Source: Myxococcales bacterium (GTDB taxonomy: Bacteria > Myxococcota_A > Polyangia > Polyangiales > Polyangiaceae). From it: DNA of 64,000 nucleotides. How positions within the stretch are numbered: the first letter of the stretch is position 1; every line of letters begins with the position of its first letter. The translations under genes and the position numbers were made by a program. This document shows positions 1 through 64,000 of the stretch, one piece after another. The DNA lies in assembly GCA_903642325.1 (NCBI GenBank), contig CAHJWM010000022.1, positions 1 through 64,000 on the forward strand, written 5' to 3'. The notes under the pieces were generated by a model. The model did not search any database. It had not been told where the DNA came from and saw nothing but the letters and a program-made list of their open reading frames with translations.

Positions 1-72
1 CGAACGCAGAGCCGCCCGCGAACGCAGAGCCGCCCGCGAACGCAGAGCCGGCTGCGAGCGCAGAGCCCTCGC
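1..72 (+). repeat. 18-bp tandem repeat inside a coding region
   Basis: Four consecutive 18-bp units start at 1, 19, 37 and 55. The first two are identical (CGAACGCAGAGCCGCCCG), the third differs in two bases near its end, and the fourth is more diverged. The unit is a multiple of three and stays in the reading frame of the GAF-domain gene that follows, encoding an Asn-Ala-Glu-Pro-Pro-Ala linker. The array continues off the left edge, so its full copy number is unknown. Confidence 0.9.
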
Positions 73-719
73 TCGGCTTCGAGCTCAATTTCGAGTCCGC
101 GCCTCGCCCCCCGACAGGGGCCGCGCCGCCTGCTTCGGCGAGCCACGAGCGCGTGTCACGCTCCCGGCCGGCGATCGGCCGGCGCCGCGCGGGCGAAGAC
201 TTGATAAGTGAGCTGTTCGAGCTGATGCACGAGCTTCACTTTCAGCGCGACGTCGCGAAGGGTGCGGAGTTCGTGTTGTCGGTGCTCGATGAAGTGATGC
301 CGTGCGAAGGCGTGCTGATTCACGTTTTCGACATCAATACGAGTCAGTTCGTCGTCGTGCGCGCCAAAGGCCCGAACGCGAGCAGCGTTTTGCTGCAACG
401 CATGTCCGATCAGGATCCATTCGTGGCTTCGGTGATGCGGAGCCCGCGCTCTATCTCCGTGCCGAATGCGGGGCAGGACAGTCGCTTCAACGGCCTGCGC
501 TGGTCAGCGGTCGGCGTCACGCCAAAATCTGCCTTGTGCGGCGCCGTGCACCTCGGGGGTCGCTACTTGGGCTTGATCGAGCTGGCAAACCCGCAAGGCG
601 ACATTCCATTTCACTCGAGCGAGCTGAACGCTTTGGACTACATCTGCGAACAATTCGCGGATTTCTTGAGCAAGAAGCCGGTGGTTCTAGCGGCAGACGT
701 GGTGCTGGCGGTGGTGTGA
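1..719 (+). CDS. GAF-domain protein, 5' end outside the window
   Basis: The frame is open from position 3 to the stop at 717-719, so the start lies upstream. A GTG at 153 is an internal codon rather than a credible start, because the Ala/Glu/Pro repeat linker before it is in frame. The visible protein has a low-complexity linker of about 45 residues, then a GAF-like domain of about 150 residues running from the LISELFELMHELHF helix to the QFADFL helix near the end. GAF domains bind small molecules or act as dimeric sensory modules; no ligand can be assigned here. A histidine kinase gene begins 49 bp downstream on the same strand and could be its partner. Confidence 0.75.
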   Translation, partial: NAEPPANAEPPANAEPAASAEPSLGFELNFESAPRPPTGAAPPASASHERVSRSRPAIGRRRAGEDLISELFELMHELHFQRDVAKGAEFVLSVLDEVMPCEGVLIHVFDINTSQFVVVRAKGPNASSVLLQRMSDQDPFVASVMRSPRSISVPNAGQDSRFNGLRWSAVGVTPKSALCGAVHLGGRYLGLIELANPQGDIPFHSSELNALDYICEQFADFLSKKPVVLAADVVLAVV

Positions 720-768
720 GCGCGGCCGCGAGCACCTCAGCCAACCATCCGCTATTGTCACCCGGCCC

Positions 769-2352
769 ATGGCCGACCGACCCCGACGCGAGCGCTTGCT
801 CACGTTTTTGCTGCTGCCGGTCATTGTGCTGGCCGTGCTCGTGCTGGCGGGCGTCATGTTCCGTTCCAGCTTTCAACTCGAGAAGCTGCGCGAGCAATCG
901 GTGATCGAGGCCACGCTGCTTTTGGCGAACGAAAAGGCAGATCGCCTCGACAAGCGGATCATCGAGCAAGACAACGCCGTACGCTCGGTGATCGACGTGA
1001 CCGAGCGCGAGGGCTTCGGGGCCAAGTGGCTCGAGTCCGCGGCGCTGCAAACGCCCACGGTGCGCGCCGTGCTCGTGCTGGATCTGAGCTCGCCGGAGCG
1101 TGACGTGGTCGCGGTCGCCTCGCGCGCTCCCGGGCCAGAGCACGAACGGTTCACGCATTTGCTCGTGCACGCCATGCTCGGAGAAATGAAGCTCGAACAT
1201 CAGCCGCTCGACGAGCTCCGCCACATTCATCGCAGCGTGCGCGGGCAAGCCTATTTGCTCAGTCACTGGGAACAGCTGCAAAATGGCCGGCATTACTTGG
1301 TGGTGGTCTGGCACGACGTGCCACGCATCGTTCACGATCTTTTTCCGACGCTCTACTCCGACGCCCAACAAAGCCGCGTGAACGTGGTCGATGGGGAAGG
1401 ACGGATCGTCTTTGGGCCACCTTTGAGCCGCGGTGGACTGACGCTCGGGCGGCCCTTCGAGACGACGCTGTACAAGTGGACGTTGAACGTCACCATGACG
1501 TCCGCCGAGGAGCTCGCGGCCGCCGTCGCGCGCCGTCGTGTCTTCGAAATGGTGCTGGTCGCCCTGTCCGGAATCGTGGTCATTGCGGGCTCGGCCGTCA
1601 TTTTGGTCGCCGCCGAGCGAGAAAGAAAGCTCTCGAATTTGAAGAGCGACTTCGTGGCGAACGTTTCCCACGAGCTGAAGACGCCGTTGTCGCTCGTACG
1701 CATGTTCGGCGAGCTACTGCAGAGTGGGCGCGTCGAAAACGACGAAAAGCGACGTCAATACCTGGCCATCATCGTCAGCGAGAGCGAACGCCTGGGGGCC
1801 TTGATCGAAAATGTTTTGGACTTCGCCAAGGTCGAGCGCGGCAAGGCCGCTTACGAATTCAGCTTGGGACGGGTAGGGGAGGTCGTGGCGCGCGCGGTAG
1901 AAGCGTGTCGGGTGCGCGCCGAGCGCGAGCAAATCGCGCTCGAGCTGCATGTCGCCGATGGTTTGCCGCTGGTCGACGTCGATGAGCGCGCGATCGAGAT
2001 TGCCGTCATCAACTTGGTCGACAACGCGCTCAAGTACGCGCCCGACGGCGAAGTGGTGAGCGTCGCCGTGCAACAGAAAAACGACGTCGTGGAAATTCGC
2101 GTCACCGATCAGGGCATCGGAATCCCCGCCGAAGATAGGCGCCGCATTTTCGAACGTTTCGTGCGCGGCAAGAGCGCGCTCGGGAAGCAAGTGCGCGGCA
2201 GCGGTATCGGTCTCGCCCTGGTGATGCACATTGCCGAAGCCCACGGCGGCAACGTCTGGGTGCAGGATAGCGCGCCGCGCGGCAGTACCTTCGTGTTGAC
2301 ACTGGCGACTACTCGGAGACCTCTCCCTCATCCGTTGCGGACTGCATCTTGA
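769..2352 (+). CDS. membrane sensor histidine kinase
   Basis: A 527-residue kinase starting at the ATG at 769. A transmembrane segment lies at about residues 11-31, then a periplasmic sensor region of about 220 residues with no recognised domain, and a second transmembrane helix at about 255-278. The HisKA box follows with phosphoacceptor His301 in NVSHELKTPL. The HATPase_c domain has the N box (NLVDNALKYA), a G1 box (DQGIGIP) and a G2 box (GSGIGLAL). It should autophosphorylate and pass phosphate to a response regulator, but no regulator gene is adjacent. The 3' end overlaps the convergent peptidase gene by 44 bp. Confidence 0.9.
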   Translation: MADRPRRERLLTFLLLPVIVLAVLVLAGVMFRSSFQLEKLREQSVIEATLLLANEKADRLDKRIIEQDNAVRSVIDVTEREGFGAKWLESAALQTPTVRAVLVLDLSSPERDVVAVASRAPGPEHERFTHLLVHAMLGEMKLEHQPLDELRHIHRSVRGQAYLLSHWEQLQNGRHYLVVVWHDVPRIVHDLFPTLYSDAQQSRVNVVDGEGRIVFGPPLSRGGLTLGRPFETTLYKWTLNVTMTSAEELAAAVARRRVFEMVLVALSGIVVIAGSAVILVAAERERKLSNLKSDFVANVSHELKTPLSLVRMFGELLQSGRVENDEKRRQYLAIIVSESERLGALIENVLDFAKVERGKAAYEFSLGRVGEVVARAVEACRVRAEREQIALELHVADGLPLVDVDERAIEIAVINLVDNALKYAPDGEVVSVAVQQKNDVVEIRVTDQGIGIPAEDRRRIFERFVRGKSALGKQVRGSGIGLALVMHIAEAHGGNVWVQDSAPRGSTFVLTLATTRRPLPHPLRTAS

Positions 2353-4189
2353 GCAGGTCCTTGTCGCTCAAGCAGACCGAATTTTCAGACTTGGATGACG
2401 CTCGAGGCGACGGTGACGTCGTACTTGCGCTCGGTCCTGCCATCGGCTCCGCGGGCTCGGCAAGCCCGGGATCGTCGACGGTAGCGTTGCCGGTTCCGGT
2501 CGTGGCCGCGGCGGCGGCGACGGGCGCAGGCTCGACGACGCTCGTGACCGGCAGCGGCGCGGGCAGAGCAATATCGTCGAGCAACGGGTTGTACTTCGCC
2601 ACCACGGCCATGAACTGCTCCTTCTGCTCGCTGTTCAGCACACGCATGCCATCGAGATTCAGGGTCTCGGCGTCGAAGAATTTCCCGTCCCGCTGCGCGC
2701 TGAAATGCAAATGCGGTCCCGTCGATCGGCCGGTAGAGCCGACATAGCCGATGATCTGCATTCGCTTCACCTGGTCCCCCACCTTGATGCCCGCGGCATA
2801 TCTAGAAAGATGCGCGTACCCGGTCTCGATCCCGTTCGAGTGCATGATTTTCAGCAAGTTGCCAGCCGGGCCCCCGGGTCCCAAGTAACTCACCGTGCCG
2901 GGAGCTGACGCGCCGACCGGCGTGCCCAGTGCCGCCCCGATGTCCGTGCCCAGATGCGGCATGATCTTGTGCAGAATCGGGTGCATGCGGCGAGGGTTGA
3001 AGGGCGAGGTGATGGGGGCGCCCGCGATAGGTTTTCGCCAGCCGCCTGCGTAGGGCGACTTGCCGGTTCTATCGTAATATCCACGCAGGGACGGGTCATC
3101 GAAGTAGTAGACCCTGAGAGCTTCGCGCTTCGCATCGGCGTGCCGCACTTCCAGCGCCTCGATGCCCGTGTAGCGCACGAACTCGCCGAGGACCGTCAGT
3201 TCCTGACCAATCAGGCGTATCGTGTCGCCACGCTCGAGCTCGTCCATGGCCAGGTGCCCTTGGAGCGCGAGCGCCACGATGTGACCAAGGCCACCATCGA
3301 AGCCAGCGCGTTCTGCCGAGGCATCGAAGCTCTGCCCGTCGTACGAGACCGCGCCCGTCACCTGATTGTGTACGACCCGCAGATCCAACTTCGCGCCTAC
3401 GAGCCGACCATCGTCGCCTTCGCGCGCCTGATAGATCTCCTCCGGACTCACAGCATACTCCAAGGCTTTCAAGCGTGAGGAGCTGCGCTCGATCAGTGCG
3501 CTAAAACGGTCGGACTTGGCGCATTTATCCAGGTCTCGAACACCTTTCAACGCCGCTACCACACGAAAGGCCTCCTTCTGCTCTACACCGACGGCGGTCA
3601 AGGCCGTGATGAACGGGTCGGCGCCGACTTTGCCGTCGACGATTCGCAGCTTGGGATCGCCCTTGGCGTCCGCTATGCGCCACGGGCCGGGAACTTTCAG
3701 ACGCGTGCGCTTGCGAGAAGGCGGCGGGGCCTCGAGTGGCGGCGTGAGAGCCGCGCTCGCCGACGTGGCGGCGGGCGGCGTGGCTAGCGGGCTCGCCCGG
3801 CGGCGATCGATGTTGATCGCGAGCGCAACGAGCGAAAGCACCGTGGCCACGCCGATCAACGTTCCAAACAACGCCAGCAAGGTCGGGGACAACGGGGCGG
3901 GGCCACGCCCCGGCAGTAACGCCGCTGGCGCGCGCAACGAGGGGGCGCCAATCGCGTCGAGCTCACCCGTGTTCGCTTCCGTTTCTTCGTCGCGACCGAC
4001 CTCGTCGAGCCCGCCCCGCAGCGGGGCATCCCGCTCACGTGAGGCGCGCTCGTCCACCGGCGCGGCCTCCGGGGCCGCGACCTCCGACGTCAATTGAAGA
4101 TCGGGTTCGGGATCTCCGTCGTCGCGGACTGAAGGATCCACGACACGACCGACGTGGCGCGAATCCCCGGCTCCCGGAGAAGAGGGCAC
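2309..4189 (-). CDS. M23-family metallopeptidase, membrane anchored
   Basis: A 626-residue protein with an acidic, Pro-rich cytoplasmic N-terminus of about 110 residues. A single transmembrane helix follows at about 113-136 (LLALFGTLIGVATVLSLVAL), then a Pro/Ala linker and an extracytoplasmic region. The C-terminal third is an M23 (LytM-type) domain. Its zinc-ligand motifs are visible as HLGTD and the HLHF box after GSTGRSTGP. M23 enzymes are zinc endopeptidases that cut peptidoglycan cross-links or act as amidase activators. A Ser/Ala/Pro tail of about 90 residues follows the domain. The start codon used here is GTG; no in-frame ATG lies before the membrane helix. The gene converges on, and overlaps, the histidine kinase. 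Confidence 0.85.
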   Translation of the reverse strand: MPSSPGAGDSRHVGRVVDPSVRDDGDPEPDLQLTSEVAAPEAAPVDERASRERDAPLRGGLDEVGRDEETEANTGELDAIGAPSLRAPAALLPGRGPAPLSPTLLALFGTLIGVATVLSLVALAINIDRRRASPLATPPAATSASAALTPPLEAPPPSRKRTRLKVPGPWRIADAKGDPKLRIVDGKVGADPFITALTAVGVEQKEAFRVVAALKGVRDLDKCAKSDRFSALIERSSSRLKALEYAVSPEEIYQAREGDDGRLVGAKLDLRVVHNQVTGAVSYDGQSFDASAERAGFDGGLGHIVALALQGHLAMDELERGDTIRLIGQELTVLGEFVRYTGIEALEVRHADAKREALRVYYFDDPSLRGYYDRTGKSPYAGGWRKPIAGAPITSPFNPRRMHPILHKIMPHLGTDIGAALGTPVGASAPGTVSYLGPGGPAGNLLKIMHSNGIETGYAHLSRYAAGIKVGDQVKRMQIIGYVGSTGRSTGPHLHFSAQRDGKFFDAETLNLDGMRVLNSEQKEQFMAVVAKYNPLLDDIALPAPLPVTSVVEPAPVAAAAATTGTGNATVDDPGLAEPAEPMAGPSASTTSPSPRASSKSENSVCLSDKDLLKMQSATDEGEVSE

Positions 4190-4303
4190 GCCGCTCGCTA
4201 GCAGCGGCTCTCATCGGCAGCAAGCCAAACGCGCCGCGGTACTCTGAATTGCCCTGACATAACGAACACTTAAAAAATGTGTAGGTCAGTGTAGAGTGAG
4301 GCC

Positions 4304-5032
4304 ATGGACGACCACCTCAGGCAGCTGCTTCTGCTCGGGCGGGAGCACTACGAGAAAAGGGAATTCGAAAAGGCCGATCACCTGCTGAAGCAAATCGTCC
4401 AGCACACCGACCGCTTTGCCGACGTCTTCGACATGTTGGGCGTGATCGCGCATGCGCAGGGTGATTTCGAAGGAGCCGAGCGCCACTTCGAAAAGGCCGT
4501 GACCCTGAATCCAAACTACACGGAAGCGCAGCTCAACCTGATGGTCACCTACAACGACCTCGGCAAGTACGATTCAGCGCGCGAGGTGTATGCACGCATT
4601 CGTGGTCGCGCGGCCGGTGGGGACGGGCCCGCAGACCCCTTCGTGATGGGCAAGATCGCCAACATGCACGCCGAGGTAAGCCAAGCCTATCAAGATGCAG
4701 GCATGGTGGCGGAGGCCGTGATCGAGCTCGAACGCGCCGTGGCTCTGTGTCCGACGTTTGCGGACCTACGCACCCGGTTGGCCACGCTGTATCGCGATAC
4801 GGGCCACATGGATCGGGCTCGCGAGCAGCTCGAGATCGTGAAACAGCACAATCCGACGTACATCCAGGCGCGGGTGTTGCTGGGCGTAGCGATGCTTTCG
4901 GCGGGTGAGCACGAAGCGGCGATCGGCGAGCTCAGCGCGGTGCTCGAACGAGACCCAGCCCACAAAAGCGCGCAGATGTACTTGAAGATTGCCCAATCTC
5001 GGCCGGGCAACTCCGAGAATCTGCCGGCGTGA
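4304..5032 (+). CDS. tetratricopeptide-repeat protein
   Basis: A 242-residue soluble protein made almost entirely of TPR-type helical pairs, for example the stretch containing GDFEGAERHFEKAVTLNPN and a later repeat in AVIELERAVALCPTF. There is no signal peptide or membrane helix, so a cytoplasmic protein-protein interaction scaffold is likely. The ATG at 4304 follows a short AT-rich segment. The stop overlaps the start of the next gene (GTGA at 5029-5032), which implies translational coupling with the DUF2062-methyltransferase protein. Confidence 0.85.
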   Translation: MDDHLRQLLLLGREHYEKREFEKADHLLKQIVQHTDRFADVFDMLGVIAHAQGDFEGAERHFEKAVTLNPNYTEAQLNLMVTYNDLGKYDSAREVYARIRGRAAGGDGPADPFVMGKIANMHAEVSQAYQDAGMVAEAVIELERAVALCPTFADLRTRLATLYRDTGHMDRAREQLEIVKQHNPTYIQARVLLGVAMLSAGEHEAAIGELSAVLERDPAHKSAQMYLKIAQSRPGNSENLPA

Positions 5033-6117
5033 TCGGTCGCATTTGGCGACGCTTGCGGGGCACTCGGCAGTCTCCAGGCCGCGTCGCGCTGGCCGTGGCG
5101 CTCGGCTTGTTCATCGGTTGCTTGCCCGTGTATGGGTTGCACTTTCTGCTCTGCTGCATCATCTGTCTCCCGCTTGGTTTGGATTTTTTCCTCAGTTACT
5201 TATTGGCCAACGTCTCGAACCCGCTCGTTGCACCGTTCCTGGTGACATTCGAGGTCGAGGTCGGCTCGCTCGTGACCACGGGACACCGCGCCGCCTTCAG
5301 CTTGGCTCGAGCCAAGCAGACCGGGATTTCGGGGTTCGTCTGGCAGGCCGGAGTCGGTAGCGTGTGCGTCGGGGCGGGGCTGGCTGCAGTGGGCGGTGCC
5401 GCAGCGTACGCTGTCGCTCGTCTGCGCCGGCAGCCCTTGTTCGGTCAGCTCGAGGCGGCGGAACAGGAGGACGACGCAACCGAGGCGGCCATGGCGCGCA
5501 CGATCGAGCGCTATCGTCGGGCGCCGATCGCCGATCGCGTTTATGTGGCGGCCAAGCTGCGTTGGGACCCGCTGACCCAGCTGCTGGCGGCTTTGCCGGG
5601 CCAATATGGTCGTCTGCTCGACGCGGGCTGCGGGCGCGGTCAATTCGCGCTTTTCCTGGGCGAGCTCGGCCGCTGCGAGCGTGTGCTCGGCTTCGACGGC
5701 GATCCGCGCAGGGTCGCCGTGGCCGTCGCCGCTGGCGGGAGCGCGGGCTTCGCGCGACATGACTTGCTGACGTTCCCCCGCCAAGAGCTAGATACGTTGA
5801 TCTTCGCGGACGTGCTCCACTATTTGCCTCCGTCTGAGCAGGACCAAGCGTTGCAGCGCGCCACCGAATGTGTGACGCACGGGCGGATTTTGATTCGCGA
5901 GCTGGACGCTCAGCCTGCCGCGCGCAGCACCATTACGCGCTCGCTCGAGTGGCTCGCGGAAGTCGTCGGTTACAATCGCGGCCGCTCCGGTCGCCACTAC
6001 CGGCCTGCGAGTGAGATCGTTGCACGCTTGACCGGCGCGGGTTTCGCGTGCGAGGTGCTCGGCGCTTCAGCAGGCACTCCTTTTGCGAATGTGCTGATCG
6101 TCGCGACACGCGCCTAA
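5029..6117 (+). CDS. DUF2062 membrane domain fused to a class I methyltransferase
   Basis: A 362-residue two-part protein. Residues 1 to about 130 match the DUF2062 type: a basic N-terminus, then hydrophobic helices with the SNPLVAPFLV segment. After a linker, residues 170-360 form a Rossmann-type SAM-dependent methyltransferase with motif I LLDAGCGRGQFALFL, an acidic residue after the second strand (LGFDGD), and a later motif around LIFADVLHYLPP. The substrate is not evident; the membrane tether suggests a lipid or envelope precursor (inference). Translation starts at a GTG that overlaps the stop of the TPR gene. Confidence 0.8.
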   Translation: MIGRIWRRLRGTRQSPGRVALAVALGLFIGCLPVYGLHFLLCCIICLPLGLDFFLSYLLANVSNPLVAPFLVTFEVEVGSLVTTGHRAAFSLARAKQTGISGFVWQAGVGSVCVGAGLAAVGGAAAYAVARLRRQPLFGQLEAAEQEDDATEAAMARTIERYRRAPIADRVYVAAKLRWDPLTQLLAALPGQYGRLLDAGCGRGQFALFLGELGRCERVLGFDGDPRRVAVAVAAGGSAGFARHDLLTFPRQELDTLIFADVLHYLPPSEQDQALQRATECVTHGRILIRELDAQPAARSTITRSLEWLAEVVGYNRGRSGRHYRPASEIVARLTGAGFACEVLGASAGTPFANVLIVATRA

Positions 6118-6163
6118 AGGGACTGCTTCCGTCCGGCGGCGCATGGCTGCGGTGGGTTTGACC

Positions 6164-6934
6164 TCAACACTCGAGACGCGTGGAGCCCGGCGCGGTCAAT
6201 AGCGCGCTCAACACGTCCGGGCTGGCGTTCGCCAGCGTCGGCGCAAGGTAAGCGAAAACGGAACAAAACATGCCCAAGGCGCGCTCGGCGGCGTCGCGCA
6301 CGCTAGGCGCTGCACCGGTCAGGGAGTGCACGGACCCGACGCCAAGCTCACGGATCCCGCACGGCACGATCGAGCTGAACAATGACAGATCCGTCGTGAG
6401 GTTGAACGCGAAGCCGTGCATCGTGACCCAGCGCGAGATGCGCACGCCGATCGCGCCGAGCTTGACTGGAGCCCGCGCCGCGTCGACCCCGGACCAAACG
6501 CTCGGGTTTGCCTGATCTGCCCACAAGCCGATGTACTTTTCGATCGCCCCGCTGTGAATGCCGTAGCTGTGCGCGAGGGCCATCATGACGCGATTCAGAT
6601 CTTTTACGTAGCGTCGCACGTCCATCCGGTCCGGATGCAAGTCCAAGATTGGATAACAGACGAGCTGCCCGGGTGCGTGCAGTGTCACGTCGCCGCCGCG
6701 GCCGGTGCTCGCGATCGCGACGCCGAGCTCTGCAAGCCTTGCTTCGGATAAAAGTACATGCTCGTGGCTGGCGCCGCGGCCTAGCGTGATTGTCGGTTCG
6801 TGCTCCACGAACAGTAACGTGTCGGGAATGCGTCGTGTTCTTCTGGCTTCGTGGAGTTGATGCTGTAGAACATGGACTGGCTCGTAGCCCGCGCGCCCGA
6901 GCCACACTGCACGGAGCTCCCGAGCTCCGCTCAT
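6164..6934 (-). CDS. lipB: octanoyltransferase LipB (lipoate biosynthesis)
   Basis: A 256-residue protein of the LipB family, which moves the octanoyl group from acyl carrier protein to the lipoyl domains of 2-oxoacid dehydrogenases and the glycine cleavage H protein. The family signature is complete: RGGDVTLHAPGQLVCYPILD at residues 80-99, the catalytic Lys158 in KLGAIGVRI, and the acyl-carrying Cys192 in SSIVPCGI. The ATG at 6934 overlaps the stop of the upstream response regulator gene (ATGA), so the two are probably cotranslated although their roles look unrelated. No lipA is seen in the window. Confidence 0.93.
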   Translation of the reverse strand: MSGARELRAVWLGRAGYEPVHVLQHQLHEARRTRRIPDTLLFVEHEPTITLGRGASHEHVLLSEARLAELGVAIASTGRGGDVTLHAPGQLVCYPILDLHPDRMDVRRYVKDLNRVMMALAHSYGIHSGAIEKYIGLWADQANPSVWSGVDAARAPVKLGAIGVRISRWVTMHGFAFNLTTDLSLFSSIVPCGIRELGVGSVHSLTGAAPSVRDAAERALGMFCSVFAYLAPTLANASPDVLSALLTAPGSTRLEC

Positions 6935-8433
6935 TCCGGGACTGGCGCGCCGGAGTCGGTCAGCTCCGAGCGAAAGTTGTCGATTCGTTCGGTGAAGATA
7001 TTGGCGACGTCGGGGTCGAACTGCGAGCCCGAGCAGCGTAGGATCTCATTGACCGTGACTTCGTGCGGCAATGCGCGGCGATACGCGCGATCGCTCGTCA
7101 TTGCGTCGTAGGTGTCGGCAACCGCGATGATGCGCGCGATGAGCGGGATGTCGTTGCCGGCTAACCCAAGCGGATAACCGCGGCCGTCCCAGCGCTCGTG
7201 ATGCAAGTGAACGCCTGGGATCACCGGCTGCAAAAACTTGATCGGATCCAAGATTTCCCGCCCGTACGTCGGGTGTCGCTTGAACACCTCGTACTCTGGG
7301 GCGGTCAGCTTGCCGGTCTTGTTCAAGTTCATCACGCAGCCGATTTTGCCGATGTCATGCATCAATGCCGAATGCCGAACGTGGCCGATCTGCTCCTCGT
7401 CCAGGCCCATCCAGCGCGCCAAGTTCACCGCGTAACGGGCCACGCGCTCCGAGTGCCCCGATGTGTATCGGTCCATCTTGTCGATCGTGCGGGCGAGGCT
7501 CGTGATGGTTTGCTGAAACGTGGCTTGCAAGTCCTCGTACAAGCGAGCGTTTTCGATTGCGGCGGCCGCGCGCGAAGCGATGATACTGAGCAGTTTGCGC
7601 TGTCCTTCGTCGAAGCGCTTATTGGGGGTGAGTGACACCACCGCGATCCAGCCCAGCAGGCGATCGCGCATTTTCATGGGAATGAGCGTGATGCTTTGCA
7701 CTTGGCGTGAGGGTTGCGTTGCGAACAACTCTTGGGCGCGCGCACCATGCTCGACCAAAAAACTTTCCTGCTTCAAGCGCTGAACGACGGTCGCAGGGTT
7801 CAGCTCACCGACCGCCTCTGCTTCGGGGAAGGCGTTGGCGAGGCTGACATTGCGCGAAAAGAACGCGCCTTCCCCGTCGGCCAGCCAGGTCATGACCATG
7901 TCGGCACGGATTTCGAAGAGCCCGCTGTCCGCTACCGTCGCGATCACCTCTTCGAGTGACAAGCTGGCGGTGATGGCCTCGCTCACCTTGTACAAGGACA
8001 GCGCTTCGCGGAGCCGAATGTTCTCGGCGGACAAGCGCCGCTTCTCGAGTCCCCGCTGAACGATGTGGACGATCTCGTCTCCTTTGAAGGGCTTCAAAAT
8101 GTAGTCGTAGGCTCCGCGCTTCATGGCATCGATCGCCGTCTCGACCGTCCCGAACCCGGTCATGATCACGGTCAGCGTGTCCGGATGCGTGCGGGCTACC
8201 TCTCGCAGGAGATCGAGGCCGCCCATCTTGGGCATCTTCAAATCGCTGATGACGATGTCATAGCGTGCGCGTTCGAGCTCGTTCGTGGCGCTCACCCCGT
8301 CTTCGGCCGTCTGCACGATGTAGCCCTCCATACCGAGGAAATCGGCGATGACGTCGCGGATGAATTTCTCGTCGTCGACGACGAGCACCCGCGGTCTCTC
8401 TTCGGGGTAACTCGAGTCAGGTGCGGGCATCAC
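6931..8433 (-). CDS. response regulator with GAF and HD-GYP domains
   Basis: A 500-residue protein. The receiver domain (about 14-130) has acidic residues D20/D21, phospho-acceptor D64 in ISDLKMPKM, and the conserved Lys in YILKPF. A GAF-like domain lies at about 155-310. The C-terminal HD-GYP phosphodiesterase domain has the HD pair in ALMHDIGKIG and the HHERWDGRGYP signature. HD-GYP enzymes hydrolyse cyclic di-GMP, so this is a phosphorylation-controlled c-di-GMP phosphodiesterase, probably tuning motility or matrix production. No cognate kinase is adjacent. The stop overlaps the lipB start. Confidence 0.92.
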   Translation of the reverse strand: MMPAPDSSYPEERPRVLVVDDEKFIRDVIADFLGMEGYIVQTAEDGVSATNELERARYDIVISDLKMPKMGGLDLLREVARTHPDTLTVIMTGFGTVETAIDAMKRGAYDYILKPFKGDEIVHIVQRGLEKRRLSAENIRLREALSLYKVSEAITASLSLEEVIATVADSGLFEIRADMVMTWLADGEGAFFSRNVSLANAFPEAEAVGELNPATVVQRLKQESFLVEHGARAQELFATQPSRQVQSITLIPMKMRDRLLGWIAVVSLTPNKRFDEGQRKLLSIIASRAAAAIENARLYEDLQATFQQTITSLARTIDKMDRYTSGHSERVARYAVNLARWMGLDEEQIGHVRHSALMHDIGKIGCVMNLNKTGKLTAPEYEVFKRHPTYGREILDPIKFLQPVIPGVHLHHERWDGRGYPLGLAGNDIPLIARIIAVADTYDAMTSDRAYRRALPHEVTVNEILRCSGSQFDPDVANIFTERIDNFRSELTDSGAPVPE

Positions 8434-8602
8434 GGCAGGGGCACTTTCGACCGACTCACCCTAGCAGAAGAGCCTTTGTCGCCCCTAACCGTGGCGCGAA
8501 TCGCGCAGCTTGCTCGCGACATCGCGCTAGGCGGCGTTTTCCGCCACCTCCGTGCCGCGCGAGCGTTCGCCGCGCCGCCGCCGCAACGCGAAGCGGCCTT
8601 TA

Positions 8603-9202
8603 CTAACTGCGCTGCCCGAGCAAACCGCCGAGTGAGCGTGGCCGGGGCTCGGGATCGTGGCTCTTCAAATAGTTGAGATTTAGCGCATTGATCAGGGCGT
8701 GGGCCGCGATTGGGCCCACGAGTGAGCCGGTCAGCGCGAAGAGCGCACCAAAAGCGAGCCCCATGACCGTCGCCCAGGTCACCCAAGCCCAGCGGCTGGG
8801 CCCACTGAGCTGCGAGTGCACGATACCAAAGGCCGCCGCCTGCAGCCAAAGCCCGACCCACGCTTGCAGGAGCCCACGGAACCAGAGCTCCTCGCCCAGG
8901 GCACTGAACAGCGCGACCGCAGCGATGCCGGACGCGCTCAGATCACGGGCTACGGGCCGAAGCTCGCGGTGCAGAGTTCGGGCCCAAGCGAAACGCGTGA
9001 CGAACACGCGCGTGCTGAATGCAACCAGCCCGCCAAAGCCGAGACCAATGACCGCGCTGCACACATGGCTGGTGATACCTGGCAATACTAGCCATGGCCC
9101 GCTGTACAGGAACGGCGAGGTATCCCGCCAGATCGCCGCGAACGCGACGGCGCTTGCGCTGGCGGCAAGATAAGCGGCGGCGACTCTGCCCCAACGAAGC
9201 AT
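8603..9202 (-). CDS. CPBP-family intramembrane metalloprotease
   Basis: A polytopic membrane protein of 199 residues from the ATG at 9202. An upstream GTG at 9319 would add 39 basic, non-membrane residues and is less likely. The CPBP (CAAX protease / bacteriocin-processing) hallmark is present: the paired glutamates and Arg of GEELWFRGLLQA, the later conserved His in AAFGIVHSQL, and a third helix with HALINALN. These are the catalytic residues of Rce1-like glutamate proteases. Bacterial members process peptides or membrane proteins; the substrate here is unknown. It stands alone and diverges from the sigma factor gene. Confidence 0.82.
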   Translation of the reverse strand: MLRWGRVAAAYLAASASAVAFAAIWRDTSPFLYSGPWLVLPGITSHVCSAVIGLGFGGLVAFSTRVFVTRFAWARTLHRELRPVARDLSASGIAAVALFSALGEELWFRGLLQAWVGLWLQAAAFGIVHSQLSGPSRWAWVTWATVMGLAFGALFALTGSLVGPIAAHALINALNLNYLKSHDPEPRPRSLGGLLGQRS

Positions 9203-9365
9203 GTGGGTCGAAGAATGGCACGGTAGCGGTGGCGTCGCACCTGCGAAACACTGGCGTGACGTCGTCCGCCGAAACGCTCTATGGAACGAACGCCATCGCT
9301 TAGAGTTCAAGCGGCGCACGAAACGTAGTGATGCGAGGCGGCGGAGTTGTTAGAGTCGCGCCCGC

Positions 9366-10076
9366 GTGGGAGCTAACAAGGAATCGCCTGAAGTACTGGA
9401 GCGCTTTTCTACCGCCTTGCAGCTGGTGGACATCATCGCTCGCCAGATCATGCGCACGCTCGGCGGGGCAGCCGAGCTCGATGAGCTCCTCAGCTTCGGT
9501 CGCGAAGGGCTCTGGGACGCGGCGCGCCGCTTCGACGAAACGCGTGGCGTACCATTCCGCGGCTACGCGAATTTCCGTGTGCGTGGCGCCATCATCGACG
9601 GCGTGCGCTCCTCCGCCCGCCTATCGCGGCGGACCCACGAACGGCTGAACGGCCTCGCTGCGTCGGCTCGAGTGAGCGAAGGCGCACAGGAGGACTTAGC
9701 GGCGCCGCGCGCGCCGGGATCCGGTCCGGCTCAGGCCGAGCAAGCGTTGGGCGAGCACCTCGCGGCAATGGCCACGGCCATGGCGGCGGGCCTGATCGCC
9801 CCCACGGCCCACGGTGAGGCGGGGGAACGCACCCTCGTCGATACCAGCGAGAGCCCCGAGGAAGCGTACGCAAATGCCCAGCTCTTGACCGTGATCCGTG
9901 ACGCAATCACGGAGCTGCCGCATGAGGAAGCGGAGCTCGTGCGGCGTCATTACTTGGAGGGAGCGCGCTTCGACCATGTGGCTGAAGAGCTCGGGCTAAG
10001 CAAATCATGGGCGAGCCGCCTGCATACGCGGGCCTTGACTCGACTCGCCAAGCGCTTGCGCACGCTCTCTGGCTGA
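9366..10076 (+). CDS. sigma-28 (FliA/WhiG)-like RNA polymerase sigma factor
   Basis: A 236-residue sigma-70 family protein. Region 2 is recognisable as FGREGLWDAARRFDETRGVP followed by FRGYANFRVRGAIIDGVRS, the form typical of the FliA/WhiG group. A low-complexity Ala/Gly linker of about 80 residues replaces a clear region 3. Region 4 is a helix-turn-helix (LELGLS-type turn in VAEELGLSKSWASRLHTRAL). The start is the GTG at 9366. In other bacteria this group drives flagellar, sporulation or secretion genes. Here the gene sits 30 bp before a possible type III secretion inner-rod gene. No anti-sigma factor is adjacent. Confidence 0.85.
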   Translation: MGANKESPEVLERFSTALQLVDIIARQIMRTLGGAAELDELLSFGREGLWDAARRFDETRGVPFRGYANFRVRGAIIDGVRSSARLSRRTHERLNGLAASARVSEGAQEDLAAPRAPGSGPAQAEQALGEHLAAMATAMAAGLIAPTAHGEAGERTLVDTSESPEEAYANAQLLTVIRDAITELPHEEAELVRRHYLEGARFDHVAEELGLSKSWASRLHTRALTRLAKRLRTLSG

Positions 10077-10106
10077 TCGGCCGCAACTCGGCGCGGCCGT
10101 TGCCCG

Positions 10107-10433
10107 ATGTCAGTCTCCATGGCTATCTCTGGCATTCGCGTTGAACAGGCCGCCTTCGAGTCCGCGAGCGCTCAGCCAATTCCAGTCGCGGTGCCGCAGG
10201 GCGTCGACACGGCAAGCGGCTTTACCAAGGCCATGCGCGGCCTAGCGCGCGAGATTGACGTCGGCGAAGCCGCGGTCAAGCGCGCCTCACAGCTTCATAG
10301 CTACGACACGGTCCAGCTGATCGCCCTGCAGGCCGGCATCTATCGCTATACGGAGGCGGTAGACTTGGCCTCCAAAATCGTGGATCGAGCCAGCAACGCC
10401 GTGCGCACCGTGCTCCAAGGCGGCGGTCATTGA
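10107..10433 (+). CDS. possible type III secretion inner-rod protein (YscI/HrpB-like)
   Basis: A 108-residue protein without a signal peptide. The last 45 residues (TVQLIALQAGIYRYTEAVDL, then ASKIVDRASNAVRTVLQ) resemble the C-terminal helix of the YscI/EscI/PrgJ inner-rod family, where a Leu-Gln-rich helix is followed by a Lys-Val-x-(D/E)-(K/R)-x-x-x-x-Val segment. The N-terminus is poorly conserved, as usual in that family. Inner-rod proteins link the export apparatus to the needle. The assignment is by pattern only. No other secretion component occurs in the window, and a FliE-like or unrelated helical protein is an alternative. It lies 30 bp downstream of the sigma-28-like gene. Confidence 0.55.
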   Translation: MSVSMAISGIRVEQAAFESASAQPIPVAVPQGVDTASGFTKAMRGLAREIDVGEAAVKRASQLHSYDTVQLIALQAGIYRYTEAVDLASKIVDRASNAVRTVLQGGGH

Positions 10434-10492
10434 GAGCCAGTCGCGTGCCCTCCGTTGCTCCCGGCAAAACCCTTCGCAGCTCTGCCCTGGCC

Positions 10493-10524
10493 CGACCGGG
10501 CGACCTTCCCGGTTCGCCGGGTCG
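10493..10524. other. GC-rich stem-loop after the rod-protein gene
   Basis: An imperfect hairpin with about 12 pairs. Left arm 10493-10505 pairs with right arm 10511-10524, with one mismatch, one bulged T and a five-base loop TTCCC. It begins about 60 bp after the stop of the rod-like gene and has no T run, so it may be a factor-dependent terminator or an mRNA-stabilising structure rather than a classical intrinsic terminator. Confidence 0.4.
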
Positions 10525-10641
10525 TCGAGCCTTCGTCTGCTAGGCGCTCGTCCGGCGTGCTCGTCCGGGTCCAGGACTGGTGATCAGGGCGGAAAACGCG
10601 CTACGGCCCGCGCGCGCGGCGCGTGTTACGCTCGCTCCTGG

Positions 10642-11751
10642 ATGCCCGAGCGCGTGCTGATCGCCATGAGTGGCGGCGTCGATTCGTCGGTGGCGGCGGC
10701 GCGCCTGTGTGCGCAGGGCTTCGACGTGGTGGGCGTCACCCTGCACCTCTGGGACTACCCGGACGACGGCTCGGTGAAGAGCCGCTGCTGCGCGCCGGAG
10801 GACGTGCACGATGCGCGGCGCGTAGCCGACCTATTGCGCATCCCGCACTATGCCTTCGACCGCCGCGAGCTGTTTCAGCGAGAGGTGGTAGCGCCCTTCG
10901 TGGAATCGTACTTGGAGGGAGAGACGCCGAGCCCCTGTGTGCGCTGCAACCGCGGCGTAAAAATGAAAGAGCTCTTTCAGCTCGCCGATCGTCTGAGTGC
11001 AGCCTATGTCGCGACCGGGCACTACGCGCGCGTCGTGCGGAACGGTTCGAGCTCGGAGCTGCACCGCGGCCGAGACCACGGCAAAGATCAGAGCTACTTT
11101 CTACATATGCTGGGACAAGATGCGCTCCGCCGGCTCATCTTCCCGCTGGGTGAGAGCGAAAAGCCGGAAATCCGTGCGGAGGCGCTGCGTTTGAACCTTC
11201 CGGGCGCCCAGAAAGGTGAGAGCCAAGAGCTGTGCTTCGTGCCGACGGGTCGCTACGATGCCTTCGTGGCCGAACGCGCGGACGGCCGTCTTCGCCCCGG
11301 CCCTATCTTGGATGAGCAGGGCCAAAAGGTCGGCGAGCATGAGGGCGTGTTCCGTTTCACCCTCGGGCAGCGCAAAAATCTGGGCGTTGCGCTCGGCCAG
11401 CGAGCATACGTGGTCGGGGTGGACGCGCGTACGGCAACCGTAACGCTCGGCGCTGCTGATTCATTGTACGCAAGCAGCGCGGAGCTTGTGGAGGTCGCCC
11501 TGGCGCACGATATGACCTTGCCGCTGCGCTGTGAGGCTCAGGTTAGGTACCGCGGGACGCCGGCTGGAGCGGAGGTGCGGCGCGTCGGCGACGCCGTGCG
11601 CGTCTTTTTCGATGAACCGCAGCGCGCCGTCGTTCCCGGCCAATTTGCCGTCTTCTTCTGCGGGGAGCGCGTGCTGGGCGGGGGCATGATTCGCTCGGCT
11701 TCGCGGGCGTCGCGCAGTGACGCGCTTCGAGCGGTGGAGATGCAGACGTGA
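10642..11751 (+). CDS. mnmA: tRNA-specific 2-thiouridylase MnmA
   Basis: A 369-residue enzyme that thiolates U34 of the Glu, Gln and Lys tRNAs, using ATP and sulfur relayed by a sulfurtransferase. The PP-loop SGGVDSS is at residues 10-16. The catalytic pair of the family is visible: Cys102 (with Cys99) in PSPCVRCNRG and Cys198 in GESQELCFVP. The full length agrees with the usual 360-370 residues. The ATG at 10642 precedes a typical N-terminal strand ERVLIAM. The stop overlaps the GTG of the next gene (GTGA at 11748-11751). Confidence 0.95.
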   Translation: MPERVLIAMSGGVDSSVAAARLCAQGFDVVGVTLHLWDYPDDGSVKSRCCAPEDVHDARRVADLLRIPHYAFDRRELFQREVVAPFVESYLEGETPSPCVRCNRGVKMKELFQLADRLSAAYVATGHYARVVRNGSSSELHRGRDHGKDQSYFLHMLGQDALRRLIFPLGESEKPEIRAEALRLNLPGAQKGESQELCFVPTGRYDAFVAERADGRLRPGPILDEQGQKVGEHEGVFRFTLGQRKNLGVALGQRAYVVGVDARTATVTLGAADSLYASSAELVEVALAHDMTLPLRCEAQVRYRGTPAGAEVRRVGDAVRVFFDEPQRAVVPGQFAVFFCGERVLGGGMIRSASRASRSDALRAVEMQT

Positions 11752-12386
11752 AAAGCCACCTGGCTTACCTGGGGGCGTGCGTTTTGGCACTTCTACCGCT
11801 CGCCTGCACGGTGGGTGAAGGTGACGGCCGCGTGCGGAGCGATCACCTATACATCAACGGCTGCTGGAACGGCCCTTACGACCTCGGGCCCGATTTTTTT
11901 GGCGCCAATCCCGATCAAGCGGAGTCGCTCACCATCCGTGTGCAACGCGGAGACAATATCGAGGACGTATCGGACGGACTGATCGTGCTGGTCAACGACC
12001 TGCAGGACGTTCGCGCGCATCTCAACGAAGACATACCGGTGGGTCTGCCTCGCGGCGTCACTCCGCCCGGTGTGCCGGTCGTCTATAATCCCAATCCGCC
12101 GAAGGTGAGCCTTTCGCTTTATCTGCACAACACTTGCCATCAGGTGAATGGCACGATCTATTCGGTGGCCGGCACCATCAATTTTTCCTCACTATTCAGC
12201 GGAAATTTGAACGAAGGCTCGTCGGAGAACCGGCTGACCAAGGCGACCTTCAACGCATCCTTCGCGGATCCGCGTGAGCTCGCTGATGCGGACGGCAAGC
12301 AGGCCGCGGACGCGCTCGCCAGCACCGTCACGGGCAACTTCAATTTTTTCTTCCAGCGCGGGCAGCCGTCGCAACCATTCGAGTGA
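11748..12386 (+). CDS. predicted lipoprotein of unknown function
   Basis: A 212-residue protein starting with GTG inside the mnmA stop. The N-terminus is a lipoprotein signal peptide with lipobox LPLAC, giving a mature protein that starts at about Cys20. The rest is rich in Asn, Gly and aromatic residues with alternating hydrophobic positions (for example VSLSLYLHNTCHQVNGTIYS), which suggests a beta-sandwich. No enzyme motif is seen. It is coupled to mnmA but has no obvious functional link. I do not recognise the family. Confidence 0.7.
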   Translation: MKSHLAYLGACVLALLPLACTVGEGDGRVRSDHLYINGCWNGPYDLGPDFFGANPDQAESLTIRVQRGDNIEDVSDGLIVLVNDLQDVRAHLNEDIPVGLPRGVTPPGVPVVYNPNPPKVSLSLYLHNTCHQVNGTIYSVAGTINFSSLFSGNLNEGSSENRLTKATFNASFADPRELADADGKQAADALASTVTGNFNFFFQRGQPSQPFE

Positions 12387-12389
12387 CAC

Positions 12390-12584
12390 GTGCGAACACT
12401 GATCGATGCACGACTTCGCGACGAGGCCCGACGTTTCGAGCTGCGCTTCACGTGCGTAGACTGCGTACACTTTGCGGAGCAGCAGCGGGCGTGCGCCAAC
12501 GCCTATCCTACGGAGCCTCACTTGGACGTGGACCTCGCGCGGCACGCGAGCCTGGAATTCTGTAAGGAGTTCGAGCTGGTCTGA
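12390..12584 (+). CDS. small four-cysteine protein, unknown function
   Basis: A 64-residue cytoplasmic protein starting at a GTG four bases after the upstream stop. It has a CVDC pair (residues 22-25) and two further cysteines (35 and 58), so a small metal site such as zinc or iron-sulfur is possible. It is acidic and rich in charged residues (DARLRDEARRFELRF). There is no clear ribosome-binding site, and the tilS start is 32 bp downstream. It is kept because the frame fits between two genes without overlap and the cysteine spacing is not random-looking. Confidence 0.5.
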   Translation: MRTLIDARLRDEARRFELRFTCVDCVHFAEQQRACANAYPTEPHLDVDLARHASLEFCKEFELV

Positions 12585-12615
12585 ACCGCTCGAATCGAGC
12601 TCGGCAAGCATAGGC

Positions 12616-13548
12616 ATGGCGCGCTCGCACCCGCCCACGCTGATCACGCTCGTTCGCCGCGCATTGCGCGAGGAATGCGGCGTGAGCGCCAATACTCGGC
12701 TGCTCTTGGCCCTGTCCGGCGGGGGCGACTCCATGGCGTTACTGCACGTGCTCTCTGCGCTTTCGCGAAAGCAGGGATTTTTCGTGGCCGCGCACGGCGT
12801 CGACCACGGCTTGCGCGCCGAGGCCGCGGCCGAGCTGGACCGCGCTGAGCGGCAATGCCAGGCGCTAGGGGTACCGTTCGAGCGCACTCGCCTGGCGCTC
12901 GCGGCCGGGGGTAATCTGCAGGCAAGGGCACGCGACGCGCGGCGAGCGGCGCTGATTGCTGCCGCGGACGCAGCGGGCGCGGAGCTGATCGCGACCGCGC
13001 ACCACGCAGACGATCGCGCCGAAACGGTGCTCCTGCGTCTGCTGCGTGGTTCCGGGCCGCGCGGCCTAGCGGCGCTTCCGCTGCGCAGTGGGTTCTGGAT
13101 CCGTCCCCAGGGTCGGGCGCGTAAGACGGACGTGAGCGCGCACTTAGCTCGCCATCGTCTGGCGTTTGACGAAGACCCCTCGAATTCGAATCGTCGCTTT
13201 CTACGCACGCGCGTTCGTTACGAAGTGTTGCCGCTGCTGGAGCAGCTGTCGCCGCAAATCGTGGCGCACTTATGCGCTCTCTCGGACGCGCTTCTCTCGC
13301 CGCCCCCCCTGCCGGGCGAGGCTGGGGCGCTGCATGGCCCGCTACTGGTCGACGGTCGGGGCGTTGTCGACGGTCAGGGCGTTGCGCTCGTGCTCAATCG
13401 TGCACAACGTGTCCTGGTCGGACGTGCCCGAACCTTTGGGCAGCGCTCGGCGCGGGTCAGCTTGCCGAACGGGCGCGAGCTCAGCCTGGATCCCGTCACT
13501 CTCGAACCGCAAATCAAGCTGGCGGCGCCGCGGCTGCGAAAAAGCTGA
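12616..13548 (+). CDS. tilS: tRNA(Ile)-lysidine synthase TilS
   Basis: A 310-residue enzyme that converts C34 of the CAU-anticodon isoleucine tRNA to lysidine. The PP-loop is seen as LLLALSGGGDSMALLH. The family motifs VDHGLR (AAHGVDHGLRAEA) and TAHHADDRAETVLLRLLRG are intact, followed by the expected NRRFLRTRVRYEVLPLL helix. The C-terminal substrate-binding region is short, so this is a compact form. The ATG at 12616 was chosen over an upstream in-frame TTG because homology starts just after it and the longer form would run into the small Cys gene. The gene lies upstream of ftsH, an order common in many bacteria. Confidence 0.92.
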   Translation: MARSHPPTLITLVRRALREECGVSANTRLLLALSGGGDSMALLHVLSALSRKQGFFVAAHGVDHGLRAEAAAELDRAERQCQALGVPFERTRLALAAGGNLQARARDARRAALIAAADAAGAELIATAHHADDRAETVLLRLLRGSGPRGLAALPLRSGFWIRPQGRARKTDVSAHLARHRLAFDEDPSNSNRRFLRTRVRYEVLPLLEQLSPQIVAHLCALSDALLSPPPLPGEAGALHGPLLVDGRGVVDGQGVALVLNRAQRVLVGRARTFGQRSARVSLPNGRELSLDPVTLEPQIKLAAPRLRKS

Positions 13549-13776
13549 CACGCTGACAGACCCCGAGGTCGGCCTAGCTCGCAAGCAGCAATGTTTCGAG
13601 GTGTTTCTAGCCAGCCGCGTCGGCGGCGAACGAACAAACAACTCGACGCGGACTTACGAGCGAGCTGAATTGGCCCCAGAATACATTGTCAAAAGCCTGC
13701 CTACTCTGGAATCGACGTTTGGCCGTTCGGATGGCATGCTCAGAGAAGTCTTAGGCACGAGTCTCCGAGGTCTAGA

Positions 13777-15708
13777 GTGAAACAACCGCACAAAACCCTG
13801 TTGTTGTGGGTCGTCCTGATCGTTGCCTTTCTCGCGATTTGGCAATTTTTAAACCCCGAGAATCCGTCGCGTCCGGACATCCCGTACAGCGAGTTCGTGG
13901 CGCTGGCCAAGGCCCCGCGTGACGTTCGCCACGTCGAAGAGGTCGAGATCAAGGATCGTGAATACACGTTCCAGATCAAGGACCCGAGCTCGAAGGGCGC
14001 CCCGCAGCGCGGCCGGACCGTAGGCCCTGCCGAAGACAACGCGGCGGACCTGCTTTCGCACAACGTGCGCGTGACCTACCAAAAGGATGAAGGCAGCCCC
14101 TTCCTCACTCCCGTGCTCACCATCGTGCTGCCCATGGTGTTCGTCATCGTGATGTTCTACCTGTTCATGCGCCAGCTGCAGGCGGGCGGCGGCAAGGCCA
14201 TGAGCTTCGGCAAGAGCCGCGCGCGCCTGCTGAGCGAGTCGCAGAACAAGATCACCTTCGCCGACGTCGCCGGTATCGATGAAGCCAAGGACGAGGTGGA
14301 GGAGATCATCGCATTCCTCAAGGACCCAAAGAAATTCCAGCGGCTCGGCGGGCGAATTCCGAAGGGCGTGCTCATGATGGGCCCGCCTGGAACCGGCAAA
14401 ACGCTCTTGGCGCGCGCCATCGCGGGTGAAGCCGGAGTGCCGTTCTTCAGCATCTCTGGCTCGGACTTCGTGGAGATGTTCGTGGGCGTCGGCGCCAGCC
14501 GCGTTCGGGACCTGTTCGAGCAGGGTAAGAAGCACGCGCCCTGCATCATCTTCATCGACGAGATCGACGCGGTCGGGCGCCATCGCGGCGCCGGCCTGGG
14601 CGGCGGCCACGACGAACGCGAGCAGACCCTGAACCAGCTGCTCGTGGAGATGGACGGCTTCGAGTCGAACGAGGGCGTGATCATCATCGCCGCTACGAAC
14701 CGCCCGGACGTGCTCGACCCGGCCATCTTGCGCCCGGGTCGCTTCGACCGCCGCATCACGGTACCGCGCCCGGACATTCGCGGCCGCGAAGGCATTCTCG
14801 GCGTGCACACCAAAAAGGTGCCGCTCTCGGGTGACGTTCAGCTCGGCATCATCGCCGCCGGTACCCCCGGCTTCGTTGGTGCAGATCTGGAAAACCTGGT
14901 GAATGAGGCGGCGCTGCTCGCGGCGCGTCAGGACAAGGACGCCGTGACCATGGAGGACTTCGAGCTCGCCAAGGACAAAGTCCTGATGGGCACGGAGCGC
15001 CGCTCCATGGTGATGAGCACTGAGGAGCGCCGTACCGCGGCTTGGCATGAATCCGGGCACACGATCGTCGGCAAGCTCGTGCCGGGGAATGACTCGGTGC
15101 ACAAAGTGTCCATCATTCCGCGCGGTTCCGCGCTGGGCGTAACGATGTTCCTGCCGGTGGAAGACCGTCACTTGATGACCAAGGGTCAAACTTTGGCGCG
15201 CATCGCCATGGCCCTCGGCGGTCGCGTTGCGGAAGAGGTCGTGTTCGGCGAGATCACGACCGGCGCGTCCGACGACATCAAACGTGCCACGCGGTTGGCA
15301 CGGGCCATGGTTTGTGAGCTCGGCATGAGCAGCAAGCTTGGCCCGGTCGCGTACGGTGAGAACGAAGAGAACGTGTTCCTCGGCCGTGAAATGACCTCAC
15401 GGCGCGAGGACTACTCGGAAGATACAGCGCGTGAGATTGATCAAGAGGTGCGCGCCATCGTCGAACAGCAGTACCAAGTTGCAAAAAAGGTGATTGTCGA
15501 CAATCGAGAGGCGCTCGAGCGCTTGGCTCAGTCACTTCTGGAGCGGGAGACACTCGACGCGGAGGAGATCAGCGCCTGCTTGGACGGTCGCGATCTGCCC
15601 ACCCGCCAACGCGTCGTCATTCCAACCTACGCCGACAAGCGCCGAGACAAGGTGGAGAAGCGCCGCCCGGCCAGCATCTTCGGAGCGCCGAAGCCCGCAG
15701 GCACTTGA
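13777..15708 (+). CDS. ftsH: ATP-dependent zinc metalloprotease FtsH
   Basis: A 643-residue membrane AAA protease. Two transmembrane helices at about residues 6-24 and 108-132 flank a short periplasmic domain. The AAA module has Walker A GPPGTGKT from about residue 202, Walker [12 protein letters not shown], and the second region of homology [20 protein letters not shown]. The zinc site is HESGH at 424-428. It extracts and degrades membrane and short-lived cytosolic proteins. It starts at a GTG at 13777; the 228 bp before it contain no gene. An intrinsic-type terminator follows its stop. Confidence 0.96.
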
Positions 15709-15728
15709 AAGGCAGCTGAAGCGTCGTA

Positions 15729-15761
15729 AAAACGGGCCAACCCAGAGGTTGCGCCCGTTTT
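15729..15761 (+). terminator. strong hairpin terminator of ftsH
   Basis: Outer arms AAAACGGGC (15729-15737) and GCCCGTTTT (15753-15761) pair perfectly. Inside them CAACC (15738-15742) pairs with GGTTG (15747-15751) around the loop CAGA, with a single bulged C. The right arm ends in TTTT, as expected for an intrinsic terminator. It starts 20 bp after the ftsH stop. The remaining sequence up to 16045 shows no gene; the convergent cca gene ends there. Confidence 0.85.
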
Positions 15762-16045
15762 CGCCTGCAGAGCAGCGCGTGCCGATGGCTCGGACGACCC
15801 GCGACGCCGAAGGCTGGGTCGGCTCGCGACGCGATGTCTGACCATCAACCCAAAAACTGAATGGTTGAATGGGTGGTCACCCAGCCCGTGCGGCGCGGCT
15901 CAGCCTTCGGCGGCAAAGGCGTCAGACGCTCGCAGTCGCAATCCTTGCGGCCGCCCGTAGAGTCCGCTGGCCAGAGCGGTCGTACGACGAAGCAGCTTTC
16001 AAGTGTTGGCGTGGGTCCGCCTTAAGGAACGTTTCTAGGTCTGGC

Positions 16046-17431
16046 TTAGCTGAGTAAGAGGCGGGCGCGGGCGAGGAGGGCTTGTTTGGTATTGGTGGCG
16101 GGATCGTCCACGACTTCTTCGAGCAGTGCGCGGAGAACGCGCCCGATGTTCGGACCGGGCGCCGCGCCGAGCTCGGCCATCAAGGTGTGGCCGTCGATGG
16201 CCAGATCCTTGGTCGTGAAGGCCGCGCCTTGCGCGAGAACTTTGGCGACGTGAGCCTTGAGTTGGGCAATGTGGCCTAGGTCCAAGGTGGGATCTTTGCC
16301 TTTGGCGCGGACGTCGGCTTCGTTCAGCGCATAGAGATCATCCACGAGCTCGGGAGAGACGCGGCGGATCCAACGACGGACGGCGGCGTCGCTCCAGCTT
16401 TCGTCGTAGCAAACTAGGTGGTGACGCACGAGCGCGACGATACGCGCGCGCTCGTCGTTCGAGAAACGCAGGCGATCGAGGAGGGGACCGGCCATCTCGG
16501 CGCCAATGCGTTCGTGCTCGTAGAACGTGTAGTCGGAGGTCTTGTCGCTGAATGCGCGCGAGCGAGGTTTGCCCACGTCGTGCAACAGACCGGCCATGCG
16601 CAACGTCGCAGTCGGGGGGCAATGGTCGAGGCAATGCATGGCGTGCCCCCACACATCGTAAGCGTGATAGTGATTTTGCTCGCAGCCGACCGATTCCATC
16701 AGCTCTGGCGCGGTGATCGCGAGCAAGCCGTGGTTCTTCATCACCTCGAAGGCGCGGCTGGGCCGTTGCGCCTTACAGGCTTTGAGCCACTCTTCACGTA
16801 CGCGCTCCGCGCTCACTTTGCGGTAGCTGTCGAGTGACGGCGCGATCGCGCGCTCGGTCTCCGGCTCGAGCTCGACTTGGAGTGTCGCAACGAAGCGGGC
16901 CGCGCGGAGCACGCGCAAGCCGTCTTCCGCGAAGCGCACGCTTGGGTCGCCCACGGCCCGTAAAATTCGCGCGTGCAGATCGCGAACGCCGTCGAAGGGA
17001 TCGATCAGCACGTCGGCGAGTGGATCGTAGGCGATGGCGTTGATCGTGAAATCGCGACGCGCGAGATCGTCTTTGATGTCATCGACGAAGTACACACCGT
17101 CTGGGCGACGACCATCGCTGTACGTGGTTTCACCGCGCAGTGTAGTGACCTCGTAGCTCGACTCTTTGGCGAGCACCGTGACGGTGCCGTGCTGTATTCC
17201 GGTAGGAATCACGCGCCGAAATAGCTTTTGGACCTGCTCCGGGCGCGCGGACGTGGCGATGTCCCAATCACCAATGATGGCGGATTCGGGTCGTGGGTCT
17301 TGCTCGGCCAAGAGTTGATCGCGCACGCAGCCGCCGACGACCCACGCACGGAATCCGCCCTCGAACAGGCGCGCGCACAGCTCGCGCACTTCACCAGGCA
17401 CATTCTGGCCGAGCCGAGCCGTATCAGACAC
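16046..17431 (-). CDS. cca: CCA tRNA nucleotidyltransferase with HD domain
   Basis: A 461-residue class II nucleotidyltransferase. The head domain has WVVGGCVRDQLL and the catalytic metal site DWDIATSA. The neck has RRDFTINAIAYDP and the EDGLRVLRAARF box. The C-terminal half has an HD phosphohydrolase motif (GLLHDVGKP). Class II enzymes of this build either add or repair the 3' CCA of tRNAs or act as poly(A) polymerase; the sequence alone does not decide, though the CCA role is the usual one for a single genome copy. It lies 15 bp downstream of the Ser/Thr kinase gene on the same strand. Confidence 0.88.
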   Translation of the reverse strand: MSDTARLGQNVPGEVRELCARLFEGGFRAWVVGGCVRDQLLAEQDPRPESAIIGDWDIATSARPEQVQKLFRRVIPTGIQHGTVTVLAKESSYEVTTLRGETTYSDGRRPDGVYFVDDIKDDLARRDFTINAIAYDPLADVLIDPFDGVRDLHARILRAVGDPSVRFAEDGLRVLRAARFVATLQVELEPETERAIAPSLDSYRKVSAERVREEWLKACKAQRPSRAFEVMKNHGLLAITAPELMESVGCEQNHYHAYDVWGHAMHCLDHCPPTATLRMAGLLHDVGKPRSRAFSDKTSDYTFYEHERIGAEMAGPLLDRLRFSNDERARIVALVRHHLVCYDESWSDAAVRRWIRRVSPELVDDLYALNEADVRAKGKDPTLDLGHIAQLKAHVAKVLAQGAAFTTKDLAIDGHTLMAELGAAPGPNIGRVLRALLEEVVDDPATNTKQALLARARLLLS

Positions 17432-17446
17432 GCTCTCTCGTTTAGC

Positions 17447-19168
17447 TCAAGTACCCCAAGGATTCACGATTTCGCTGCCGCCGATCGCGGACCGCGGTTT
17501 TTTCGCGGGCGGCGCGGCGACCTCGGCCTTTTTGGCGGGTGGCGGGCGGTAGGTGCCCGAGCTAGGGCGGGGGAGTTTGTCGAGCTTTACTACCTGCCGC
17601 GTCTTACTGCCGTCGAGGATGATCTTGTCGGGCTTGTAGCCTTCGCGTCGGATCTCGAGCTCGACCGTTTTGCCGTCGTCGACCGCGATCATCGAGGGGC
17701 TTTGGCCCAAGTCGGCGCCGTCCCGGAAGATGTGCGCGTCCATAGGCTCGGCGGCGAGCAGTACCTGTTTGCTCGGAGCTAACGCGGCCACGGGCGGTGC
17801 GGCTGTCGTGAGCGGTGCCGCATTAACGACTGGCTCTGGCGGCTTGACCGGTGCGGTTGCGGAAGCGGCAGCGTTTTGCGTCGCAGCGCTTGGTTGGCTC
17901 TTTGCAAAAATGGCGAGGACGATGCCGATGGCGGCCAGCACTCCGGCTGCGCCGGCGTACAGCGGCAAACGGTTCCTTTTCCCGTGCGACGACGGTGTCG
18001 CCGGCACCGGTTGGGGCATCTGCCCCTTCTTGAAATAATCGACCGGCACGTTGAAGCCGCCGGAGCGCGCCATCATTTCGGGGACCGCATCGGGCACCCC
18101 GCCCGCGCTCAGCTTGTCGAACTCGACGATCATCTCCGCCATCGACTGATAGCGATGCTCGGGTCGCTTCGACAAACACTTGAGGACGATCGCCTCTAGC
18201 CCGGGTGGAACGTCCTGCGGCGCAGGCACGAGCGCGCGGATCGGCACCGGCGCTTTGTACATGTGCTGCGTCAGGATGCCCATGAAGTTGTCCGCATCGA
18301 AGGGCAAGCGCCCGCTGGCGAGCTCGTACAGAATGACGCCGAACGAATAGACGTCGCCACGGTGATCGACCGGCTGCCCTGCGGCTTGCTCTGGCGACAT
18401 GTAGTGCGGCGTGCCGAACACTGCGCCGGCGCGCGTGAGCTTCGAACCCTCCGCCGAGGTCGACACTTTGGCGATGCCGAAGTCCAAGATCTTGATGAAA
18501 TCGCGCTCCGCGCCGCGGTCTACCAGGAAGATATTGTCCGGCTTCAAATCGCGATGAACGATATTGGCGGCATGGGCGGCCGAAAGCCCTTCGGCCAGCT
18601 GTCGCGCCAAGTGCAATATCCTGCTGACGGGCAACGGTTGGCCACCTTCGAGCAGCTTGCTCAGGGGCTGGCCCCCGAGAAACTCCATTACGAAGTAGGC
18701 CGCGCCATCAGGGAACTGACCAAAGTCGCTAATGTCGATGATGTGCGCGTTGCCGATAGACGATGCCGCCTTCGCTTCGTTCAAAAACCGCTCGGTTACC
18801 TCCGCATCGCGCGCGAGATCGGCTCGCAGCACCTTCATGGCAACTTTCTTGCCAATGATGGTGTGCGTGCAGCGATACACGATGCCCATGCCGCCCTCGC
18901 CAAGCACGCTCTCGACCTTGTACCGACCGTCGATAGTCGCTCCAAGGTATGGGTCGAGCCGCATGCGGGCGACCTGGCTGTTCGTGATCTCCGCGTCGGT
19001 ATAGGGGACGGTACCGGGGGCGATGGTCACGACTTTCAACCCAACCAACGGCTCGGACCCGGGCGCCTGGGCTACCGCGAACGGCTCACGAGCATACGAG
19101 CCGGTCGACGCGGGTACGGGTTGACGCGAGGTAGGAGGCGGGGGGGCCTTGTTGTCGGGCTCGTTCAT
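17447..19168 (-). CDS. Ser/Thr protein kinase with C-terminal PEGA-like domain
   Basis: From the ATG at 19168 the protein has 573 residues; a TTG at 19237 is possible but adds an unlikely leader. The N-terminus is Pro-rich. The kinase domain has GEGGMGIVY, the Lys of VAMKVL, HRDLKPDN, the DFG of ILDFGIAK, and SPEQA in the activation segment, so it looks active. After a linker there is one transmembrane helix (LYAGAAGVLAAIGIVLAIFA). An extracytoplasmic Ala/Pro linker leads to a PEGA-like domain around GADLGQSP and EIRREGYKPDKI. Such Hanks-type kinases are abundant in myxobacteria; substrates are unknown. Confidence 0.9.
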   Translation of the reverse strand: MNEPDNKAPPPPTSRQPVPASTGSYAREPFAVAQAPGSEPLVGLKVVTIAPGTVPYTDAEITNSQVARMRLDPYLGATIDGRYKVESVLGEGGMGIVYRCTHTIIGKKVAMKVLRADLARDAEVTERFLNEAKAASSIGNAHIIDISDFGQFPDGAAYFVMEFLGGQPLSKLLEGGQPLPVSRILHLARQLAEGLSAAHAANIVHRDLKPDNIFLVDRGAERDFIKILDFGIAKVSTSAEGSKLTRAGAVFGTPHYMSPEQAAGQPVDHRGDVYSFGVILYELASGRLPFDADNFMGILTQHMYKAPVPIRALVPAPQDVPPGLEAIVLKCLSKRPEHRYQSMAEMIVEFDKLSAGGVPDAVPEMMARSGGFNVPVDYFKKGQMPQPVPATPSSHGKRNRLPLYAGAAGVLAAIGIVLAIFAKSQPSAATQNAAASATAPVKPPEPVVNAAPLTTAAPPVAALAPSKQVLLAAEPMDAHIFRDGADLGQSPSMIAVDDGKTVELEIRREGYKPDKIILDGSKTRQVVKLDKLPRPSSGTYRPPPAKKAEVAAPPAKKPRSAIGGSEIVNPWGT

Positions 19169-19470
19169 CGCGGAAGGTTCTGACTGCGGGTCGCCGTTCT
19201 CACCAGTTAGTGAGACGCAGACGGGTGGATAAGGCAAAGGTTTTGCTCGGGCCCCGTCTTTAGCAGCCCCGGTGAACGCGCGCTGTGCAAACGTTCACTA
19301 CGGCGGCTCGGCAACCCTGTGCGGCTCTCTTAGCAATTCACAGGCCGACAAACGGGCGCACGAGAACGAACTTTCGCCTAGACGTCCGCGGACGAAGGTT
19401 CCCCGGCTGTTTAGGGGAGAACGACGCTTACGGTGTCGGGCTCGTGGCCCCTCTGCTAAATGCCGCCGCG

Positions 19471-21165
19471 ATGGGTTTTCCGCTCGAGCTCGCCTTGCGC
19501 TACATGCGCTCCAAGAAGCGCGCGTTCGTATCCGTAGGAACGATGTTTGCGGTGTTGGGGGTTGCCCTGGGTGTCGGCGCATTGGCGACTGTCATCAGCG
19601 TGACGGGCGGCTTCCGCGCACAATTCCGGGAGAAGGTGTTGGGCGTGAACGCGCACGTGCTGATCCTCAAGTACTCCAGCGATTTCCGCGAATATCGCAA
19701 GCTGATGGATCAAATGAAGGCGGTCCCCGGGGTGATCGGCATCGCGCCCTTCGTGATCAGCCCGATGATGATCACCCACGGCGACCGTACTGCGACGGGA
19801 GTCCTGCTGAAGGGGGTGGATCCCAGCCGAGTAAAGGACGTGCTCGACCTTCCACGGCACATCATAGAGGGCAATATGGAGGGTCTTCGCTTGCCGGGTA
19901 CGAAGCCCCCGGAACGCCGTCGTCAAAGTTTGCTGGATACCTTCGACTCTGTCCCAGACCGTGATTTGGTCGAGCCTCTCGTCCCGTCTCGGCGCGGGAT
20001 CGGCGTGCCCGCATCATCCCGTCTCGGGAATACGTCCGCCTCGGCCTCCGCCTCCGAGAGCGGAGCACCGCCGCCCAGCCCTACATCACCACTGGAACAG
20101 AAATCCGTGCTCAAGGATATCGAGCAAATCGTTCGCACGGAGCAGCTCGAGGAACGCGATGAAAAAAGCCATCTCGGCGTTTCTTCGCCAAAACAGCCGC
20201 TTGTCGGGGGCGATGAAAATGAACCAGCCGCGCTGAGGCCGGGCGACCCCGTCGGAAGCATCGTGCCGAACGGCGGCTACAAGAGCGCCCTGCCCGATGA
20301 CGACGTGTTGCCCGCCGACATCGACCCCGACCCATGCCGCGACGAAGAATCGATCAAGCGGCTACCGGGCATCATCATCGGCGTGACGCTCGAGAAGAAC
20401 CTGAACGTTAAGCTGAACGACTGCATTCAGGTGACGAGCCCGACCATTGGCTTCACCTACTCGCGCGGCGCCATGCGCGCGCCCGTAGCCAAGCAATTTC
20501 GCGTGACGGGCGTGTTCGATGCAGGCTTCGATCAGTACGATTCGAAGCTCGTGTACACCGACCTGTATCAGGCGCAGCCCTTCTACGACACCGGTGACAG
20601 CGTCACTGGCATCGAGATGAAGGTGCGGGACATCGAGAAGGCGAAGGACATCGCTCGCGACATCGACTCGCGGCTGCAAAACGGCATTTATCACACCATG
20701 GATTGGGAAGAGCTCAATCACGGGCTCTTCACCGCGCTACGTATTCAGCAGCTGCTCATGAGCTTGGTGCTGGCACTCATCATAGTGGTTGCAGCCTTCA
20801 CGGTGATCGCGACCTTGATCATGGTCGTTCTCGATAAAAAGAAGGAGATCGCGGTGCTGAAAGCAATGGGCGCCAGCAATAGCGCGCTCTTGCGCGTCTT
20901 CCTGTACCAGGGCGCGATCATCGGCGTCATTGGCACCGCCATCGGCCTCGGCCTCGGCCTCGCGATGTGCAAGGGCCTGCTCGTGCATGCGTTGCCGTTG
21001 GATCCCAAGGTGTACTTCATCTCCCACCTCCCCGTGCAGGTACGCGCCAGCGATTTCGTCCAAGTCGGCATCTTCGCGATCCTCGTCTGCCTGGCCGCGA
21101 CGGTGTGGCCCGCGCTGCACGCCGCGCGGCTACGCCCTGCGGAAGCCTTCCGCGAGCAACAGTAG
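19471..21165 (+). CDS. LolC/LolE-type ABC transporter permease with a large insert
   Basis: Starting at the ATG at 19471 (564 residues), because the family N-terminus FPLELALRYMRSKKRAF begins right there; the frame is open further upstream. One transmembrane helix at about 20-45 precedes a periplasmic domain, and three C-terminal helices follow, in a FtsX-like arrangement with KKKEIAVLKAMGAS before the third helix and ARLRPAEAFR at the end. LolC/E permeases extract lipoproteins from the inner membrane with the LolD ATPase. A segment of about 160 residues (140-298), rich in Ser, Pro, Asp and Glu, interrupts the periplasmic domain. No ATPase partner is adjacent. Confidence 0.82.
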   Translation: MGFPLELALRYMRSKKRAFVSVGTMFAVLGVALGVGALATVISVTGGFRAQFREKVLGVNAHVLILKYSSDFREYRKLMDQMKAVPGVIGIAPFVISPMMITHGDRTATGVLLKGVDPSRVKDVLDLPRHIIEGNMEGLRLPGTKPPERRRQSLLDTFDSVPDRDLVEPLVPSRRGIGVPASSRLGNTSASASASESGAPPPSPTSPLEQKSVLKDIEQIVRTEQLEERDEKSHLGVSSPKQPLVGGDENEPAALRPGDPVGSIVPNGGYKSALPDDDVLPADIDPDPCRDEESIKRLPGIIIGVTLEKNLNVKLNDCIQVTSPTIGFTYSRGAMRAPVAKQFRVTGVFDAGFDQYDSKLVYTDLYQAQPFYDTGDSVTGIEMKVRDIEKAKDIARDIDSRLQNGIYHTMDWEELNHGLFTALRIQQLLMSLVLALIIVVAAFTVIATLIMVVLDKKKEIAVLKAMGASNSALLRVFLYQGAIIGVIGTAIGLGLGLAMCKGLLVHALPLDPKVYFISHLPVQVRASDFVQVGIFAILVCLAATVWPALHAARLRPAEAFREQQ

Positions 21166-21422
21166 TCACACCCCACGGGCCGGTCGGAGCACGCTCGGCG
21201 CGGATCGCGCTCGAGGACGTTCGGACTGACGCGAATTGGACTCGGGTCTTCGGCTCAGAGCCGCAAAGTCGCACTCGTCCATACCCTGTCGCTCACGCCG
21301 GAGAAGGTTCGTCGCGGACCTCCTGAAGCTGCCACGTCGTGACCGGCGCGGCGGCGCGCGACATTTGCCGCCCAGGGCGATATAGTGGCTCAGGGCTTGG
21401 GGTCGTTTAGGATAATTGAACC

Positions 21423-23486
21423 ATGAAATATCTTTCCTCGCTCGCGGTCCTATTGCTGATCATTGGGTGCGGGGGCGATGACCACGCCGGGTTCGTTCAG
21501 GACAGTGGCGGCGGCAACGGCAACGGCAGCGGCGGCGCAGCGGGGCGTTCGTCGGCCCACGCGGGCACGGGAAATGGCGGGGCTGACACGAGCAACGAGG
21601 CAGGTTCAGGAGGGGAAGCAGGGGAAGTCGAAGGAAACGACACACTTGCGCCGTCCGTAGAGATCAGCGCGCCCGTTGCCGTCAGCGATCCGACGAAGGG
21701 GCATGTGCTCACCGATGATCAGGTGACGGTCAAGTGCTCGGTCGCGGCGTCCCTGAGTCAGGGTGCATCGCCGGTGCTCGTGTCGTCCGTTGTGATTCAG
21801 ATGCTCGGTGCGGATGGCAAGAAGATCGGTGGCGACGGCAGCGTCATGGCGACGACGAACGCCAATGAGTACACCGCAAGATTTATGCTCACCGGCATTG
21901 TCCCGACAGGGCCGGTTTCCTTCGTTTGCAGCGCCACGGATCAGTCCCCGACCCCCCACGAGGGCAAAGCTGTCGTGAGCTCGTTCTATGACGGTGGGCC
22001 GGCGATCGCCTTGAGCAACCCCGCCGACAAATCGGCGCACTCGCTCGGCTCTCTTCTGTTCAAGTTTTCAGCGCTCCCCGCCCCCCTTTCTGACACGGAT
22101 GACGGCGCTTCGGTCGAGGCGGTGACGCTGTCCGTGAACGGCGTGGCGATCAGCAAGATCACGGCGCTCAAGGACATGCCTGGATACTACCAGAGCGATA
22201 TCGATCTGAGCGATCCCAAAGCGTTCTCGCCGAAGCCCGTCGGCGCCGTTCCGGTGCTGATCACTGCGACCAACAAACGCGGGACGACCGGCTCTAAAAA
22301 CTTTTCGTTCGTCGTCGACAGCACGGGCCCAGTCATCACGGTCGTCTCGCCGCCCACCACGAGCGTTCAGTTCGTTGGCGGGCAAACGACCATTCAATTC
22401 ACGGTTATTGACGAGGTTGGCGGCGCGGGCGTAGACCCGAGCACCGTACAAGTCACGGTCAACAAGAGCCCTGTGGCAACGTACATGGAGGGTAATTACT
22501 GGCACCTCCTCGCCGACGGTAAGACCTTCGATTACACGTTCAACACACTCGACTATCCTTCCCAACTTGGCGTCACGATCAGCATCTCTGCCTTCGATAA
22601 AGCGGGCAATATGGCGTTGGGCACCGCGCCCTTTTACTATCTCGACAACGTCCCGCCGATTGTCGATATGCAGCCGCCGCCGCTTCAGGAGAGAACCAAG
22701 AGCGGTGTCACGAAAATCTGCTCGGAGTTCTTCGAGCCCCTCGGTGATTCGCCCAAAGATATTGCGACGATTCCGACGCCGGCTAGTAAGACCACACCAT
22801 CGGTGAACAACTTTCGCGCTTTGGCTTGGGATGTGGGAAATAGCGCAGACGGTCAAAACGTAGAGTTTTACTCGGATATCGACACTCAAGTGGGTGTTCG
22901 ACTGTACTTCCAGCAAGACACGAGCAAGCCACTATTGAAGAATGTCAAAGGCACCCCGGGCGGAGTGTGCAACGAGATTGCGGATTCGACGCTTCCGTTC
23001 ATTCCACTTTCCCCGGTAACGCCGATGGGCACGGCGTATTATGACTCGAATGCACCGAAGACGTTAGGTTGCATGCAGGGGCAGGGCAGCGCGGTGACGC
23101 CCCCCGACCCACTGTGCGAAGGTAATACGACGCTCACGCGAGTGATTCAACACGATGCGGCCGTATCTGCGACAGCGGTGCCGGTGGTTTATGCATTTCA
23201 GCCGTCACCGGGTCCCTTATGCGCGGGTGGCCAGTTCGACCTGACGACGCTGATCGCACACGATGGTTGGGTCTGCGCGTCGACTGTCGCTCAGGACAAG
23301 ATTGGCAACCGAGCCGTTTCGGCACCAATCCGCCTGTGCTTGGACGCAGCAGATATTGCGGGGCCGAACTACGTCGGCACCCCAGCGTGCGCCACCGGAG
23401 CGAACCCCCCCACATGCCTCGCCCCACAACCTGCCGGTTGCGTTCCACCGCCTCACTTCCCGCAAACCTTGATTGATAGGCTGTAA
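21423..23486 (+). CDS. large surface or periplasmic lipoprotein with Ig-like folds
   Basis: A 687-residue protein with a lipoprotein signal peptide and lipobox (LLLIIGCGGD). A Gly/Asn/Ser/Ala-rich tether of about 55 residues follows, as is typical of myxobacterial lipoproteins. The body consists of beta-rich segments with Ig-like character, for example TVKCSVAASL, ISAFDKAGNMALGTAPFYYL and VSPPTTSVQFVGGQ, reminiscent of adhesion or polysaccharide-binding modules. The C-terminal quarter has several cysteines that could form disulfides. No catalytic motif is seen and I do not recognise a specific family. The ATG at 21423 is followed directly by the signal peptide. Confidence 0.75.
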   Translation: MKYLSSLAVLLLIIGCGGDDHAGFVQDSGGGNGNGSGGAAGRSSAHAGTGNGGADTSNEAGSGGEAGEVEGNDTLAPSVEISAPVAVSDPTKGHVLTDDQVTVKCSVAASLSQGASPVLVSSVVIQMLGADGKKIGGDGSVMATTNANEYTARFMLTGIVPTGPVSFVCSATDQSPTPHEGKAVVSSFYDGGPAIALSNPADKSAHSLGSLLFKFSALPAPLSDTDDGASVEAVTLSVNGVAISKITALKDMPGYYQSDIDLSDPKAFSPKPVGAVPVLITATNKRGTTGSKNFSFVVDSTGPVITVVSPPTTSVQFVGGQTTIQFTVIDEVGGAGVDPSTVQVTVNKSPVATYMEGNYWHLLADGKTFDYTFNTLDYPSQLGVTISISAFDKAGNMALGTAPFYYLDNVPPIVDMQPPPLQERTKSGVTKICSEFFEPLGDSPKDIATIPTPASKTTPSVNNFRALAWDVGNSADGQNVEFYSDIDTQVGVRLYFQQDTSKPLLKNVKGTPGGVCNEIADSTLPFIPLSPVTPMGTAYYDSNAPKTLGCMQGQGSAVTPPDPLCEGNTTLTRVIQHDAAVSATAVPVVYAFQPSPGPLCAGGQFDLTTLIAHDGWVCASTVAQDKIGNRAVSAPIRLCLDAADIAGPNYVGTPACATGANPPTCLAPQPAGCVPPPHFPQTLIDRL

Positions 23487-23621
23487 ATTCTACCTAAATT
23501 GGCTCTTGGTAACCAAAAGACCAAAGCCGACTGTCGTGGTTCGAATGTGGGCAGGCTCGAAACCGCAGCGGGACGCCGGCAAAAAGCCCGCCTTCCACGC
23601 GACACGATGCCCAACGCCCGC

Positions 23622-24320
23622 TCAACCGGCTGCGACGCGTTCGCCGATCACGCGTCGCAATAGACCGAGAACACGCGCACGTAGCTCCGGCGCACGGAAC
23701 GGCTTACTCACGAAATCATCGGCCCCCGCTTCGAAGGCTTCGACTAGATCCGTACTCGACGAGTGGCCGGTCAAGAACAGAATCGGCAGGGACCGGTGGG
23801 CGTGGTCTTTGCGTAAACGCTGGCAAAGCTCGATGCCGTTCATGCCGGGCAGGCCCCAATCTAGAACGACCATATCTGCGTTATTCGTGGCCAGCCAGTC
23901 CAGGGCATCTTCGGCACTCTCGACCTGAACGCAATGAATTCGGGAGGCGTACAACATCGTGCACACGATGGACCGCAGCGTGGGATCGTCATCCACCACG
24001 AGCACGGTACTGCCTGGCGGCGCTGAGACGACCTCAGCGCCTTCTGTGCAGGGCGGAGGGATGGAGGGCTGGCACTGCCCGCTAGCGAAGCGGCACAGTT
24101 GATTCCAATCCCGTGCCTCGAAAGTCAAATGGAGCTCGCTGCCGCGATCTGCAACGCGGCCCGCGACGGAGGTCGCATCGTTTCCGATCGTGAACGTCGC
24201 CACGAGCCACTGCCCGTCGACCAAGCCTTCTTCGACCGGCAGTTTGACATCCGGTTCCTCGGTATCGAGGGCTTCGGACAATGCCGCAAAACTTTCGAAC
24301 TTATAGACGATGCCCTGCAC
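23622..24320 (-). CDS. response regulator with unassigned N-terminal domain
   Basis: About 232 residues if the GTG at 24320 is the start; a TTG at 24347 would add nine. The first 85 residues form a small beta-rich domain (KFESFAALSEALDTEEPD to RDWNQLCRFA) that I cannot assign with confidence; a PilZ-like or effector role is possible but the PilZ arginines are not evident. The C-terminal receiver domain has the acidic triad VVDDD, phospho-acceptor Asp in VVLDWGLPGMNG, the Thr in FLTGHS, and Lys in FVSKPF. It is a stand-alone regulator; no kinase is adjacent. Confidence 0.8.
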   Translation of the reverse strand: MQGIVYKFESFAALSEALDTEEPDVKLPVEEGLVDGQWLVATFTIGNDATSVAGRVADRGSELHLTFEARDWNQLCRFASGQCQPSIPPPCTEGAEVVSAPPGSTVLVVDDDPTLRSIVCTMLYASRIHCVQVESAEDALDWLATNNADMVVLDWGLPGMNGIELCQRLRKDHAHRSLPILFLTGHSSSTDLVEAFEAGADDFVSKPFRAPELRARVLGLLRRVIGERVAAG

Positions 24321-24656
24321 GCTTAGACACGAGCGTAATCCGCGCAACGAAGCCGCGCCAGCCTTTCAGCCTTTGCTACGGTACCGATGGTTCAAAGTGC
24401 ATTGTTGTCGCGGACTCGCACAGCAAAGTCCGTGCCGCTAGGAAACGGGTCAGTTATAAAGGGATTACTCGATTCAATCTTCTTCTAAGACCACTTTAAA
24501 GGCCGTCAGACGGCGTCGTCGTGCCCATGAGCCCCTTCGAAAGCACTGGGACACGTCGCCATTCTACCGACATCGCAGGCTACCCGAGATCACGGCGCGG
24601 GCGACCATCCCGAGGGGTCAATGCGACACGCAAGCGACGCCCTCGCGCGTCGCGGG
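24321..24656. other. intergenic stretch without a recognised gene
   Basis: About 336 bp between the response regulator start and the stop of the TPR lipoprotein gene, both on the minus strand. It should contain the regulator's promoter. Only short hairpins are visible, such as GCCGT-CAG-ACGGC near 24501. I see no tRNA, repeat array or credible open frame. Confidence 0.5.
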
Positions 24657-25580
24657 TCATTGCACCGAGTCGAGAGCCAGTCTTGCGCCCGGCGACAGTG
24701 CTCGGGCGCGTTCTCGCCAGCGTCTCGCCGTTGGGTCGCCGAGCTTTTTCAAGCTCACGGCGAGTGCGTAGCTGGCCAGGGGGTCGTCAGGAGCCAGCGC
24801 TAGCGCTTGTTCGGCCGCGCCCACTGCCTCGCGCGTTCGACCGCGCGCGAGCTCCGCCGCGGACAGCCAGGATAGGGCAGATACCGCGGTATCCGTCCGC
24901 CCGCTCGCCAGCGGCAACAAGAGCGCGATGGCCGCCCCGAAGGCGCCGCGCCGGAGCTCGAGGCGTGCCCGAAGCACGGTCAGCTCGGGATCATTGGGTG
25001 CGCTTGGCAGCGCGGTTTCGAGCACCACCGCGGCTTCGTTGACGCGCTCCAAATGCAGTAGCGTCGACGCGAGCCCAGCCTGCGCTTTTGGATCTTCGGG
25101 CGAGACTTCCACCAATCGCTTGAACTGGATGAGAGCGTCTTCGTATAGCCCTCCGTCATAAAGCAGATGCGCGAGATTCGAGCGTGAGGGTGCAAAGCCA
25201 GGATCGACGCGCAGCGCTTCGTAGTAATTGCGCGAGGCCAAGTCCGGGCGATGCTCGCGCTCTTCCAACACGCCGAGCGCGTGGTGCGGTTGGGCCACAT
25301 CGGGGTTGAGGCGCCGCGCGCGGCTGAAGAGCTCGCGGGCCCGCTCGAAGTTGCCCCGTTGCAGCTCCACCAAGCCTTGGTTGGTAAGAGCATCCACGAA
25401 GTTTGGGTTGTATTCGAGCGCCAGGCTAAAGCGCGCGTCCGCCGTCTCCAGGTCGCCCGCGGCGAGGGCCGCCACGCCCGCTTGGTTCAGGTCCAATGCT
25501 TTTGGCGGCAGGGGGGGAGAGCTAGCGCATGCAATACAGAAAATCTGCAGCGTAAGGGCAATCGCCAGGATGCGGTGCAT
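24657..25580 (-). CDS. TPR-repeat lipoprotein
   Basis: Start placed at the ATG at 25580 (307 residues) because a lipoprotein signal peptide begins there: MHRILAIALTLQIFCIACAS, with the lipobox ending in Cys18. A longer frame to 25655 would put 25 polar residues before the signal. The mature protein is a chain of TPR units (for example NFVDALTNQGLVELQRGNFE and DDPLASYALAVSLKKLGDP) with a PilF/NfrA-like arrangement. It is likely a periplasm-facing assembly or scaffold lipoprotein. It is divergent from the gene starting at 25649. Confidence 0.82.
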   Translation of the reverse strand: MHRILAIALTLQIFCIACASSPPLPPKALDLNQAGVAALAAGDLETADARFSLALEYNPNFVDALTNQGLVELQRGNFERARELFSRARRLNPDVAQPHHALGVLEEREHRPDLASRNYYEALRVDPGFAPSRSNLAHLLYDGGLYEDALIQFKRLVEVSPEDPKAQAGLASTLLHLERVNEAAVVLETALPSAPNDPELTVLRARLELRRGAFGAAIALLLPLASGRTDTAVSALSWLSAAELARGRTREAVGAAEQALALAPDDPLASYALAVSLKKLGDPTARRWRERARALSPGARLALDSVQ

Positions 25581-25648
25581 CTCGCCCGGTCGGGCGGGAC
25601 GCACGGTCGGTTGCGTACGAACGGCATTCGGGTTACCCGAGTGCGCAA

Positions 25649-26539
25649 ATGGCAAGCGATTCCGAGCCCAAGAGCGGCACCGCCGACGAGCAAAAAGCCG
25701 CCGCTGTGGCCGGCCCCCCAGGTACGGCGGGTGAGCAGCCGAGGAAGAAAAAGCTCAAGCGCGCGAAGCGTCCCATTCCACAGACCGAGGCCGAGGTCGA
25801 CTCGCCTTCGAAGCAGACGGTCGGCATGCTGGGCATCCTGGGGCTGATGACCTTGGTCATGTGGGCGTTGGCACGCGGCGGCTGCAACTACCACCCGCCC
25901 AAAGAAACCCGCGTGCCGCGCAAGGTGACGACCGAAGATCTGGCGCGGAATCCCAAGGACGCGGCGGTCGAGCTGCAGCAACGCTTGTTGACGCACAATT
26001 ATTCTGGCGCCCTAGAATTGGCGACCGGCGATGCCGCGATCTTCGTCGAAAAGGACAAGGCCGCTTGCGACGCCGCGTGCTTGTCCACGCGCAAAGCACT
26101 GGAGCAGACCGTGCTCACGTCGGCGGTGATCCTCGACCAGAGTCCGCTCGGCACCACGGCGCGCGTCACGAGCGTGCTGCCTCGTGGCTCGAAGACTTAT
26201 TTGATGCGGTTGTTGCGCGCGGACGCGGTTTGGAAGGCAACGGAGCTGAAGCCCGACACAGGGGTCCCGTTGCCTTTCCCTTCTGGTGAGCCGCCGATCA
26301 CGCCCGCTGCGCCATTCGCGCCTGCCCCTTCGAGCGTTGCGCCGGCGTCGAACAGCTCCGATCCTGCGCGCGCGTCGAAGAGCGCAAGCGTAGCGCCTTC
26401 ACCGCCCGCGAATGTCGCGCCGCACGCATCGGTAGCGCCGGTCACGCCGCACGCCTCGACCGTGCAGCCCATCGCGACTCCGGCGCATACGTCCATCGCG
26501 CCCCACGCCATGGTGCCGGCACCCCCCACGCCGCGCTGA
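25649..26539 (+). CDS. membrane-anchored protein of unknown function, Pro/Ala-rich tail
   Basis: A 296-residue protein. The first 55 residues are charged and Lys-rich (EQPRKKKLKRAKRP). A single transmembrane helix follows at about 59-75 (MLGILGLMTLVMWALARG). The central 130 residues form a compact domain around EDLARNPKDAAVELQQRLL and LDQSPLGTTARVTSVLPRG, and the last 90 residues are low complexity with repeated Ala-Pro-His-Ala-Ser. No enzymatic motif is seen; it may act in the envelope. The gene ends in an inverted repeat shared with the convergent thioredoxin gene. Confidence 0.7.
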   Translation: MASDSEPKSGTADEQKAAAVAGPPGTAGEQPRKKKLKRAKRPIPQTEAEVDSPSKQTVGMLGILGLMTLVMWALARGGCNYHPPKETRVPRKVTTEDLARNPKDAAVELQQRLLTHNYSGALELATGDAAIFVEKDKAACDAACLSTRKALEQTVLTSAVILDQSPLGTTARVTSVLPRGSKTYLMRLLRADAVWKATELKPDTGVPLPFPSGEPPITPAAPFAPAPSSVAPASNSSDPARASKSASVAPSPPANVAPHASVAPVTPHASTVQPIATPAHTSIAPHAMVPAPPTPR

Positions 26540-26546
26540 GATTCGT

Positions 26547-26569
26547 CGCGGAACGCTCAGCGTTCCGCG
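26547..26569. terminator. perfect inverted repeat between convergent genes
   Basis: CGCGGAACGCT (26547-26557) and AGCGTTCCGCG (26559-26569) are exact reverse complements around one central C, giving a stem of about ten pairs. It begins 8 bp after the stop of the + strand gene and contains the stop codon of the minus-strand thioredoxin gene (26557-26559). It could terminate transcription from both sides. There is no T run, so intrinsic activity is uncertain. Confidence 0.6.
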
Positions 26570-27096
26570 ATCCACGCCTCGAGGTCGGAGCGCGAAGTCG
26601 CCCCCGCCGACGCATGTCGAACCATGCCTCGTTCGTCGATGTAGATCAGCGTGGGTAACAGGCTGATGCGATAGCCCTTGGCCACACTGCCGTCATCGAT
26701 CGCGACGTCGAACGGAATGTTCCAATCGGCCTTGGTGCGACGCGCGGCCGCCGTATCTTCGTCGACGCTCACGGCCAAGAAGGTGACGTTGTCGTGGCGA
26801 TGAGCGCGCCAGGCTTCGACCAAGCCAGGCGAGCTCCGCTTACACACGCTGCACCAGCTCGCAAACACTTCCATCACCACCGACTTGCCCTTCTGCGAGG
26901 CTAGGCTGATGCGGCCGGCTTCACCCACGAGCGGCAAGTCGAAGCCCGCGGCTCGGCTGCCCTCTTTCGGGCCGGACGAGTGATGGGCCCATTGCGAGGC
27001 GAGCACATAGACGCAGCCGGCGAGCGCCGCGTAACGCAAGAGCTCCGAGAGCTTTTCGCGGACGACCCGCGCGGCGGGAAAACCGCGGAGCATCAC
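26557..27096 (-). CDS. membrane-anchored TlpA/ResA-like thioredoxin
   Basis: A 179-residue protein with an N-terminal membrane helix (about 22-36, AALAGCVYVLASQWA) and a periplasmic thioredoxin fold. The redox pair is WCSVCK, in the expected place after VVMEVFAS. The family's cis-Pro is in SLLPTLIYIDERG, and the TlpA-type central region is present (VDEDTAAARRTKADWNIPFD). It should reduce or shuffle disulfides of envelope proteins. Its ATG overlaps the stop of the NrsF-like anti-sigma gene (ATGA at 27093-27096), making it the last cistron of the sigma operon. Confidence 0.88.
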   Translation of the reverse strand: MMLRGFPAARVVREKLSELLRYAALAGCVYVLASQWAHHSSGPKEGSRAAGFDLPLVGEAGRISLASQKGKSVVMEVFASWCSVCKRSSPGLVEAWRAHRHDNVTFLAVSVDEDTAAARRTKADWNIPFDVAIDDGSVAKGYRISLLPTLIYIDERGMVRHASAGATSRSDLEAWIAER

Positions 27097-27797
27097 GGGG
27101 CGAGTAGCCGCCTACCTGCCGCGAAACCCACTGCGCCGAGCGCGATCACCACCAGACCGTGAGATACCCAGAGGTGCCACGCCTCATGGCTTGGGCAACC
27201 GATGCCCACCGCCAGCGCGCCGCCCACGCCCCCGACCAAGCCGGCGAGTGCGCCCGAAAGCCGCGGCGTTGCCGGATCCGTACCACGCCAGGCGAGCAAC
27301 ACGCCGCCGCTCACGACTGCGCCGAGCACCAACGCCACTAAGGCACAGCTCATTGCGTGGCCGGCGCGCGCGCCGTGCGAAAACTGATTGAACGGCACGA
27401 ACGACCACGCGGACAGCGTCAGATAGCCGACGTAAAGCACCGGCACGGCGAACGCCAAAGCCAAGCGGAGCGTCCGCGCCGCCATGCCACCCCGCCGCGG
27501 GCCAAAAGCGGCGAACAGCACCACCGCTTGTACGATCGCCCAACCGAGCGCGCCGTAAACGCCCATGCGCAAGCCGAGCTCGGAGCGGTCGTTGCGAATT
27601 CCGAACCAGAACGCGGCGGCAGCGACGATGCTCGAGGCGGCAATGCACAGCGTGAGCCGCATGCCAGCAGACATGTGCTGCACCGGACATAGGTTTTTCG
27701 TGCATGCGCTGCGAATCGCCGTCGACACTTCCTCGCGCGGGCGTTCTGGCTTGGGCCAGGGCAGCTCAGCGAGTGGGTCGGGTTTGGGCATGCTCAT
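27093..27797 (-). CDS. NrsF-like (DUF1109) membrane anti-sigma factor
   Basis: A 234-residue protein with a polar N-terminus of about 45 residues and six predicted membrane helices, matching the size and topology of NrsF/DUF1109 proteins, which hold ECF sigma factors at the membrane. Cysteines are placed where signalling is possible: CTKNLC near residue 32, and GIGCPSHEAWHLWVSH near the C-terminus, close to the conserved Cys-Pro motif of this group. In Caulobacter, NrsF cysteines are needed to sense heavy metal or chromate stress through SigF (known from the literature). The ATG overlaps the stop of the ECF sigma gene, the usual arrangement for a sigma/anti-sigma pair. Confidence 0.72.
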   Translation of the reverse strand: MSMPKPDPLAELPWPKPERPREEVSTAIRSACTKNLCPVQHMSAGMRLTLCIAASSIVAAAAFWFGIRNDRSELGLRMGVYGALGWAIVQAVVLFAAFGPRRGGMAARTLRLALAFAVPVLYVGYLTLSAWSFVPFNQFSHGARAGHAMSCALVALVLGAVVSGGVLLAWRGTDPATPRLSGALAGLVGGVGGALAVGIGCPSHEAWHLWVSHGLVVIALGAVGFAAGRRLLAP

Positions 27798-28411
27798 GGT
27801 GTGCGCGAGTACTGCTCGAGATCCTTCCGCAATTGGTTGTACCCGCGGTGGACTCTGAGCTTGACGGCTGTTTCGGTGGCGCCCAGTACCGTCGCGGCTT
27901 CGGCGACGCTCAGGCCCGTGATCTTGGTCAATACGATGGCCTCGCGATACGTCTCAGGCAAGCGGCCAATGGCGATCTCCAGCGCGTCCGAAAGCTCGGT
28001 GGGTAACGGGCGCTCCTCGTGTTGTTGCTCTGGAAGCGACCCGTCAGGCGACAAATCTTCCGTGCGCACGTGAGCCGAGCGGCGCTCATCCAAAAATGAA
28101 CGCCGCGCGATGGCTAGGATCCAAGGTAGGACAGGCGCACCTCGCAAGTAACTCCCGCGTGCCCGGTGAATCTTGGAAAACGTGATCTGCAGCAAGTCCT
28201 CGGCGCGCTCGCGGTTACGCGTGAGTCGCAACAAATAACCCATCAAGTTCGGGGACACACGCCGGTACAGAAGCTCGAAAGACTCCGCTTCGCCATCCAC
28301 GTAGCGCTCCATGAGCTGCTCGGAGGTGCTCTCGGCGAGGCTGGGGCGGCGCGAAAGCGTCAAGCGCGCCACTTCTAACGCGGGCAAGAAGCTGGCGCTA
28401 TAGCTGGGCAC
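27794..28411 (-). CDS. ECF-subfamily RNA polymerase sigma factor
   Basis: A 205-residue ECF sigma factor. Region 2 runs from FELLYRRVSPNLMGYLLRLT through RERAEDLLQITFSKIHRAR, and region 4 contains the helix-turn-helix GLSVAEAATVLGATETAVKL. A GTG at 28411 is used; an internal ATG at the MERYVDG segment would shorten region 2 only slightly at its front. It heads a coupled operon with the NrsF-like anti-sigma and the TlpA-like thioredoxin, so its regulon may respond to redox or metal stress (inference). Its promoter should lie in 28412-28530. Confidence 0.9.
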   Translation of the reverse strand: MPSYSASFLPALEVARLTLSRRPSLAESTSEQLMERYVDGEAESFELLYRRVSPNLMGYLLRLTRNRERAEDLLQITFSKIHRARGSYLRGAPVLPWILAIARRSFLDERRSAHVRTEDLSPDGSLPEQQHEERPLPTELSDALEIAIGRLPETYREAIVLTKITGLSVAEAATVLGATETAVKLRVHRGYNQLRKDLEQYSRTP

Positions 28412-28531
28412 AGGGATCCACAGAGCAGTTTACGGGCGCCGCCAGCGCAAGGTTTCCGAATGGCCGATTTAGGTTTTTGGCCCGCCGTGACTTGCGCGGG
28501 GACTTCGCCGGCCCAAGGCCCAAAACGGCTA

Positions 28532-28558
28532 CGACCTCAAATTAAGGATTTGAGGTCG
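28532..28558 (-). terminator. 11-bp perfect hairpin spanning the OmpA-like gene stop codon
   Basis: CGACCTCAAAT (28532-28542) and ATTTGAGGTCG (28548-28558) are exact reverse complements around the loop TAAGG. The structure contains the last codons and the TGA of the minus-strand OmpA-like gene. On that strand it is followed by TAGCCGTTTT, a weak T tract, consistent with an intrinsic terminator. Confidence 0.65.
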
Positions 28559-29388
28559 AGCATCTCTTCCACGTCAGGCATCAGCACCAACTCCACGCGG
28601 CGGTTTTGCTGGCGTTCGGCCTCGGTGTCGTTCTTGCCTACCGGATCCGTGTCACCATAGCCGGCCGCATGCAAGCGGTCTTGGCTCAGGCCGCCGCCGC
28701 CGTCTTTGATGCTGACCGGAGCGATCAGGTAAACGAGCACTTCGCGCGCGCGCATCGCCGATAGGCCCCAGTTGTCCTCGAATCGACCGCCCTTCAGCGG
28801 TTTGTTGTCGGTGTGGCCCGCGATCTGAAAGTACCGCCCCAAGAGTTGCTTGTCATTTCTTATCACTTCGGCGACGGCATCGAGGACTTTCTTGCCCGCA
28901 GGCCGCAGCTTGTCGTCGCCCGAGGCGAACAGCACGTCCCCGGGCAAACGAATGACCATTCGGTTTCGTCGAATCTCGACCTTTAACCCCAGCTCGGTCA
29001 GCTTCTTCAGCTTGTCGCGCAAAACCTCGAAGCGTTCTTTGATGTGTTCGAGCTGCGCCGCGCGTGCCTGGTATTCCTTGAGCGCCTCGTTTACCTCCTC
29101 TAGGTTCTTGGCCAAGGTCTTGTTCTGCGAACCGGTCTGCTCGAGCTCTTGGCTCAACGAGGACACGTTTACACCCATCTTCGCGAGCTGTTCCTTGAGT
29201 TGGGCAACGAGCTGCTGTTGACTAGCTAGCTCTTGCTCGTCTGCGGCGTGCTGCGCTCGCTCACTATCGTCCTGCCGCGAAAGCTGGTTGTATTTGGCGA
29301 GTTGAGCCTGCCATTGGTTTTCGGAATAACCACAGCCGACGCCGACGACGACACACAGCGCCAAGCACGAGACCGCAGAAGCACGCAT
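28537..29388 (-). CDS. OmpA/MotB-domain lipoprotein with coiled coil
   Basis: Start set at the ATG at 29388, one codon after a possible GTG; the lipobox VGVGC then directs lipidation at about Cys19. A long coiled coil spans about 35-135 (heptad-like ELASQQQLVAQLKEQLAKMG). The C-terminal OmpA-like peptidoglycan-binding domain has the family signature DGDVLFASGDDKLRPAGKKV-type strand and the NDTEAERQQNRRVEL box. It likely tethers the outer membrane to peptidoglycan. The gene lies directly after a matrixin remnant whose stop overlaps this start. Confidence 0.88.
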   Translation of the reverse strand: MRASAVSCLALCVVVGVGCGYSENQWQAQLAKYNQLSRQDDSERAQHAADEQELASQQQLVAQLKEQLAKMGVNVSSLSQELEQTGSQNKTLAKNLEEVNEALKEYQARAAQLEHIKERFEVLRDKLKKLTELGLKVEIRRNRMVIRLPGDVLFASGDDKLRPAGKKVLDAVAEVIRNDKQLLGRYFQIAGHTDNKPLKGGRFEDNWGLSAMRAREVLVYLIAPVSIKDGGGGLSQDRLHAAGYGDTDPVGKNDTEAERQQNRRVELVLMPDVEEMLDLKSLI

Positions 29389-29866
29389 CACTCAAGGTTC
29401 TCCAGCCGTCCTGGCAATCGCCCAACAGCGGCCGAACCGTCGGCGAACGAGGGCGCGATGTCAATCGCGCGGCTCCGCCGCGGCGTATGCCCTGGGGACC
29501 AAAGTCTACGGACACTCGAGCCCGACGACGCGGCAGGTATTTGTGAGTGCGGCAAACCTAAAAAGTGGCCCGCCTCGTGCGTCAAGATTGACTCCAAGTC
29601 AGCAGAGTTTGGACTGCCATCGGTACTGAGGCGCGTCCCAGCGGCGTTGATCTCGACATCGACGTCTCGAATGACTCCGGTATCTAGATTGTATAGTGCA
29701 AGGTACTTAGGCCAAGCGCGTCCTCCCCGCCTATGTAAGGCCACTCATCATCGCGAAACATCCATACCTTCGCATTGGCGCCGGTCATTGAGCTCGACGA
29801 GAGGTTCGGCTTTGCCGAAAGACCGTGTCTGCCGGGCACCCTCCCGCTCGCCCGTGTCTGGACCAT
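29388..29866 (-). pseudogene. remnant of a matrixin-type metalloprotease gene
   Basis: The minus strand encodes pieces typical of myxobacterial matrixin (M10-like) lipoproteases, but in two frames. VWMFRDDEWPYIGGEDALG is in one frame, ending at a stop after LSTLHYTI. YNLDTGVIRDVDVEIN and the zinc site HEAGHFLGLPH (about 29579-29547) are in another. Dropping one TA from the TATA at 29692-29695 restores a smooth LSTLHYNLDTGV join. No start or signal peptide is intact upstream, and the conserved C-terminal motif is found only on the opposite strand. The gene therefore looks dead. The TA change could also be a sequencing artefact. Confidence 0.65.
29440..29544 (+). other. apparent inverted segment of the matrixin remnant
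   Basis: On the plus strand, 29503-29544 encodes SLRTLEPDDAAGIC, which matches the C-terminal hallmark of matrixin lipoproteases (a Leu-Arg-Thr-Leu, Asp-Asp, Ala-Gly-Ile-Cys pattern). In a normal gene this would follow the zinc-site HEAGHFLGLPHS in the same direction. Here the minus-strand zinc-site reading ends sensibly at 29544, exactly where the plus-strand motif ends, so the join at 29544/29545 looks like an inversion breakpoint. The other breakpoint is near 29437-29446, upstream of plus-strand NEGAMS. I see no inverted repeats at the ends. Confidence 0.5.
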
Positions 29867-30183
29867 TCGGACGGCGACAGCTTTGACGTCGGCCGAGACT
29901 GGTGGCCGTCAAGCCGTTCAATGCGCAGCCCATCATCGCGTCTTCGACGACGTGCTCGTCGAAGTGCAATGTCGCAATCGTTGAGTGACTCACGGCCCGG
30001 AACGTCGCTTCGGGTTTAGCGTGCGTGGTTACGGCGAAGCATCGCACCTAGCACGCGCGGCGGCACGGTGTGCCGCACTTCCGGGAAGGTCACGCTTGTT
30101 ATAGCGAAGGGAGCGCGCGCACAGCGCCGAGCTTGGACTCGAGTGCAACAAACTCCCTTAGATAACGCGTGTCGAGGCCCGCC

Positions 30184-30238
30184 GTCACGGTCAAGTTCCG
30201 TTATCGTCACTCTGACGTCACGCGTCCGCGTTTACATC
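30184..30238 (+). promoter_or_regulatory. Pho-box-like array (11-bp repeats) before the TonB-phosphate operon
   Basis: Units start every 11 bp: GTCACGGTCAA at 30184, GTTCCGTTATC at 30195, GTCACTCTGAC at 30206, GTCACGCGTCC at 30217, and a weaker GCGTTTACATC at 30228. PhoB recognises direct 11-bp repeats with a GTCAY-type core, so this is a likely PhoB site for the gene starting at 30472. It lies about 230 bp upstream of that start. Apart from this site, two leader hairpins and the protease remnant to its left, I see no gene in 29867-30471. Confidence 0.65.
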
Positions 30239-30268
30239 GAGTACGTCCTCATAACGTCTTGAAGCGTT

Positions 30269-30312
30269 CGTTTTCAGCACTGGAAACGCTCTGTCGCGTC
30301 ATCGAATGACGC
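30269..30312 (+). other. two leader hairpins between the Pho-box-like site and the first gene
   Basis: CGTTTTC (30269-30275) pairs with GGAAACG (30282-30288), with one T-G pair and the loop AGCACT. Next, GCGTCAT (30296-30302) pairs perfectly with ATGACGC (30306-30312) around CGA. If transcription starts just after the Pho-box-like site, both would be in a leader of about 200 nt. They resemble stabilising structures or small operators; no known riboswitch is recognised. Confidence 0.4.
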
Positions 30313-30471
30313 TAATTGCCCCGAATGCCATCGAAACGGCACTCAATTACGCCCTGAGCATCACCATGACCATCGCAAAACGTTTCGACTCAGTCATCGC
30401 GTCGCCACATATCGCGAATACGGTCCGCCGCATTCCTCGACAGCAAATTTCCAATGAGGAGTGGAGTTAAA

Positions 30472-31701
30472 ATGGGCAGACTAAACAAACTAACGAGGCG
30501 CTCGATCGTTTCGGGCTGTGCGCTCGCCGGCGCATCGGTATTCGCACAAGGTGCCTTCATGAGAAGCGCACACGCCATCACCAATTCGGGAAGCTGCTCC
30601 GCGTTGCCGAACCCCGTATACATCTCTGGGTCCAGCGCAGTGAAGCCGGTTCTCCAGGGCCTCGCTCAGACCGTCAAGGCCACGACCACTCTCGTGTACT
30701 TCTCCAATGGGTCATGCACGGGCGTGCAGGCGGTCCTCGGTACCGCTCAGACGGCCACGACGACCGCCGTTTGGTGGGATACACCGACCGCGGACAACCC
30801 CACTGGCGAAACCAACTGTACGACGACCACGGCCCAGGCCGTTGACGTCGGCGTTTCTGACGTGTTCGCCACGACTTGTCCGGGGGTCACTCAAGACCTG
30901 GTATCGGCGGCGAATATCGGTGATTTCGATACTTTTTTCGCGCAAGTGATGGAGTTCGTGGTGCCCGTAGGCTCCGACCAAACGTCTATCAGCGCGGAGG
31001 CCGCATACCTCACCTTTGGCTTCGGAGCCGATGGCGCCACGACTTGGAACAATCCAACGCTTTACGCCGTTCGCAACAACACCTCGGGTACGCAGGCGAT
31101 GTTGGGCAAAGCCATCAAGCTCGATGCAAGCATTTGGAAGGGCGTCAATTCAGGATCTAGCGGCGGTGTCGTCACTGCAATAGGCACGCCGGCGGGCGAT
31201 CCCAAGAAGACGATCGGTATCTTGTCCTCGGGTGAAGCAGACCCGAACAGCGCGACGATCAAAAAGCTCGCTTTCCAGGGCTACGGACAGACGTGCGCCT
31301 TCTGGGCGGACTCGGGCGTGAGTCAGAAGGACAAAGTCTACGTCCGCGACGGGCATTACCCAGTTTGGGGACCGCTGCACGTTCTTGCCAAAGTCAACGC
31401 GGCCGGCGTGGCGACGGACGCCAAAGCCAAGGCATTGATCGACGTTTTCGCGGCCCAAGACAAGTCAGTGGTGGACGTGGAGATCAACGCGAACGTCGTG
31501 CCGCTTTGCGCCATGAATGTCTCGCGCACGAGCGAGGTTGGGCCGTTGATGTCGGTTCAGCCCACGGGTGCGTGTGGCTGCTACTTCGATTCGAAGCGCA
31601 AGACTGGCGGCGCGGGCGCCGATTGCACGGTGTGCACGACCAACGCGGACTGCACGGGCTCCGCCAAGAAGTGCAACTACGGCTACTGCGAGGTAAAGTG
31701 A
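30472..31701 (+). CDS. PstS-like secreted substrate-binding protein with Cys-rich tail
   Basis: The ATG at 30472 (409 residues) is preferred to one at 30454 because the purine-rich GAGGAGTGGAG lies just before it. The signal peptide has a twin-arginine-like start (LTRRSIVSG) and a cleavage site after SAHA at residue 35. The mature part resembles PstS-type binding proteins: it opens with VYISGSSAVKPVLQGLAQ, and the NNTSGTQAML loop stands where PstS has its phosphate-binding Ser-Gly-Thr. The last 45 residues hold eight cysteines (CGCYFDS to NYGYCEVK), an extra disulfide-rich module absent from PstS. It heads the Pho-box-linked TonB operon with no ABC permease beside it. Confidence 0.78.
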   Translation: MGRLNKLTRRSIVSGCALAGASVFAQGAFMRSAHAITNSGSCSALPNPVYISGSSAVKPVLQGLAQTVKATTTLVYFSNGSCTGVQAVLGTAQTATTTAVWWDTPTADNPTGETNCTTTTAQAVDVGVSDVFATTCPGVTQDLVSAANIGDFDTFFAQVMEFVVPVGSDQTSISAEAAYLTFGFGADGATTWNNPTLYAVRNNTSGTQAMLGKAIKLDASIWKGVNSGSSGGVVTAIGTPAGDPKKTIGILSSGEADPNSATIKKLAFQGYGQTCAFWADSGVSQKDKVYVRDGHYPVWGPLHVLAKVNAAGVATDAKAKALIDVFAAQDKSVVDVEINANVVPLCAMNVSRTSEVGPLMSVQPTGACGCYFDSKRKTGGAGADCTVCTTNADCTGSAKKCNYGYCEVK

Positions 31702-32156
31702 TGTCTGTCTTCAATTCAAAAAAGCTCGGTTTCTTGGCGGCAGGCCTTACCTTTCTGACGCTTGCCGCCACGCAAGGCTGCGGCGATGACGACAACCAGG
31801 TCGCGCCGACCGCGGGCACCGGCGGTGACATTGGAGAATCGGGTTCAGGCGGCCGTTCTGGCTCCGGCTCGGGCAACAAAGCTGGCGGCGGCGGCGACGC
31901 TGGCAGCGGCGAGCCGACACCGCCCGCCGACACCGCGGGAGCGGGCGGCGAGGCCGGCGAACCTGGCGCACCGGCAGGCGGTACGAGTGGCTCGGGGGGC
32001 TCGGGTGGCTCGGTATCCTGTGATGGCCCGAAGGGTTGTTACGCGTGCGCGCCCACGACGCCCACGCAGTTTGCCAATCACTGCGTCAGTGGTGGTTGCC
32101 CCGCGACCTTCGACAACAGCACTTTGACCCAGATTGCCAAGGTGGGAACTCTCTGA
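31701..32156 (+). CDS. Gly/Ser-rich lipoprotein with C-terminal cysteines
   Basis: A 151-residue lipoprotein whose ATG at 31701 overlaps the stop of the binding-protein gene (TGATG). The signal peptide ends in the lipobox ATQGC. Residues 30-105 are a flexible tether of Gly, Ser, Ala, Glu and Pro. The last 45 residues form a small domain with five cysteines (VSCDGPKGCYACAP and NHCVSGGCPATF). The matching Cys-rich tail of the preceding protein suggests the two could dock or form related disulfide folds (inference). No known family is recognised. Confidence 0.7.
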   Translation: MSVFNSKKLGFLAAGLTFLTLAATQGCGDDDNQVAPTAGTGGDIGESGSGGRSGSGSGNKAGGGGDAGSGEPTPPADTAGAGGEAGEPGAPAGGTSGSGGSGGSVSCDGPKGCYACAPTTPTQFANHCVSGGCPATFDNSTLTQIAKVGTL

Positions 32157-32189
32157 GTTTTCCCCGATCAACCTAGTTAGCCGGAAGAC

Positions 32190-32223
32190 TGCCGGGGTGT
32201 TCGATACCGAGGACGCCCCGGCA
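32190..32223 (+). other. strong intercistronic stem-loop
   Basis: TGCCGGGG (32190-32197) and CCCCGGCA (32216-32223) are exact complements, and five more pairs (two T-G) extend the stem inwards to the loop GATACCGA. It lies between the lipoprotein stop (32156) and the porin start (32258). There is no T run after it, so it more likely protects the upstream mRNA or attenuates the downstream part. Either would favour the binding protein over the membrane components. Confidence 0.6.
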
Positions 32224-32257
32224 TTCTCTCGCCCAGCATCAGTGATTCGGAGCATTC

Positions 32258-33781
32258 GTGAATAGGCATACTTCTGCGGTGTTTGCCGCCGCGCTCGTAG
32301 CGGCTCTGAGCAGACCCGCATCGGCGCAACCCGCGCCCTCACCATCGCCCGCAGCGCCAGAGCCGCCGGCTCCGGCTGCGCCCGTGGAGAGTGTCCCGCA
32401 AGCGGCCCCAGAGGCTCCTCCTGCCGCGGCGAACGCGGAGCTCGAAAAGCAACTCACGATGCAGCGCGCCGATCTGGACGAGCAGGACGCGCGGATTGCA
32501 GAGCTGGAGAAACAACTCAAGAGTTTTAACAAGCCCGCGCAGGCGAAGCCCGCAGTGGCAGCGCGCGAGACGAAGAGAGACGACGTGACGGCCAAGCCGG
32601 CCGCACCTGCGACGCTGGTCGATGACACACTCAAAGTGACGGGCTACGTTCAGGCGGAGTACGAGGGTCATCAAGACTCCGAAGACCAACTCGCGCCAGG
32701 CGGCGCGCCGTTGAACTTGAATCGCTTCGTGCTTCGCCGCGCGCGGCTCAAGCTGACGCGGGACTGGCGCTACGGCGCGATGCTGCTCGAGTTGGACGCC
32801 AACAGCGTTCGAGGCGCCGCGATCGGCGTTCAGCACGCCGAAGTATCGCTTGCGTATCGGAACGCTGACCAGACCCCTCTCGTGCAGTTGACGATGGGCC
32901 TGTTCGACAACCCCTTCGGCCGGGAAGTCTTGGAGTCGCCTCGGGAGCGGCCGTTCATGGAGCGTTCGTTCGCGTCACGCGAATTTTTCCCTTCGGAGCC
33001 CGACTTGGGTTTGCGCATCTCCGGGCAGGCGGCCTGGTTTCGGTATTCAGTGGCCGTGGTCAATGGCCAGCCACTCGGCGACCGCACCGGCTTCATCTTG
33101 CAAGATCCCAATTCACACAAGGACGTGCTCGGCCGCGTGGGAGTCGACGTGAGTTTGCCATCGGCGCTGCGCATCGTCGGCGGGGTATCGGTGCTGAACG
33201 GTGAAGGGTTTCATCCCGGCACCGACGCGACCAAAGGCACCCTCACTTGGCGAGACAATGTTTCTGAAGACAACTTGGTGCAGTTCCCAGAAGTCGTCGG
33301 CTTGCCCGGTACAGCGGGGAGCCCTTCACAAAACTTCACGCGTTGGCTGCTGGGCGCGGACGTGGGGGCGGAGCTCGTATCGAAGTTCGGCAAAACCCAT
33401 TTGTTCGCCGAGCTCAGCTTCGGCTCCAATATGGACCGCAACGTGTTCGTGGCCGACCCCACCACGAATGGCTTCGACGAACGCGAATTCGGCTATTACA
33501 TCGCACTCTATCATGAGTTCAAGCAGGGCCCGATCGCCGGTTTTCGGTATGACGCCTATAACCCCAATTCTGATTTTCTGGACTCGCGGCGCGGAACTTT
33601 GATCCCGACCACCGAGACGATCGACACTTACTCGCCTCTGCTTGGTTTTCAGGTGCCGCACCGGGCGCGCCTGGTCGCACAGTACGACATCATTCGCGAC
33701 GCTGAGGCGCGCAACACTGCGGGTGTGCCCGTAGATCGAAAGAACAACGTTTGGACCATTCGTCTTCAGGGAGAGCTGTGA
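32258..33781 (+). CDS. OprP/OprO-type phosphate-selective porin
   Basis: A 507-residue outer-membrane protein starting at the GTG at 32258. A signal peptide ends near SRPASAQ. A Pro/Ala linker and a coiled coil (about 63-95, LEKQLTMQRADLDEQDARIA) follow, which in this family mediates trimer or periplasmic contacts. From about residue 120 there are alternating beta strands (VTGYVQAEYEGHQ, NRFVLRRARLKLTRDW, VQLTMGLFDNPFGREVLESP), in the pattern of phosphate-selective porin O/P. It ends with a polar-terminal strand (NVWTIRLQGEL). In a Pho-linked operon, phosphate or polyphosphate passage is likely. Confidence 0.85.
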   Translation: MNRHTSAVFAAALVAALSRPASAQPAPSPSPAAPEPPAPAAPVESVPQAAPEAPPAAANAELEKQLTMQRADLDEQDARIAELEKQLKSFNKPAQAKPAVAARETKRDDVTAKPAAPATLVDDTLKVTGYVQAEYEGHQDSEDQLAPGGAPLNLNRFVLRRARLKLTRDWRYGAMLLELDANSVRGAAIGVQHAEVSLAYRNADQTPLVQLTMGLFDNPFGREVLESPRERPFMERSFASREFFPSEPDLGLRISGQAAWFRYSVAVVNGQPLGDRTGFILQDPNSHKDVLGRVGVDVSLPSALRIVGGVSVLNGEGFHPGTDATKGTLTWRDNVSEDNLVQFPEVVGLPGTAGSPSQNFTRWLLGADVGAELVSKFGKTHLFAELSFGSNMDRNVFVADPTTNGFDEREFGYYIALYHEFKQGPIAGFRYDAYNPNSDFLDSRRGTLIPTTETIDTYSPLLGFQVPHRARLVAQYDIIRDAEARNTAGVPVDRKNNVWTIRLQGEL

Positions 33782-34695
33782 TGCGCCACGCCTTTTTCTG
33801 TGCACTCTCCGCGTTATCGCTGACGCTCTCGGGCTGCGGTGATTCTTCGTCGGCCCACACGGGCTTGGCCGAGCCCTTGCGCGTGACCAACGGCACCTAC
33901 TTCGAGGGCGATTTTCCAGCGACGAAAACTACGAGCCCGCAAGTTGCCCAGATCAACATTCGCAACACCGAGTTCGCGGCCGGCACCGCGGGCAAAGGTA
34001 TTACGGGTTTGGCAGACTCCAAGTCACAGTCGGTCGCTCTCGGGCTTCAAGGGCTCAGTCATGGCTACTGGGTAGTTCCCGTCGGGGCACCAGATTTGAT
34101 GACCATTGGCACGTTCACTTGGTCTGCCAATTGCGATTTTTCGCGCGATATTCCCGTCGGGATGCACGACTTGGACGTCGCTGCCGCCGACGAAAGTGGC
34201 CATTTCGGGCCCCTCATGACGGCCAGCTTGAACATCCAGCCGTTCATTCCGGCAGGTCACGTCGTGGCATCGCTGTCCTGGGGTGTCGACGCGGATCTCG
34301 ATCTGCACCTCGTGGGGCCGAGCGGAAAAGAGCTCGATCCGAAGCATCCGAACAGCACGCAGCTGTTCGATGCGGGTGATGACAAGGGCATGCCCATGCC
34401 CGGCAACGGTTTGCTAGACCACGACTCGCTCGCCTCTTGCTACCCAGACGGGCTGCGTACGGAAAACGTGGTTTGGACCGACAATCCCGAAGAAGGCGGC
34501 TATTTGGTACGCGTCGACATGTTCAACGCATGCGGCAAACCGAGCGCGAGCTTCGTGTTCTCGCTGTACGTAGACGGCAAACGGGTGCTCGAAAAACACG
34601 GCCGGTTGCTGGACCTCAATGCCGACGGCGGAGGCCCGGGCTCAGGTCTCTTCGTCACCGACTTCAGCTGTAAAGGAACGGGCACATGCTCATAA
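33781..34695 (+). CDS. YfaP-like lipoprotein
   Basis: The ATG at 33781 overlaps the porin stop (TGATG); 304 residues. The lipobox is SLTLSGCGDS. The C-terminal half contains SWGVDADLDLHLVGPSGKEL and GGYLVRVDMFNACGKPSASF. This is the pattern of YfaP/DUF2135-type beta-sandwich domains, whose Trp-x-x-Asp-x-Asp-Leu-Asp-Leu motif may bind metal. The first half is beta-rich without a known signature. It is likely periplasmic or at the outer membrane, next to the porin. Its 3' end overlaps exbB by 10 bp. Confidence 0.7.
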   Translation: MRHAFFCALSALSLTLSGCGDSSSAHTGLAEPLRVTNGTYFEGDFPATKTTSPQVAQINIRNTEFAAGTAGKGITGLADSKSQSVALGLQGLSHGYWVVPVGAPDLMTIGTFTWSANCDFSRDIPVGMHDLDVAAADESGHFGPLMTASLNIQPFIPAGHVVASLSWGVDADLDLHLVGPSGKELDPKHPNSTQLFDAGDDKGMPMPGNGLLDHDSLASCYPDGLRTENVVWTDNPEEGGYLVRVDMFNACGKPSASFVFSLYVDGKRVLEKHGRLLDLNADGGGPGSGLFVTDFSCKGTGTCS

Positions 34696-35438
34696 CAAGT
34701 CTCGAAAAATTCTCACTGATGGGCGCGTCGTGGGTCCTTTACCTGCTGGTCGCGCTGTCCATGTTCTCCATCGGCATCATGTTCGAGCGCTGGATCTACT
34801 TCCGAAGCAATTCTTCGAAGAACGTCAGCGGCTTGGCCGATGCGCTGCTCAAATTCCTCAAAGCCGGCGACCGCCGTGGCGCAGAGAATTTGCTGAAAAA
34901 CGACAAGTCGCTCGAGGCCCAGGTGGTGTTGCCCGTATTGGGGTGGCTCGACGGCGGCCCGGATTCGGTTTCCGAGGCGCTCGACGCTTCGTTGATGCGC
35001 AAACGGCCCGAGCTCGAGCGCGGGCTCACCTGGCTCGGCACGCTCGGCAACAACGCGCCCTTCCTCGGCCTGTTCGGCACCGTGATCGGCGTCATCCAAG
35101 CCTTTCATATGCTTGGCAGTAGCGGCGCCGGTGGCAACCAAGCCGCCATGGGCAACGTGATCGTAGCCATCTCGGAAGCACTGATCGCGACCGGGGTCGG
35201 CTTGATCGTCGCGCTGCCTGCGGTCGTCGGCTTCAACTTGACGCAGAAGCGCGTCAGCACGGTGGAAAACAACATTGCCCTGATAGGTAAGGAGCTGCTC
35301 GCCTTCCTCAAGGCCGACGCCAAGCTGATCGCCGAATTCCGCGCGCTCTCGGAAGAACCGCCAGTGAGCGAATCGGCTGCTGATTTGGTGGGTCGGGACG
35401 AGCACGTCTCCGCAACCGAACAACCGGAACCGACCTGA
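34686..35438 (+). CDS. exbB: ExbB/TolQ/MotA-type proton channel protein
   Basis: A 250-residue inner-membrane protein. The first helix (about 11-34, SWVLYLLVALSMFSIGIMFE) is followed by a cytoplasmic region. The hallmark of the family (LTWLGTLGNNAPFLGLFGTV then IGVIQAFHMLG) and the final helix segment VIVAISEALIATGVGLIVAL follow. With ExbD it forms the proton-driven motor that energises TonB. The dedicated copy between an OprP-type porin and a TonB-dependent receptor points to a substrate-specific TonB complex. It overlaps the previous gene by 10 bp and exbD starts 12 bp after it. Confidence 0.92.
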   Translation: MLITSLEKFSLMGASWVLYLLVALSMFSIGIMFERWIYFRSNSSKNVSGLADALLKFLKAGDRRGAENLLKNDKSLEAQVVLPVLGWLDGGPDSVSEALDASLMRKRPELERGLTWLGTLGNNAPFLGLFGTVIGVIQAFHMLGSSGAGGNQAAMGNVIVAISEALIATGVGLIVALPAVVGFNLTQKRVSTVENNIALIGKELLAFLKADAKLIAEFRALSEEPPVSESAADLVGRDEHVSATEQPEPT

Positions 35439-35450
35439 AAGGATCAACCC

Positions 35451-35867
35451 ATGGCTGGAACGATGAGCTCAGGCGGGGGCCGGCGAGCGCCGATCTCCGG
35501 GATCAACGTCACCCCGATGGTTGACGTGATGCTCGTGTTGCTCGTGATCATGATGGTGTCGGCGCAGTACATCGTGTCTCAGAGCCTCAAGGTGGAGCTG
35601 CCCAAAGCTGCCAGCTCGACCGATTCCGTCTCTTCCGTGGCCGCGGTCACACTGACTAAAGACGGTAAGACTTATTACAATCAGAAGCCGGTCACGGAAG
35701 GGGATCTGGTCAATGACTTACGCACGGCTTTGGCCGGCAACAAAGACCTCAATCTGATCGTAACCGCGGATAAAGAGGTGCAGCACGGCAGCGTGGTCCA
35801 CGTCATCGATCTGGCCAAGGTCGAGGGCATTACGAAGTTCGCGATCAACGTCGAGATAGCGAACTGA
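35451..35867 (+). CDS. exbD: ExbD/TolR-type protein
   Basis: A 138-residue protein with a short cytoplasmic tail, the ISGINVTPMVDVMLVLLVIM segment (its Asp is the proton-carrying residue conserved in ExbD/TolR), and a periplasmic domain with LTKDGKTYYNQKPV and VTADKEVQHGSVVHVIDL. It completes the ExbB-ExbD motor. The start ATG at 35451 is preceded by AAAGGATCAACCC, a good ribosome-binding site. The tonB gene starts 3 bp after its stop. Confidence 0.93.
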   Translation: MAGTMSSGGGRRAPISGINVTPMVDVMLVLLVIMMVSAQYIVSQSLKVELPKAASSTDSVSSVAAVTLTKDGKTYYNQKPVTEGDLVNDLRTALAGNKDLNLIVTADKEVQHGSVVHVIDLAKVEGITKFAINVEIAN

Positions 35868-35870
35868 GAC

Positions 35871-36605
35871 ATGCGCTGGGCTAAAGTCGGCTACGTCGCG
35901 GGAGCGGTCTTGAGCGTGGCGCTCCACGTCGCCGCGTTCGGTGGCCTCAGCGTGCTGAAGAAGGCCGTCCCGGAAACTCAGCACGTCGCCGTGATCATGT
36001 CTTCTGCGAAGAAGAAGCCAAAGCCGAAGCCGCCTGAGCCCCCGAAGCCGATCGAAGCCCCGAAAGAGATGTTGCAACGCCCGCTCGCCCCGCCCAAAGC
36101 AGCGCCGCCGGTTGCCCCACCGCCACCCGATCCCATCGCCGCCGCGCATCCGGCGCTCGCCGCCATGCCTGATTTCGGCATTTCATTGTCTGGAAATGGC
36201 GTCGCCGGCCCCGGCGGTATCGCGGTTCCCATGGGGCAGCCGCGGCCCGTCTCGGACGCCGTGGCCCACAAAGAAAGAACTTTCGGCAGCGCCGCCGAGC
36301 GGCCTGCGGCGGCCGCTGACGATTGCGCAGAAGAGCTCGTGAAAGCCAAGCCGCAAGGCTTCGTTCAGCCGACCTACACGGACGACGCACGCTCCGCCGG
36401 CATCGAGGGCCGGGTCCGCGTGCAAGTCACGATCGACGCTTCTGGCGCCGTCACCGGCGCGCAAGTCGTGTCCGGTCTGGGGCACGGTTTGGATGAGTCG
36501 GCGATCGCAGCGGCCAAGCGCATGAGCTTCAACGCGGCGACGCGCTGCGGCAAAGCCGTCCAATCCAGCTTCGTAGTCTCGATGCGCTTCGTACTTGGAG
36601 AGTAA
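35871..36605 (+). CDS. tonB: TonB energy transducer
   Basis: A 244-residue protein with one N-terminal helix (about 6-25, GYVAGAVLSVALHVAAFGGL). A Lys/Pro-rich spacer (KKKPKPKPPEPPKPIEAPKE) spans the periplasm. The C-terminal TonB domain runs from FVQPTYTDDARSAGIEGRVR to the end, with the conserved Tyr-Pro-type entry replaced by PTYTDDAR. It transmits proton-motive force to an outer-membrane receptor, most likely the product of the next gene. Its C-domain is clearly related to the extra TonB-like domain at the N-terminus of that receptor. Confidence 0.92.
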   Translation: MRWAKVGYVAGAVLSVALHVAAFGGLSVLKKAVPETQHVAVIMSSAKKKPKPKPPEPPKPIEAPKEMLQRPLAPPKAAPPVAPPPPDPIAAAHPALAAMPDFGISLSGNGVAGPGGIAVPMGQPRPVSDAVAHKERTFGSAAERPAAAADDCAEELVKAKPQGFVQPTYTDDARSAGIEGRVRVQVTIDASGAVTGAQVVSGLGHGLDESAIAAAKRMSFNAATRCGKAVQSSFVVSMRFVLGE

Positions 36606-36606
36606 G

Positions 36607-39258
36607 GTGGTGAAGAAGGTACTCGGGGCGGCACTGCTGCTCGCCTCACTCTGCGCGCCGAGAGCGGTGCTGGCGCAGGCAAACTCGGCAGAGACGCAAG
36701 CTCATCAGCCAAAGCTGACCAAGCTGCCCAGGCTGGTTCACTTCGAAGAAGCGCCTTATCCGGAAACGGAGAAATCGGCCGGAAAAACCGCGTCGGTCGT
36801 TTTGCAAATCGCGATTGACGACAAGGGTAGAGTGGCGGACGCGGTCGTGCAGCAATCGGCCGGCCCCGCCTTCGATCAAGCAGCTCTGGATGCGGTCAAG
36901 AAATTCAGCTTTGACCCGGCGGAGATCGACAACCGCCCGGCGCCGGTGAAAATCACTTACCGCTACGATTTCGTGTTCACGGTCGAGGCCCCGACGCCGG
37001 TCATCAACTACGACGGTTACATCAAGAATCGCTTCAGCAAGCAACCCATCGCCGGCGTCAAGGTCTCGATTGACGGGCTCGGCGACGCGACCACTGACGA
37101 GCTCGGTCATTTCGAGTTCAAGGAAGTGCCGCTCGGTAAGCACATCATCACCATCAGCGGTGCAAAGCTGACCACCGTCACCACCGAGGAAGAGCTCGAA
37201 AAGGGCAAAAAATTATCGGTCAAGTACGCACTCGAGCCGCAGGAAGACGTGCCGGCTGGCGAAGAGTCCGATCTCGAGATTGTGGTCGTTGCGCCCAAGA
37301 TTCAAAAGGAAGTGGTCTCCACCGAAATCAAGACCGAGGAAGGGCGCCGCGTTCCCGGCACACAAGGGGACACGCTCAAAGTCGTACAGAACCTGCCCGG
37401 CGTGGCCCGCGCCTCGTTCGGCTCGGGCCAGCTCGTCGTCTGGGGCGCGGCGCCCCAAGACACACGCATTTACGTGGACGGGATCCACATCCCGCTCCTC
37501 TATCACGGCGGCGGGTTGCGCTCGGTATTCGCGGGTGATCTCGTGCGCGCGATCAATTTGGCGCCCGGTGGCTACGGGTCGGAGTACGGCCGCGGTCTCG
37601 GTGGCCTGGTTACGATCGACACCCGCGCCCTTCGGACCACGGGTGTGCATGGCTTCGTCGCCGCCGACGTCATCGATTCGGCGGCCATGGTGGAAGCTCC
37701 CGTGTCTAGCTCGACGCGCTTCGCAATTGCGGCGCGCAAGAGCTATCTGGATCGTTCACTGTCGCTCGTGACGAACAAGGACGTCGGGGATTTCGTCCCG
37801 ATTCCCGACTACTACGACGCGCAAATCAAGCTCAGTCACGACATTGGTCATAACGAAAGCGTCGAGCTTTTGGCTTTGACCTCCCGTGATGCGCTCACCC
37901 GCACTTTGACGAATCAGGATCCAGCGCAGGACAAGAGCGACTACACGCTCACCTCCTTCAGCCGCGTGGGTCTCTCCTACAAGCGCCAGCTGGACGATGG
38001 ATCGAGCGTTTTGCTCACGCCCTGGTTAGGCGTTGATCACACCAAATCCCAAGAATCTTTCGGAGGGACGCCCACCCAGTTGGATTCGAAGAGCACGGTA
38101 TTCGGTTTCCGGTCGGCCTGGCGCGGTCGCCTATCGGATCACATCGTGACGACCGTTGGCTTGGACGTCGAAGGCAGCCGGTCCGCGCTGAATCGCCGCG
38201 GCTCGATCACACTCCCCGCGCGCGAGGGCGACTATGCGGTGTTTGGCCAACCGCCGGGCGGTCAGGTCAACGGTGACACCTGGGATACGACGATCCTGTC
38301 CGTCGCGCCTTACGCGCAAACCGACTTCGCGTTCTTCGGCGACCGGTTGCACGTCGTGCCCGGCTTGCGCATCGAGCCCTTCGTCACCACCGCCAGCCAT
38401 CGCTTGCCGACGCGCCCTGATTCGCCGGGCATCGGTGGCGTCACCCACGAAACGAGCGCGCTCGACCCGCGCCTCTCCGCCTCTTATCAAATGCTGCCGA
38501 GGCTCGGTTTCAAAGCGGCGTTCGGGTATTATCATCAGTCGCCACAGCCCGCGGACTTGTCGGCCGTGTTCGGTAATCCGCAGCTCGATATCGAGCATGC
38601 CTATCAGCTTTTAGGGGGTGCCAATGTCAAGCTCAGCGAGCATGTATCCCTAGAAGAGGTCGTGTTTTACACGAAGTCTTCGAATCTGGTCACGCGTAGT
38701 GATTCGAGCACCCCGCTCTTGGCTGAAGCGTTGGTGCAAAGCGGAGAAGGCCGCGCGTACGGTACTCAGATCTTGCTCCGGCACGAGCTGACGGCGGGCT
38801 TCTTCGGCTGGATAAGCTACACGCTCATGCGCAGCGAACGCAAAGACCATCCTGGCCTCGACTGGCGGCTCTTCGACTTCGATCAAACGCACGTTGCTAC
38901 CGTGGTCGCTTCGTACGAGCTCGGGCGCGGCTTCGAGCTCGGCGCGCGTTTCCGCTACGCCACGGGTTTCCCACGCACCCCCGTGACCCATGCATTCTAC
39001 AGTGCCCGTCGCGACTTGTACGAGCCGAGTTTCGGCTCACAGAACTCGCAACGAATACCGGCTTTCGTGCAGGCCGACGCCCGCATTGCCAAACGCTTCA
39101 ACGGGGCGTGGTGGAAGGCCGAAGTGTACCTGGACGTACAGAACGTTACCGATCGCGATAACCCGGAAGAAGTCGTGTACGACTACAAGTACGGCAAACG
39201 CGCCTACATTACCGGTTTACCTACTCTCCCAGTATTCGGCGCGAGGTTCGAATGGTGA
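36607..39258 (+). CDS. TonB-dependent receptor with its own TonB C-terminal-like domain
   Basis: The GTG at 36607 is chosen (883 residues). A TTG at 36595 would precede it, but GGAG at 36598 sits well as the ribosome-binding site. After a signal peptide (LASLCAPRAVLAQ) there is, unusually, a TonB C-terminal-like domain at about 40-123 (APYPETEKSAGKTASVVLQI). A carboxypeptidase-regulatory-like beta domain follows at about 134-211, then the plug (VVVAPKI to GYGSEYGRGLGGLVTIDTRA) and a C-terminal barrel ending in the aromatic strand PVFGARFEW. The substrate is not readable from sequence; the operon suggests phosphate or a phosphorylated compound. Confidence 0.9.
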   Translation: MVKKVLGAALLLASLCAPRAVLAQANSAETQAHQPKLTKLPRLVHFEEAPYPETEKSAGKTASVVLQIAIDDKGRVADAVVQQSAGPAFDQAALDAVKKFSFDPAEIDNRPAPVKITYRYDFVFTVEAPTPVINYDGYIKNRFSKQPIAGVKVSIDGLGDATTDELGHFEFKEVPLGKHIITISGAKLTTVTTEEELEKGKKLSVKYALEPQEDVPAGEESDLEIVVVAPKIQKEVVSTEIKTEEGRRVPGTQGDTLKVVQNLPGVARASFGSGQLVVWGAAPQDTRIYVDGIHIPLLYHGGGLRSVFAGDLVRAINLAPGGYGSEYGRGLGGLVTIDTRALRTTGVHGFVAADVIDSAAMVEAPVSSSTRFAIAARKSYLDRSLSLVTNKDVGDFVPIPDYYDAQIKLSHDIGHNESVELLALTSRDALTRTLTNQDPAQDKSDYTLTSFSRVGLSYKRQLDDGSSVLLTPWLGVDHTKSQESFGGTPTQLDSKSTVFGFRSAWRGRLSDHIVTTVGLDVEGSRSALNRRGSITLPAREGDYAVFGQPPGGQVNGDTWDTTILSVAPYAQTDFAFFGDRLHVVPGLRIEPFVTTASHRLPTRPDSPGIGGVTHETSALDPRLSASYQMLPRLGFKAAFGYYHQSPQPADLSAVFGNPQLDIEHAYQLLGGANVKLSEHVSLEEVVFYTKSSNLVTRSDSSTPLLAEALVQSGEGRAYGTQILLRHELTAGFFGWISYTLMRSERKDHPGLDWRLFDFDQTHVATVVASYELGRGFELGARFRYATGFPRTPVTHAFYSARRDLYEPSFGSQNSQRIPAFVQADARIAKRFNGAWWKAEVYLDVQNVTDRDNPEEVVYDYKYGKRAYITGLPTLPVFGARFEW

Positions 39259-40355
39259 GTCGACGCAAAGCGCTATCCCTCGCGGGGCTGTTGGCTTCGG
39301 CGGTCGCCTGCACGCCCGAGTTTACCGATCGCTCGTCAGCGGTCACGGGAGCGCGGGTTTTGGCGATCGGGTCGAGCCCGGCCGAGGCGCTGCCCGGAAG
39401 TGACGTAACTTACAAAATCCTCGTCGTCGATGCGAATGGGCTCCTGAAATCGCCGAACGTGAGCTGGTCTTATTGTACGCAGCCCAAGCCAACCAACGAG
39501 CTCAACGACGTGGCGACGGCATGCTTCGAGAACAGCGCGCTCTCGCTGCCGCTCGGCTTTGGCGTCACCCCCAAGGGCACGCTGCCCATCAATGGCTGCG
39601 CGCAATTCGGCCCTGATGTCCCCCAACCAGCCTCTAGCCCGAGCTCGAATTCGGGCATGGGCGCGAGCTCTAGCGGCAGCGCGATCCATCAAACCCAGGG
39701 CCGACCGACGGATCCGGACTCTACCGATGGCTATTACCAGCCCGTGATCTTGAGGGTGACCGCTGGCGCTGACCGGATCCCGACTCTCGGCGAGACGCGC
39801 ATCACGTGCGGATTGGCCGGCAGTACCGGTGAGCAATTCGAAGCCTACAACCGCGCCACCAAGCGCAACGAAAATCCTCAGCTGCTCGGGGTCACGATCA
39901 ATAATATGCAGGACTCGGCGCTTGCCACGCTCGACGCCGGTGAACCCCTGCAGGTGGCCGCATCGGCGCACCTCAGTCTGCGCGCCTCGTGGCCGGCTTG
40001 CCCGACCAAGCCCCAGTGTGGCGACGGTATTTGTAGCCCGGGCGAGGCCGTCCAAGACTGTCCAGACGACTGCACGACGCCGAAAGGCTGCGGCGGTTCG
40101 GAGCCGTTCGCCTATCTCGATCCGGAAAGCCACGAGCTGGTCGACCGCCACGAGTCTATTCGCGTCTCTTGGTTCGCCACGCGCGGGTCGTTCGATACGG
40201 ACCACACGGGTCGCCAGGAAGGCGAGTTCACGGAAACCTCCAGCGACGACACTTGGAGCGCGCCGAGCGAGGCCGGGCCCGCGTTCATATGGGTCGTCTT
40301 GAGGGACGACCGCGGCGGCGTCGATTGGCAGAGCTTTCGGGTCGATGTTCGTTGA
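39252..40355 (+). CDS. cysteine-containing lipoprotein, last gene of the TonB operon
   Basis: The ATG at 39252 overlaps the end of the receptor gene by 7 bp (367 residues). The signal peptide ends in the lipobox ASAVAC. A CGDGICSPGEAVQDCPDDC segment near residue 260 is a known disulfide-rich module found in myxobacterial surface proteins. The remainder is a beta-rich domain with possible calcium- or ligand-facing Asp/Asn residues, ending in VVLRDDRGGVDWQSFRVD. The role is unknown; as the operon's last lipoprotein it may sit on the receptor at the outer membrane (inference). Confidence 0.75.
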   Translation: MVSRRKALSLAGLLASAVACTPEFTDRSSAVTGARVLAIGSSPAEALPGSDVTYKILVVDANGLLKSPNVSWSYCTQPKPTNELNDVATACFENSALSLPLGFGVTPKGTLPINGCAQFGPDVPQPASSPSSNSGMGASSSGSAIHQTQGRPTDPDSTDGYYQPVILRVTAGADRIPTLGETRITCGLAGSTGEQFEAYNRATKRNENPQLLGVTINNMQDSALATLDAGEPLQVAASAHLSLRASWPACPTKPQCGDGICSPGEAVQDCPDDCTTPKGCGGSEPFAYLDPESHELVDRHESIRVSWFATRGSFDTDHTGRQEGEFTETSSDDTWSAPSEAGPAFIWVVLRDDRGGVDWQSFRVDVR

Positions 40356-40446
40356 ACCCATGAGCGAATCCCTTGATCGGGGGCTCGAGGACCGGCTTCG
40401 AGGCGGAGGATCATCGCGGCCGTCAGTGCAGAGCTGCTACTGACTC

Positions 40447-40474
40447 GTCACCTGGCAGTCACATCAATCGGTTA
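40447..40474 (+). promoter_or_regulatory. Pho-box-like repeat before an orphan phoB
   Basis: GTCACCTGGCA at 40447 and GTCACATCAAT at 40458 are 11-bp direct repeats, with a weak third unit (CGGTTA) at 40469. The phoB ATG at 40490 is only 15 bp after the repeats, so either the transcript has almost no leader or the site acts differently from a normal activator. A GAGGA ribosome-binding site at about 40480 lies in between. Confidence 0.4.
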
Positions 40475-40489
40475 ATCGCGAGGACACAA

Positions 40490-41197
40490 ATGGCGCGAAT
40501 TCTAGTGATCGAGGACGAGGCCGATATTCGGCAAGTGCTCGACTACAACTTGAAGAGCGCGGGTCACGAGGTAGTGGAGGCGGCCCGGGGTGCGGACGGC
40601 CTACGTTTGATCCGAGAACGCGAGCCCGACTTGGTGTTGCTCGACCTGATGCTGCCCGACATGCCAGGCGCCGACGTGTGCCGCTCCATAAAAGACAATC
40701 CAGCGACGAAAACCTTACCAGTCGTGATGCTCACCGCGCGCGGCGAAGAGATCGACCGCGTCGTGGGCTTCGAGATCGGCGCGGACGATTACATCACCAA
40801 GCCCTTCAGCGTGCGTGAGCTGGTGCTGCGAATTCGCGCGGTCTTGCGGCGCCGTGAGCTTCCGGTCAGTGACGGCCCTAGCATCGAATTCGGCAACTTG
40901 CGGCTCGACCGCGCCGCGCACCGGGCGTGGGTGGAAGGCGAAGAAGTCGAGCTCACTGCGCTCGAATTCAAGCTCCTCGTGACTTTATACGAGCGTCGAA
41001 ATCGAGTGCAGTCGCGAGCCGCTCTGCTCGATGAAGTTTGGGGTCTCGACACCAAGATCTCGACTCGTACCGTGGATGCGCACGTGAAACGCCTGCGCGA
41101 GAAAATGGGTGCGGCTCGCGACTACATCGAGACCGTGCGCGGCGTCGGGTACCGGTTTGCCGACGTGCCCATGACCGAAGCGCTCGGCGCGGGCTAG
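40490..41197 (+). CDS. phoB: PhoB-like response regulator (first copy)
   Basis: A 235-residue OmpR/PhoB-family regulator. The receiver has E9/D10, phospho-acceptor D52 in LLDLMLPDMPG, Thr82 and K104 (YITKPFS). The winged-helix DNA-binding domain has ELTALEFKLLVTLYERRNRV and VDAHVKRLREKMGAARDYIE. The start is the ATG at 40490 right before VIEDEAD. It has no adjacent kinase. The second PhoB (42776) has the same length and is highly similar, so both may answer to the PhoR at 43474. A short Pho-box-like repeat precedes it, hinting at autoregulation. Confidence 0.88.
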   Translation: MARILVIEDEADIRQVLDYNLKSAGHEVVEAARGADGLRLIREREPDLVLLDLMLPDMPGADVCRSIKDNPATKTLPVVMLTARGEEIDRVVGFEIGADDYITKPFSVRELVLRIRAVLRRRELPVSDGPSIEFGNLRLDRAAHRAWVEGEEVELTALEFKLLVTLYERRNRVQSRAALLDEVWGLDTKISTRTVDAHVKRLREKMGAARDYIETVRGVGYRFADVPMTEALGAG

Positions 41198-41297
41198 CGC
41201 GGCCGCACCGCCGACTGCGAATTCGTTTGCCGTAACGTTGCAAGTCCTTTGCTCGCCTGCCACGTCGCGCTCGCACACTCCGTCAGCGGAGATACAA

Positions 41298-42524
41298 ATG
41301 GACCTGACGCGCTTCACGATCCAAGACTTTGGGTTGCTCGCGGTGTTGATCCTGACGAGCTTCGCGCTGGCGATGACCCTTGCCACGCACCTGTCCGTGC
41401 TCCGGGTGCATGCCCGCGGGCGGGCGCCGAAGCGGGGGCCGACGCCGCCCGTCTCGGTATTGAAGCCGCTCTGCGGAGTGGACGAGGGGCTGTACGAAAA
41501 CCTGGTCTCGCTGGCGCGCCAAGAATATCCCGACTTCGAGCTCGTGCTTGGCGCCGAAGATCCACGGGACCCGGCGCTCAGCGTGGCGGGCGCGCTGCGG
41601 CGTGATTTTCCGAATTTGAAGCTGCAGATCGTCTTTGGCATGCCGGCAGTGGGCATGAATCCGAAAGTCAGCAACCTGACGGCTTTGAGCCAGCGTGCAC
41701 ACCACGACGTGCAGCTGATCTCGGACTCGAACGTTCGCCCGGACCCTGATTATTTGCGCACGCTGGTGGCAGAGCTCGCAGATCCGGGCGTGGGGCTCGT
41801 ATCGAGCGTGCTCTCGGGCACGGGCGGCAAAAGCCTGGGAGCGCGACTCGAAAATCTGCATCTGGCGACGTACGTTGCACGGGCGGTATGCGGTGCGGAG
41901 GTGCTCGCCGCGCACCCATGCGTCATCGGCAAGTCGATGTTGTTCCGCAAGTCCGACCTGACCCGAGTCGGTGGTTTCGAGCTCGTGCGCGATGTGTTGG
42001 CTGAAGACTACGTGCTAGGCCAAGCGTTTCGCCGCGCCGGCTTGCGCGTGGCGCTCTCCGCGCATGTCCTTCGAACCGTCAATGTGCGGCGCAGCGTTGG
42101 GCAGTTCGCGGCGCGCCACCTGCGCTGGGCGCAAATGCGCCGCCGTTTGGCCGCGCGCCTCTACTGGGGCGAGCCCCTGCTCTATCCAGGCCCACTTTTA
42201 ACCGCGCTGCTCGTGCTGCTTGCTCTCGGTGCGGAGCTACCTTTCGTTAGCTCGAACCGCCTAGCGGAGCTCGCCGTGCTCGCTCTGATTGCCAAATACG
42301 CGTCCGATGCTTGGTTAATTCGGGTCATCAACGGCACATTTCCCCGCGCGTCCGAGCTGCCACTGCTCTTGCTCAAAGACATTGGGATGTGGGGAGTTTG
42401 GTTGGTGGGCGCGCTCAAGCGCCGCGTCATGTGGCGCGGCCACGCCATGCTCATCGGGGAGGGATCCCGCCTCTACCCCGCACGCCAGCCCACCCCGCCC
42501 GAGCCGGCCGTGGCCCGCGCCTAG
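41298..42524 (+). CDS. GT21 ceramide-glucosyltransferase-like glycosyltransferase
   Basis: A 408-residue membrane glycosyltransferase; the ATG at 41298 follows GCGGAG. Helix 1 is at about 11-35. The catalytic domain has VSVLKPLCG, GAED (residue 88), DSN (143-145), AEDYVLG (about 236-242) and the RxxRW box in ARHLRWAQMRR (residues 273-277). This is the D-D-D-(Q/R)xxRW set of GT21 ceramide glucosyltransferases and related HpnI-type enzymes. C-terminal helices follow. In phosphate-starved bacteria, glycolipids can replace phospholipids, and Caulobacter makes glycosphingolipids under this stress (known). The place between two phoB genes supports that role here, but the acceptor lipid is not provable from sequence. 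Confidence 0.8.
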   Translation: MDLTRFTIQDFGLLAVLILTSFALAMTLATHLSVLRVHARGRAPKRGPTPPVSVLKPLCGVDEGLYENLVSLARQEYPDFELVLGAEDPRDPALSVAGALRRDFPNLKLQIVFGMPAVGMNPKVSNLTALSQRAHHDVQLISDSNVRPDPDYLRTLVAELADPGVGLVSSVLSGTGGKSLGARLENLHLATYVARAVCGAEVLAAHPCVIGKSMLFRKSDLTRVGGFELVRDVLAEDYVLGQAFRRAGLRVALSAHVLRTVNVRRSVGQFAARHLRWAQMRRRLAARLYWGEPLLYPGPLLTALLVLLALGAELPFVSSNRLAELAVLALIAKYASDAWLIRVINGTFPRASELPLLLLKDIGMWGVWLVGALKRRVMWRGHAMLIGEGSRLYPARQPTPPEPAVARA

Positions 42525-42775
42525 TGCCACTCGTTCGATTCGACGAGCTCGGATCGCGATCATCCACATTTGGTACGAGCCTGGATGCAACAACCGACGA
42601 GACTTACCTGGATATTCGCCGCCGCAGCTGGCCACCTCCGCACGCCGGCTTTTTCGCGTTATAGTTCACGCATCAGGACGAGACGCGGGCCCCGTTGCCC
42701 GGTCTGGTATTTCATACACGAGTGCTACTCGGTCGCCACCCAACCGTCACAATCACCCGGTACCCGGTTTCTCGG

Positions 42776-43477
42776 ATGACACGCATTCTGATCGTCGAAG
42801 ACGAACCCGATCTGCAGCAGGTGCTGGAGTACAACCTCCGGCAGGCCGGTCACGAAGTATTCGTGACCAAGCTCGGTCGGGAGGGCTTGCGCATCGCGCG
42901 CGAGCAAAAACCCGAGGTCGTGCTTTTGGACCTGATGCTGCCCGATATTCCGGGCACGGACGTCTGTAAGCAGCTCAAAGAGGCGCCTACGACCAAGGGC
43001 ATCAACGTGATCATGCTCACGGCACGTGGCGAAGAGATCGATCGTGTGGTCGGTTTCGAGCTCGGCGCCGACGACTACGTGACCAAGCCCTTCAGTGTGC
43101 GGGAGCTTCTTCTGCGTATTCAGGCGATCACGCGCCGTGGCAAGGCCGAGCCGAAAGACCTAGAGGCTACGGTCGAGTTCGGAAAGCTCAAGATCGACCG
43201 AGACGCGCACCGTGTGTGGGTCGAGAGCTTGGAAATCGAGCTCACGGCCCTCGAGTTCAAGTTGCTGGTTACGCTCTACGATCGCAAAAATCGCGTGCAG
43301 ACGCGCAGCACGTTGTTGGACGACGTGTGGGGTATACAAGCCGACATCACCACTCGCACCGTCGACACCCACGTCAAGCGTTTGCGCGAGAAGCTCGAGG
43401 CGGCGCGTGACTACGTCGAGACGGTTCGCGGCGTTGGCTATCGCTTCGTCGGCACCCCCGACGAGGCGACGGCGTGA
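42776..43477 (+). CDS. phoB: PhoB response regulator (second copy, paired with phoR)
   Basis: A 233-residue regulator starting at the ATG at 42776 just before the VEDEPD triad. It has D52 (LLDLMLPDIPG) and K104 (YVTKPFS), and the same winged-helix as the first copy (ELTALEFKLLVTLYDRKNRV, VDTHVKRLREKLEAARDYVE). The main differences are in the linker and in a few surface residues. Its stop overlaps the phoR start (GTGA at 43474-43477), the classic phoBR arrangement, so this copy is the direct partner of PhoR. The 251 bp upstream carry no gene; I see no convincing Pho box there. Confidence 0.92.
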   Translation: MTRILIVEDEPDLQQVLEYNLRQAGHEVFVTKLGREGLRIAREQKPEVVLLDLMLPDIPGTDVCKQLKEAPTTKGINVIMLTARGEEIDRVVGFELGADDYVTKPFSVRELLLRIQAITRRGKAEPKDLEATVEFGKLKIDRDAHRVWVESLEIELTALEFKLLVTLYDRKNRVQTRSTLLDDVWGIQADITTRTVDTHVKRLREKLEAARDYVETVRGVGYRFVGTPDEATA

Positions 43478-45252
43478 AGCTCGGCATACGCGCCAAGCTT
43501 TTTCTGACCTCGCTCGGAATCATCCTCGTGTCTGTCGTCGTTGCTTACGGCTACTCGAGTGATCGTCTGGAACGTGAGCTGACTGATCGCGTTCGCGCGG
43601 AGCTCATCGTCCGCGCGAAGCTGGTCGCGCTTGGTGCCGAGTCTTCGTACGTGCTTTGGGAAGACAGCGCCCGCTGGCACGCGTTGGCGCGTGATTTGGG
43701 GCGGCGCGCGAACGCCGAGGTGACCTTGCTGCGCAAGGACGGCACCGTGCTCGGCGATTCGCGCGAACACGACGAGCCGGTGAGCTGGAGCGACCGCGCT
43801 GAGGTCCGCGGCGCGTTGGCGCTTTCCGGCGCCGTGCCTGGGTATGCCTCGGTCGTCGATGGCCATATGCTGGTCGTCGCGGTGCCGTTCGCGCGCGCAG
43901 ATGAAGTCGCAGGCGTCGCACGCGTGGCGTTGCCGCTGACGGAAATCGACGTTGCGCGCGCCGAGCTCAATCGGACCCTCACGCTCGCTACGGCCATCGC
44001 CCTGGCCGCTGCCATCATCGTGTCTATCTTGGCCGCCGAGCTTGCCTCGCGTACCGCGCGCTCGCTCACGGAGGTCGCAAGGCTCATGGCCGGCGGGGAC
44101 TTGTCGGCACGCGCCCGCCAAACGGGGGACGATGAATTCGGCGAGCTCGGTCGCGCGCTCGATCAACTGGCCAAGAATCTGTCGCGCACACTCGGTGATC
44201 TGAGTGAGGAGCGGGACCGCTTGGGCGGCATCCTCGCCAGCATGCAAGAGGGCGTTCTGCTGCTCGATCGCTCGGGCCACATTTTCGTGTTGAACCCATC
44301 GCTTCGCGAAATGCTGCTCGTCGGCCCCGACTCGGTTGGCAAGACGGTGCTCGGCGTGGTGCGTCACGCCGAGCTGAAGGAGCTTTTGGATCTGGGTCGC
44401 CGGTCCCTGGAGCCGGTGACGAGAGAGATCGATTTCGGCACGATTCAGCCGCGGCGTCTGCAGGTCCGGGCGGCCCAATTGCCCGGGGATCAAGGCGGGC
44501 TTTTGGCGGTGTTCGTGGACGTAACGGAAGTGCGCCGCCTCGAGTCCTTACGCCGCGAGTTCGTGGCCAACGTCTCCCACGAGCTCAGGACGCCGGTCAC
44601 GGCGGTGCGCTCTGCCGCCGAGACTTTGCAGAATGCCGCTTCCGACGATCCGACCGCGACCAAGGCCTTTCTCGGAATCATCGAGCGCAACGCGGAACGC
44701 CTCCACGACCTGGTCGAAGATCTTCTGGACTTGTCACGCATCGAGTCGCGCGGCCTGAAGCTTGCCATGGAACCGTTGTCGGTCGACGCCGTTTACGATC
44801 AAGTGCTCAGCTTGTTCGCCGAGCGCGCCGCAAAACGTGGCACCGCACTCCGAAACGATGCCGCCGAAGAGCTACAGCGAGTCATCGCCGACCGTCGGGC
44901 GCTCGAGCACGTGCTCACCAACCTGGTCGATAACGCCGTCAAATATTGTCCTTCGGGTACGACCATTCGTCTGCGTGCGGTCGCGCACGAGCAAGACGTC
45001 GAGCTGTCGGTCGAGGATAACGGTCCGGGTATCGAGCAGCGCCACTTGCCGCGCTTGTTCGAACGCTTTTACCGTGTCGATGCCGGCCGTTCGCGTGATG
45101 TTGGTGGCACCGGTCTCGGCCTGTCGATCGTAAAGCACTTGGTCGAAGCCATGGACGGCAGCGTGCGGGTCGAGAGCACGCCCGGGGTCGGCACCAAGTT
45201 CAGCGTGGTGCTCAAGCGCGGACTGCCACAAGAAAAGAGGGAAGTCGCCTAG
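43474..45252 (+). CDS. phoR: PhoR-like phosphate sensor histidine kinase
   Basis: A 592-residue kinase translated from a GTG inside the phoB stop. Transmembrane helix 1 is at about 8-24 and a periplasmic sensor of about 130 residues follows (including EDSARWHALARDLGRRANAE). Helix 2 is at about 167-189, then a HAMP linker (SLTEVARLMAGGDLSARARQ), a PAS domain (SMQEGVLLLDRSGHIFVLN), HisKA with His369 in VSHELRTPVTAV, and HATPase_c (NLVDNAVKYCP, ENGPGI-type DNGPGIEQRH, GTGLGLSIVKHL). The long periplasmic part differs from the short one in E. coli PhoR. It controls PhoB in response to phosphate, normally via Pst. Confidence 0.92.
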   Translation: MKLGIRAKLFLTSLGIILVSVVVAYGYSSDRLERELTDRVRAELIVRAKLVALGAESSYVLWEDSARWHALARDLGRRANAEVTLLRKDGTVLGDSREHDEPVSWSDRAEVRGALALSGAVPGYASVVDGHMLVVAVPFARADEVAGVARVALPLTEIDVARAELNRTLTLATAIALAAAIIVSILAAELASRTARSLTEVARLMAGGDLSARARQTGDDEFGELGRALDQLAKNLSRTLGDLSEERDRLGGILASMQEGVLLLDRSGHIFVLNPSLREMLLVGPDSVGKTVLGVVRHAELKELLDLGRRSLEPVTREIDFGTIQPRRLQVRAAQLPGDQGGLLAVFVDVTEVRRLESLRREFVANVSHELRTPVTAVRSAAETLQNAASDDPTATKAFLGIIERNAERLHDLVEDLLDLSRIESRGLKLAMEPLSVDAVYDQVLSLFAERAAKRGTALRNDAAEELQRVIADRRALEHVLTNLVDNAVKYCPSGTTIRLRAVAHEQDVELSVEDNGPGIEQRHLPRLFERFYRVDAGRSRDVGGTGLGLSIVKHLVEAMDGSVRVESTPGVGTKFSVVLKRGLPQEKREVA

Positions 45253-45317
45253 GGCTGGCCGCGGGCCCCGCCGCTGGGCCGCGAAATGCAAGCCTGAACG
45301 ACGGGCTCGGATTTACT

Positions 45318-45347
45318 GCGGAAGTCGCCAGACGACTGATCTTCCGC
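45318..45347 (+). other. stem-loop between phoR and pstS
   Basis: GCGGAAG (45318-45324) and CTTCCGC (45341-45347) are complementary, and TCG/CGA (45325-45327 with 45333-45335) extends the stem inwards around the loop CCAGA. It lies about 65 bp after the phoR stop and 128 bp before pstS. No T run follows, so it may be a weak or factor-dependent terminator for phoBR. Confidence 0.45.
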
Positions 45348-45474
45348 CCAGGCGAACGAAAATTATGGCCCCACTAAGCAACGATTTGGTGTCACTGCGC
45401 TTCGAGCCTGACGCACCGTCAGAGATCGCGTACCAAGCGCTCACTCATTCCCACACGTGACGGAAGGCTGATTC

Positions 45475-46557
45475 ATGATTTCGGATACACGCATCGCAAC
45501 GACGTTCTTCGCGCTCATCGGCTTGGCTGCGTTGGCGACTGGTTGCGGAAAAAAAGACGTGGCTCCCGCCGACATGGCTGCGGCGGCCTCCGCAGCTCCC
45601 GCGTCCGCAACGGGCACCGTGACGCTGCAGGGCTCTGGGGCGAGCTTCCCGGCACCACTTTACTCTCGTTGGTTTCGCGAGTTCGGGGACAAGAACAAGG
45701 ACATCCGCGTCAACTATCAGTCCACGGGCAGCGGGGCGGGCATCAAGGCATTCATCGAAGGTCAGACTGATTTTGGCGCGAGCGACGCCGCCATGACCGA
45801 TGACGAGATGAAGCAAGCCAAAGACAACGTCATTTTATTGCCGATGACCGCCGGCAACATCGTGCTCGCCTACAATCTCGAAGGCGTCACGGACCTCAAG
45901 CTCTCACGCGACACGTACGCCGGAATTTTTCTCGGCACGATCAAGAAGTGGAACGACCCGAAGATCGTGGCCAGCAATCCGGGGACAAAGCTACCGAAGC
46001 TCGATATCTCGGTCGTCCACCGCTCTGATGGCAGCGGGACGACGTTCGTATTCACGCAGCATCTCGCGGCAATTAGCGATAAGTGGAAGTCGGGCCCGGG
46101 GGTTGGCAAATCCGTGGAGTGGCCGGTGGGCGTGGGCGGCGCTAAGAACGATGGTGTGGCGGCGCAAATTCATCAGACCCCGGGAGCCGTCGGTTACATC
46201 GAGTATGCGTTCGCCGCGACAACCAAGCAGCCAATGGCTCTGCTCGAGAACAAGGCCGGCAAATTCGTGGCGGCGTCATTGAAGAGCTCCGCCACGGCTT
46301 TGGCTGCCGTCGAGTTGCCCGCTGACATGCGGGCATGGGTTACGGACCCTGGGGGCGACGAGTCCTATCCGATCGTCACCTACACCTGGATCCTTGCCCA
46401 CAAGAAGTACGACGACAAGGCCAAGTCGGCAGCGCTGAAAAGCGTGCTCAAGTGGAGTCTCACTGATGGTCAGAAGCTGTCGGAGAGCTTGTTCTACGTC
46501 CCGCTGCCGGAAACGGTTGCGAGCAATGTGCTGAAGGCCGTCGACAGCATCGAGTGA
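45475..46557 (+). CDS. pstS: phosphate-binding lipoprotein PstS (first pst operon)
   Basis: A 360-residue binding protein with a lipoprotein signal (lipobox ALATGC). The PstS signatures are in place: VTLQGSGASFPAPLYSRWF near the N-terminus, VNYQSTGSGAGIKAFIEGQ, DFGASDAAM, and the phosphate-ligand loop VVHRSDGSGTTFVFTQHL. A purine-rich GACGGAAGG precedes the ATG. It delivers phosphate to PstC/PstA. The repeat pattern upstream (about 45408-45451) is too weak to call a Pho box. Downstream genes are in the standard order pstC, pstA, pstB. Confidence 0.95.
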   Translation: MISDTRIATTFFALIGLAALATGCGKKDVAPADMAAAASAAPASATGTVTLQGSGASFPAPLYSRWFREFGDKNKDIRVNYQSTGSGAGIKAFIEGQTDFGASDAAMTDDEMKQAKDNVILLPMTAGNIVLAYNLEGVTDLKLSRDTYAGIFLGTIKKWNDPKIVASNPGTKLPKLDISVVHRSDGSGTTFVFTQHLAAISDKWKSGPGVGKSVEWPVGVGGAKNDGVAAQIHQTPGAVGYIEYAFAATTKQPMALLENKAGKFVAASLKSSATALAAVELPADMRAWVTDPGGDESYPIVTYTWILAHKKYDDKAKSAALKSVLKWSLTDGQKLSESLFYVPLPETVASNVLKAVDSIE

Positions 46558-46590
46558 GCCCCGTGCTCTCGCACCGCGCCTGGAGGCAAC

Positions 46591-47592
46591 ATGGCAGACA
46601 GCAAGATTTCAACGGCGAGCGCAACCCCGGATCTCTCCGAAGCGTTCAAGTCGTCTGTCGCGCGGCCTCCAAGCGCTTGGCAAAAGGGCTTCGACCGTGT
46701 CTTCAAGAATGTCGCCTATGCGTTCGGGATCGGGGTTGCGCTGCTCCTCGCGGGCGTCGTGTTCGAAGTGCTTCGAAATGCCCGGACGGCCATCGCGAGT
46801 TACGGGTTCGCTTTCCTCACGACCTCCGTTTGGGACCCGAACCGCGCACAGTTCGGCATTTTGGCCGAGATCGTGGGCACGCTCTATACTTCCGTATTGG
46901 CGCTCGCGCTCGGGGGCTTCTTCGGCGTCACGGTTGCCCTAGTGCTGAGTCAAGGCTTCGTGCCGCGCCGTGTCGAGCTCGTGATGAAAAACGTCGTCGA
47001 GCTTTTAGCGGCGATTCCCAGCGTCGTTTACGGCTTGTGGGGCATCTTCGTGCTCATCCCTGCGGTGCGCGCGCCGTCAGGCTGGCTGAATGAACACTTC
47101 GGCTCGATACCGTTTTTCTCCACGCGCTTGAGCGGCCCCGGCATTTTTCCGGCGGCACTGGTGCTCGCAATCATGATTTTGCCGACTATCACCGCTATCT
47201 CGCGCGAAGCGATGGCGGCGGTGCCCAAGCGTCTAGCGGCGGCGGCGTATGGCCTCGGCGCAACGCGTTGGGAAGTGATCTTCCGAGTCACCTTGCCGAC
47301 GGCTATTGGCGGCATCTTCGGCGCGCTCGTGCTCGGCTTCGGGCGCGCCCTCGGCGAGACGATGGCGCTCGCCATGTTGGTCGGTAACGCCAACGTGTTC
47401 GGCTGGTCACTGTTCTCACCGGGCAATACTCTGGCCGCTCTTTTGGCCAACCACTTTCCTGAAGCAGGTAAGGTCGAGGTCGCGGCGCTCATGTACGCAG
47501 CGTTCGTGTTGATGCTAATCACTCTCGCCGTCAACGCGCTCGGTTCGTTCATCATGCTGCGCACGACGCGCGAGCTGAAGGGTCTCGGCTGA
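46591..47592 (+). CDS. pstC: phosphate ABC transporter permease PstC (first operon)
   Basis: A 333-residue permease with six predicted helices. The coupling-loop motif EAMAAVPKRLAAAAYGLGAT followed by RWEVIFRVTLPTAIGG and the FGRALGETMALAMLVGN segment are typical of PstC. The N-terminal cytoplasmic part (about 50 residues) is longer than usual. The start ATG at 46591 follows GGAGGCAAC. It forms the membrane channel with PstA. Its stop overlaps the pstA start. Confidence 0.94.
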   Translation: MADSKISTASATPDLSEAFKSSVARPPSAWQKGFDRVFKNVAYAFGIGVALLLAGVVFEVLRNARTAIASYGFAFLTTSVWDPNRAQFGILAEIVGTLYTSVLALALGGFFGVTVALVLSQGFVPRRVELVMKNVVELLAAIPSVVYGLWGIFVLIPAVRAPSGWLNEHFGSIPFFSTRLSGPGIFPAALVLAIMILPTITAISREAMAAVPKRLAAAAYGLGATRWEVIFRVTLPTAIGGIFGALVLGFGRALGETMALAMLVGNANVFGWSLFSPGNTLAALLANHFPEAGKVEVAALMYAAFVLMLITLAVNALGSFIMLRTTRELKGLG

Positions 47593-48497
47593 TGGCTAAC
47601 GCCGCGCTCACGCAAGCTCCAGCCGCAACTGGCCCTCGTACATCGCTCCGACGCACGATTGGCAACCGGCGGACGCTCGGCAACTCCGCGCTCACCGTGC
47701 TGGCCGTTTCGCTGACCCTGTTGGCTATGTTCCCGCTGTTCTCCGTGCTGTACATGCTGATCGTGAGGGGCGGCGCGTTGCTCAGTCCCAGCTTGTTCAC
47801 CGAGCTCACGCCCGGGGCCGGCATGGAGGGAGGCGGCATCGGGAACGCCGTAGTCGGCACGTTGGTCGTGGTCGCCATCTCGACCTGTTTGGCTCTACCC
47901 CTCGGCTTCTTGGGCGCGGTGTATCTGGCTGAGTATGGCGGAGACCGTAAGCTTGCGACTTTGGTTCGCTTCGCCGCCAAGGTGCTCACGGGTCTGCCCT
48001 CGATTCTGGCGGGCGTGTTCGCTTACGCGACGGTCGTCGTGACCACGGGCTCGTTCAGCGCCCTCGCGGGCGGCTGTGCCATGGCCATCTTGATGATCCC
48101 TACCGTGATGCTGACCAGCGAATCGGCGCTGCTTGCGGTGCCCTCGAAGATGAAGATGGCGGCGTTCGGGATGGGCGCCACGCGCGCCCAAACGGTGCTG
48201 AGGATCGTGATCCCGACGGCGATACCCGGCATCCTCACTGGCGTCATGCTGGCACTTGCCCGCGCCATGGGCGAGACCGCGCCGCTGCTGTTCACCGCGC
48301 TCTTTAGCGACTATTGGTTCGAGGGTAAGCTCACTCAGCCGATCGCTTCGCTGTCCGTGCTAATCTACAACTTCGCGGGCAGTCCCTTCGAGCACCAAGT
48401 CTCGCTGGCTTGGGCCGCGTCGCTCGTGCTCGTCAGCATCGTGCTCATCTTGAACGTTACGGCGCAATTCGCCACCCGGCGGCCCGAGGAACAGTGA
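47592..48497 (+). CDS. pstA: phosphate ABC transporter permease PstA (first operon)
   Basis: A 301-residue permease. The coupling region [20 protein letters not shown] then [17 protein letters not shown], and the [20 protein letters not shown] periplasmic loop, are PstA-like. Its ATG overlaps the pstC stop (TGATG). It pairs with PstC to carry phosphate using PstB ATPase energy. The pstB gene begins 38 bp downstream. Confidence 0.94.
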
Positions 48498-48534
48498 CCC
48501 AGTTGGAAGCTTGCGCGAAAGTCGAGATAAGGCC

Positions 48535-49401
48535 ATGAACAGTCAGGAATTGTCCGCTCCCATGACGTCCGAGATGCCCGATTCCGGTCGCGACAGCGCT
48601 GCACAGATCGCCGCCGCCGTAGGCGACGCGCCAGTGGTGATGGACTGTCGTATCAAGACCTTGCACTACGGTGATTTCTTGGCCGTCCGCGACACCGACA
48701 TTCCGATTGTCTCCAACGAGATCACCGCATTCATCGGCCCTTCGGGCTGCGGCAAGAGCACCGTGTTGCGCAGCCTGAATCGTATGAACGACTTCGTGAA
48801 TGGCTTTCGCTTCGAAGGCTCGGTGCACTATCGCGGTCAAGATATCTACGCACCGGAGATCGATCCGGTGGCCGTGCGTCGCTCGATCGGGATGGTCTTT
48901 CAACAACCGAACCCGTTCGCCATGAGCATTTACAAAAATGTAGCTTTCGGCCTGAAATTGAACAATTTCAAGGGTAACTTCGACGAGCGCGTGGAGGCCG
49001 CGTTACGCGGCGCAGCGCTATGGGACGAGGTGAAGGACAAGCTGAGCTCGAGCGGCTTGTCGCTTTCCGGCGGGCAGCAGCAGCGCCTCTGCATAGCGCG
49101 CGCCATTGCCGTCGAGCCGGAGTTGCTGTTGATGGATGAACCGTGCTCTGCATTGGATCCGATCGCGACGCGCCGCGTAGAGGACTTGATGCTCGAGCTA
49201 AAAGAAAAATACACGATCGCGATCGTCACGCACAACCTGCAGCAAGCGCAACGCGTGGCGGATCGGACCGCCTTCCTGTTCGTCGACACGAGCGCAGGTG
49301 GCCGCACCGGATATCTGATCGAATACCGCCCCTCGGCCGAGCTCTTCGAGGACCCTCGCGAAGAACGCACGAAAGCCTATATTCGCGGCGAGTTTAGCTG
49401 A
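48535..49401 (+). CDS. pstB: phosphate ABC transporter ATPase PstB (first operon)
   Basis: Starting at the ATG at 48535, 288 residues; a TTG at 48511 is possible but lacks support. It has Walker [12 protein letters not shown], the PstB marker [13 protein letters not shown], the Q-loop in MVFQQPNPF, signature [16 protein letters not shown], Walker [14 protein letters not shown], and the switch His in [10 protein letters not shown]. An extra N-terminal 35 residues (SELSA-type polar) precede the core. The C-terminus is standard. No phoU follows: the next 510 bp are non-coding and the next gene is an unrelated outer-membrane protein. Confidence 0.95.
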
Positions 49402-49913
49402 GACAGATTTGCAGTCAGCGGTCCTGGTTCCACGCTCGAGCTAAGTACCGACGCCATGATGCCCGCCGCGGGCCAATCATGATGAAATATAATCCTCATG
49501 CGTATGCCGGTGACATCACTCGCGTGGGTAATGTTGCAATTGTCCGACACTGAGGCCATTCGACGCGTTTGCCGTCGGGCCGATAGCAATGCCGTGAGCT
49601 GCGGGAGCCGAGCGCATCCTCGGCCCGAAGTGGCGCCGGCGGCGCGTTAGTTCTTGCAGAATGCTGCTTTTTCCCCGGGGCACGCCGACCGCCGTTCGGC
49701 CCTCACGGATGTCCGACGCCCCGCCCGCGTGGGCCGGCATCCGCGCCCTCTAGCTGTCGACGTCTAACGCAACTTACGAGCGTCACGCATTCGGCGAGCA
49801 AGACGAGCAAGCGCAGCGGTCGTTCGCGACGCGCTCAGTCTGTGCCGCCGCGCGCAACTCACTCGCGGCGGCGCGACGGGCCATGACACACCTGTGATGG
49901 TATAGAGAGCGTC
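49402..49913. other. non-coding stretch after pstB with one strong stem-loop
   Basis: No gene or tRNA is seen. The clearest element is GCCGCCGCG (49844-49852) paired with CGCGGCGGC (49864-49872), a perfect 9-bp stem with an 11-base loop. It lies 40 bp before the next gene's start, where it could shape the mRNA leader or the promoter of that gene. Elsewhere there are only short GC-rich palindromes. Confidence 0.5.
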
Positions 49914-50990
49914 GTGCAACGGATCAACACGGCCGCAGCAGCACTATCGATGTTGCTGCTGTTTTCGAGCCTGCTATTGCCCCCGCGTCTCTCCCGAGCG
50001 CAAGCGGCAAGCGCTGCGCCACCCGCCGCGGCTTTTCCCAACGTCGATGCGTCCGCGGCGCCCTCGGCCGCGCCGCCAGCGGCGTCTGTGTCACCCGCTT
50101 CGTCGAGCGACGCCCCGGTGCCTCCGGCCCCTGAGCGCGACGCATCCGCGGTTGTAGTAGCTCCGTCGACGCCGCCTGTCATGCCACCACCGGCGAGCGC
50201 CCCGCCGGCAAGCACGGGCCGCGCAAGCTTTGTTCCGCTTCCGGAGCCGCCGCCCACGCAATCTCCGATGCAGCCCTTGCCCGCCGCCGCGGCCAAAGCC
50301 GCCGCGCCTGGAATGGCATCGGCACAGGCTCCCGCCGTGATACCCCCCGCGCCGCCCAGCTCCCCGTTGCCCGAATCGAAGCCAAAGGACGACTCCGAGG
50401 GCATCTTCGGGCCCTTCCGAATCGGCTTTCTGGTCGGGAGCGGGCTTCCCAACCTACTGAGCTTAGGCGGGACCATCAAGGTGACTCGCTATCTAGGTGC
50501 GGGCTTCAATCTGGGATTCATCCCGACCGTGAAGCTGTCCTTGTATGGCGACGCCACGATTTCCTATCGCGAATACGATCTCTACGGGCGCTTGTATCCC
50601 TTTGGGGGAGCGTTTTTCCTGGGGGCGGGTGTCGGTTACGCAAGGGTCCAGGGAACACTCACCAACCAGTTCGACTTAACCCCTCAGCAAAGCGCCCTGA
50701 GCGGCCTCACTTCGCCCGTTCGAATCGACAGCCAGGGCTCGGTACGCACCCTCGTGCTCACACCACGGCTCGGGCTTTTGAAGACTTTCTCCTCGGGCTT
50801 TTCGATCGGCATCGACTTAGGTGCTCAAATTCCGATCGCACCAAGCACCGTGGACTACGCGACACGCGTGCCGCCCGGCGTGCCCGCGGCGCTGCTCACG
50901 CCGAACAACGAGAAGGTGCGGTCCACACTGAACACGGTCGGGCGCACTACGTTGCCCACCTTCGACTTCAAGATTGGCTGGCTGCTTTGA
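49914..50990 (+). CDS. outer-membrane beta-barrel protein with Ala/Pro-rich linker
   Basis: A 358-residue protein starting at a GTG at 49914. A signal peptide ends near PPRLSRAQAA. About 120 residues of Ala/Pro/Ser follow, then a beta domain from GPFRIGFLVGSGLPNLLSLG to the aromatic end FDFKIGWLL. Strands such as YLGAGFNLGFIPTVKLSLYG and GGAFFLGAGVGYARVQGTLT fit an 8- to 10-stranded barrel. No family is recognised. It comes after pstB but is separated by 512 bp, so Pho control is possible but unproved. Confidence 0.72.
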   Translation: MQRINTAAAALSMLLLFSSLLLPPRLSRAQAASAAPPAAAFPNVDASAAPSAAPPAASVSPASSSDAPVPPAPERDASAVVVAPSTPPVMPPPASAPPASTGRASFVPLPEPPPTQSPMQPLPAAAAKAAAPGMASAQAPAVIPPAPPSSPLPESKPKDDSEGIFGPFRIGFLVGSGLPNLLSLGGTIKVTRYLGAGFNLGFIPTVKLSLYGDATISYREYDLYGRLYPFGGAFFLGAGVGYARVQGTLTNQFDLTPQQSALSGLTSPVRIDSQGSVRTLVLTPRLGLLKTFSSGFSIGIDLGAQIPIAPSTVDYATRVPPGVPAALLTPNNEKVRSTLNTVGRTTLPTFDFKIGWLL

Positions 50991-51024
50991 GCGAGCGGCC
51001 TCGGAGTGCGGTCAATGCGTGAGC

Positions 51025-53076
51025 TCAATCTATCACTAGCTCCTCGATCAAAAATTCGTGCTTCAAATTCACTAGGCGTCCGATATCTTGCGAAAATAGC
51101 TCGGGCCTTTTGGCGTAAATCAAATGGCGGCTGCGTTGAACGAGATCCACGAGCACGCTAGTGAGCTCTTCTCGGCGCACGCGCCCTTCACTCAGCTCCT
51201 CGACATTACCGAACGGCCAGGCCTCGGTCAGGCCAGCACGTAGCCGCGCCTCGCTTTCGATCAACGCCTCCCAAGGCACGTTGCGGCCACGATTGGCGAC
51301 GGGCGCGCTAAACAGCAGCAAAATCACCGACACGGCCAGGAACATGAAGTCGGTGACCTTGTCCTTCGGCGAGTGGACCTGCGCATAGGAATCCAAGTCG
51401 ATCCCTTTGAGTTGCCCACGGCGGCTCATCATCAGATTGCCGTTCTTCAAGTCGTTGATAGCGTAGCCCACGCCGTGTACGCCCTCCATCCAGAGCAGCA
51501 CGCTCGTCAGGAGATCTAGAACCATCGCGGGCGACAGCGCATGTGTAAACGGCAGAGCCATGCGCTGCCGACGCCATAGCTCGCTGCCACGGGTGCTCAC
51601 CGCGCGCGTATATTCTGCTTTGGCCTCTACCTCGCTGGCACGCGCGCCTGGCGGCCGGCTGACACTCGCGTGTTCGGTGCCCGTCACCCCTACCAGATTG
51701 TCCAATGTATCGCCGTTGATCAGCTGCAGGACGTGATACGTGAAACGCTGACCTTTCAGCTTGCCCGTGTCGTACAAGCGCATCAGGTGCGGCACCCGCG
51801 CCAGCGCCCGCCCGACGCTCATGGCGGCTTCGGCCTCCAAAATTGCGTTTTTCTTCTTGCCGATGATGCGGTCGACCTTGAGCGCAACGCGACCTGGGTA
51901 GTTTGGGCTGTTATCGTTCAGCGCTTCGTACACCCGACCGAATTCGCCCATTCCCAGCTGCCGCAGCAGCGTAAACCCCAAATCCCGAAATGGGTCGGAG
52001 ACCGTCTTCCAAGCCTCGAGATCCTCGAAGTCGACGATCCCGTTCTCACCAATGGCGGGGGCGGTTGTACGCACCTTGCGTCCGATGCGTTCGAAGTCCA
52101 TCGCTTTCATGGCGGGGGCCACGTCGGGCATGGCGCCAGCCAGACTCAAACGTAAGTAGACCGTGTCTAGGTACTCGCACGCCGCGACACGCACCTCTCC
52201 TGCGTCGCCGCCATAGCCGTGCCCGCGCAGCAAAAACCCGAGCTTGTTCAGCATCCGAAAATACGGATGACGGTCCATCAGCTCGCGGCGTGGAATCGCG
52301 CTCGAGGCGCTGACCATGTCTTCGTACATCACGCCCGCCGCGCTCGGTTGCAAGAGGCCAGACTTACGGCCCTCGTACAGAACGTTGACCGAGACGAAGG
52401 TGATGCGCGAAAATACGTCGATTTTCTCCAGAAATCGGTCGCGCGGGGATGCCGGATACGCGAGCTGCGACGCCAAACGCGAAATCAACGGCCAGCACAG
52501 CCCGGCCGCCTGCTCGGGTGTACGCGGCTCGCCGACCAAGGCTTCGCGCACATAGCGGGCGAGCCGGGAATGCAGGACGATGCGCGTCTCGCCGCGCCAG
52601 TTCATTCCGTCGCGTGGCACTTCGCGCGTGCCGTCGCTCGGCACGTCGGGACTCAAGTGCACGGTGATGGATCGCTCACCACGCTTAGCGTTGATGAACA
52701 TCAAGTCGTCGAAGACGTTGAGCGCCTTCGGCTTATCCTCCAGACGCTTGCGCACTCGCTTCAATCCGAGCGCGAGGAGGTCGGACAGCCAGCGCGACTC
52801 TTCATTGACCGGCACGAAAGCCGCCACTCGTAGGTCGGCGTGCAGATGCACTCGCACGGAAAGGTCCGCTTCGAACCGGGCGGAGGCCGGCAAGCTCAGA
52901 TAGTGCAGCCACTCTTTGGCTTCGCCGCTGAAAACGGTCGTAGAAAGCTCGGTCCGCAACCCGGGCTCCACGAGCGCCTCCGATGGGTGCCCGACTACAT
53001 GCGGGTTCGGCGGCCGCCAATTCCAAGAATCGAGCGCGGCCTGCAGTGCTTGATGGACGACCTCTTGCTTCTTCAT
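51025..53076 (-). CDS. protein-kinase-like protein with novel N-terminal half
   Basis: A 683-residue protein. Residues 1-365 form a domain I do not recognise (starting KKQEVVHQALQAALDSWNW), without membrane helices. Residues 366-660 look like a diverged eukaryotic-type kinase fold: the Gly loop LGMGEFGRVYEA (374-385), Lys400 in VALKVDRI, and the catalytic Asp in AINDLKNGNLMM (542-547), where His-Arg-Asp is replaced by Ile-Asn-Asp. The metal-binding motif is altered to GIDLDSY (559-563). It may be active with unusual specificity or be a pseudokinase. It lies downstream of a CheB/CheR/hybrid-kinase operon on the same strand, 18 bp after the response-regulator kinase. Confidence 0.7.
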   Translation of the reverse strand: MKKQEVVHQALQAALDSWNWRPPNPHVVGHPSEALVEPGLRTELSTTVFSGEAKEWLHYLSLPASARFEADLSVRVHLHADLRVAAFVPVNEESRWLSDLLALGLKRVRKRLEDKPKALNVFDDLMFINAKRGERSITVHLSPDVPSDGTREVPRDGMNWRGETRIVLHSRLARYVREALVGEPRTPEQAAGLCWPLISRLASQLAYPASPRDRFLEKIDVFSRITFVSVNVLYEGRKSGLLQPSAAGVMYEDMVSASSAIPRRELMDRHPYFRMLNKLGFLLRGHGYGGDAGEVRVAACEYLDTVYLRLSLAGAMPDVAPAMKAMDFERIGRKVRTTAPAIGENGIVDFEDLEAWKTVSDPFRDLGFTLLRQLGMGEFGRVYEALNDNSPNYPGRVALKVDRIIGKKKNAILEAEAAMSVGRALARVPHLMRLYDTGKLKGQRFTYHVLQLINGDTLDNLVGVTGTEHASVSRPPGARASEVEAKAEYTRAVSTRGSELWRRQRMALPFTHALSPAMVLDLLTSVLLWMEGVHGVGYAINDLKNGNLMMSRRGQLKGIDLDSYAQVHSPKDKVTDFMFLAVSVILLLFSAPVANRGRNVPWEALIESEARLRAGLTEAWPFGNVEELSEGRVRREELTSVLVDLVQRSRHLIYAKRPELFSQDIGRLVNLKHEFLIEELVID

Positions 53077-53094
53077 CGGCTCTTTGCCGTGAGC

Positions 53095-54180
53095 TTAGCC
53101 CTCGTGCTTCCGCGGCAGAGTAATTTCGAACGTAGTACCCGATTCTGGCGTCGAGCTCACCTTTACGTCGCCGCCGTGTGCCTGAACGATCTGTTGCACG
53201 ATGTACAAGCCGAGGCCGAGCCCTTCTGCGCGCTTACGCCGACCTACACCCGAAAGAAATGGCTCGAAGAGCCGTGGCATCAGGTCGGCGGCGATGTGGC
53301 CGCCGTTGTGAACCGATGCTAGCACTTCGCTCGGCCCAGCAACGAGCTCGACCGTGATGGGCACGCTAACGGTGCCGTGGCGAAGCGCGTTGCCGATCAA
53401 ATTCGAGAGCACTTGGCCAAGGCGCCCAATGTCCCAATCGCCCTGCAGATCGCCGGTCGCAACGACGTCGATTTGACGGCTGGGATTGGTGGCCTCGAAC
53501 TCGGCGACCGTTTTGCGCGTGAGCGTCAAAAGGTTCATTGCCTTGCGCTCGATGGGAATGCCGCCCCCCAGGCGTGCTCGCGACAGATCGAACAATTCAT
53601 CGATGATGTGCGCCATGCGCGAGCCGCTCGATTGCAGACGCGCCACGCATTTTTTCAACTCCGGATCTGTCGATGCCGCCAGCAGGCTGGTCGTCATGAG
53701 CACGACGTTCAACGGGTTTCGCAGATCGTGCCCCACGACGGCCATCAGCTCTTCGTTCAACCGCAGGGTTTCCGCGAGGTCTTGCTGTTGCCGGTGAAGT
53801 TGAAAGAAGGTCTCGGTCTTGTGTCGTAAGATCTGCGGCTCTAGCGGCTTGAATAAAAAATCGACCGCGCCAGCGTCGTAGCCTTTGAACACCCGGTGAC
53901 GCTCCTGCATGCCGGCCGTGACGAAGATGATTGGTACGTGCCGCGTACGTTCCGCGCCCCGCATCAGCTCCGCAAGCTCGAAGCCGTCCATCTCCGGCAT
54001 CTGCACATCGATCAGAGCAAGCGCGAAGTCGTGGGCAAGAGCCAGCTCCAAAGCTTCCCGACCTGATTTGGCCTTGAGCAATTCGAGCCCCTCACGGCGC
54101 AGCAAGGCCTCGAGCACGAGCAGATTCTCGTCCAGATCATCGACGAGCAAAAACTTCACGGGACGCCGAGGTTTGGTCAT
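53095..54180 (-). CDS. receiver domain fused to a histidine kinase
   Basis: Starting at the ATG at 54180 (361 residues); upstream frame sequence is low complexity. An N-terminal receiver has D14/D15, D58 in ALIDVQMPEMDG, the Thr of FVTAGM and K111 (LFKPLEP). A short coiled-coil linker follows, then HisKA with His151 in VVGHDLRNPLNVV, and HATPase_c (NLIGNALRHG, GLGLGLYIVQQI). The receiver-first layout means the kinase output could be controlled by phosphorylation from another kinase, most likely the giant hybrid kinase upstream. Its ATG overlaps the CheB stop (ATGA). Confidence 0.9.
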   Translation of the reverse strand: MTKPRRPVKFLLVDDLDENLLVLEALLRREGLELLKAKSGREALELALAHDFALALIDVQMPEMDGFELAELMRGAERTRHVPIIFVTAGMQERHRVFKGYDAGAVDFLFKPLEPQILRHKTETFFQLHRQQQDLAETLRLNEELMAVVGHDLRNPLNVVLMTTSLLAASTDPELKKCVARLQSSGSRMAHIIDELFDLSRARLGGGIPIERKAMNLLTLTRKTVAEFEATNPSRQIDVVATGDLQGDWDIGRLGQVLSNLIGNALRHGTVSVPITVELVAGPSEVLASVHNGGHIAADLMPRLFEPFLSGVGRRKRAEGLGLGLYIVQQIVQAHGGDVKVSSTPESGTTFEITLPRKHEG

Positions 54181-54776
54181 GGGGCCTTCGTAGCCTGGTG
54201 AATCAAGTCTGCTATCTCCGGCAATGATGCAATGATTTGCGGGCTTGCGCGAGAAATCGCCGCGCTTGGCATTTGCACGGCTTCTGCGGTGCTTGGGTCT
54301 TGTACGATGACCAGCCCTCCTTCGCGTCGGATCGCGCTCGCACCGAGCGAGCCATCCTGATTGGCACCAGTCAATAGGACCGCACACAACGTGCTACCAA
54401 AGGCGTCCGCAGCGGACTCGAACAGCACGTCGATCGACGGGCGTGAAAAATTGACCGGCGCGTCTACCGACAGCGAGAAGGTTCGGTCTCGCTCCAGCAG
54501 CAAGTGATAGTTCGACGGCGCAAACCAGATCGTCCCGGCGCTGACGGGTTCTTTGTCCTGTGGCTCTCGAACGCGCGCCGCGCAGCGCGGCGCGAAGAGC
54601 TCTGGCAGCAGGCTCGGACGGTTCGGCGGCAAGTGCACCACGACGACGACGGGAATTCGAGCGTCTTTAGGCACGGCGGGAAGCAGCTGTCGCAACGCAT
54701 CGACCGCTCCAGCCGATCCGGCGATCAGCACGGCCTCGCTCGAGGTCAGCCGCACCGCTGAATCTGCGCCTAGCAC
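54177..54776 (-). CDS. cheB: CheB-type protein-glutamate methylesterase, stand-alone
   Basis: The GTG at 54776 is chosen (199 residues) because it overlaps the cheR stop; a TTG at 54788 would extend it by four. It lacks the receiver domain of classical CheB. The catalytic triad is visible: Ser in LIAGSAGAVDALR, His in VVVVHLPPNRPSL, and Asp in LLTGANQDGSLGA. It removes methyl groups from receptor-type proteins. The paired CheR starts just upstream and overlaps it. No chemoreceptor, CheA or CheW gene is found in the window. Confidence 0.88.
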   Translation of the reverse strand: MLGADSAVRLTSSEAVLIAGSAGAVDALRQLLPAVPKDARIPVVVVVHLPPNRPSLLPELFAPRCAARVREPQDKEPVSAGTIWFAPSNYHLLLERDRTFSLSVDAPVNFSRPSIDVLFESAADAFGSTLCAVLLTGANQDGSLGASAIRREGGLVIVQDPSTAEAVQMPSAAISRASPQIIASLPEIADLIHQATKAP

Positions 54777-55585
54777 CGCTGGTACCAACGTTCACCAGCG
54801 GCGAAGTCCCGAAACGCCGAGGCGTGCTCCGTGAACATCAGGCTTTCTTTAGAGCCCAGGCCCAAGAACCCCCGCCTACAAAGAGAATCCTTCATCAGCC
54901 CCAGCGCGCGTTCTTGTAAGGTGCGGTCGAAGTAGATCAGCACGTTGCGACACGACACCAATTGCACTTCCGCAAACACGCTATCGGTTGCCAAGCTATG
55001 GTCCGAGAACACGACGTTCTTGCGCAGCGTGCGGTCGAAGGTGGCTGAGCCATAGGCAGCGGTGTAGTATTCAGAGAGCGAGCATTTACCGCCCGCCAAG
55101 CGATGATTCTCGGTAAACGCCTGCACCCGGTCGATGCCGTAAAGGCCAAGCTCGGCCTTGCGCAATGCTTCCGGATTGATGTCGGTCGCGTACAACGTCG
55201 TGCGCTCGAGGAGGCCCTCTTCCCGCAGTAATATGGCGTACGAGTAGAGCTCTTCCCCGGAGCTACAACCGGCAACCCAGATTCGAATCGATGGGTAAGT
55301 GAACAATTCTGGTACGACCTTCTCGCGAAACGCCGCGAAGAAACTCGGGTCGCGGAACATGTCGCTCACCTGCACGGTGACGAATTGCAGGAGTTGCGCG
55401 AACCGAGCCGGGTCCCGGAGGACCAAGTCCTGCAGGCCAGACAGGGTCGTCGTGCCCATTTGCAATTTGGCTACATTCAGTCGCCGCTTCAGAGAAGCAG
55501 GTGAGTAGCTGCGGAAGTCGTAATGATACCGGAGGAAAATGGCGTCGAGCAGCAGCCGAATCTCTAAGTCTTCTGCTGTTTGCAT
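54770..55585 (-). CDS. cheR: CheR-type protein-glutamate methyltransferase
   Basis: A 271-residue CheR. The N-terminal helical domain carries SPASLKRRLNVAKLQMGTTT. The SAM-binding motif I is VAGCSSGEELYSYAILLRE (104-122), and LVSCRNVLIYFDRTLQERAL is the post-motif region typical of CheR. It methylates glutamates on coiled-coil signalling proteins. It lies between the giant hybrid kinase gene (3 bp upstream) and cheB. With no receptor nearby, the kinase's coiled-coil region is a possible substrate (inference). Confidence 0.92.
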   Translation of the reverse strand: MQTAEDLEIRLLLDAIFLRYHYDFRSYSPASLKRRLNVAKLQMGTTTLSGLQDLVLRDPARFAQLLQFVTVQVSDMFRDPSFFAAFREKVVPELFTYPSIRIWVAGCSSGEELYSYAILLREEGLLERTTLYATDINPEALRKAELGLYGIDRVQAFTENHRLAGGKCSLSEYYTAAYGSATFDRTLRKNVVFSDHSLATDSVFAEVQLVSCRNVLIYFDRTLQERALGLMKDSLCRRGFLGLGSKESLMFTEHASAFRDFAAGERWYQRC

Positions 55586-55588
55586 GAG

Positions 55589-58500
55589 CTAGCGCTTGTG
55601 TAGCCACACTCGCACCAGGGAGAGCAAGATCTCCACGTTGAGCGGCTTGGCGATGTAATCGTTGGCGCCCGCTTGGATGCACAACTCCCGATCGTCGGTC
55701 ATGGCTTTGGCGGTCAGCGCGATGATCGGAACTTTGCTCCACGGCTGGCTGCGCGCGCGGATCAAGCGCGTCGCCTCCAAGCCGTCGACCTCGGGCATCA
55801 TGATGTCCATCAGCACGAGGTCGATATCCGGCGTGCGCTCCAAGTGCTCGATAGCCTCGCGCCCGTTGCGGGCTATGAATAGCTTGGCCCCTTTCGGCTC
55901 CAGGATGCTGCTCAGCGCGAAAATGTTACGCACGTCGTCCTCGGCCACCAGGATCTTGCGACCATCGAAGGCGGCTTCGCGGTCGCGTACTTGGCGCAAC
56001 ATGCGTTGGCGGTCCGCTGGAAGCGTGGATTCTACCTGATGCAGGAAGAGCGTCACTTCGTCCAATAGCCGCTCCGGCGAGCGCACGCCTTTGACGATGA
56101 TCGAGCTGGAAAAGCGCCGTAAGCGCTGCTCCTCGTCAGCCGTCAGCGAACGGCCCGTATATACGATGACAGGTGGGAAAGCATAGGAGTCGTCGTTTGC
56201 CATGCGTTCCAGCAGATCGTAACCGGAAGCATCCGGCAGCGATAAGTCGGTGACGACACAGTCGAAGGTTCCAGCGGCGAGCTCCCGCAAGGCGTCTGCA
56301 ACGGTCTCTACGGCCACGATCTCGATGTCTTGACTGGCCAAGAGCTGCTTCACGGCATTCCGTTGTACCGCGTCGTCCTCGACGATCAAAAGCCGCTGCA
56401 TACGCGAGAAACGGTCCTTCATGTTGCTGAACACCGTCACTAATTCTTCGCGCTTCACCGGCTTCAGCATGTAGCCTGCGGCGCCCATGGACAGGGCCAT
56501 CCGCGAATAGTCTTCGACCGACATGACGTGGATGGGGATGTGCCGCGTCGCGCCGTTCTGCTTCAGCCGATCGAGCACGGTCAGCCCGATGCGGTCGGGT
56601 AAGTTCATGTCGAGAAGGATGGCGGCGGGCAAAAACTGCGTCGCTAAACGCACGCCTTCTTCGGCGCTGTGCGCAACCACGTATTGAAATGACAATTCCG
56701 CAGCTAGTTTCGCCAAGATTTCCGCAAACGAAACGTCGTCTTCGATGATCAGAAGCAGCCGCCTCTGGCTATCGATGCGGTCGCGGTCGTCCTCGAAGGC
56801 AGGCGCCTCGATGTGCTCGACATCGGGCGGGGGCGGCGAGGGCAGGGGCGTGCCGCGGCTCTGAGCGCCCAGCCGGTCGTAGGGCTTCGCCGAGCTCTCG
56901 GCGCTTGGTGCGGTAAACACCTTGGGCAAGAGCAGCGTAAAGGCGCTGCCCTTGCCAAGCTCACTCTCCACCCGCAGATCCCCACCCAGCATATGCGCCA
57001 AATCACGCGATATCGATAGGCCGAGCCCGGTGCCGCCGAAGCGCCGATTCGTCGTGCCGTCTGCTTGCTGAAAAGCCTCGAAGATCGAGCCATGGTGCGC
57101 CTTGGCGATGCCGATACCGCTGTCCTGAACGGTGAACGCGAAGCCGGCTTCCGTATCGTCGACGGTCAGCGAGACTTGCCCGCGCTCGGTGAACTTGAAA
57201 GCGTTCGAGAGCAGGTTTTTCAGCACCTGCTGGACGCGTTGCAGATCGGTTTCAATCAGCGCGTCGTCTTTGCAAAGATTTACCGCTAGGCGTACGTTCT
57301 TTTGCTTGGCAACCGGCTCGAAGGTCCGCTTTACGGGCTCGACCAAGCGCACCAACGAAACTTTCTCGGGTCGCATCTCGACCTTGCCCGCCTCGATCTT
57401 CGACAAGTCCAGAATGTCGTTGATTAGCGCCAGCAGATCATTGCCCGCCGTATAGATCGTGCTGGCAAACTTGATCTGCTCCTCCGTCAGGTTGCCGTCG
57501 CGGTTGTCGGCCAATAGTTTCGCCAAAATCAGGGAGCTGTTCAAAGGAGTCCGCAGCTCGTGCGACATGTTGGCCAAGAACTCGGATTTGTAGCGACTCG
57601 CCCGCTCCAGCTCGGTCATCTTTTCCGACAGCGTAATTTGCGCCTTCTGCAGCGCATCGCGCTGCTGAAACAAGCTCGAGTTGGTGACCTCTAGCTCTTC
57701 CTTGCCTTCTTCGAGCTGGGCATGCGCGCTGCGCAGAATGTCGCCTTGCTGATGGAGCTCCTCGTTGGCAACTCGTAACTCTTCCTGCTGCGTCTGCAGC
57801 TCCTCACTTTGGCGCTGCGCCTCTTCGAGCAGATCCGCCAGGCGCCGCTTCTGTTGGACCGAGCGCAACGCCACGGCGATCGTCTCTGCAATACGCGTAA
57901 GAAGCTCCAGGCCGCGCGGTTCGACCGGCGTAAAGAACGCCAACTCCAGTACCGCTAGTGGCTTGCCGTCTACATAGGCGGGCATCAGGACCAGCTCGGT
58001 CGGGGCACGCTCGCCGGTACCAGAGTGAACGGCGGCGAAGTCTTTGGGCAGGTCTCTCACGTGCAACAGCGTGCGATTCTGCGCGGCGCGGCCCACCAGG
58101 CCCTCGCCATTCGGAAACCAATCATTGGCCGGCGAGCAGAACCCGTAGCTCGCCAAACGCTTGAAACCGCCGGCTTCGCTGGCGAAGAAGGAGCCGGCAA
58201 CTGCGCCCAAAAAGTCGCACAGTTGGGCCAGGGCCCGTCGTGCGAGCTCCTCCGGTGGGGGGTCGCCTTGCACGGCTTCCGCGATCTTGGCTTGTTGCGT
58301 GCGGACCCAATTTTGAGCTTCGATGGCCGTGCGCGCTTCCCGCTCACCTTGGAGCAGCCCCGTGTAGGTCGCCGAGACCTCCGAGAGCTGCCTTCGCGAC
58401 AGAAAGGCCAGGCCCGCCGCCAGCGCCACGAAGAGCGGTATACCCAGAAGTGAAGTCAGCCGATTCGACTCGTTGTTGGCCGCCGCGCGCTCCACGCGGA

Positions 58501-59008
58501 GAGTCTGCTCAATCAAGAGCATCTGCTGGATCGCTTCGCGGATCGATTCCATGCGGCGTCTGCGTTCGGACAGCTCCGCGCTCGTCCGATAAGGCCCTAA
58601 GTCGCCCCTCTCGTGCACGACTGGCTCCGACATCTTGAGCCATTCCTCGTACCGGGCGCGGGTTACGTCGCAGCGAAGTTGTTGCGGCCCATTGTCGGCC
58701 ACCAACGTATGCACGGCTTTGAACAAAGGCAGAGGTTGAGCGCGCTCATACGGCGCCAAAAACAGGCGGTCCCCCGTAAGCAAGTAACCCCGGATGCTCG
58801 ACTCTTGTTCCACGATCTGCGATTGGATCTCGCTGACCTTGCCCAGCACTTCATCCGTGTGATCGACCCAGTGTGCAGTGTCAGCCATCCTGACGACCTG
58901 TAACGCCAAGACCAAGCCCACTAGAAGCAGCAGGGCAAGCGGCGCAACCACCGCAACGATTAGCCTTTGTGCGAGGAGCCTCTGCTCTCGCGTACGTTCG
59001 ACGGCCAC
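55589..59008 (-). CDS. giant hybrid histidine kinase (CHASE3-GAF-HisKA-HATPase-3 receivers)
   Basis: A 1139-residue hybrid kinase. Helix 1 is at about 17-37; a CHASE3-like extracytoplasmic domain at 40-185 (EIQSQIVEQESSIRGYLLTG) ends at helix 2 (190-205). Then come a GAF domain (about 240-385), a long coiled coil (385-475), HisKA with His483 in MSHELRTPLNSS, and HATPase_c (NLLSNAFKFTE, GTGLGLSISRDL). Three receivers follow: ILLDMNLPDR with MLKPVK, VVTDLSLPDASG with an atypical IIVKGV in place of Lys-Pro, and VLMDIMMPEVDG with YIAKPLN. It heads the cheR-cheB-receiver-kinase operon. Confidence 0.92.
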   Translation of the reverse strand: MAVERTREQRLLAQRLIVAVVAPLALLLLVGLVLALQVVRMADTAHWVDHTDEVLGKVSEIQSQIVEQESSIRGYLLTGDRLFLAPYERAQPLPLFKAVHTLVADNGPQQLRCDVTRARYEEWLKMSEPVVHERGDLGPYRTSAELSERRRRMESIREAIQQMLLIEQTLRVERAAANNESNRLTSLLGIPLFVALAAGLAFLSRRQLSEVSATYTGLLQGEREARTAIEAQNWVRTQQAKIAEAVQGDPPPEELARRALAQLCDFLGAVAGSFFASEAGGFKRLASYGFCSPANDWFPNGEGLVGRAAQNRTLLHVRDLPKDFAAVHSGTGERAPTELVLMPAYVDGKPLAVLELAFFTPVEPRGLELLTRIAETIAVALRSVQQKRRLADLLEEAQRQSEELQTQQEELRVANEELHQQGDILRSAHAQLEEGKEELEVTNSSLFQQRDALQKAQITLSEKMTELERASRYKSEFLANMSHELRTPLNSSLILAKLLADNRDGNLTEEQIKFASTIYTAGNDLLALINDILDLSKIEAGKVEMRPEKVSLVRLVEPVKRTFEPVAKQKNVRLAVNLCKDDALIETDLQRVQQVLKNLLSNAFKFTERGQVSLTVDDTEAGFAFTVQDSGIGIAKAHHGSIFEAFQQADGTTNRRFGGTGLGLSISRDLAHMLGGDLRVESELGKGSAFTLLLPKVFTAPSAESSAKPYDRLGAQSRGTPLPSPPPPDVEHIEAPAFEDDRDRIDSQRRLLLIIEDDVSFAEILAKLAAELSFQYVVAHSAEEGVRLATQFLPAAILLDMNLPDRIGLTVLDRLKQNGATRHIPIHVMSVEDYSRMALSMGAAGYMLKPVKREELVTVFSNMKDRFSRMQRLLIVEDDAVQRNAVKQLLASQDIEIVAVETVADALRELAAGTFDCVVTDLSLPDASGYDLLERMANDDSYAFPPVIVYTGRSLTADEEQRLRRFSSSIIVKGVRSPERLLDEVTLFLHQVESTLPADRQRMLRQVRDREAAFDGRKILVAEDDVRNIFALSSILEPKGAKLFIARNGREAIEHLERTPDIDLVLMDIMMPEVDGLEATRLIRARSQPWSKVPIIALTAKAMTDDRELCIQAGANDYIAKPLNVEILLSLVRVWLHKR

Positions 59009-59403
59009 TCTGGGACGCTACTTCCCAGGCGCGCCTCGTTCAATGTGGCAGAAAGCGTCGCGCAATTGTCGTAGGAAACGCCTAACTGAGTGCCGGGTCG
59101 CTTTCGGAGTCGAGCTCCTTTTGCCCCCGCCGCTCTGCAATTCTCGCGGCAACTAGACCCGGAGAATGGCCTAACTGTGGCGACAGTGTCCCGCTCCGCG
59201 GAAGGTAAGGAGCCCGATGACTGCGGTCGTCGTCGAGACTGCAAACAATGCGCCCCCGCACGGTCGGGGCTTGGGGGCGGCGCGGGTCCGAACCTGCGCC
59301 GACGCGCGAGCGCTCGGCCGTTCGCCTGGAACAGCCGAGACGCGGTTTCGTGCAAGCAAGCGAGGACCGGCGCACGCGCAAGTAAGCGCACGGTCAACGT
59401 GCT
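59009..59403. other. intergenic stretch upstream of the hybrid kinase operon
   Basis: The 395 bp between the porin stop (59404) and the kinase start (59008), both on the minus strand, should hold the kinase operon promoter and the porin's transcription stop. I see only small palindromes such as GGAG-TCGAG-CTCC near 59106 and no convincing gene. GC-rich open frames here are shadows. Confidence 0.5.
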
Positions 59404-61116
59404 TCAGAGCGCGACCGCCGCGCGCAGCAAGAGCTCGTGCAGCGCGTGTGCGTTGTCTCGCGCGTCGTCGTTGACGCCTTTGCCCAAGGTGTTGCCGGGC
59501 GCGAGCGCGCGGTTCTTGCTCGACTGCGTAGGCGAGCCCATGGCCGAGGCACTGGTAGGAGCAGAATCGGGGAAGACGTTCAGTACGTAATTGGCGGTCA
59601 GGCGTATGTGCTTCGTAGCCCAATAGTTCACGCCGAGTGAGAAAGCGTTGACCTTGATGTCGCCGTCGATATTTTTGACGTCCGCGGTTCCAGCGCGGCT
59701 GGCGCTGTCGTAATTGAGATGTATCTGCTCCCATTTGGCAAGCAGCTGTATCGCGTGTGGCGCGACGGCTGCATCCGGCTTCGAGAAGTCCACGTGGGTC
59801 ATGTTCTCGTAGCCGGGGAGGCCGGATAGATCACGCTTGCCGAGCCAAACCCCGGCCTGAATATAATACGAATAGCCATGTAGGTCGCCGCGGCGGAGGC
59901 TGTTGCTGGCTTGAAAACCTTCTTGCACCTCCCGCGTGTGGTTTTCGATGTACACGAGCTCGCTGGTCAAGTCGAAGTTCGAGATTGGCACGCGCAACTC
60001 TCCGGCGACGCCGGTTTGATTTCCGGAGCCCACGATGTGAGTGGTGCCTTCTGATCCGCTGTACGTCGGGCTCCAAAATGTGTACCCAGCTTGCGTCGAC
60101 ATGCCGGGGTAGTCGTAGTAACTGTATTTCGTGTCACGCGACCCGTAGCGAAAGCTAGCGCCGATCTGCAAGTCTTTCAGCTCGCTCTTGGCGGACGCCA
60201 GCGGGTGCGCAAATGCGCGAGCCATGAGGTCGCCACGGCTGTCGGTGTTCAGCCGGTTCTGACCGTCACCATCGAACAGGCCCGCAGAATAGTAGAAGTA
60301 TCGGTCGGGCGTTTCGCCCCAAAGCATCGCGCCGATCTCCTTGTTGAAAGGAACGCCCACCGCTCGCACGGCGAGCGCACGCTCCATGAACGGGACATAT
60401 TTGTCGCTGGTTCGATTGTCCATCATGAAGGGCGCATCGAACTGACCCACTTGCACGTTCAACAACGGGTGGGCGCGATAGTTCAAAAACACGTCGGTCG
60501 GCGCCGCGCTGACCCGGGTCGTTTGCGCGCTGGCATACCGACCCGAAGTATCGGATGGCGCGGCGCCCGGTGCGGACGCGGACGTTTGGTTCGCGCCGCG
60601 CGGATTGTCGAAGTTCGTGGCGCCGAAGTCGCCGGCGATACTGAACCACCAGCTCTTGAAAAATTCGCCGCCAATTTCCGCGCGTACGCGGCGCAAGAAC
60701 AGCGTTGGCTTGAGTGCCGTATCGGCCACGCCGGAGCCCGCGTAACTATAGAAGTCGACTTGCCCGCGCCCTTGAACGTAGAGGCGGAAGTTGTCGGTCG
60801 TATCACGCAGATAGAAAACGCCGTTATGCCAGCCTGCCAACGGGTTTCCGTCATTGCCCACCGCCGAGCTCACGGCGGGCGGGGGGAGCGGCGCGACGAG
60901 CTCGGGTGGGGCCATGGGTGACGCGGCGCTCGGCGCGCTCATCGAGGGCGCGTCGGTCACCGGCGCCGGAGCGCTGGGAGCGGCGGGTAGGGTGCCGGTC
61001 ACTGGCGGCGAGGTCTCCGCCGTTGTTACAGGCGCCTGCGAGGTGGGGTCTTGGGCAAGCGCGTTGAACGCAAAGAACGTGAGTGAGGGGATCAGAAGAA
61101 TGGCGGGGAATTTCAT
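59404..61116 (-). CDS. OprP/OprO-type phosphate porin (second copy)
   Basis: The ATG at 61116 (570 residues) follows AAGGAACC. The signal peptide ends near FFAFNALAQD. An Ala/Pro/Thr linker of about 70 residues precedes the barrel, which starts at DNFRLYVQGRGQVDFYSYAG. It carries the phosphate-selective porin pattern: TLFLRRVRAEIGGEFFKSWW, LLNVQVGQFDAPFMMDNRTS and ATKHIRLTANYVLNVFPD, with the final hydrophobic ELLLRAAVAL. It diverges from the second pst operon, so both may be induced together under phosphate limitation (inference). No Pho box is evident in its own direction. Confidence 0.82.
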   Translation of the reverse strand: MKFPAILLIPSLTFFAFNALAQDPTSQAPVTTAETSPPVTGTLPAAPSAPAPVTDAPSMSAPSAASPMAPPELVAPLPPPAVSSAVGNDGNPLAGWHNGVFYLRDTTDNFRLYVQGRGQVDFYSYAGSGVADTALKPTLFLRRVRAEIGGEFFKSWWFSIAGDFGATNFDNPRGANQTSASAPGAAPSDTSGRYASAQTTRVSAAPTDVFLNYRAHPLLNVQVGQFDAPFMMDNRTSDKYVPFMERALAVRAVGVPFNKEIGAMLWGETPDRYFYYSAGLFDGDGQNRLNTDSRGDLMARAFAHPLASAKSELKDLQIGASFRYGSRDTKYSYYDYPGMSTQAGYTFWSPTYSGSEGTTHIVGSGNQTGVAGELRVPISNFDLTSELVYIENHTREVQEGFQASNSLRRGDLHGYSYYIQAGVWLGKRDLSGLPGYENMTHVDFSKPDAAVAPHAIQLLAKWEQIHLNYDSASRAGTADVKNIDGDIKVNAFSLGVNYWATKHIRLTANYVLNVFPDSAPTSASAMGSPTQSSKNRALAPGNTLGKGVNDDARDNAHALHELLLRAAVAL

Positions 61117-61322
61117 AGCCAGCGGTTCCTTTCGAGGCCGGCACATGACACTCCCAATGTGACGAACAAACGACGTGTTAGTGAACTTACGAGGGCCTCA
61201 TGCCGCCCCATCGAGGTCCGATCCACGGCCCGCCGCCGCGGTAACTAGGCGAAAATGGTCACCTTCGCGACGCACTAAGGTAGGCGAGTCGTAACCACCC
61301 CTCCCGCCGCTATCATCGAAAA

Positions 61323-61366
61323 GTCACCGGTTCGTCATCGTCATGCAACTGTCACTTACCTGTTGC
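61323..61366 (+). promoter_or_regulatory. Pho-box-like repeat before the second pst operon
   Basis: GTCACCGGTTC at 61323 is followed 11 bp later by GTCATC at 61334. GTCATGCAACT at 61340, GTCACTTACCT at 61351 and a partial GTT at 61362 again repeat every 11 bp. The last unit ends about 46 bp before the pstS ATG, a good distance for a PhoB-activated promoter. This is the clearest Pho box in the window by its fit to the consensus. Besides it, 61117-61412 holds nothing else I can name. Confidence 0.75.
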
Positions 61367-61412
61367 TGAGGCGTAGCGCACTGCCAGGCCCTGCCTGATA
61401 GGAGAAAACTCA

Positions 61413-62510
61413 ATGTTTGTTCGTGTAAAAATGCTCGCTGCTCTGCTTCTTACCTTGGCGGCGTGCAAGGGCAGCAGGCCTGCAGACGCCACCGCGGCTG
61501 GCGACGGTGGGACGCCAGGGCCGAAGAAGGACGAGACGGTCAGCTTGAATGGGGCCGGCGCCACATTCCCATACCCCCTCTATTCGAAGTGGATTTCGGA
61601 ATACAATAAACTCAATCCAAACGTCAAAATCAATTATCAATCGATCGGGTCGGGGGGAGGAATCCGGCAAATCATCGCCGGCACGGTGGACTTCGGGGCA
61701 ACGGACGCGCCGATGAAAGGCGACGAGTCGAAACAGGCTCCGAGCAAGCTATTACATATTCCGGCCACGATTGGCGCGGTCGTGATCGCGTACAACGTAC
61801 CGGAAGTCACGGGAACTTTGCGGCTTGCGCCCGAAGCGCTGGTCGAAATTTACGCGGGCAAGATTCGCAACTGGAACGATCCAAAAATCAAAGCCGACAA
61901 CCCGAACGCCAAGCTACCGGCCAAGGAAATTTCGGTCGTCTACCGAACCGATGGCAGCGGTACCACGTCGGTCTTCACCGATTACCTTTCCAAGATCAGC
62001 CCCGAATGGCGGGCCAAGGTCGGCGCCGGTAAGAGCGTGGATTTCCCGCTTGGGCTCGGCGCAAAGGGCAATGAGGGCGTGACCGGGCAGGTCAAGACCT
62101 CGCCCTACACCATCGGCTACATCGAGCGCGCATATGCCTCGCAAAATAAGTTGCCGATGATCGAGATCAGAAACAAGGCCGGAAAGTTCGTGGCGCCCAG
62201 CACCGAGGCCATGTCCGCCGCCGCGGCCTCGGTAGAAATGCCAGACGAGCTATTCGTTTCGCTTTCCAACGCCGACGGCGATGCGGCCTACCCGATCACG
62301 AGCTACAGCTACTTGCTCTTGTACGAGAACGCAAAAGACCCGGTCAAAGGCGCCGCACTTGCCAGGTACGTCTGGTGGGGCCTGCACGACGGGCAAAAGT
62401 TCTCCAAAGCTCTGGATTACGCGCCGATTCCCGACAAGGTGCTGAGCAAGGTCGAGGCTCAGCTGAAAGCGCTGCGCTCGGGCGATAAGAAGTTGCTGTC
62501 CGGCTCCTGA
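61413..62510 (+). CDS. pstS: phosphate-binding lipoprotein PstS (second pst operon)
   Basis: A 365-residue PstS with lipobox LTLAAC and a preceding AGGAGAAAACTC ribosome-binding site. Signatures: VSLNGAGATFPYPLYSKWIS, INYQSIGSGGGIRQIIAGTV, DFGATDAPM, and the phosphate loop VVYRTDGSGTTSVFTDYL. It is clearly diverged from the first copy (for example KGDESKQAPSKLLHIPA), so the two may differ in affinity or expression. The pstC of the same operon starts 6 bp after its stop. Confidence 0.95.
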   Translation: MFVRVKMLAALLLTLAACKGSRPADATAAGDGGTPGPKKDETVSLNGAGATFPYPLYSKWISEYNKLNPNVKINYQSIGSGGGIRQIIAGTVDFGATDAPMKGDESKQAPSKLLHIPATIGAVVIAYNVPEVTGTLRLAPEALVEIYAGKIRNWNDPKIKADNPNAKLPAKEISVVYRTDGSGTTSVFTDYLSKISPEWRAKVGAGKSVDFPLGLGAKGNEGVTGQVKTSPYTIGYIERAYASQNKLPMIEIRNKAGKFVAPSTEAMSAAAASVEMPDELFVSLSNADGDAAYPITSYSYLLLYENAKDPVKGAALARYVWWGLHDGQKFSKALDYAPIPDKVLSKVEAQLKALRSGDKKLLSGS

Positions 62511-62516
62511 TTCGCA

Positions 62517-63503
62517 ATGTCCGTCCGCGACGATCTTTCCTTGGTGCGAGGGCGCTCACGAATGCTCACGCGCTTCGGCCGCGAGGTAAATTGGGGAGAC
62601 TTCGTGTTTCGGCGCGCGACCGCTTTGGTCGCAACGTTCGTGATCGGCGCGTTGGGCGCCATGGCCGTGGCCATGGTGATGGGCTCGTGGGAATCGATCG
62701 CGAAGTTCGGATGCAGCTTTTTGATTTCCAGCGTCTGGGATCCGGTGCGCGACATCTACGGCGCACTGCCCTTTATTTACGGCACATTGGCCTCGTCATT
62801 GCTCGCGCTTGCGTTCGCGGTGCCAGTCTCGCTCGGGGTGGCGATCTTTTTGTCGGAGCTTGCGCCCGCCTGGCTGCGCGCGCCCGTCGGCTTTTTGGTG
62901 GAGCTCTTGGCCGCCGTCCCTAGCGTCGTATACGGGCTCTGGGGGATCTTCGTGCTGGCTCCTTGGTTACGTGAATCGGTCGAACCGCGGCTCGGGCGTT
63001 GGCTGGGATTTTTGCCGTTTTTTCAGGGCCCGCAGCACGGCTTCGGCTTGCTTGCGGGGGGCATCATCTTGGCCATCATGATCACCCCGACGATATCGTC
63101 GGTGAGCCGCGAAGTATTGCGCGCGGTGCCGAGCGCGCTCCGTGAAGGCGCGCTCGGGCTCGGCGCGACGCCGTGGGAAGCCGTGCGCGTCGCGGTTTTG
63201 CCACTGGCGCGCTCGGGCTTGGTAGGGGCGACAATCCTCGGGCTGGGGCGCGCCCTCGGCGAAACCATGGCAATCACCATGGTGATTGGAAATCGCGCCG
63301 AAATCAGCGCATCACTTTTTGCCCCTTCTTACACGATGGCGAGCGTGATCGCGAATGAGTTTACCGAAGCGACGGGGCGGCTCTATTTGTCCTCGCTGGC
63401 CGAGGTTGGGCTGTTATTGTTCGTGGTCACGGTGCTGCTCAACATCGTGGCGCGCCTCCTGGTGTGGCGCGTCGGGCGTTTGCCGTTGGAGGGCCGGCTA
63501 TGA
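62517..63503 (+). CDS. pstC: phosphate ABC transporter permease PstC (second operon)
   Basis: A 328-residue PstC. The coupling region REVLRAVPSALREGALGLGA with TPWEAVRVAVLPLARSGLVG, and LGRALGETMAITMVIGN, match the first copy in layout. The N-terminal region is shorter. The protein should form the channel with the PstA that follows. Its stop overlaps the pstA start (ATGATG at 63500-63505). Confidence 0.94.
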   Translation: MSVRDDLSLVRGRSRMLTRFGREVNWGDFVFRRATALVATFVIGALGAMAVAMVMGSWESIAKFGCSFLISSVWDPVRDIYGALPFIYGTLASSLLALAFAVPVSLGVAIFLSELAPAWLRAPVGFLVELLAAVPSVVYGLWGIFVLAPWLRESVEPRLGRWLGFLPFFQGPQHGFGLLAGGIILAIMITPTISSVSREVLRAVPSALREGALGLGATPWEAVRVAVLPLARSGLVGATILGLGRALGETMAITMVIGNRAEISASLFAPSYTMASVIANEFTEATGRLYLSSLAEVGLLLFVVTVLLNIVARLLVWRVGRLPLEGRL

Positions 63504-64000
63504 TGTTTAGTGCGTATCAGCGCCGCAAATGCGCCGACCTCTTGGTGCGAATGGCATGCGTCGCCGCATCCCTCATTGCGCTCGTGCCATTGGTCAGCGT
63601 GCTTTACTACGTGACTGCGCGCGGCATTGGCGGCCTCAATCTCGACTTCTTCACCGAGCTCCCGAAGCCGGTTGGCGAGCCTGGCGGCGGCATGGCCAAC
63701 GCAATTTGGGGCACGTTGAAATTGGTGCTGCTAGCCTGTCTGATTGGTATTCCGCCGGGCGTCATGGCCGGGGTCTACTTGGCCGAATTTGGCCACTCCC
63801 GGTTCGGTAAGTTAGTGCGCTTCAGCGCTGACGTCATGGCGGGCGTCCCTTCCATCACCGTCGGTATCTTCATTTATTCGCTGGTCGTGCTGCAGACCAA
63901 ACGATTCTCTGCGTTGGCGGGCGGCATCGCACTTGCGGTGCTGATGCTTCCCACCGTCACTCGCACGACCGAAGAGCTCCTCAGGCTCGTGCCGGAATCG
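63500..64000 (+). CDS. pstA: phosphate ABC transporter permease PstA (second operon), runs off the window
   Basis: An open frame from the ATG at 63500 (a second ATG is at 63503) to the window end, 167 residues visible. Translated from the sequence it begins MMFSAYQRRKCADLLVRMAC. It contains the loop LDFFTELPKPVGEPGGGMAN and the PstA-like AEFGHSRFGKLVRFSADVM, ending in RTTEELLRLVPES at the edge. The C-terminal half and any pstB or phoU lie outside. The start overlaps the pstC stop. Confidence 0.9.
   Translation, partial: MMFSAYQRRKCADLLVRMACVAASLIALVPLVSVLYYVTARGIGGLNLDFFTELPKPVGEPGGGMANAIWGTLKLVLLACLIGIPPGVMAGVYLAEFGHSRFGKLVRFSADVMAGVPSITVGIFIYSLVVLQTKRFSALAGGIALAVLMLPTVTRTTEELLRLVPES

Follow-up and report, generated by a model that had tools for sequence, protein, structure and literature searches.

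Between positions 30472 and 40355 of the window, the whole 64-kb stretch of DNA that was analysed, nine intact open reading frames lie on the same forward strand, with overlaps of 1-11 bases or gaps of 3-101 bases between them. The first gene (30472-31701) encodes a predicted PstS-fold binding protein of 409 amino acids with a Tat/Sec-like signal and a Cys-rich C-terminal tail, assigned below to pocket class P. It is followed by genes for a Cys-motif lipoprotein whose lipobox was spotted by eye (31701-32156), an OprP/OprO-type porin (32258-33781), a lipoprotein that has no family match and serves as the marker of these operons (33781-34695), ExbB (34686-35438), ExbD (35451-35867), TonB (35871-36605), a TonB-dependent receptor (36595-39258) and a terminal lipoprotein without a family match (39252-40355). 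Pfam cut-offs are passed by ExbB (PF01618, 3.8e-27), ExbD (PF02472, 1.3e-27), TonB (TonB_C, PF03544, 2.5e-18) and the receptor barrel (PF00593, 3e-19), and the receptor plug domain with 22.9 bits falls 1 bit below its cut-off. Besides PF00593, the receptor is matched by PF07715, PF03544 and PF13715, with NF038079 at the N-terminus, and ahead of the plug it carries extra N-terminal TonB_C and CarboxypepD_reg domains, as in the model of the myxochelin receptor MxcH. The porin match (Porin_O_P, PF07396, 7e-5) is partial, with 22.6 bits against a cut-off of 20.9. Reading frames and Pfam matches hence bear out the adjacent nine-gene operon of porin, ExbB-ExbD-TonB motor, receptor and lipoproteins described in the first-pass annotation.

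Family searches were less informative for the three lipoproteins of the operon, since no useful Pfam family was obtained for any of them and none matched the SusD family. The earlier label of the 33781-34695 lipoprotein as YfaP-like could not be retained, as the Pfam search of the window protein gave no match and only 4 of 45 relatives showed a weak match to PPC/Big_13. The terminal lipoprotein was modelled by AlphaFold with a pLDDT of 90.1 as containing Ig-like beta domains, and its structural matches were generic Ig-like only. No PstC, PstA or PstB is present among the nine genes, the pstSCAB genes constituting a separate unit downstream, and the operon contains no inner-membrane transporter of its own. 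A mobile element was rejected as the nature of the operon because it holds no such genes, and an iron-siderophore system was likewise rejected, given a binding protein of the oxyanion kind and no iron context seen.

Upstream of the operon, a matrix scan located a Pho-box-like site of four units at 11-bp spacing (30182-30221, forward strand; CCGTCACGGTC AAGTTCCGTTA TCGTCACTCTG ACGTCAC), in agreement with the first-pass annotation. With the fixed E. coli-type matrix used, which scores four units 11 bp apart, this site is the second-best locus in the 64-kb window, and the four best distinct three-unit loci are found before pstS2 (61310-61366), phoB (40434), the nine-gene operon (30182) and phoB2 (42722). 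Whole-window shuffles equal its four-unit score about 1 time in 10, and the site alone is thus only moderately rare, so that the case for a Pho box rests on its conservation upstream of operons of the same pocket class and on the contrast between classes presented below. Downstream on the forward strand lie a further Pho-box-like site (40434-40462, matrix scan), phoB (40490-41197; TIGR02154 as best model, 260 bits, below the cut-off of 296), a second phoB-like response regulator gene (42782-43477; TIGR02154 as best model, 248 bits), a phoR-like kinase gene (43474-45252; PnpS 375 bits and PhoR 298 bits, both below cut-off) and pstSCAB, encoding the inner-membrane phosphate ABC transporter (45475-49401). 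The phoB, phoR and pstSCAB genes noticed earlier are therefore present, with PstS, PstC, PstA and PstB passing equivalog cut-offs and the PhoB and PhoR models ranking top or near-top below theirs. Between the two phoB-like genes, at 41301-42524, is a gene for a glycosyltransferase of family 21 (ceramide-glucosyltransferase-like), perhaps concerned with phospholipid replacement under phosphate starvation. A second pst operon (61299-63503, forward strand) comprises pstS2 and pstC2, with pstA and pstB continuing past the window end. No other tandem Pho-box-like array in the window is as strong as the one that precedes this operon, and a second Porin_O_P porin gene (59404-61146, reverse strand), transcribed divergently from it, has its own weaker Pho-box-like site at 61159.

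The binding protein is, judged from its predicted structure, a protein with the PBP type II fold of PstS that is distant from it in sequence. Among curated models its sole match is TIGR02136 (PstS family; E 5e-7), at 29 bits well below the cut-off of 206.6, PBP_like_2 is matched by 21 of 65 homologues, and a search of the PDB by sequence alone with this protein returned nothing, as did a search of plasmid records. The AlphaFold model, for which 65 family members were used, reached a pLDDT of 94.6, and its comparison with known structures (VIA) gave a best Z of 26.3 (4ecf), with E. coli PstS at Z 21.0 (2abh). All the best structural matches are phosphate-binding proteins (Z about 17-26), followed by molybdate- and sulfate-binding proteins (Z about 15-16). 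A profile of the whole family aligned only weakly with the window's own PstS, whereas a profile restricted to class P placed Ser-Asp on Ser-Asp and Arg-x3-Ser-Gly-Thr on the same motif. The description of this protein as PstS-like accordingly stands, with the fold given by the AlphaFold model and structure matches and with a complete PstS phosphate signature. A Cys-rich tail is found in all members. In 44 orphan cases the binding domain comes after the domain of the Cys lipoprotein, and 19 of these have both fused in a single open frame. Orphan PstS-like lipoproteins bearing this domain include those of loci L037, L052, L054, L056, L059 and L060; in L037, L054 and L060 the following gene encodes a Ser/Thr protein kinase (Pfam), which may constitute a sensing pair.

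Relatives of the binding protein were found in 27 of 59 near genomes and in 31 of 284 genomes of the phylum. The 33781-34695 lipoprotein occurs in 22 of the 59 near relatives, each of which also has the binding protein, and in 63 of 184 genomes of the order. Using this lipoprotein as an anchor, 100 distinct operons were collected from Myxococcota, including Minicystis, Polyangium and Nannocystis. Complete operons with the order binding protein, porin, lipoprotein, ExbB, ExbD, TonB, receptor and lipoprotein account for 52 of them, 19 have a short form lacking the motor, and most of the remaining ones are cut by contig ends or contain an extra TonB-like domain. The co-occurrence of the PstS-like protein with the receptor, whose search across genomes had been proposed at the outset, was thus found as a near-invariant shared operon order, and a chance gene cluster was rejected because this order is kept in 100 loci. 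In a pattern scan of named genomes that used an alignment of seven rows as query, the best 80 relatives were, by title, all Myxococcota-compatible or unclassified bacteria. Most operon receptors share 41-64% identity with the window receptor, as compared to at most 38% for other near-full-length receptors of the same genomes, the exception being the divergent receptor of the class T operon L076 (36%). In receptors of the short operons the aligned part begins after the N-terminal TonB_C domain, which they lack in alignments; with neither a motor gene nor this domain, these operons presumably borrow another motor. The nine-gene operon of these soil myxobacteria is a genuine system that is conserved and seems not to have been described before.

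When the binding proteins of the family were aligned, the residues that contact phosphate in PstS, as judged from the alignment, turned out not to be universal. Class P, to which the window copy belongs, retains the equivalents of PstS Ser38, Asp56, Arg135 and Ser139-Gly140-Thr141 in 25 of 25 members, with Ser in loop 2, Asp (PstS Asp56) in loop 3 and Arg-x3-Ser-Gly-Thr in loop 4. In class N the loop-2 Ser is replaced by Ala, the Asp is absent and Ser-Ala or Ser-Phe is found (32 of 32), and in class T, typical of the short operon, the Asp is also absent and the loops are Lys-Ser-Thr-like (20 of 20). Asp and Ser-Gly-Thr are part of the class definition, but the Ser/Ala contrast in loop 2 is not. 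In PstS, Asp56 accepts a proton from phosphate, and fully ionised sulfate and molybdate have none to give; loss of this Asp hence fits the binding of a different oxyanion. On the receptor tree, the pocket-class label changes 11 times compared with a shuffled mean of 48, which argues that binding-protein class and receptor evolved together. About 20 of the 100 operons belong to further pocket classes, one of which (NGDTQ ... GIGATYL ... TASTT) occurs in short operons, many of them from one genus (L168, L170, L175, L176, L179, L181, L183, L188 and L213).

These pocket classes, which were set before the sulfate and molybdate neighbours were noticed and under a matching rule slightly widened afterwards, differ in their regulatory and genomic context. 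An upstream Pho box (p 0.05 or better with the E. coli-type matrix) is present in 15 of 23 class P operons as compared to 5 of 72 others (Fisher 4e-8), with a mean z of 2.6 for class P and 0.06 for class N, and class P proteins located outside operons, taken as a negative control, have such a box in only 3 of 37 cases. Genes for PhoB, PhoR or Pst lie near 8 of 25 class P operons versus 2 of 75 others (p 2e-4), in varied arrangements (upstream, downstream, same strand or divergent) and with PhoB-like matches of less than 200 bits beside some short operons left out of the PhoB count. The sulfate ABC transporter Sbp-CysT-CysW-CysA is encoded near 7 of 33 class N operons versus 0 of 67 others (p 3e-4), and Sbp, CysT and CysW exceed curated NCBIfam cut-offs. 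Molybdenum genes accompany 6 of 20 class T operons versus 0 of 80 others, and molybdenum neighbours of this type were not found near any class P or N operon. They include ModBC beside the class T operon L076 and a ModF-like gene beside that of the window's own genome, and in five loci a gene for an HTH-PBP_like (PF12727) regulator lies directly upstream of the class T operon. Neighbours weakly matching PstA and PstB were rejected as phosphate transporter genes, as retesting identified them as ABC genes for sulfate or molybdate. After a lone class T protein (L156/L064) come an amino-acid-kinase protein and then ModABC; this kinase-family protein (L064, 10346-11143) may be a molybdenum storage protein (MoSto-like).

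The genome from which the window comes holds all three classes, with class P in the window, class T on contig C23 (L038) and class N at contig ends. One part of the class N operon lies at the end of contig C87 and the other at the end of C52 (L039, L157); these would join into one operon with the sulfate transporter directly downstream. Among cultured organisms, Minicystis rosea DSM 24000, with a complete genome (CP016211.1), has one operon each of classes P, N and T (L077, L118 and L113) and could serve as a natural test organism. Matching contexts are seen in a minority of operons only, and one class N operon, L121, clearly breaks the rule by lying divergently beside phoB-phoR. Because the classes are phylogenetically clustered, the p values for class and context overstate independence: the tree provides only 3-4 independent contrasts, and for the Pho box 2.8 of 3 agree with class P, too few for a sign test to reach 0.05.

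Taken together, the sequence and model evidence favours, with a probability of about 65%, the interpretation that Myxococcota have a modular family of TonB-powered systems for oxyanion uptake through the outer membrane and that this operon is its phosphate member. The initial proposal of Pho-linked, TonB-powered phosphate uptake suits the window copy, with its predicted PstS fold, pocket residues, Pho box and Pho/Pst neighbours, and it is too narrow for the family, in which classes N and T lack the Asp and occur beside sulfate or molybdate genes. For the window copy, the likeliest ligand is phosphate. With somewhat less assurance, though still on balance, we favour a single TonB-powered chassis which interchangeable PstS-fold proteins would adapt to phosphate, sulfate or molybdate in inorganic form, each version controlled by the corresponding starvation regulon. 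This would be the first case in which import of inorganic oxyanions through the outer membrane is energised. When phosphate is scarce, PhoB would bind the Pho box ahead of the operon, whose genes would then be expressed. From the families involved, the receptor and its lipoproteins may capture the oxyanion at the surface and the dedicated ExbB-ExbD-TonB motor may open the receptor, which would pass the oxyanion to the PstS-fold protein. This protein, probably tethered to a membrane by the Cys lipoprotein as the domain fusions in orphan loci suggest, would bind the passing phosphate through its predicted pocket and hand it to the PstSCAB transporter encoded just downstream for entry into the cytoplasm. 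The porin could provide a passive route for the same ion at higher concentration, and the sister operons, with the same chassis and an altered pocket, would work with CysPTWA for sulfate or ModABC for molybdate.

Against the favoured interpretation, small oxyanions normally diffuse through porins, and since a porin is also encoded in the operon, an energised gate needs a reason. In a first alternative, on the whole unlikely, the same chassis imports larger oxyanion-bearing ligands such as phosphodiesters, sulfate esters or sulfonates, or molybdate-catechol complexes, with the binding protein catching the released ion. TonB transport is mostly used for large or scarce ligands, and the known Pi-induced TonB systems (PusCD) co-localise with organic-P enzymes (PMC8115612). 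However, the conserved operon genes include no phosphatase, phosphodiesterase or sulfatase, the fold and pocket of the binding protein are of the small-oxyanion kind and the neighbours are ABC systems for inorganic ions. Organophosphates are less favoured than the oxyanion itself. The PstS-like protein might alternatively be a secreted carrier that scavenges the oxyanion outside the cell, the receptor taking up the ligand or the loaded protein in the manner of a hemophore. We consider this improbable, because the operons contain no secretion genes and the 19 orphan loci in which the lipoprotein domain and the binding protein are fused favour tethering, even though all members have the Cys-rich tail and there are parallels in the reported delivery of molybdate by secreted ModA with an outer-membrane protein in P. 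aeruginosa (cited in PMC11734730) and in Caulobacter ElpS, a secreted lipoprotein whose gene adjoins a receptor gene (PMC2996285).

A role in surface sensing, with receptor and binding protein reporting the oxyanion level and importing nothing, is brought to mind by the lone binding-protein lipoproteins that adjoin Ser/Thr kinases in relatives; it appears very improbable, as the operons lack sigma/anti-sigma and kinase genes, and both the porin and the ABC importers close by suggest uptake. Scarcely credible is a purely phosphate-specific TonB system with coincidental sulfate and molybdate neighbourhoods in relatives. The window copy and the class P context agree with it, but it leaves aside the sulfate genes near 7 of 33 versus 0 of 67 operons, the restriction of molybdenum genes to class T and the pocket changes that fit other oxyanions. 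According to textbook teaching, passage of inorganic phosphate, sulfate and molybdate through the outer membrane is passive, a view that a conserved TonB-powered oxyanion route with ligand-matched binding proteins, if true, would alter. It would also account for the three parallel sets that some myxobacteria maintain, supply many orphan receptors, which form a large clade, with ligands and add new proteins that bind oxyanions and could be used in sensing or recovery, with the pocket-class code yielding clear ligand predictions.

In the PstSCAB system with the OprP/OprO porin, the outer-membrane step is passive and the inner-membrane step ATP-driven. The nine-gene operon shares with it the binding-protein fold and the porin family, both of which the window also encodes separately (45475-49401 and 59404-63503), but the PstSCAB-OprP/OprO route has no TonB-dependent step and the binding protein of the nine-gene operon is without ABC genes. 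A literature search with little coverage of subscription journals brought up no TonB system that serves an inorganic oxyanion, in line with the earlier impression that no standard phosphate system is built alike, and in a 2024 review of TonB substrates the words sulfate and molybdate are absent and phosphate is mentioned in passing only (PMC11658791). TonB-dependent uptake itself is known; what appears undescribed is the form that it takes in the nine-gene operon. The Flavobacterium PusCD systems, Pi-induced SusCD-like complexes and TonB-dependent transporters for organic P, resemble it in combining a TonB-dependent receptor with lipoproteins under phosphate-starvation induction, one cluster adjoining phoBR, but have a SusD partner and organic-P enzymes, with no PstS-fold protein, OprP porin, dedicated ExbBD-TonB or sulfate or molybdate versions described (PMC8115612). 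In the P. aeruginosa PUMA3 region (phdA-pdtB-exbB2D2-tonB4), ExbBD-TonB genes are similarly PhoB-dependent, but they accompany genes for signalling and two-partner secretion, a barrel is missing from VreA and no binding protein or porin is named in the operon (PMC4971064). Secreted ModA of P. aeruginosa is reported to work with the outer-membrane protein IcmP (cited in PMC11734730), an oxyanion-binding protein thus cooperating with an outer-membrane protein as proposed here, but ModA is T6SS-secreted and no operon of the Myxococcota kind is reported. Caulobacter ElpS, a phosphate-starvation lipoprotein for which a role in phosphate uptake was suggested and whose gene adjoins that of the TonB-dependent receptor CC0171, belongs to a T2SS locus that differs from the Myxococcota operon in having no such motor or porin (PMC2996285).
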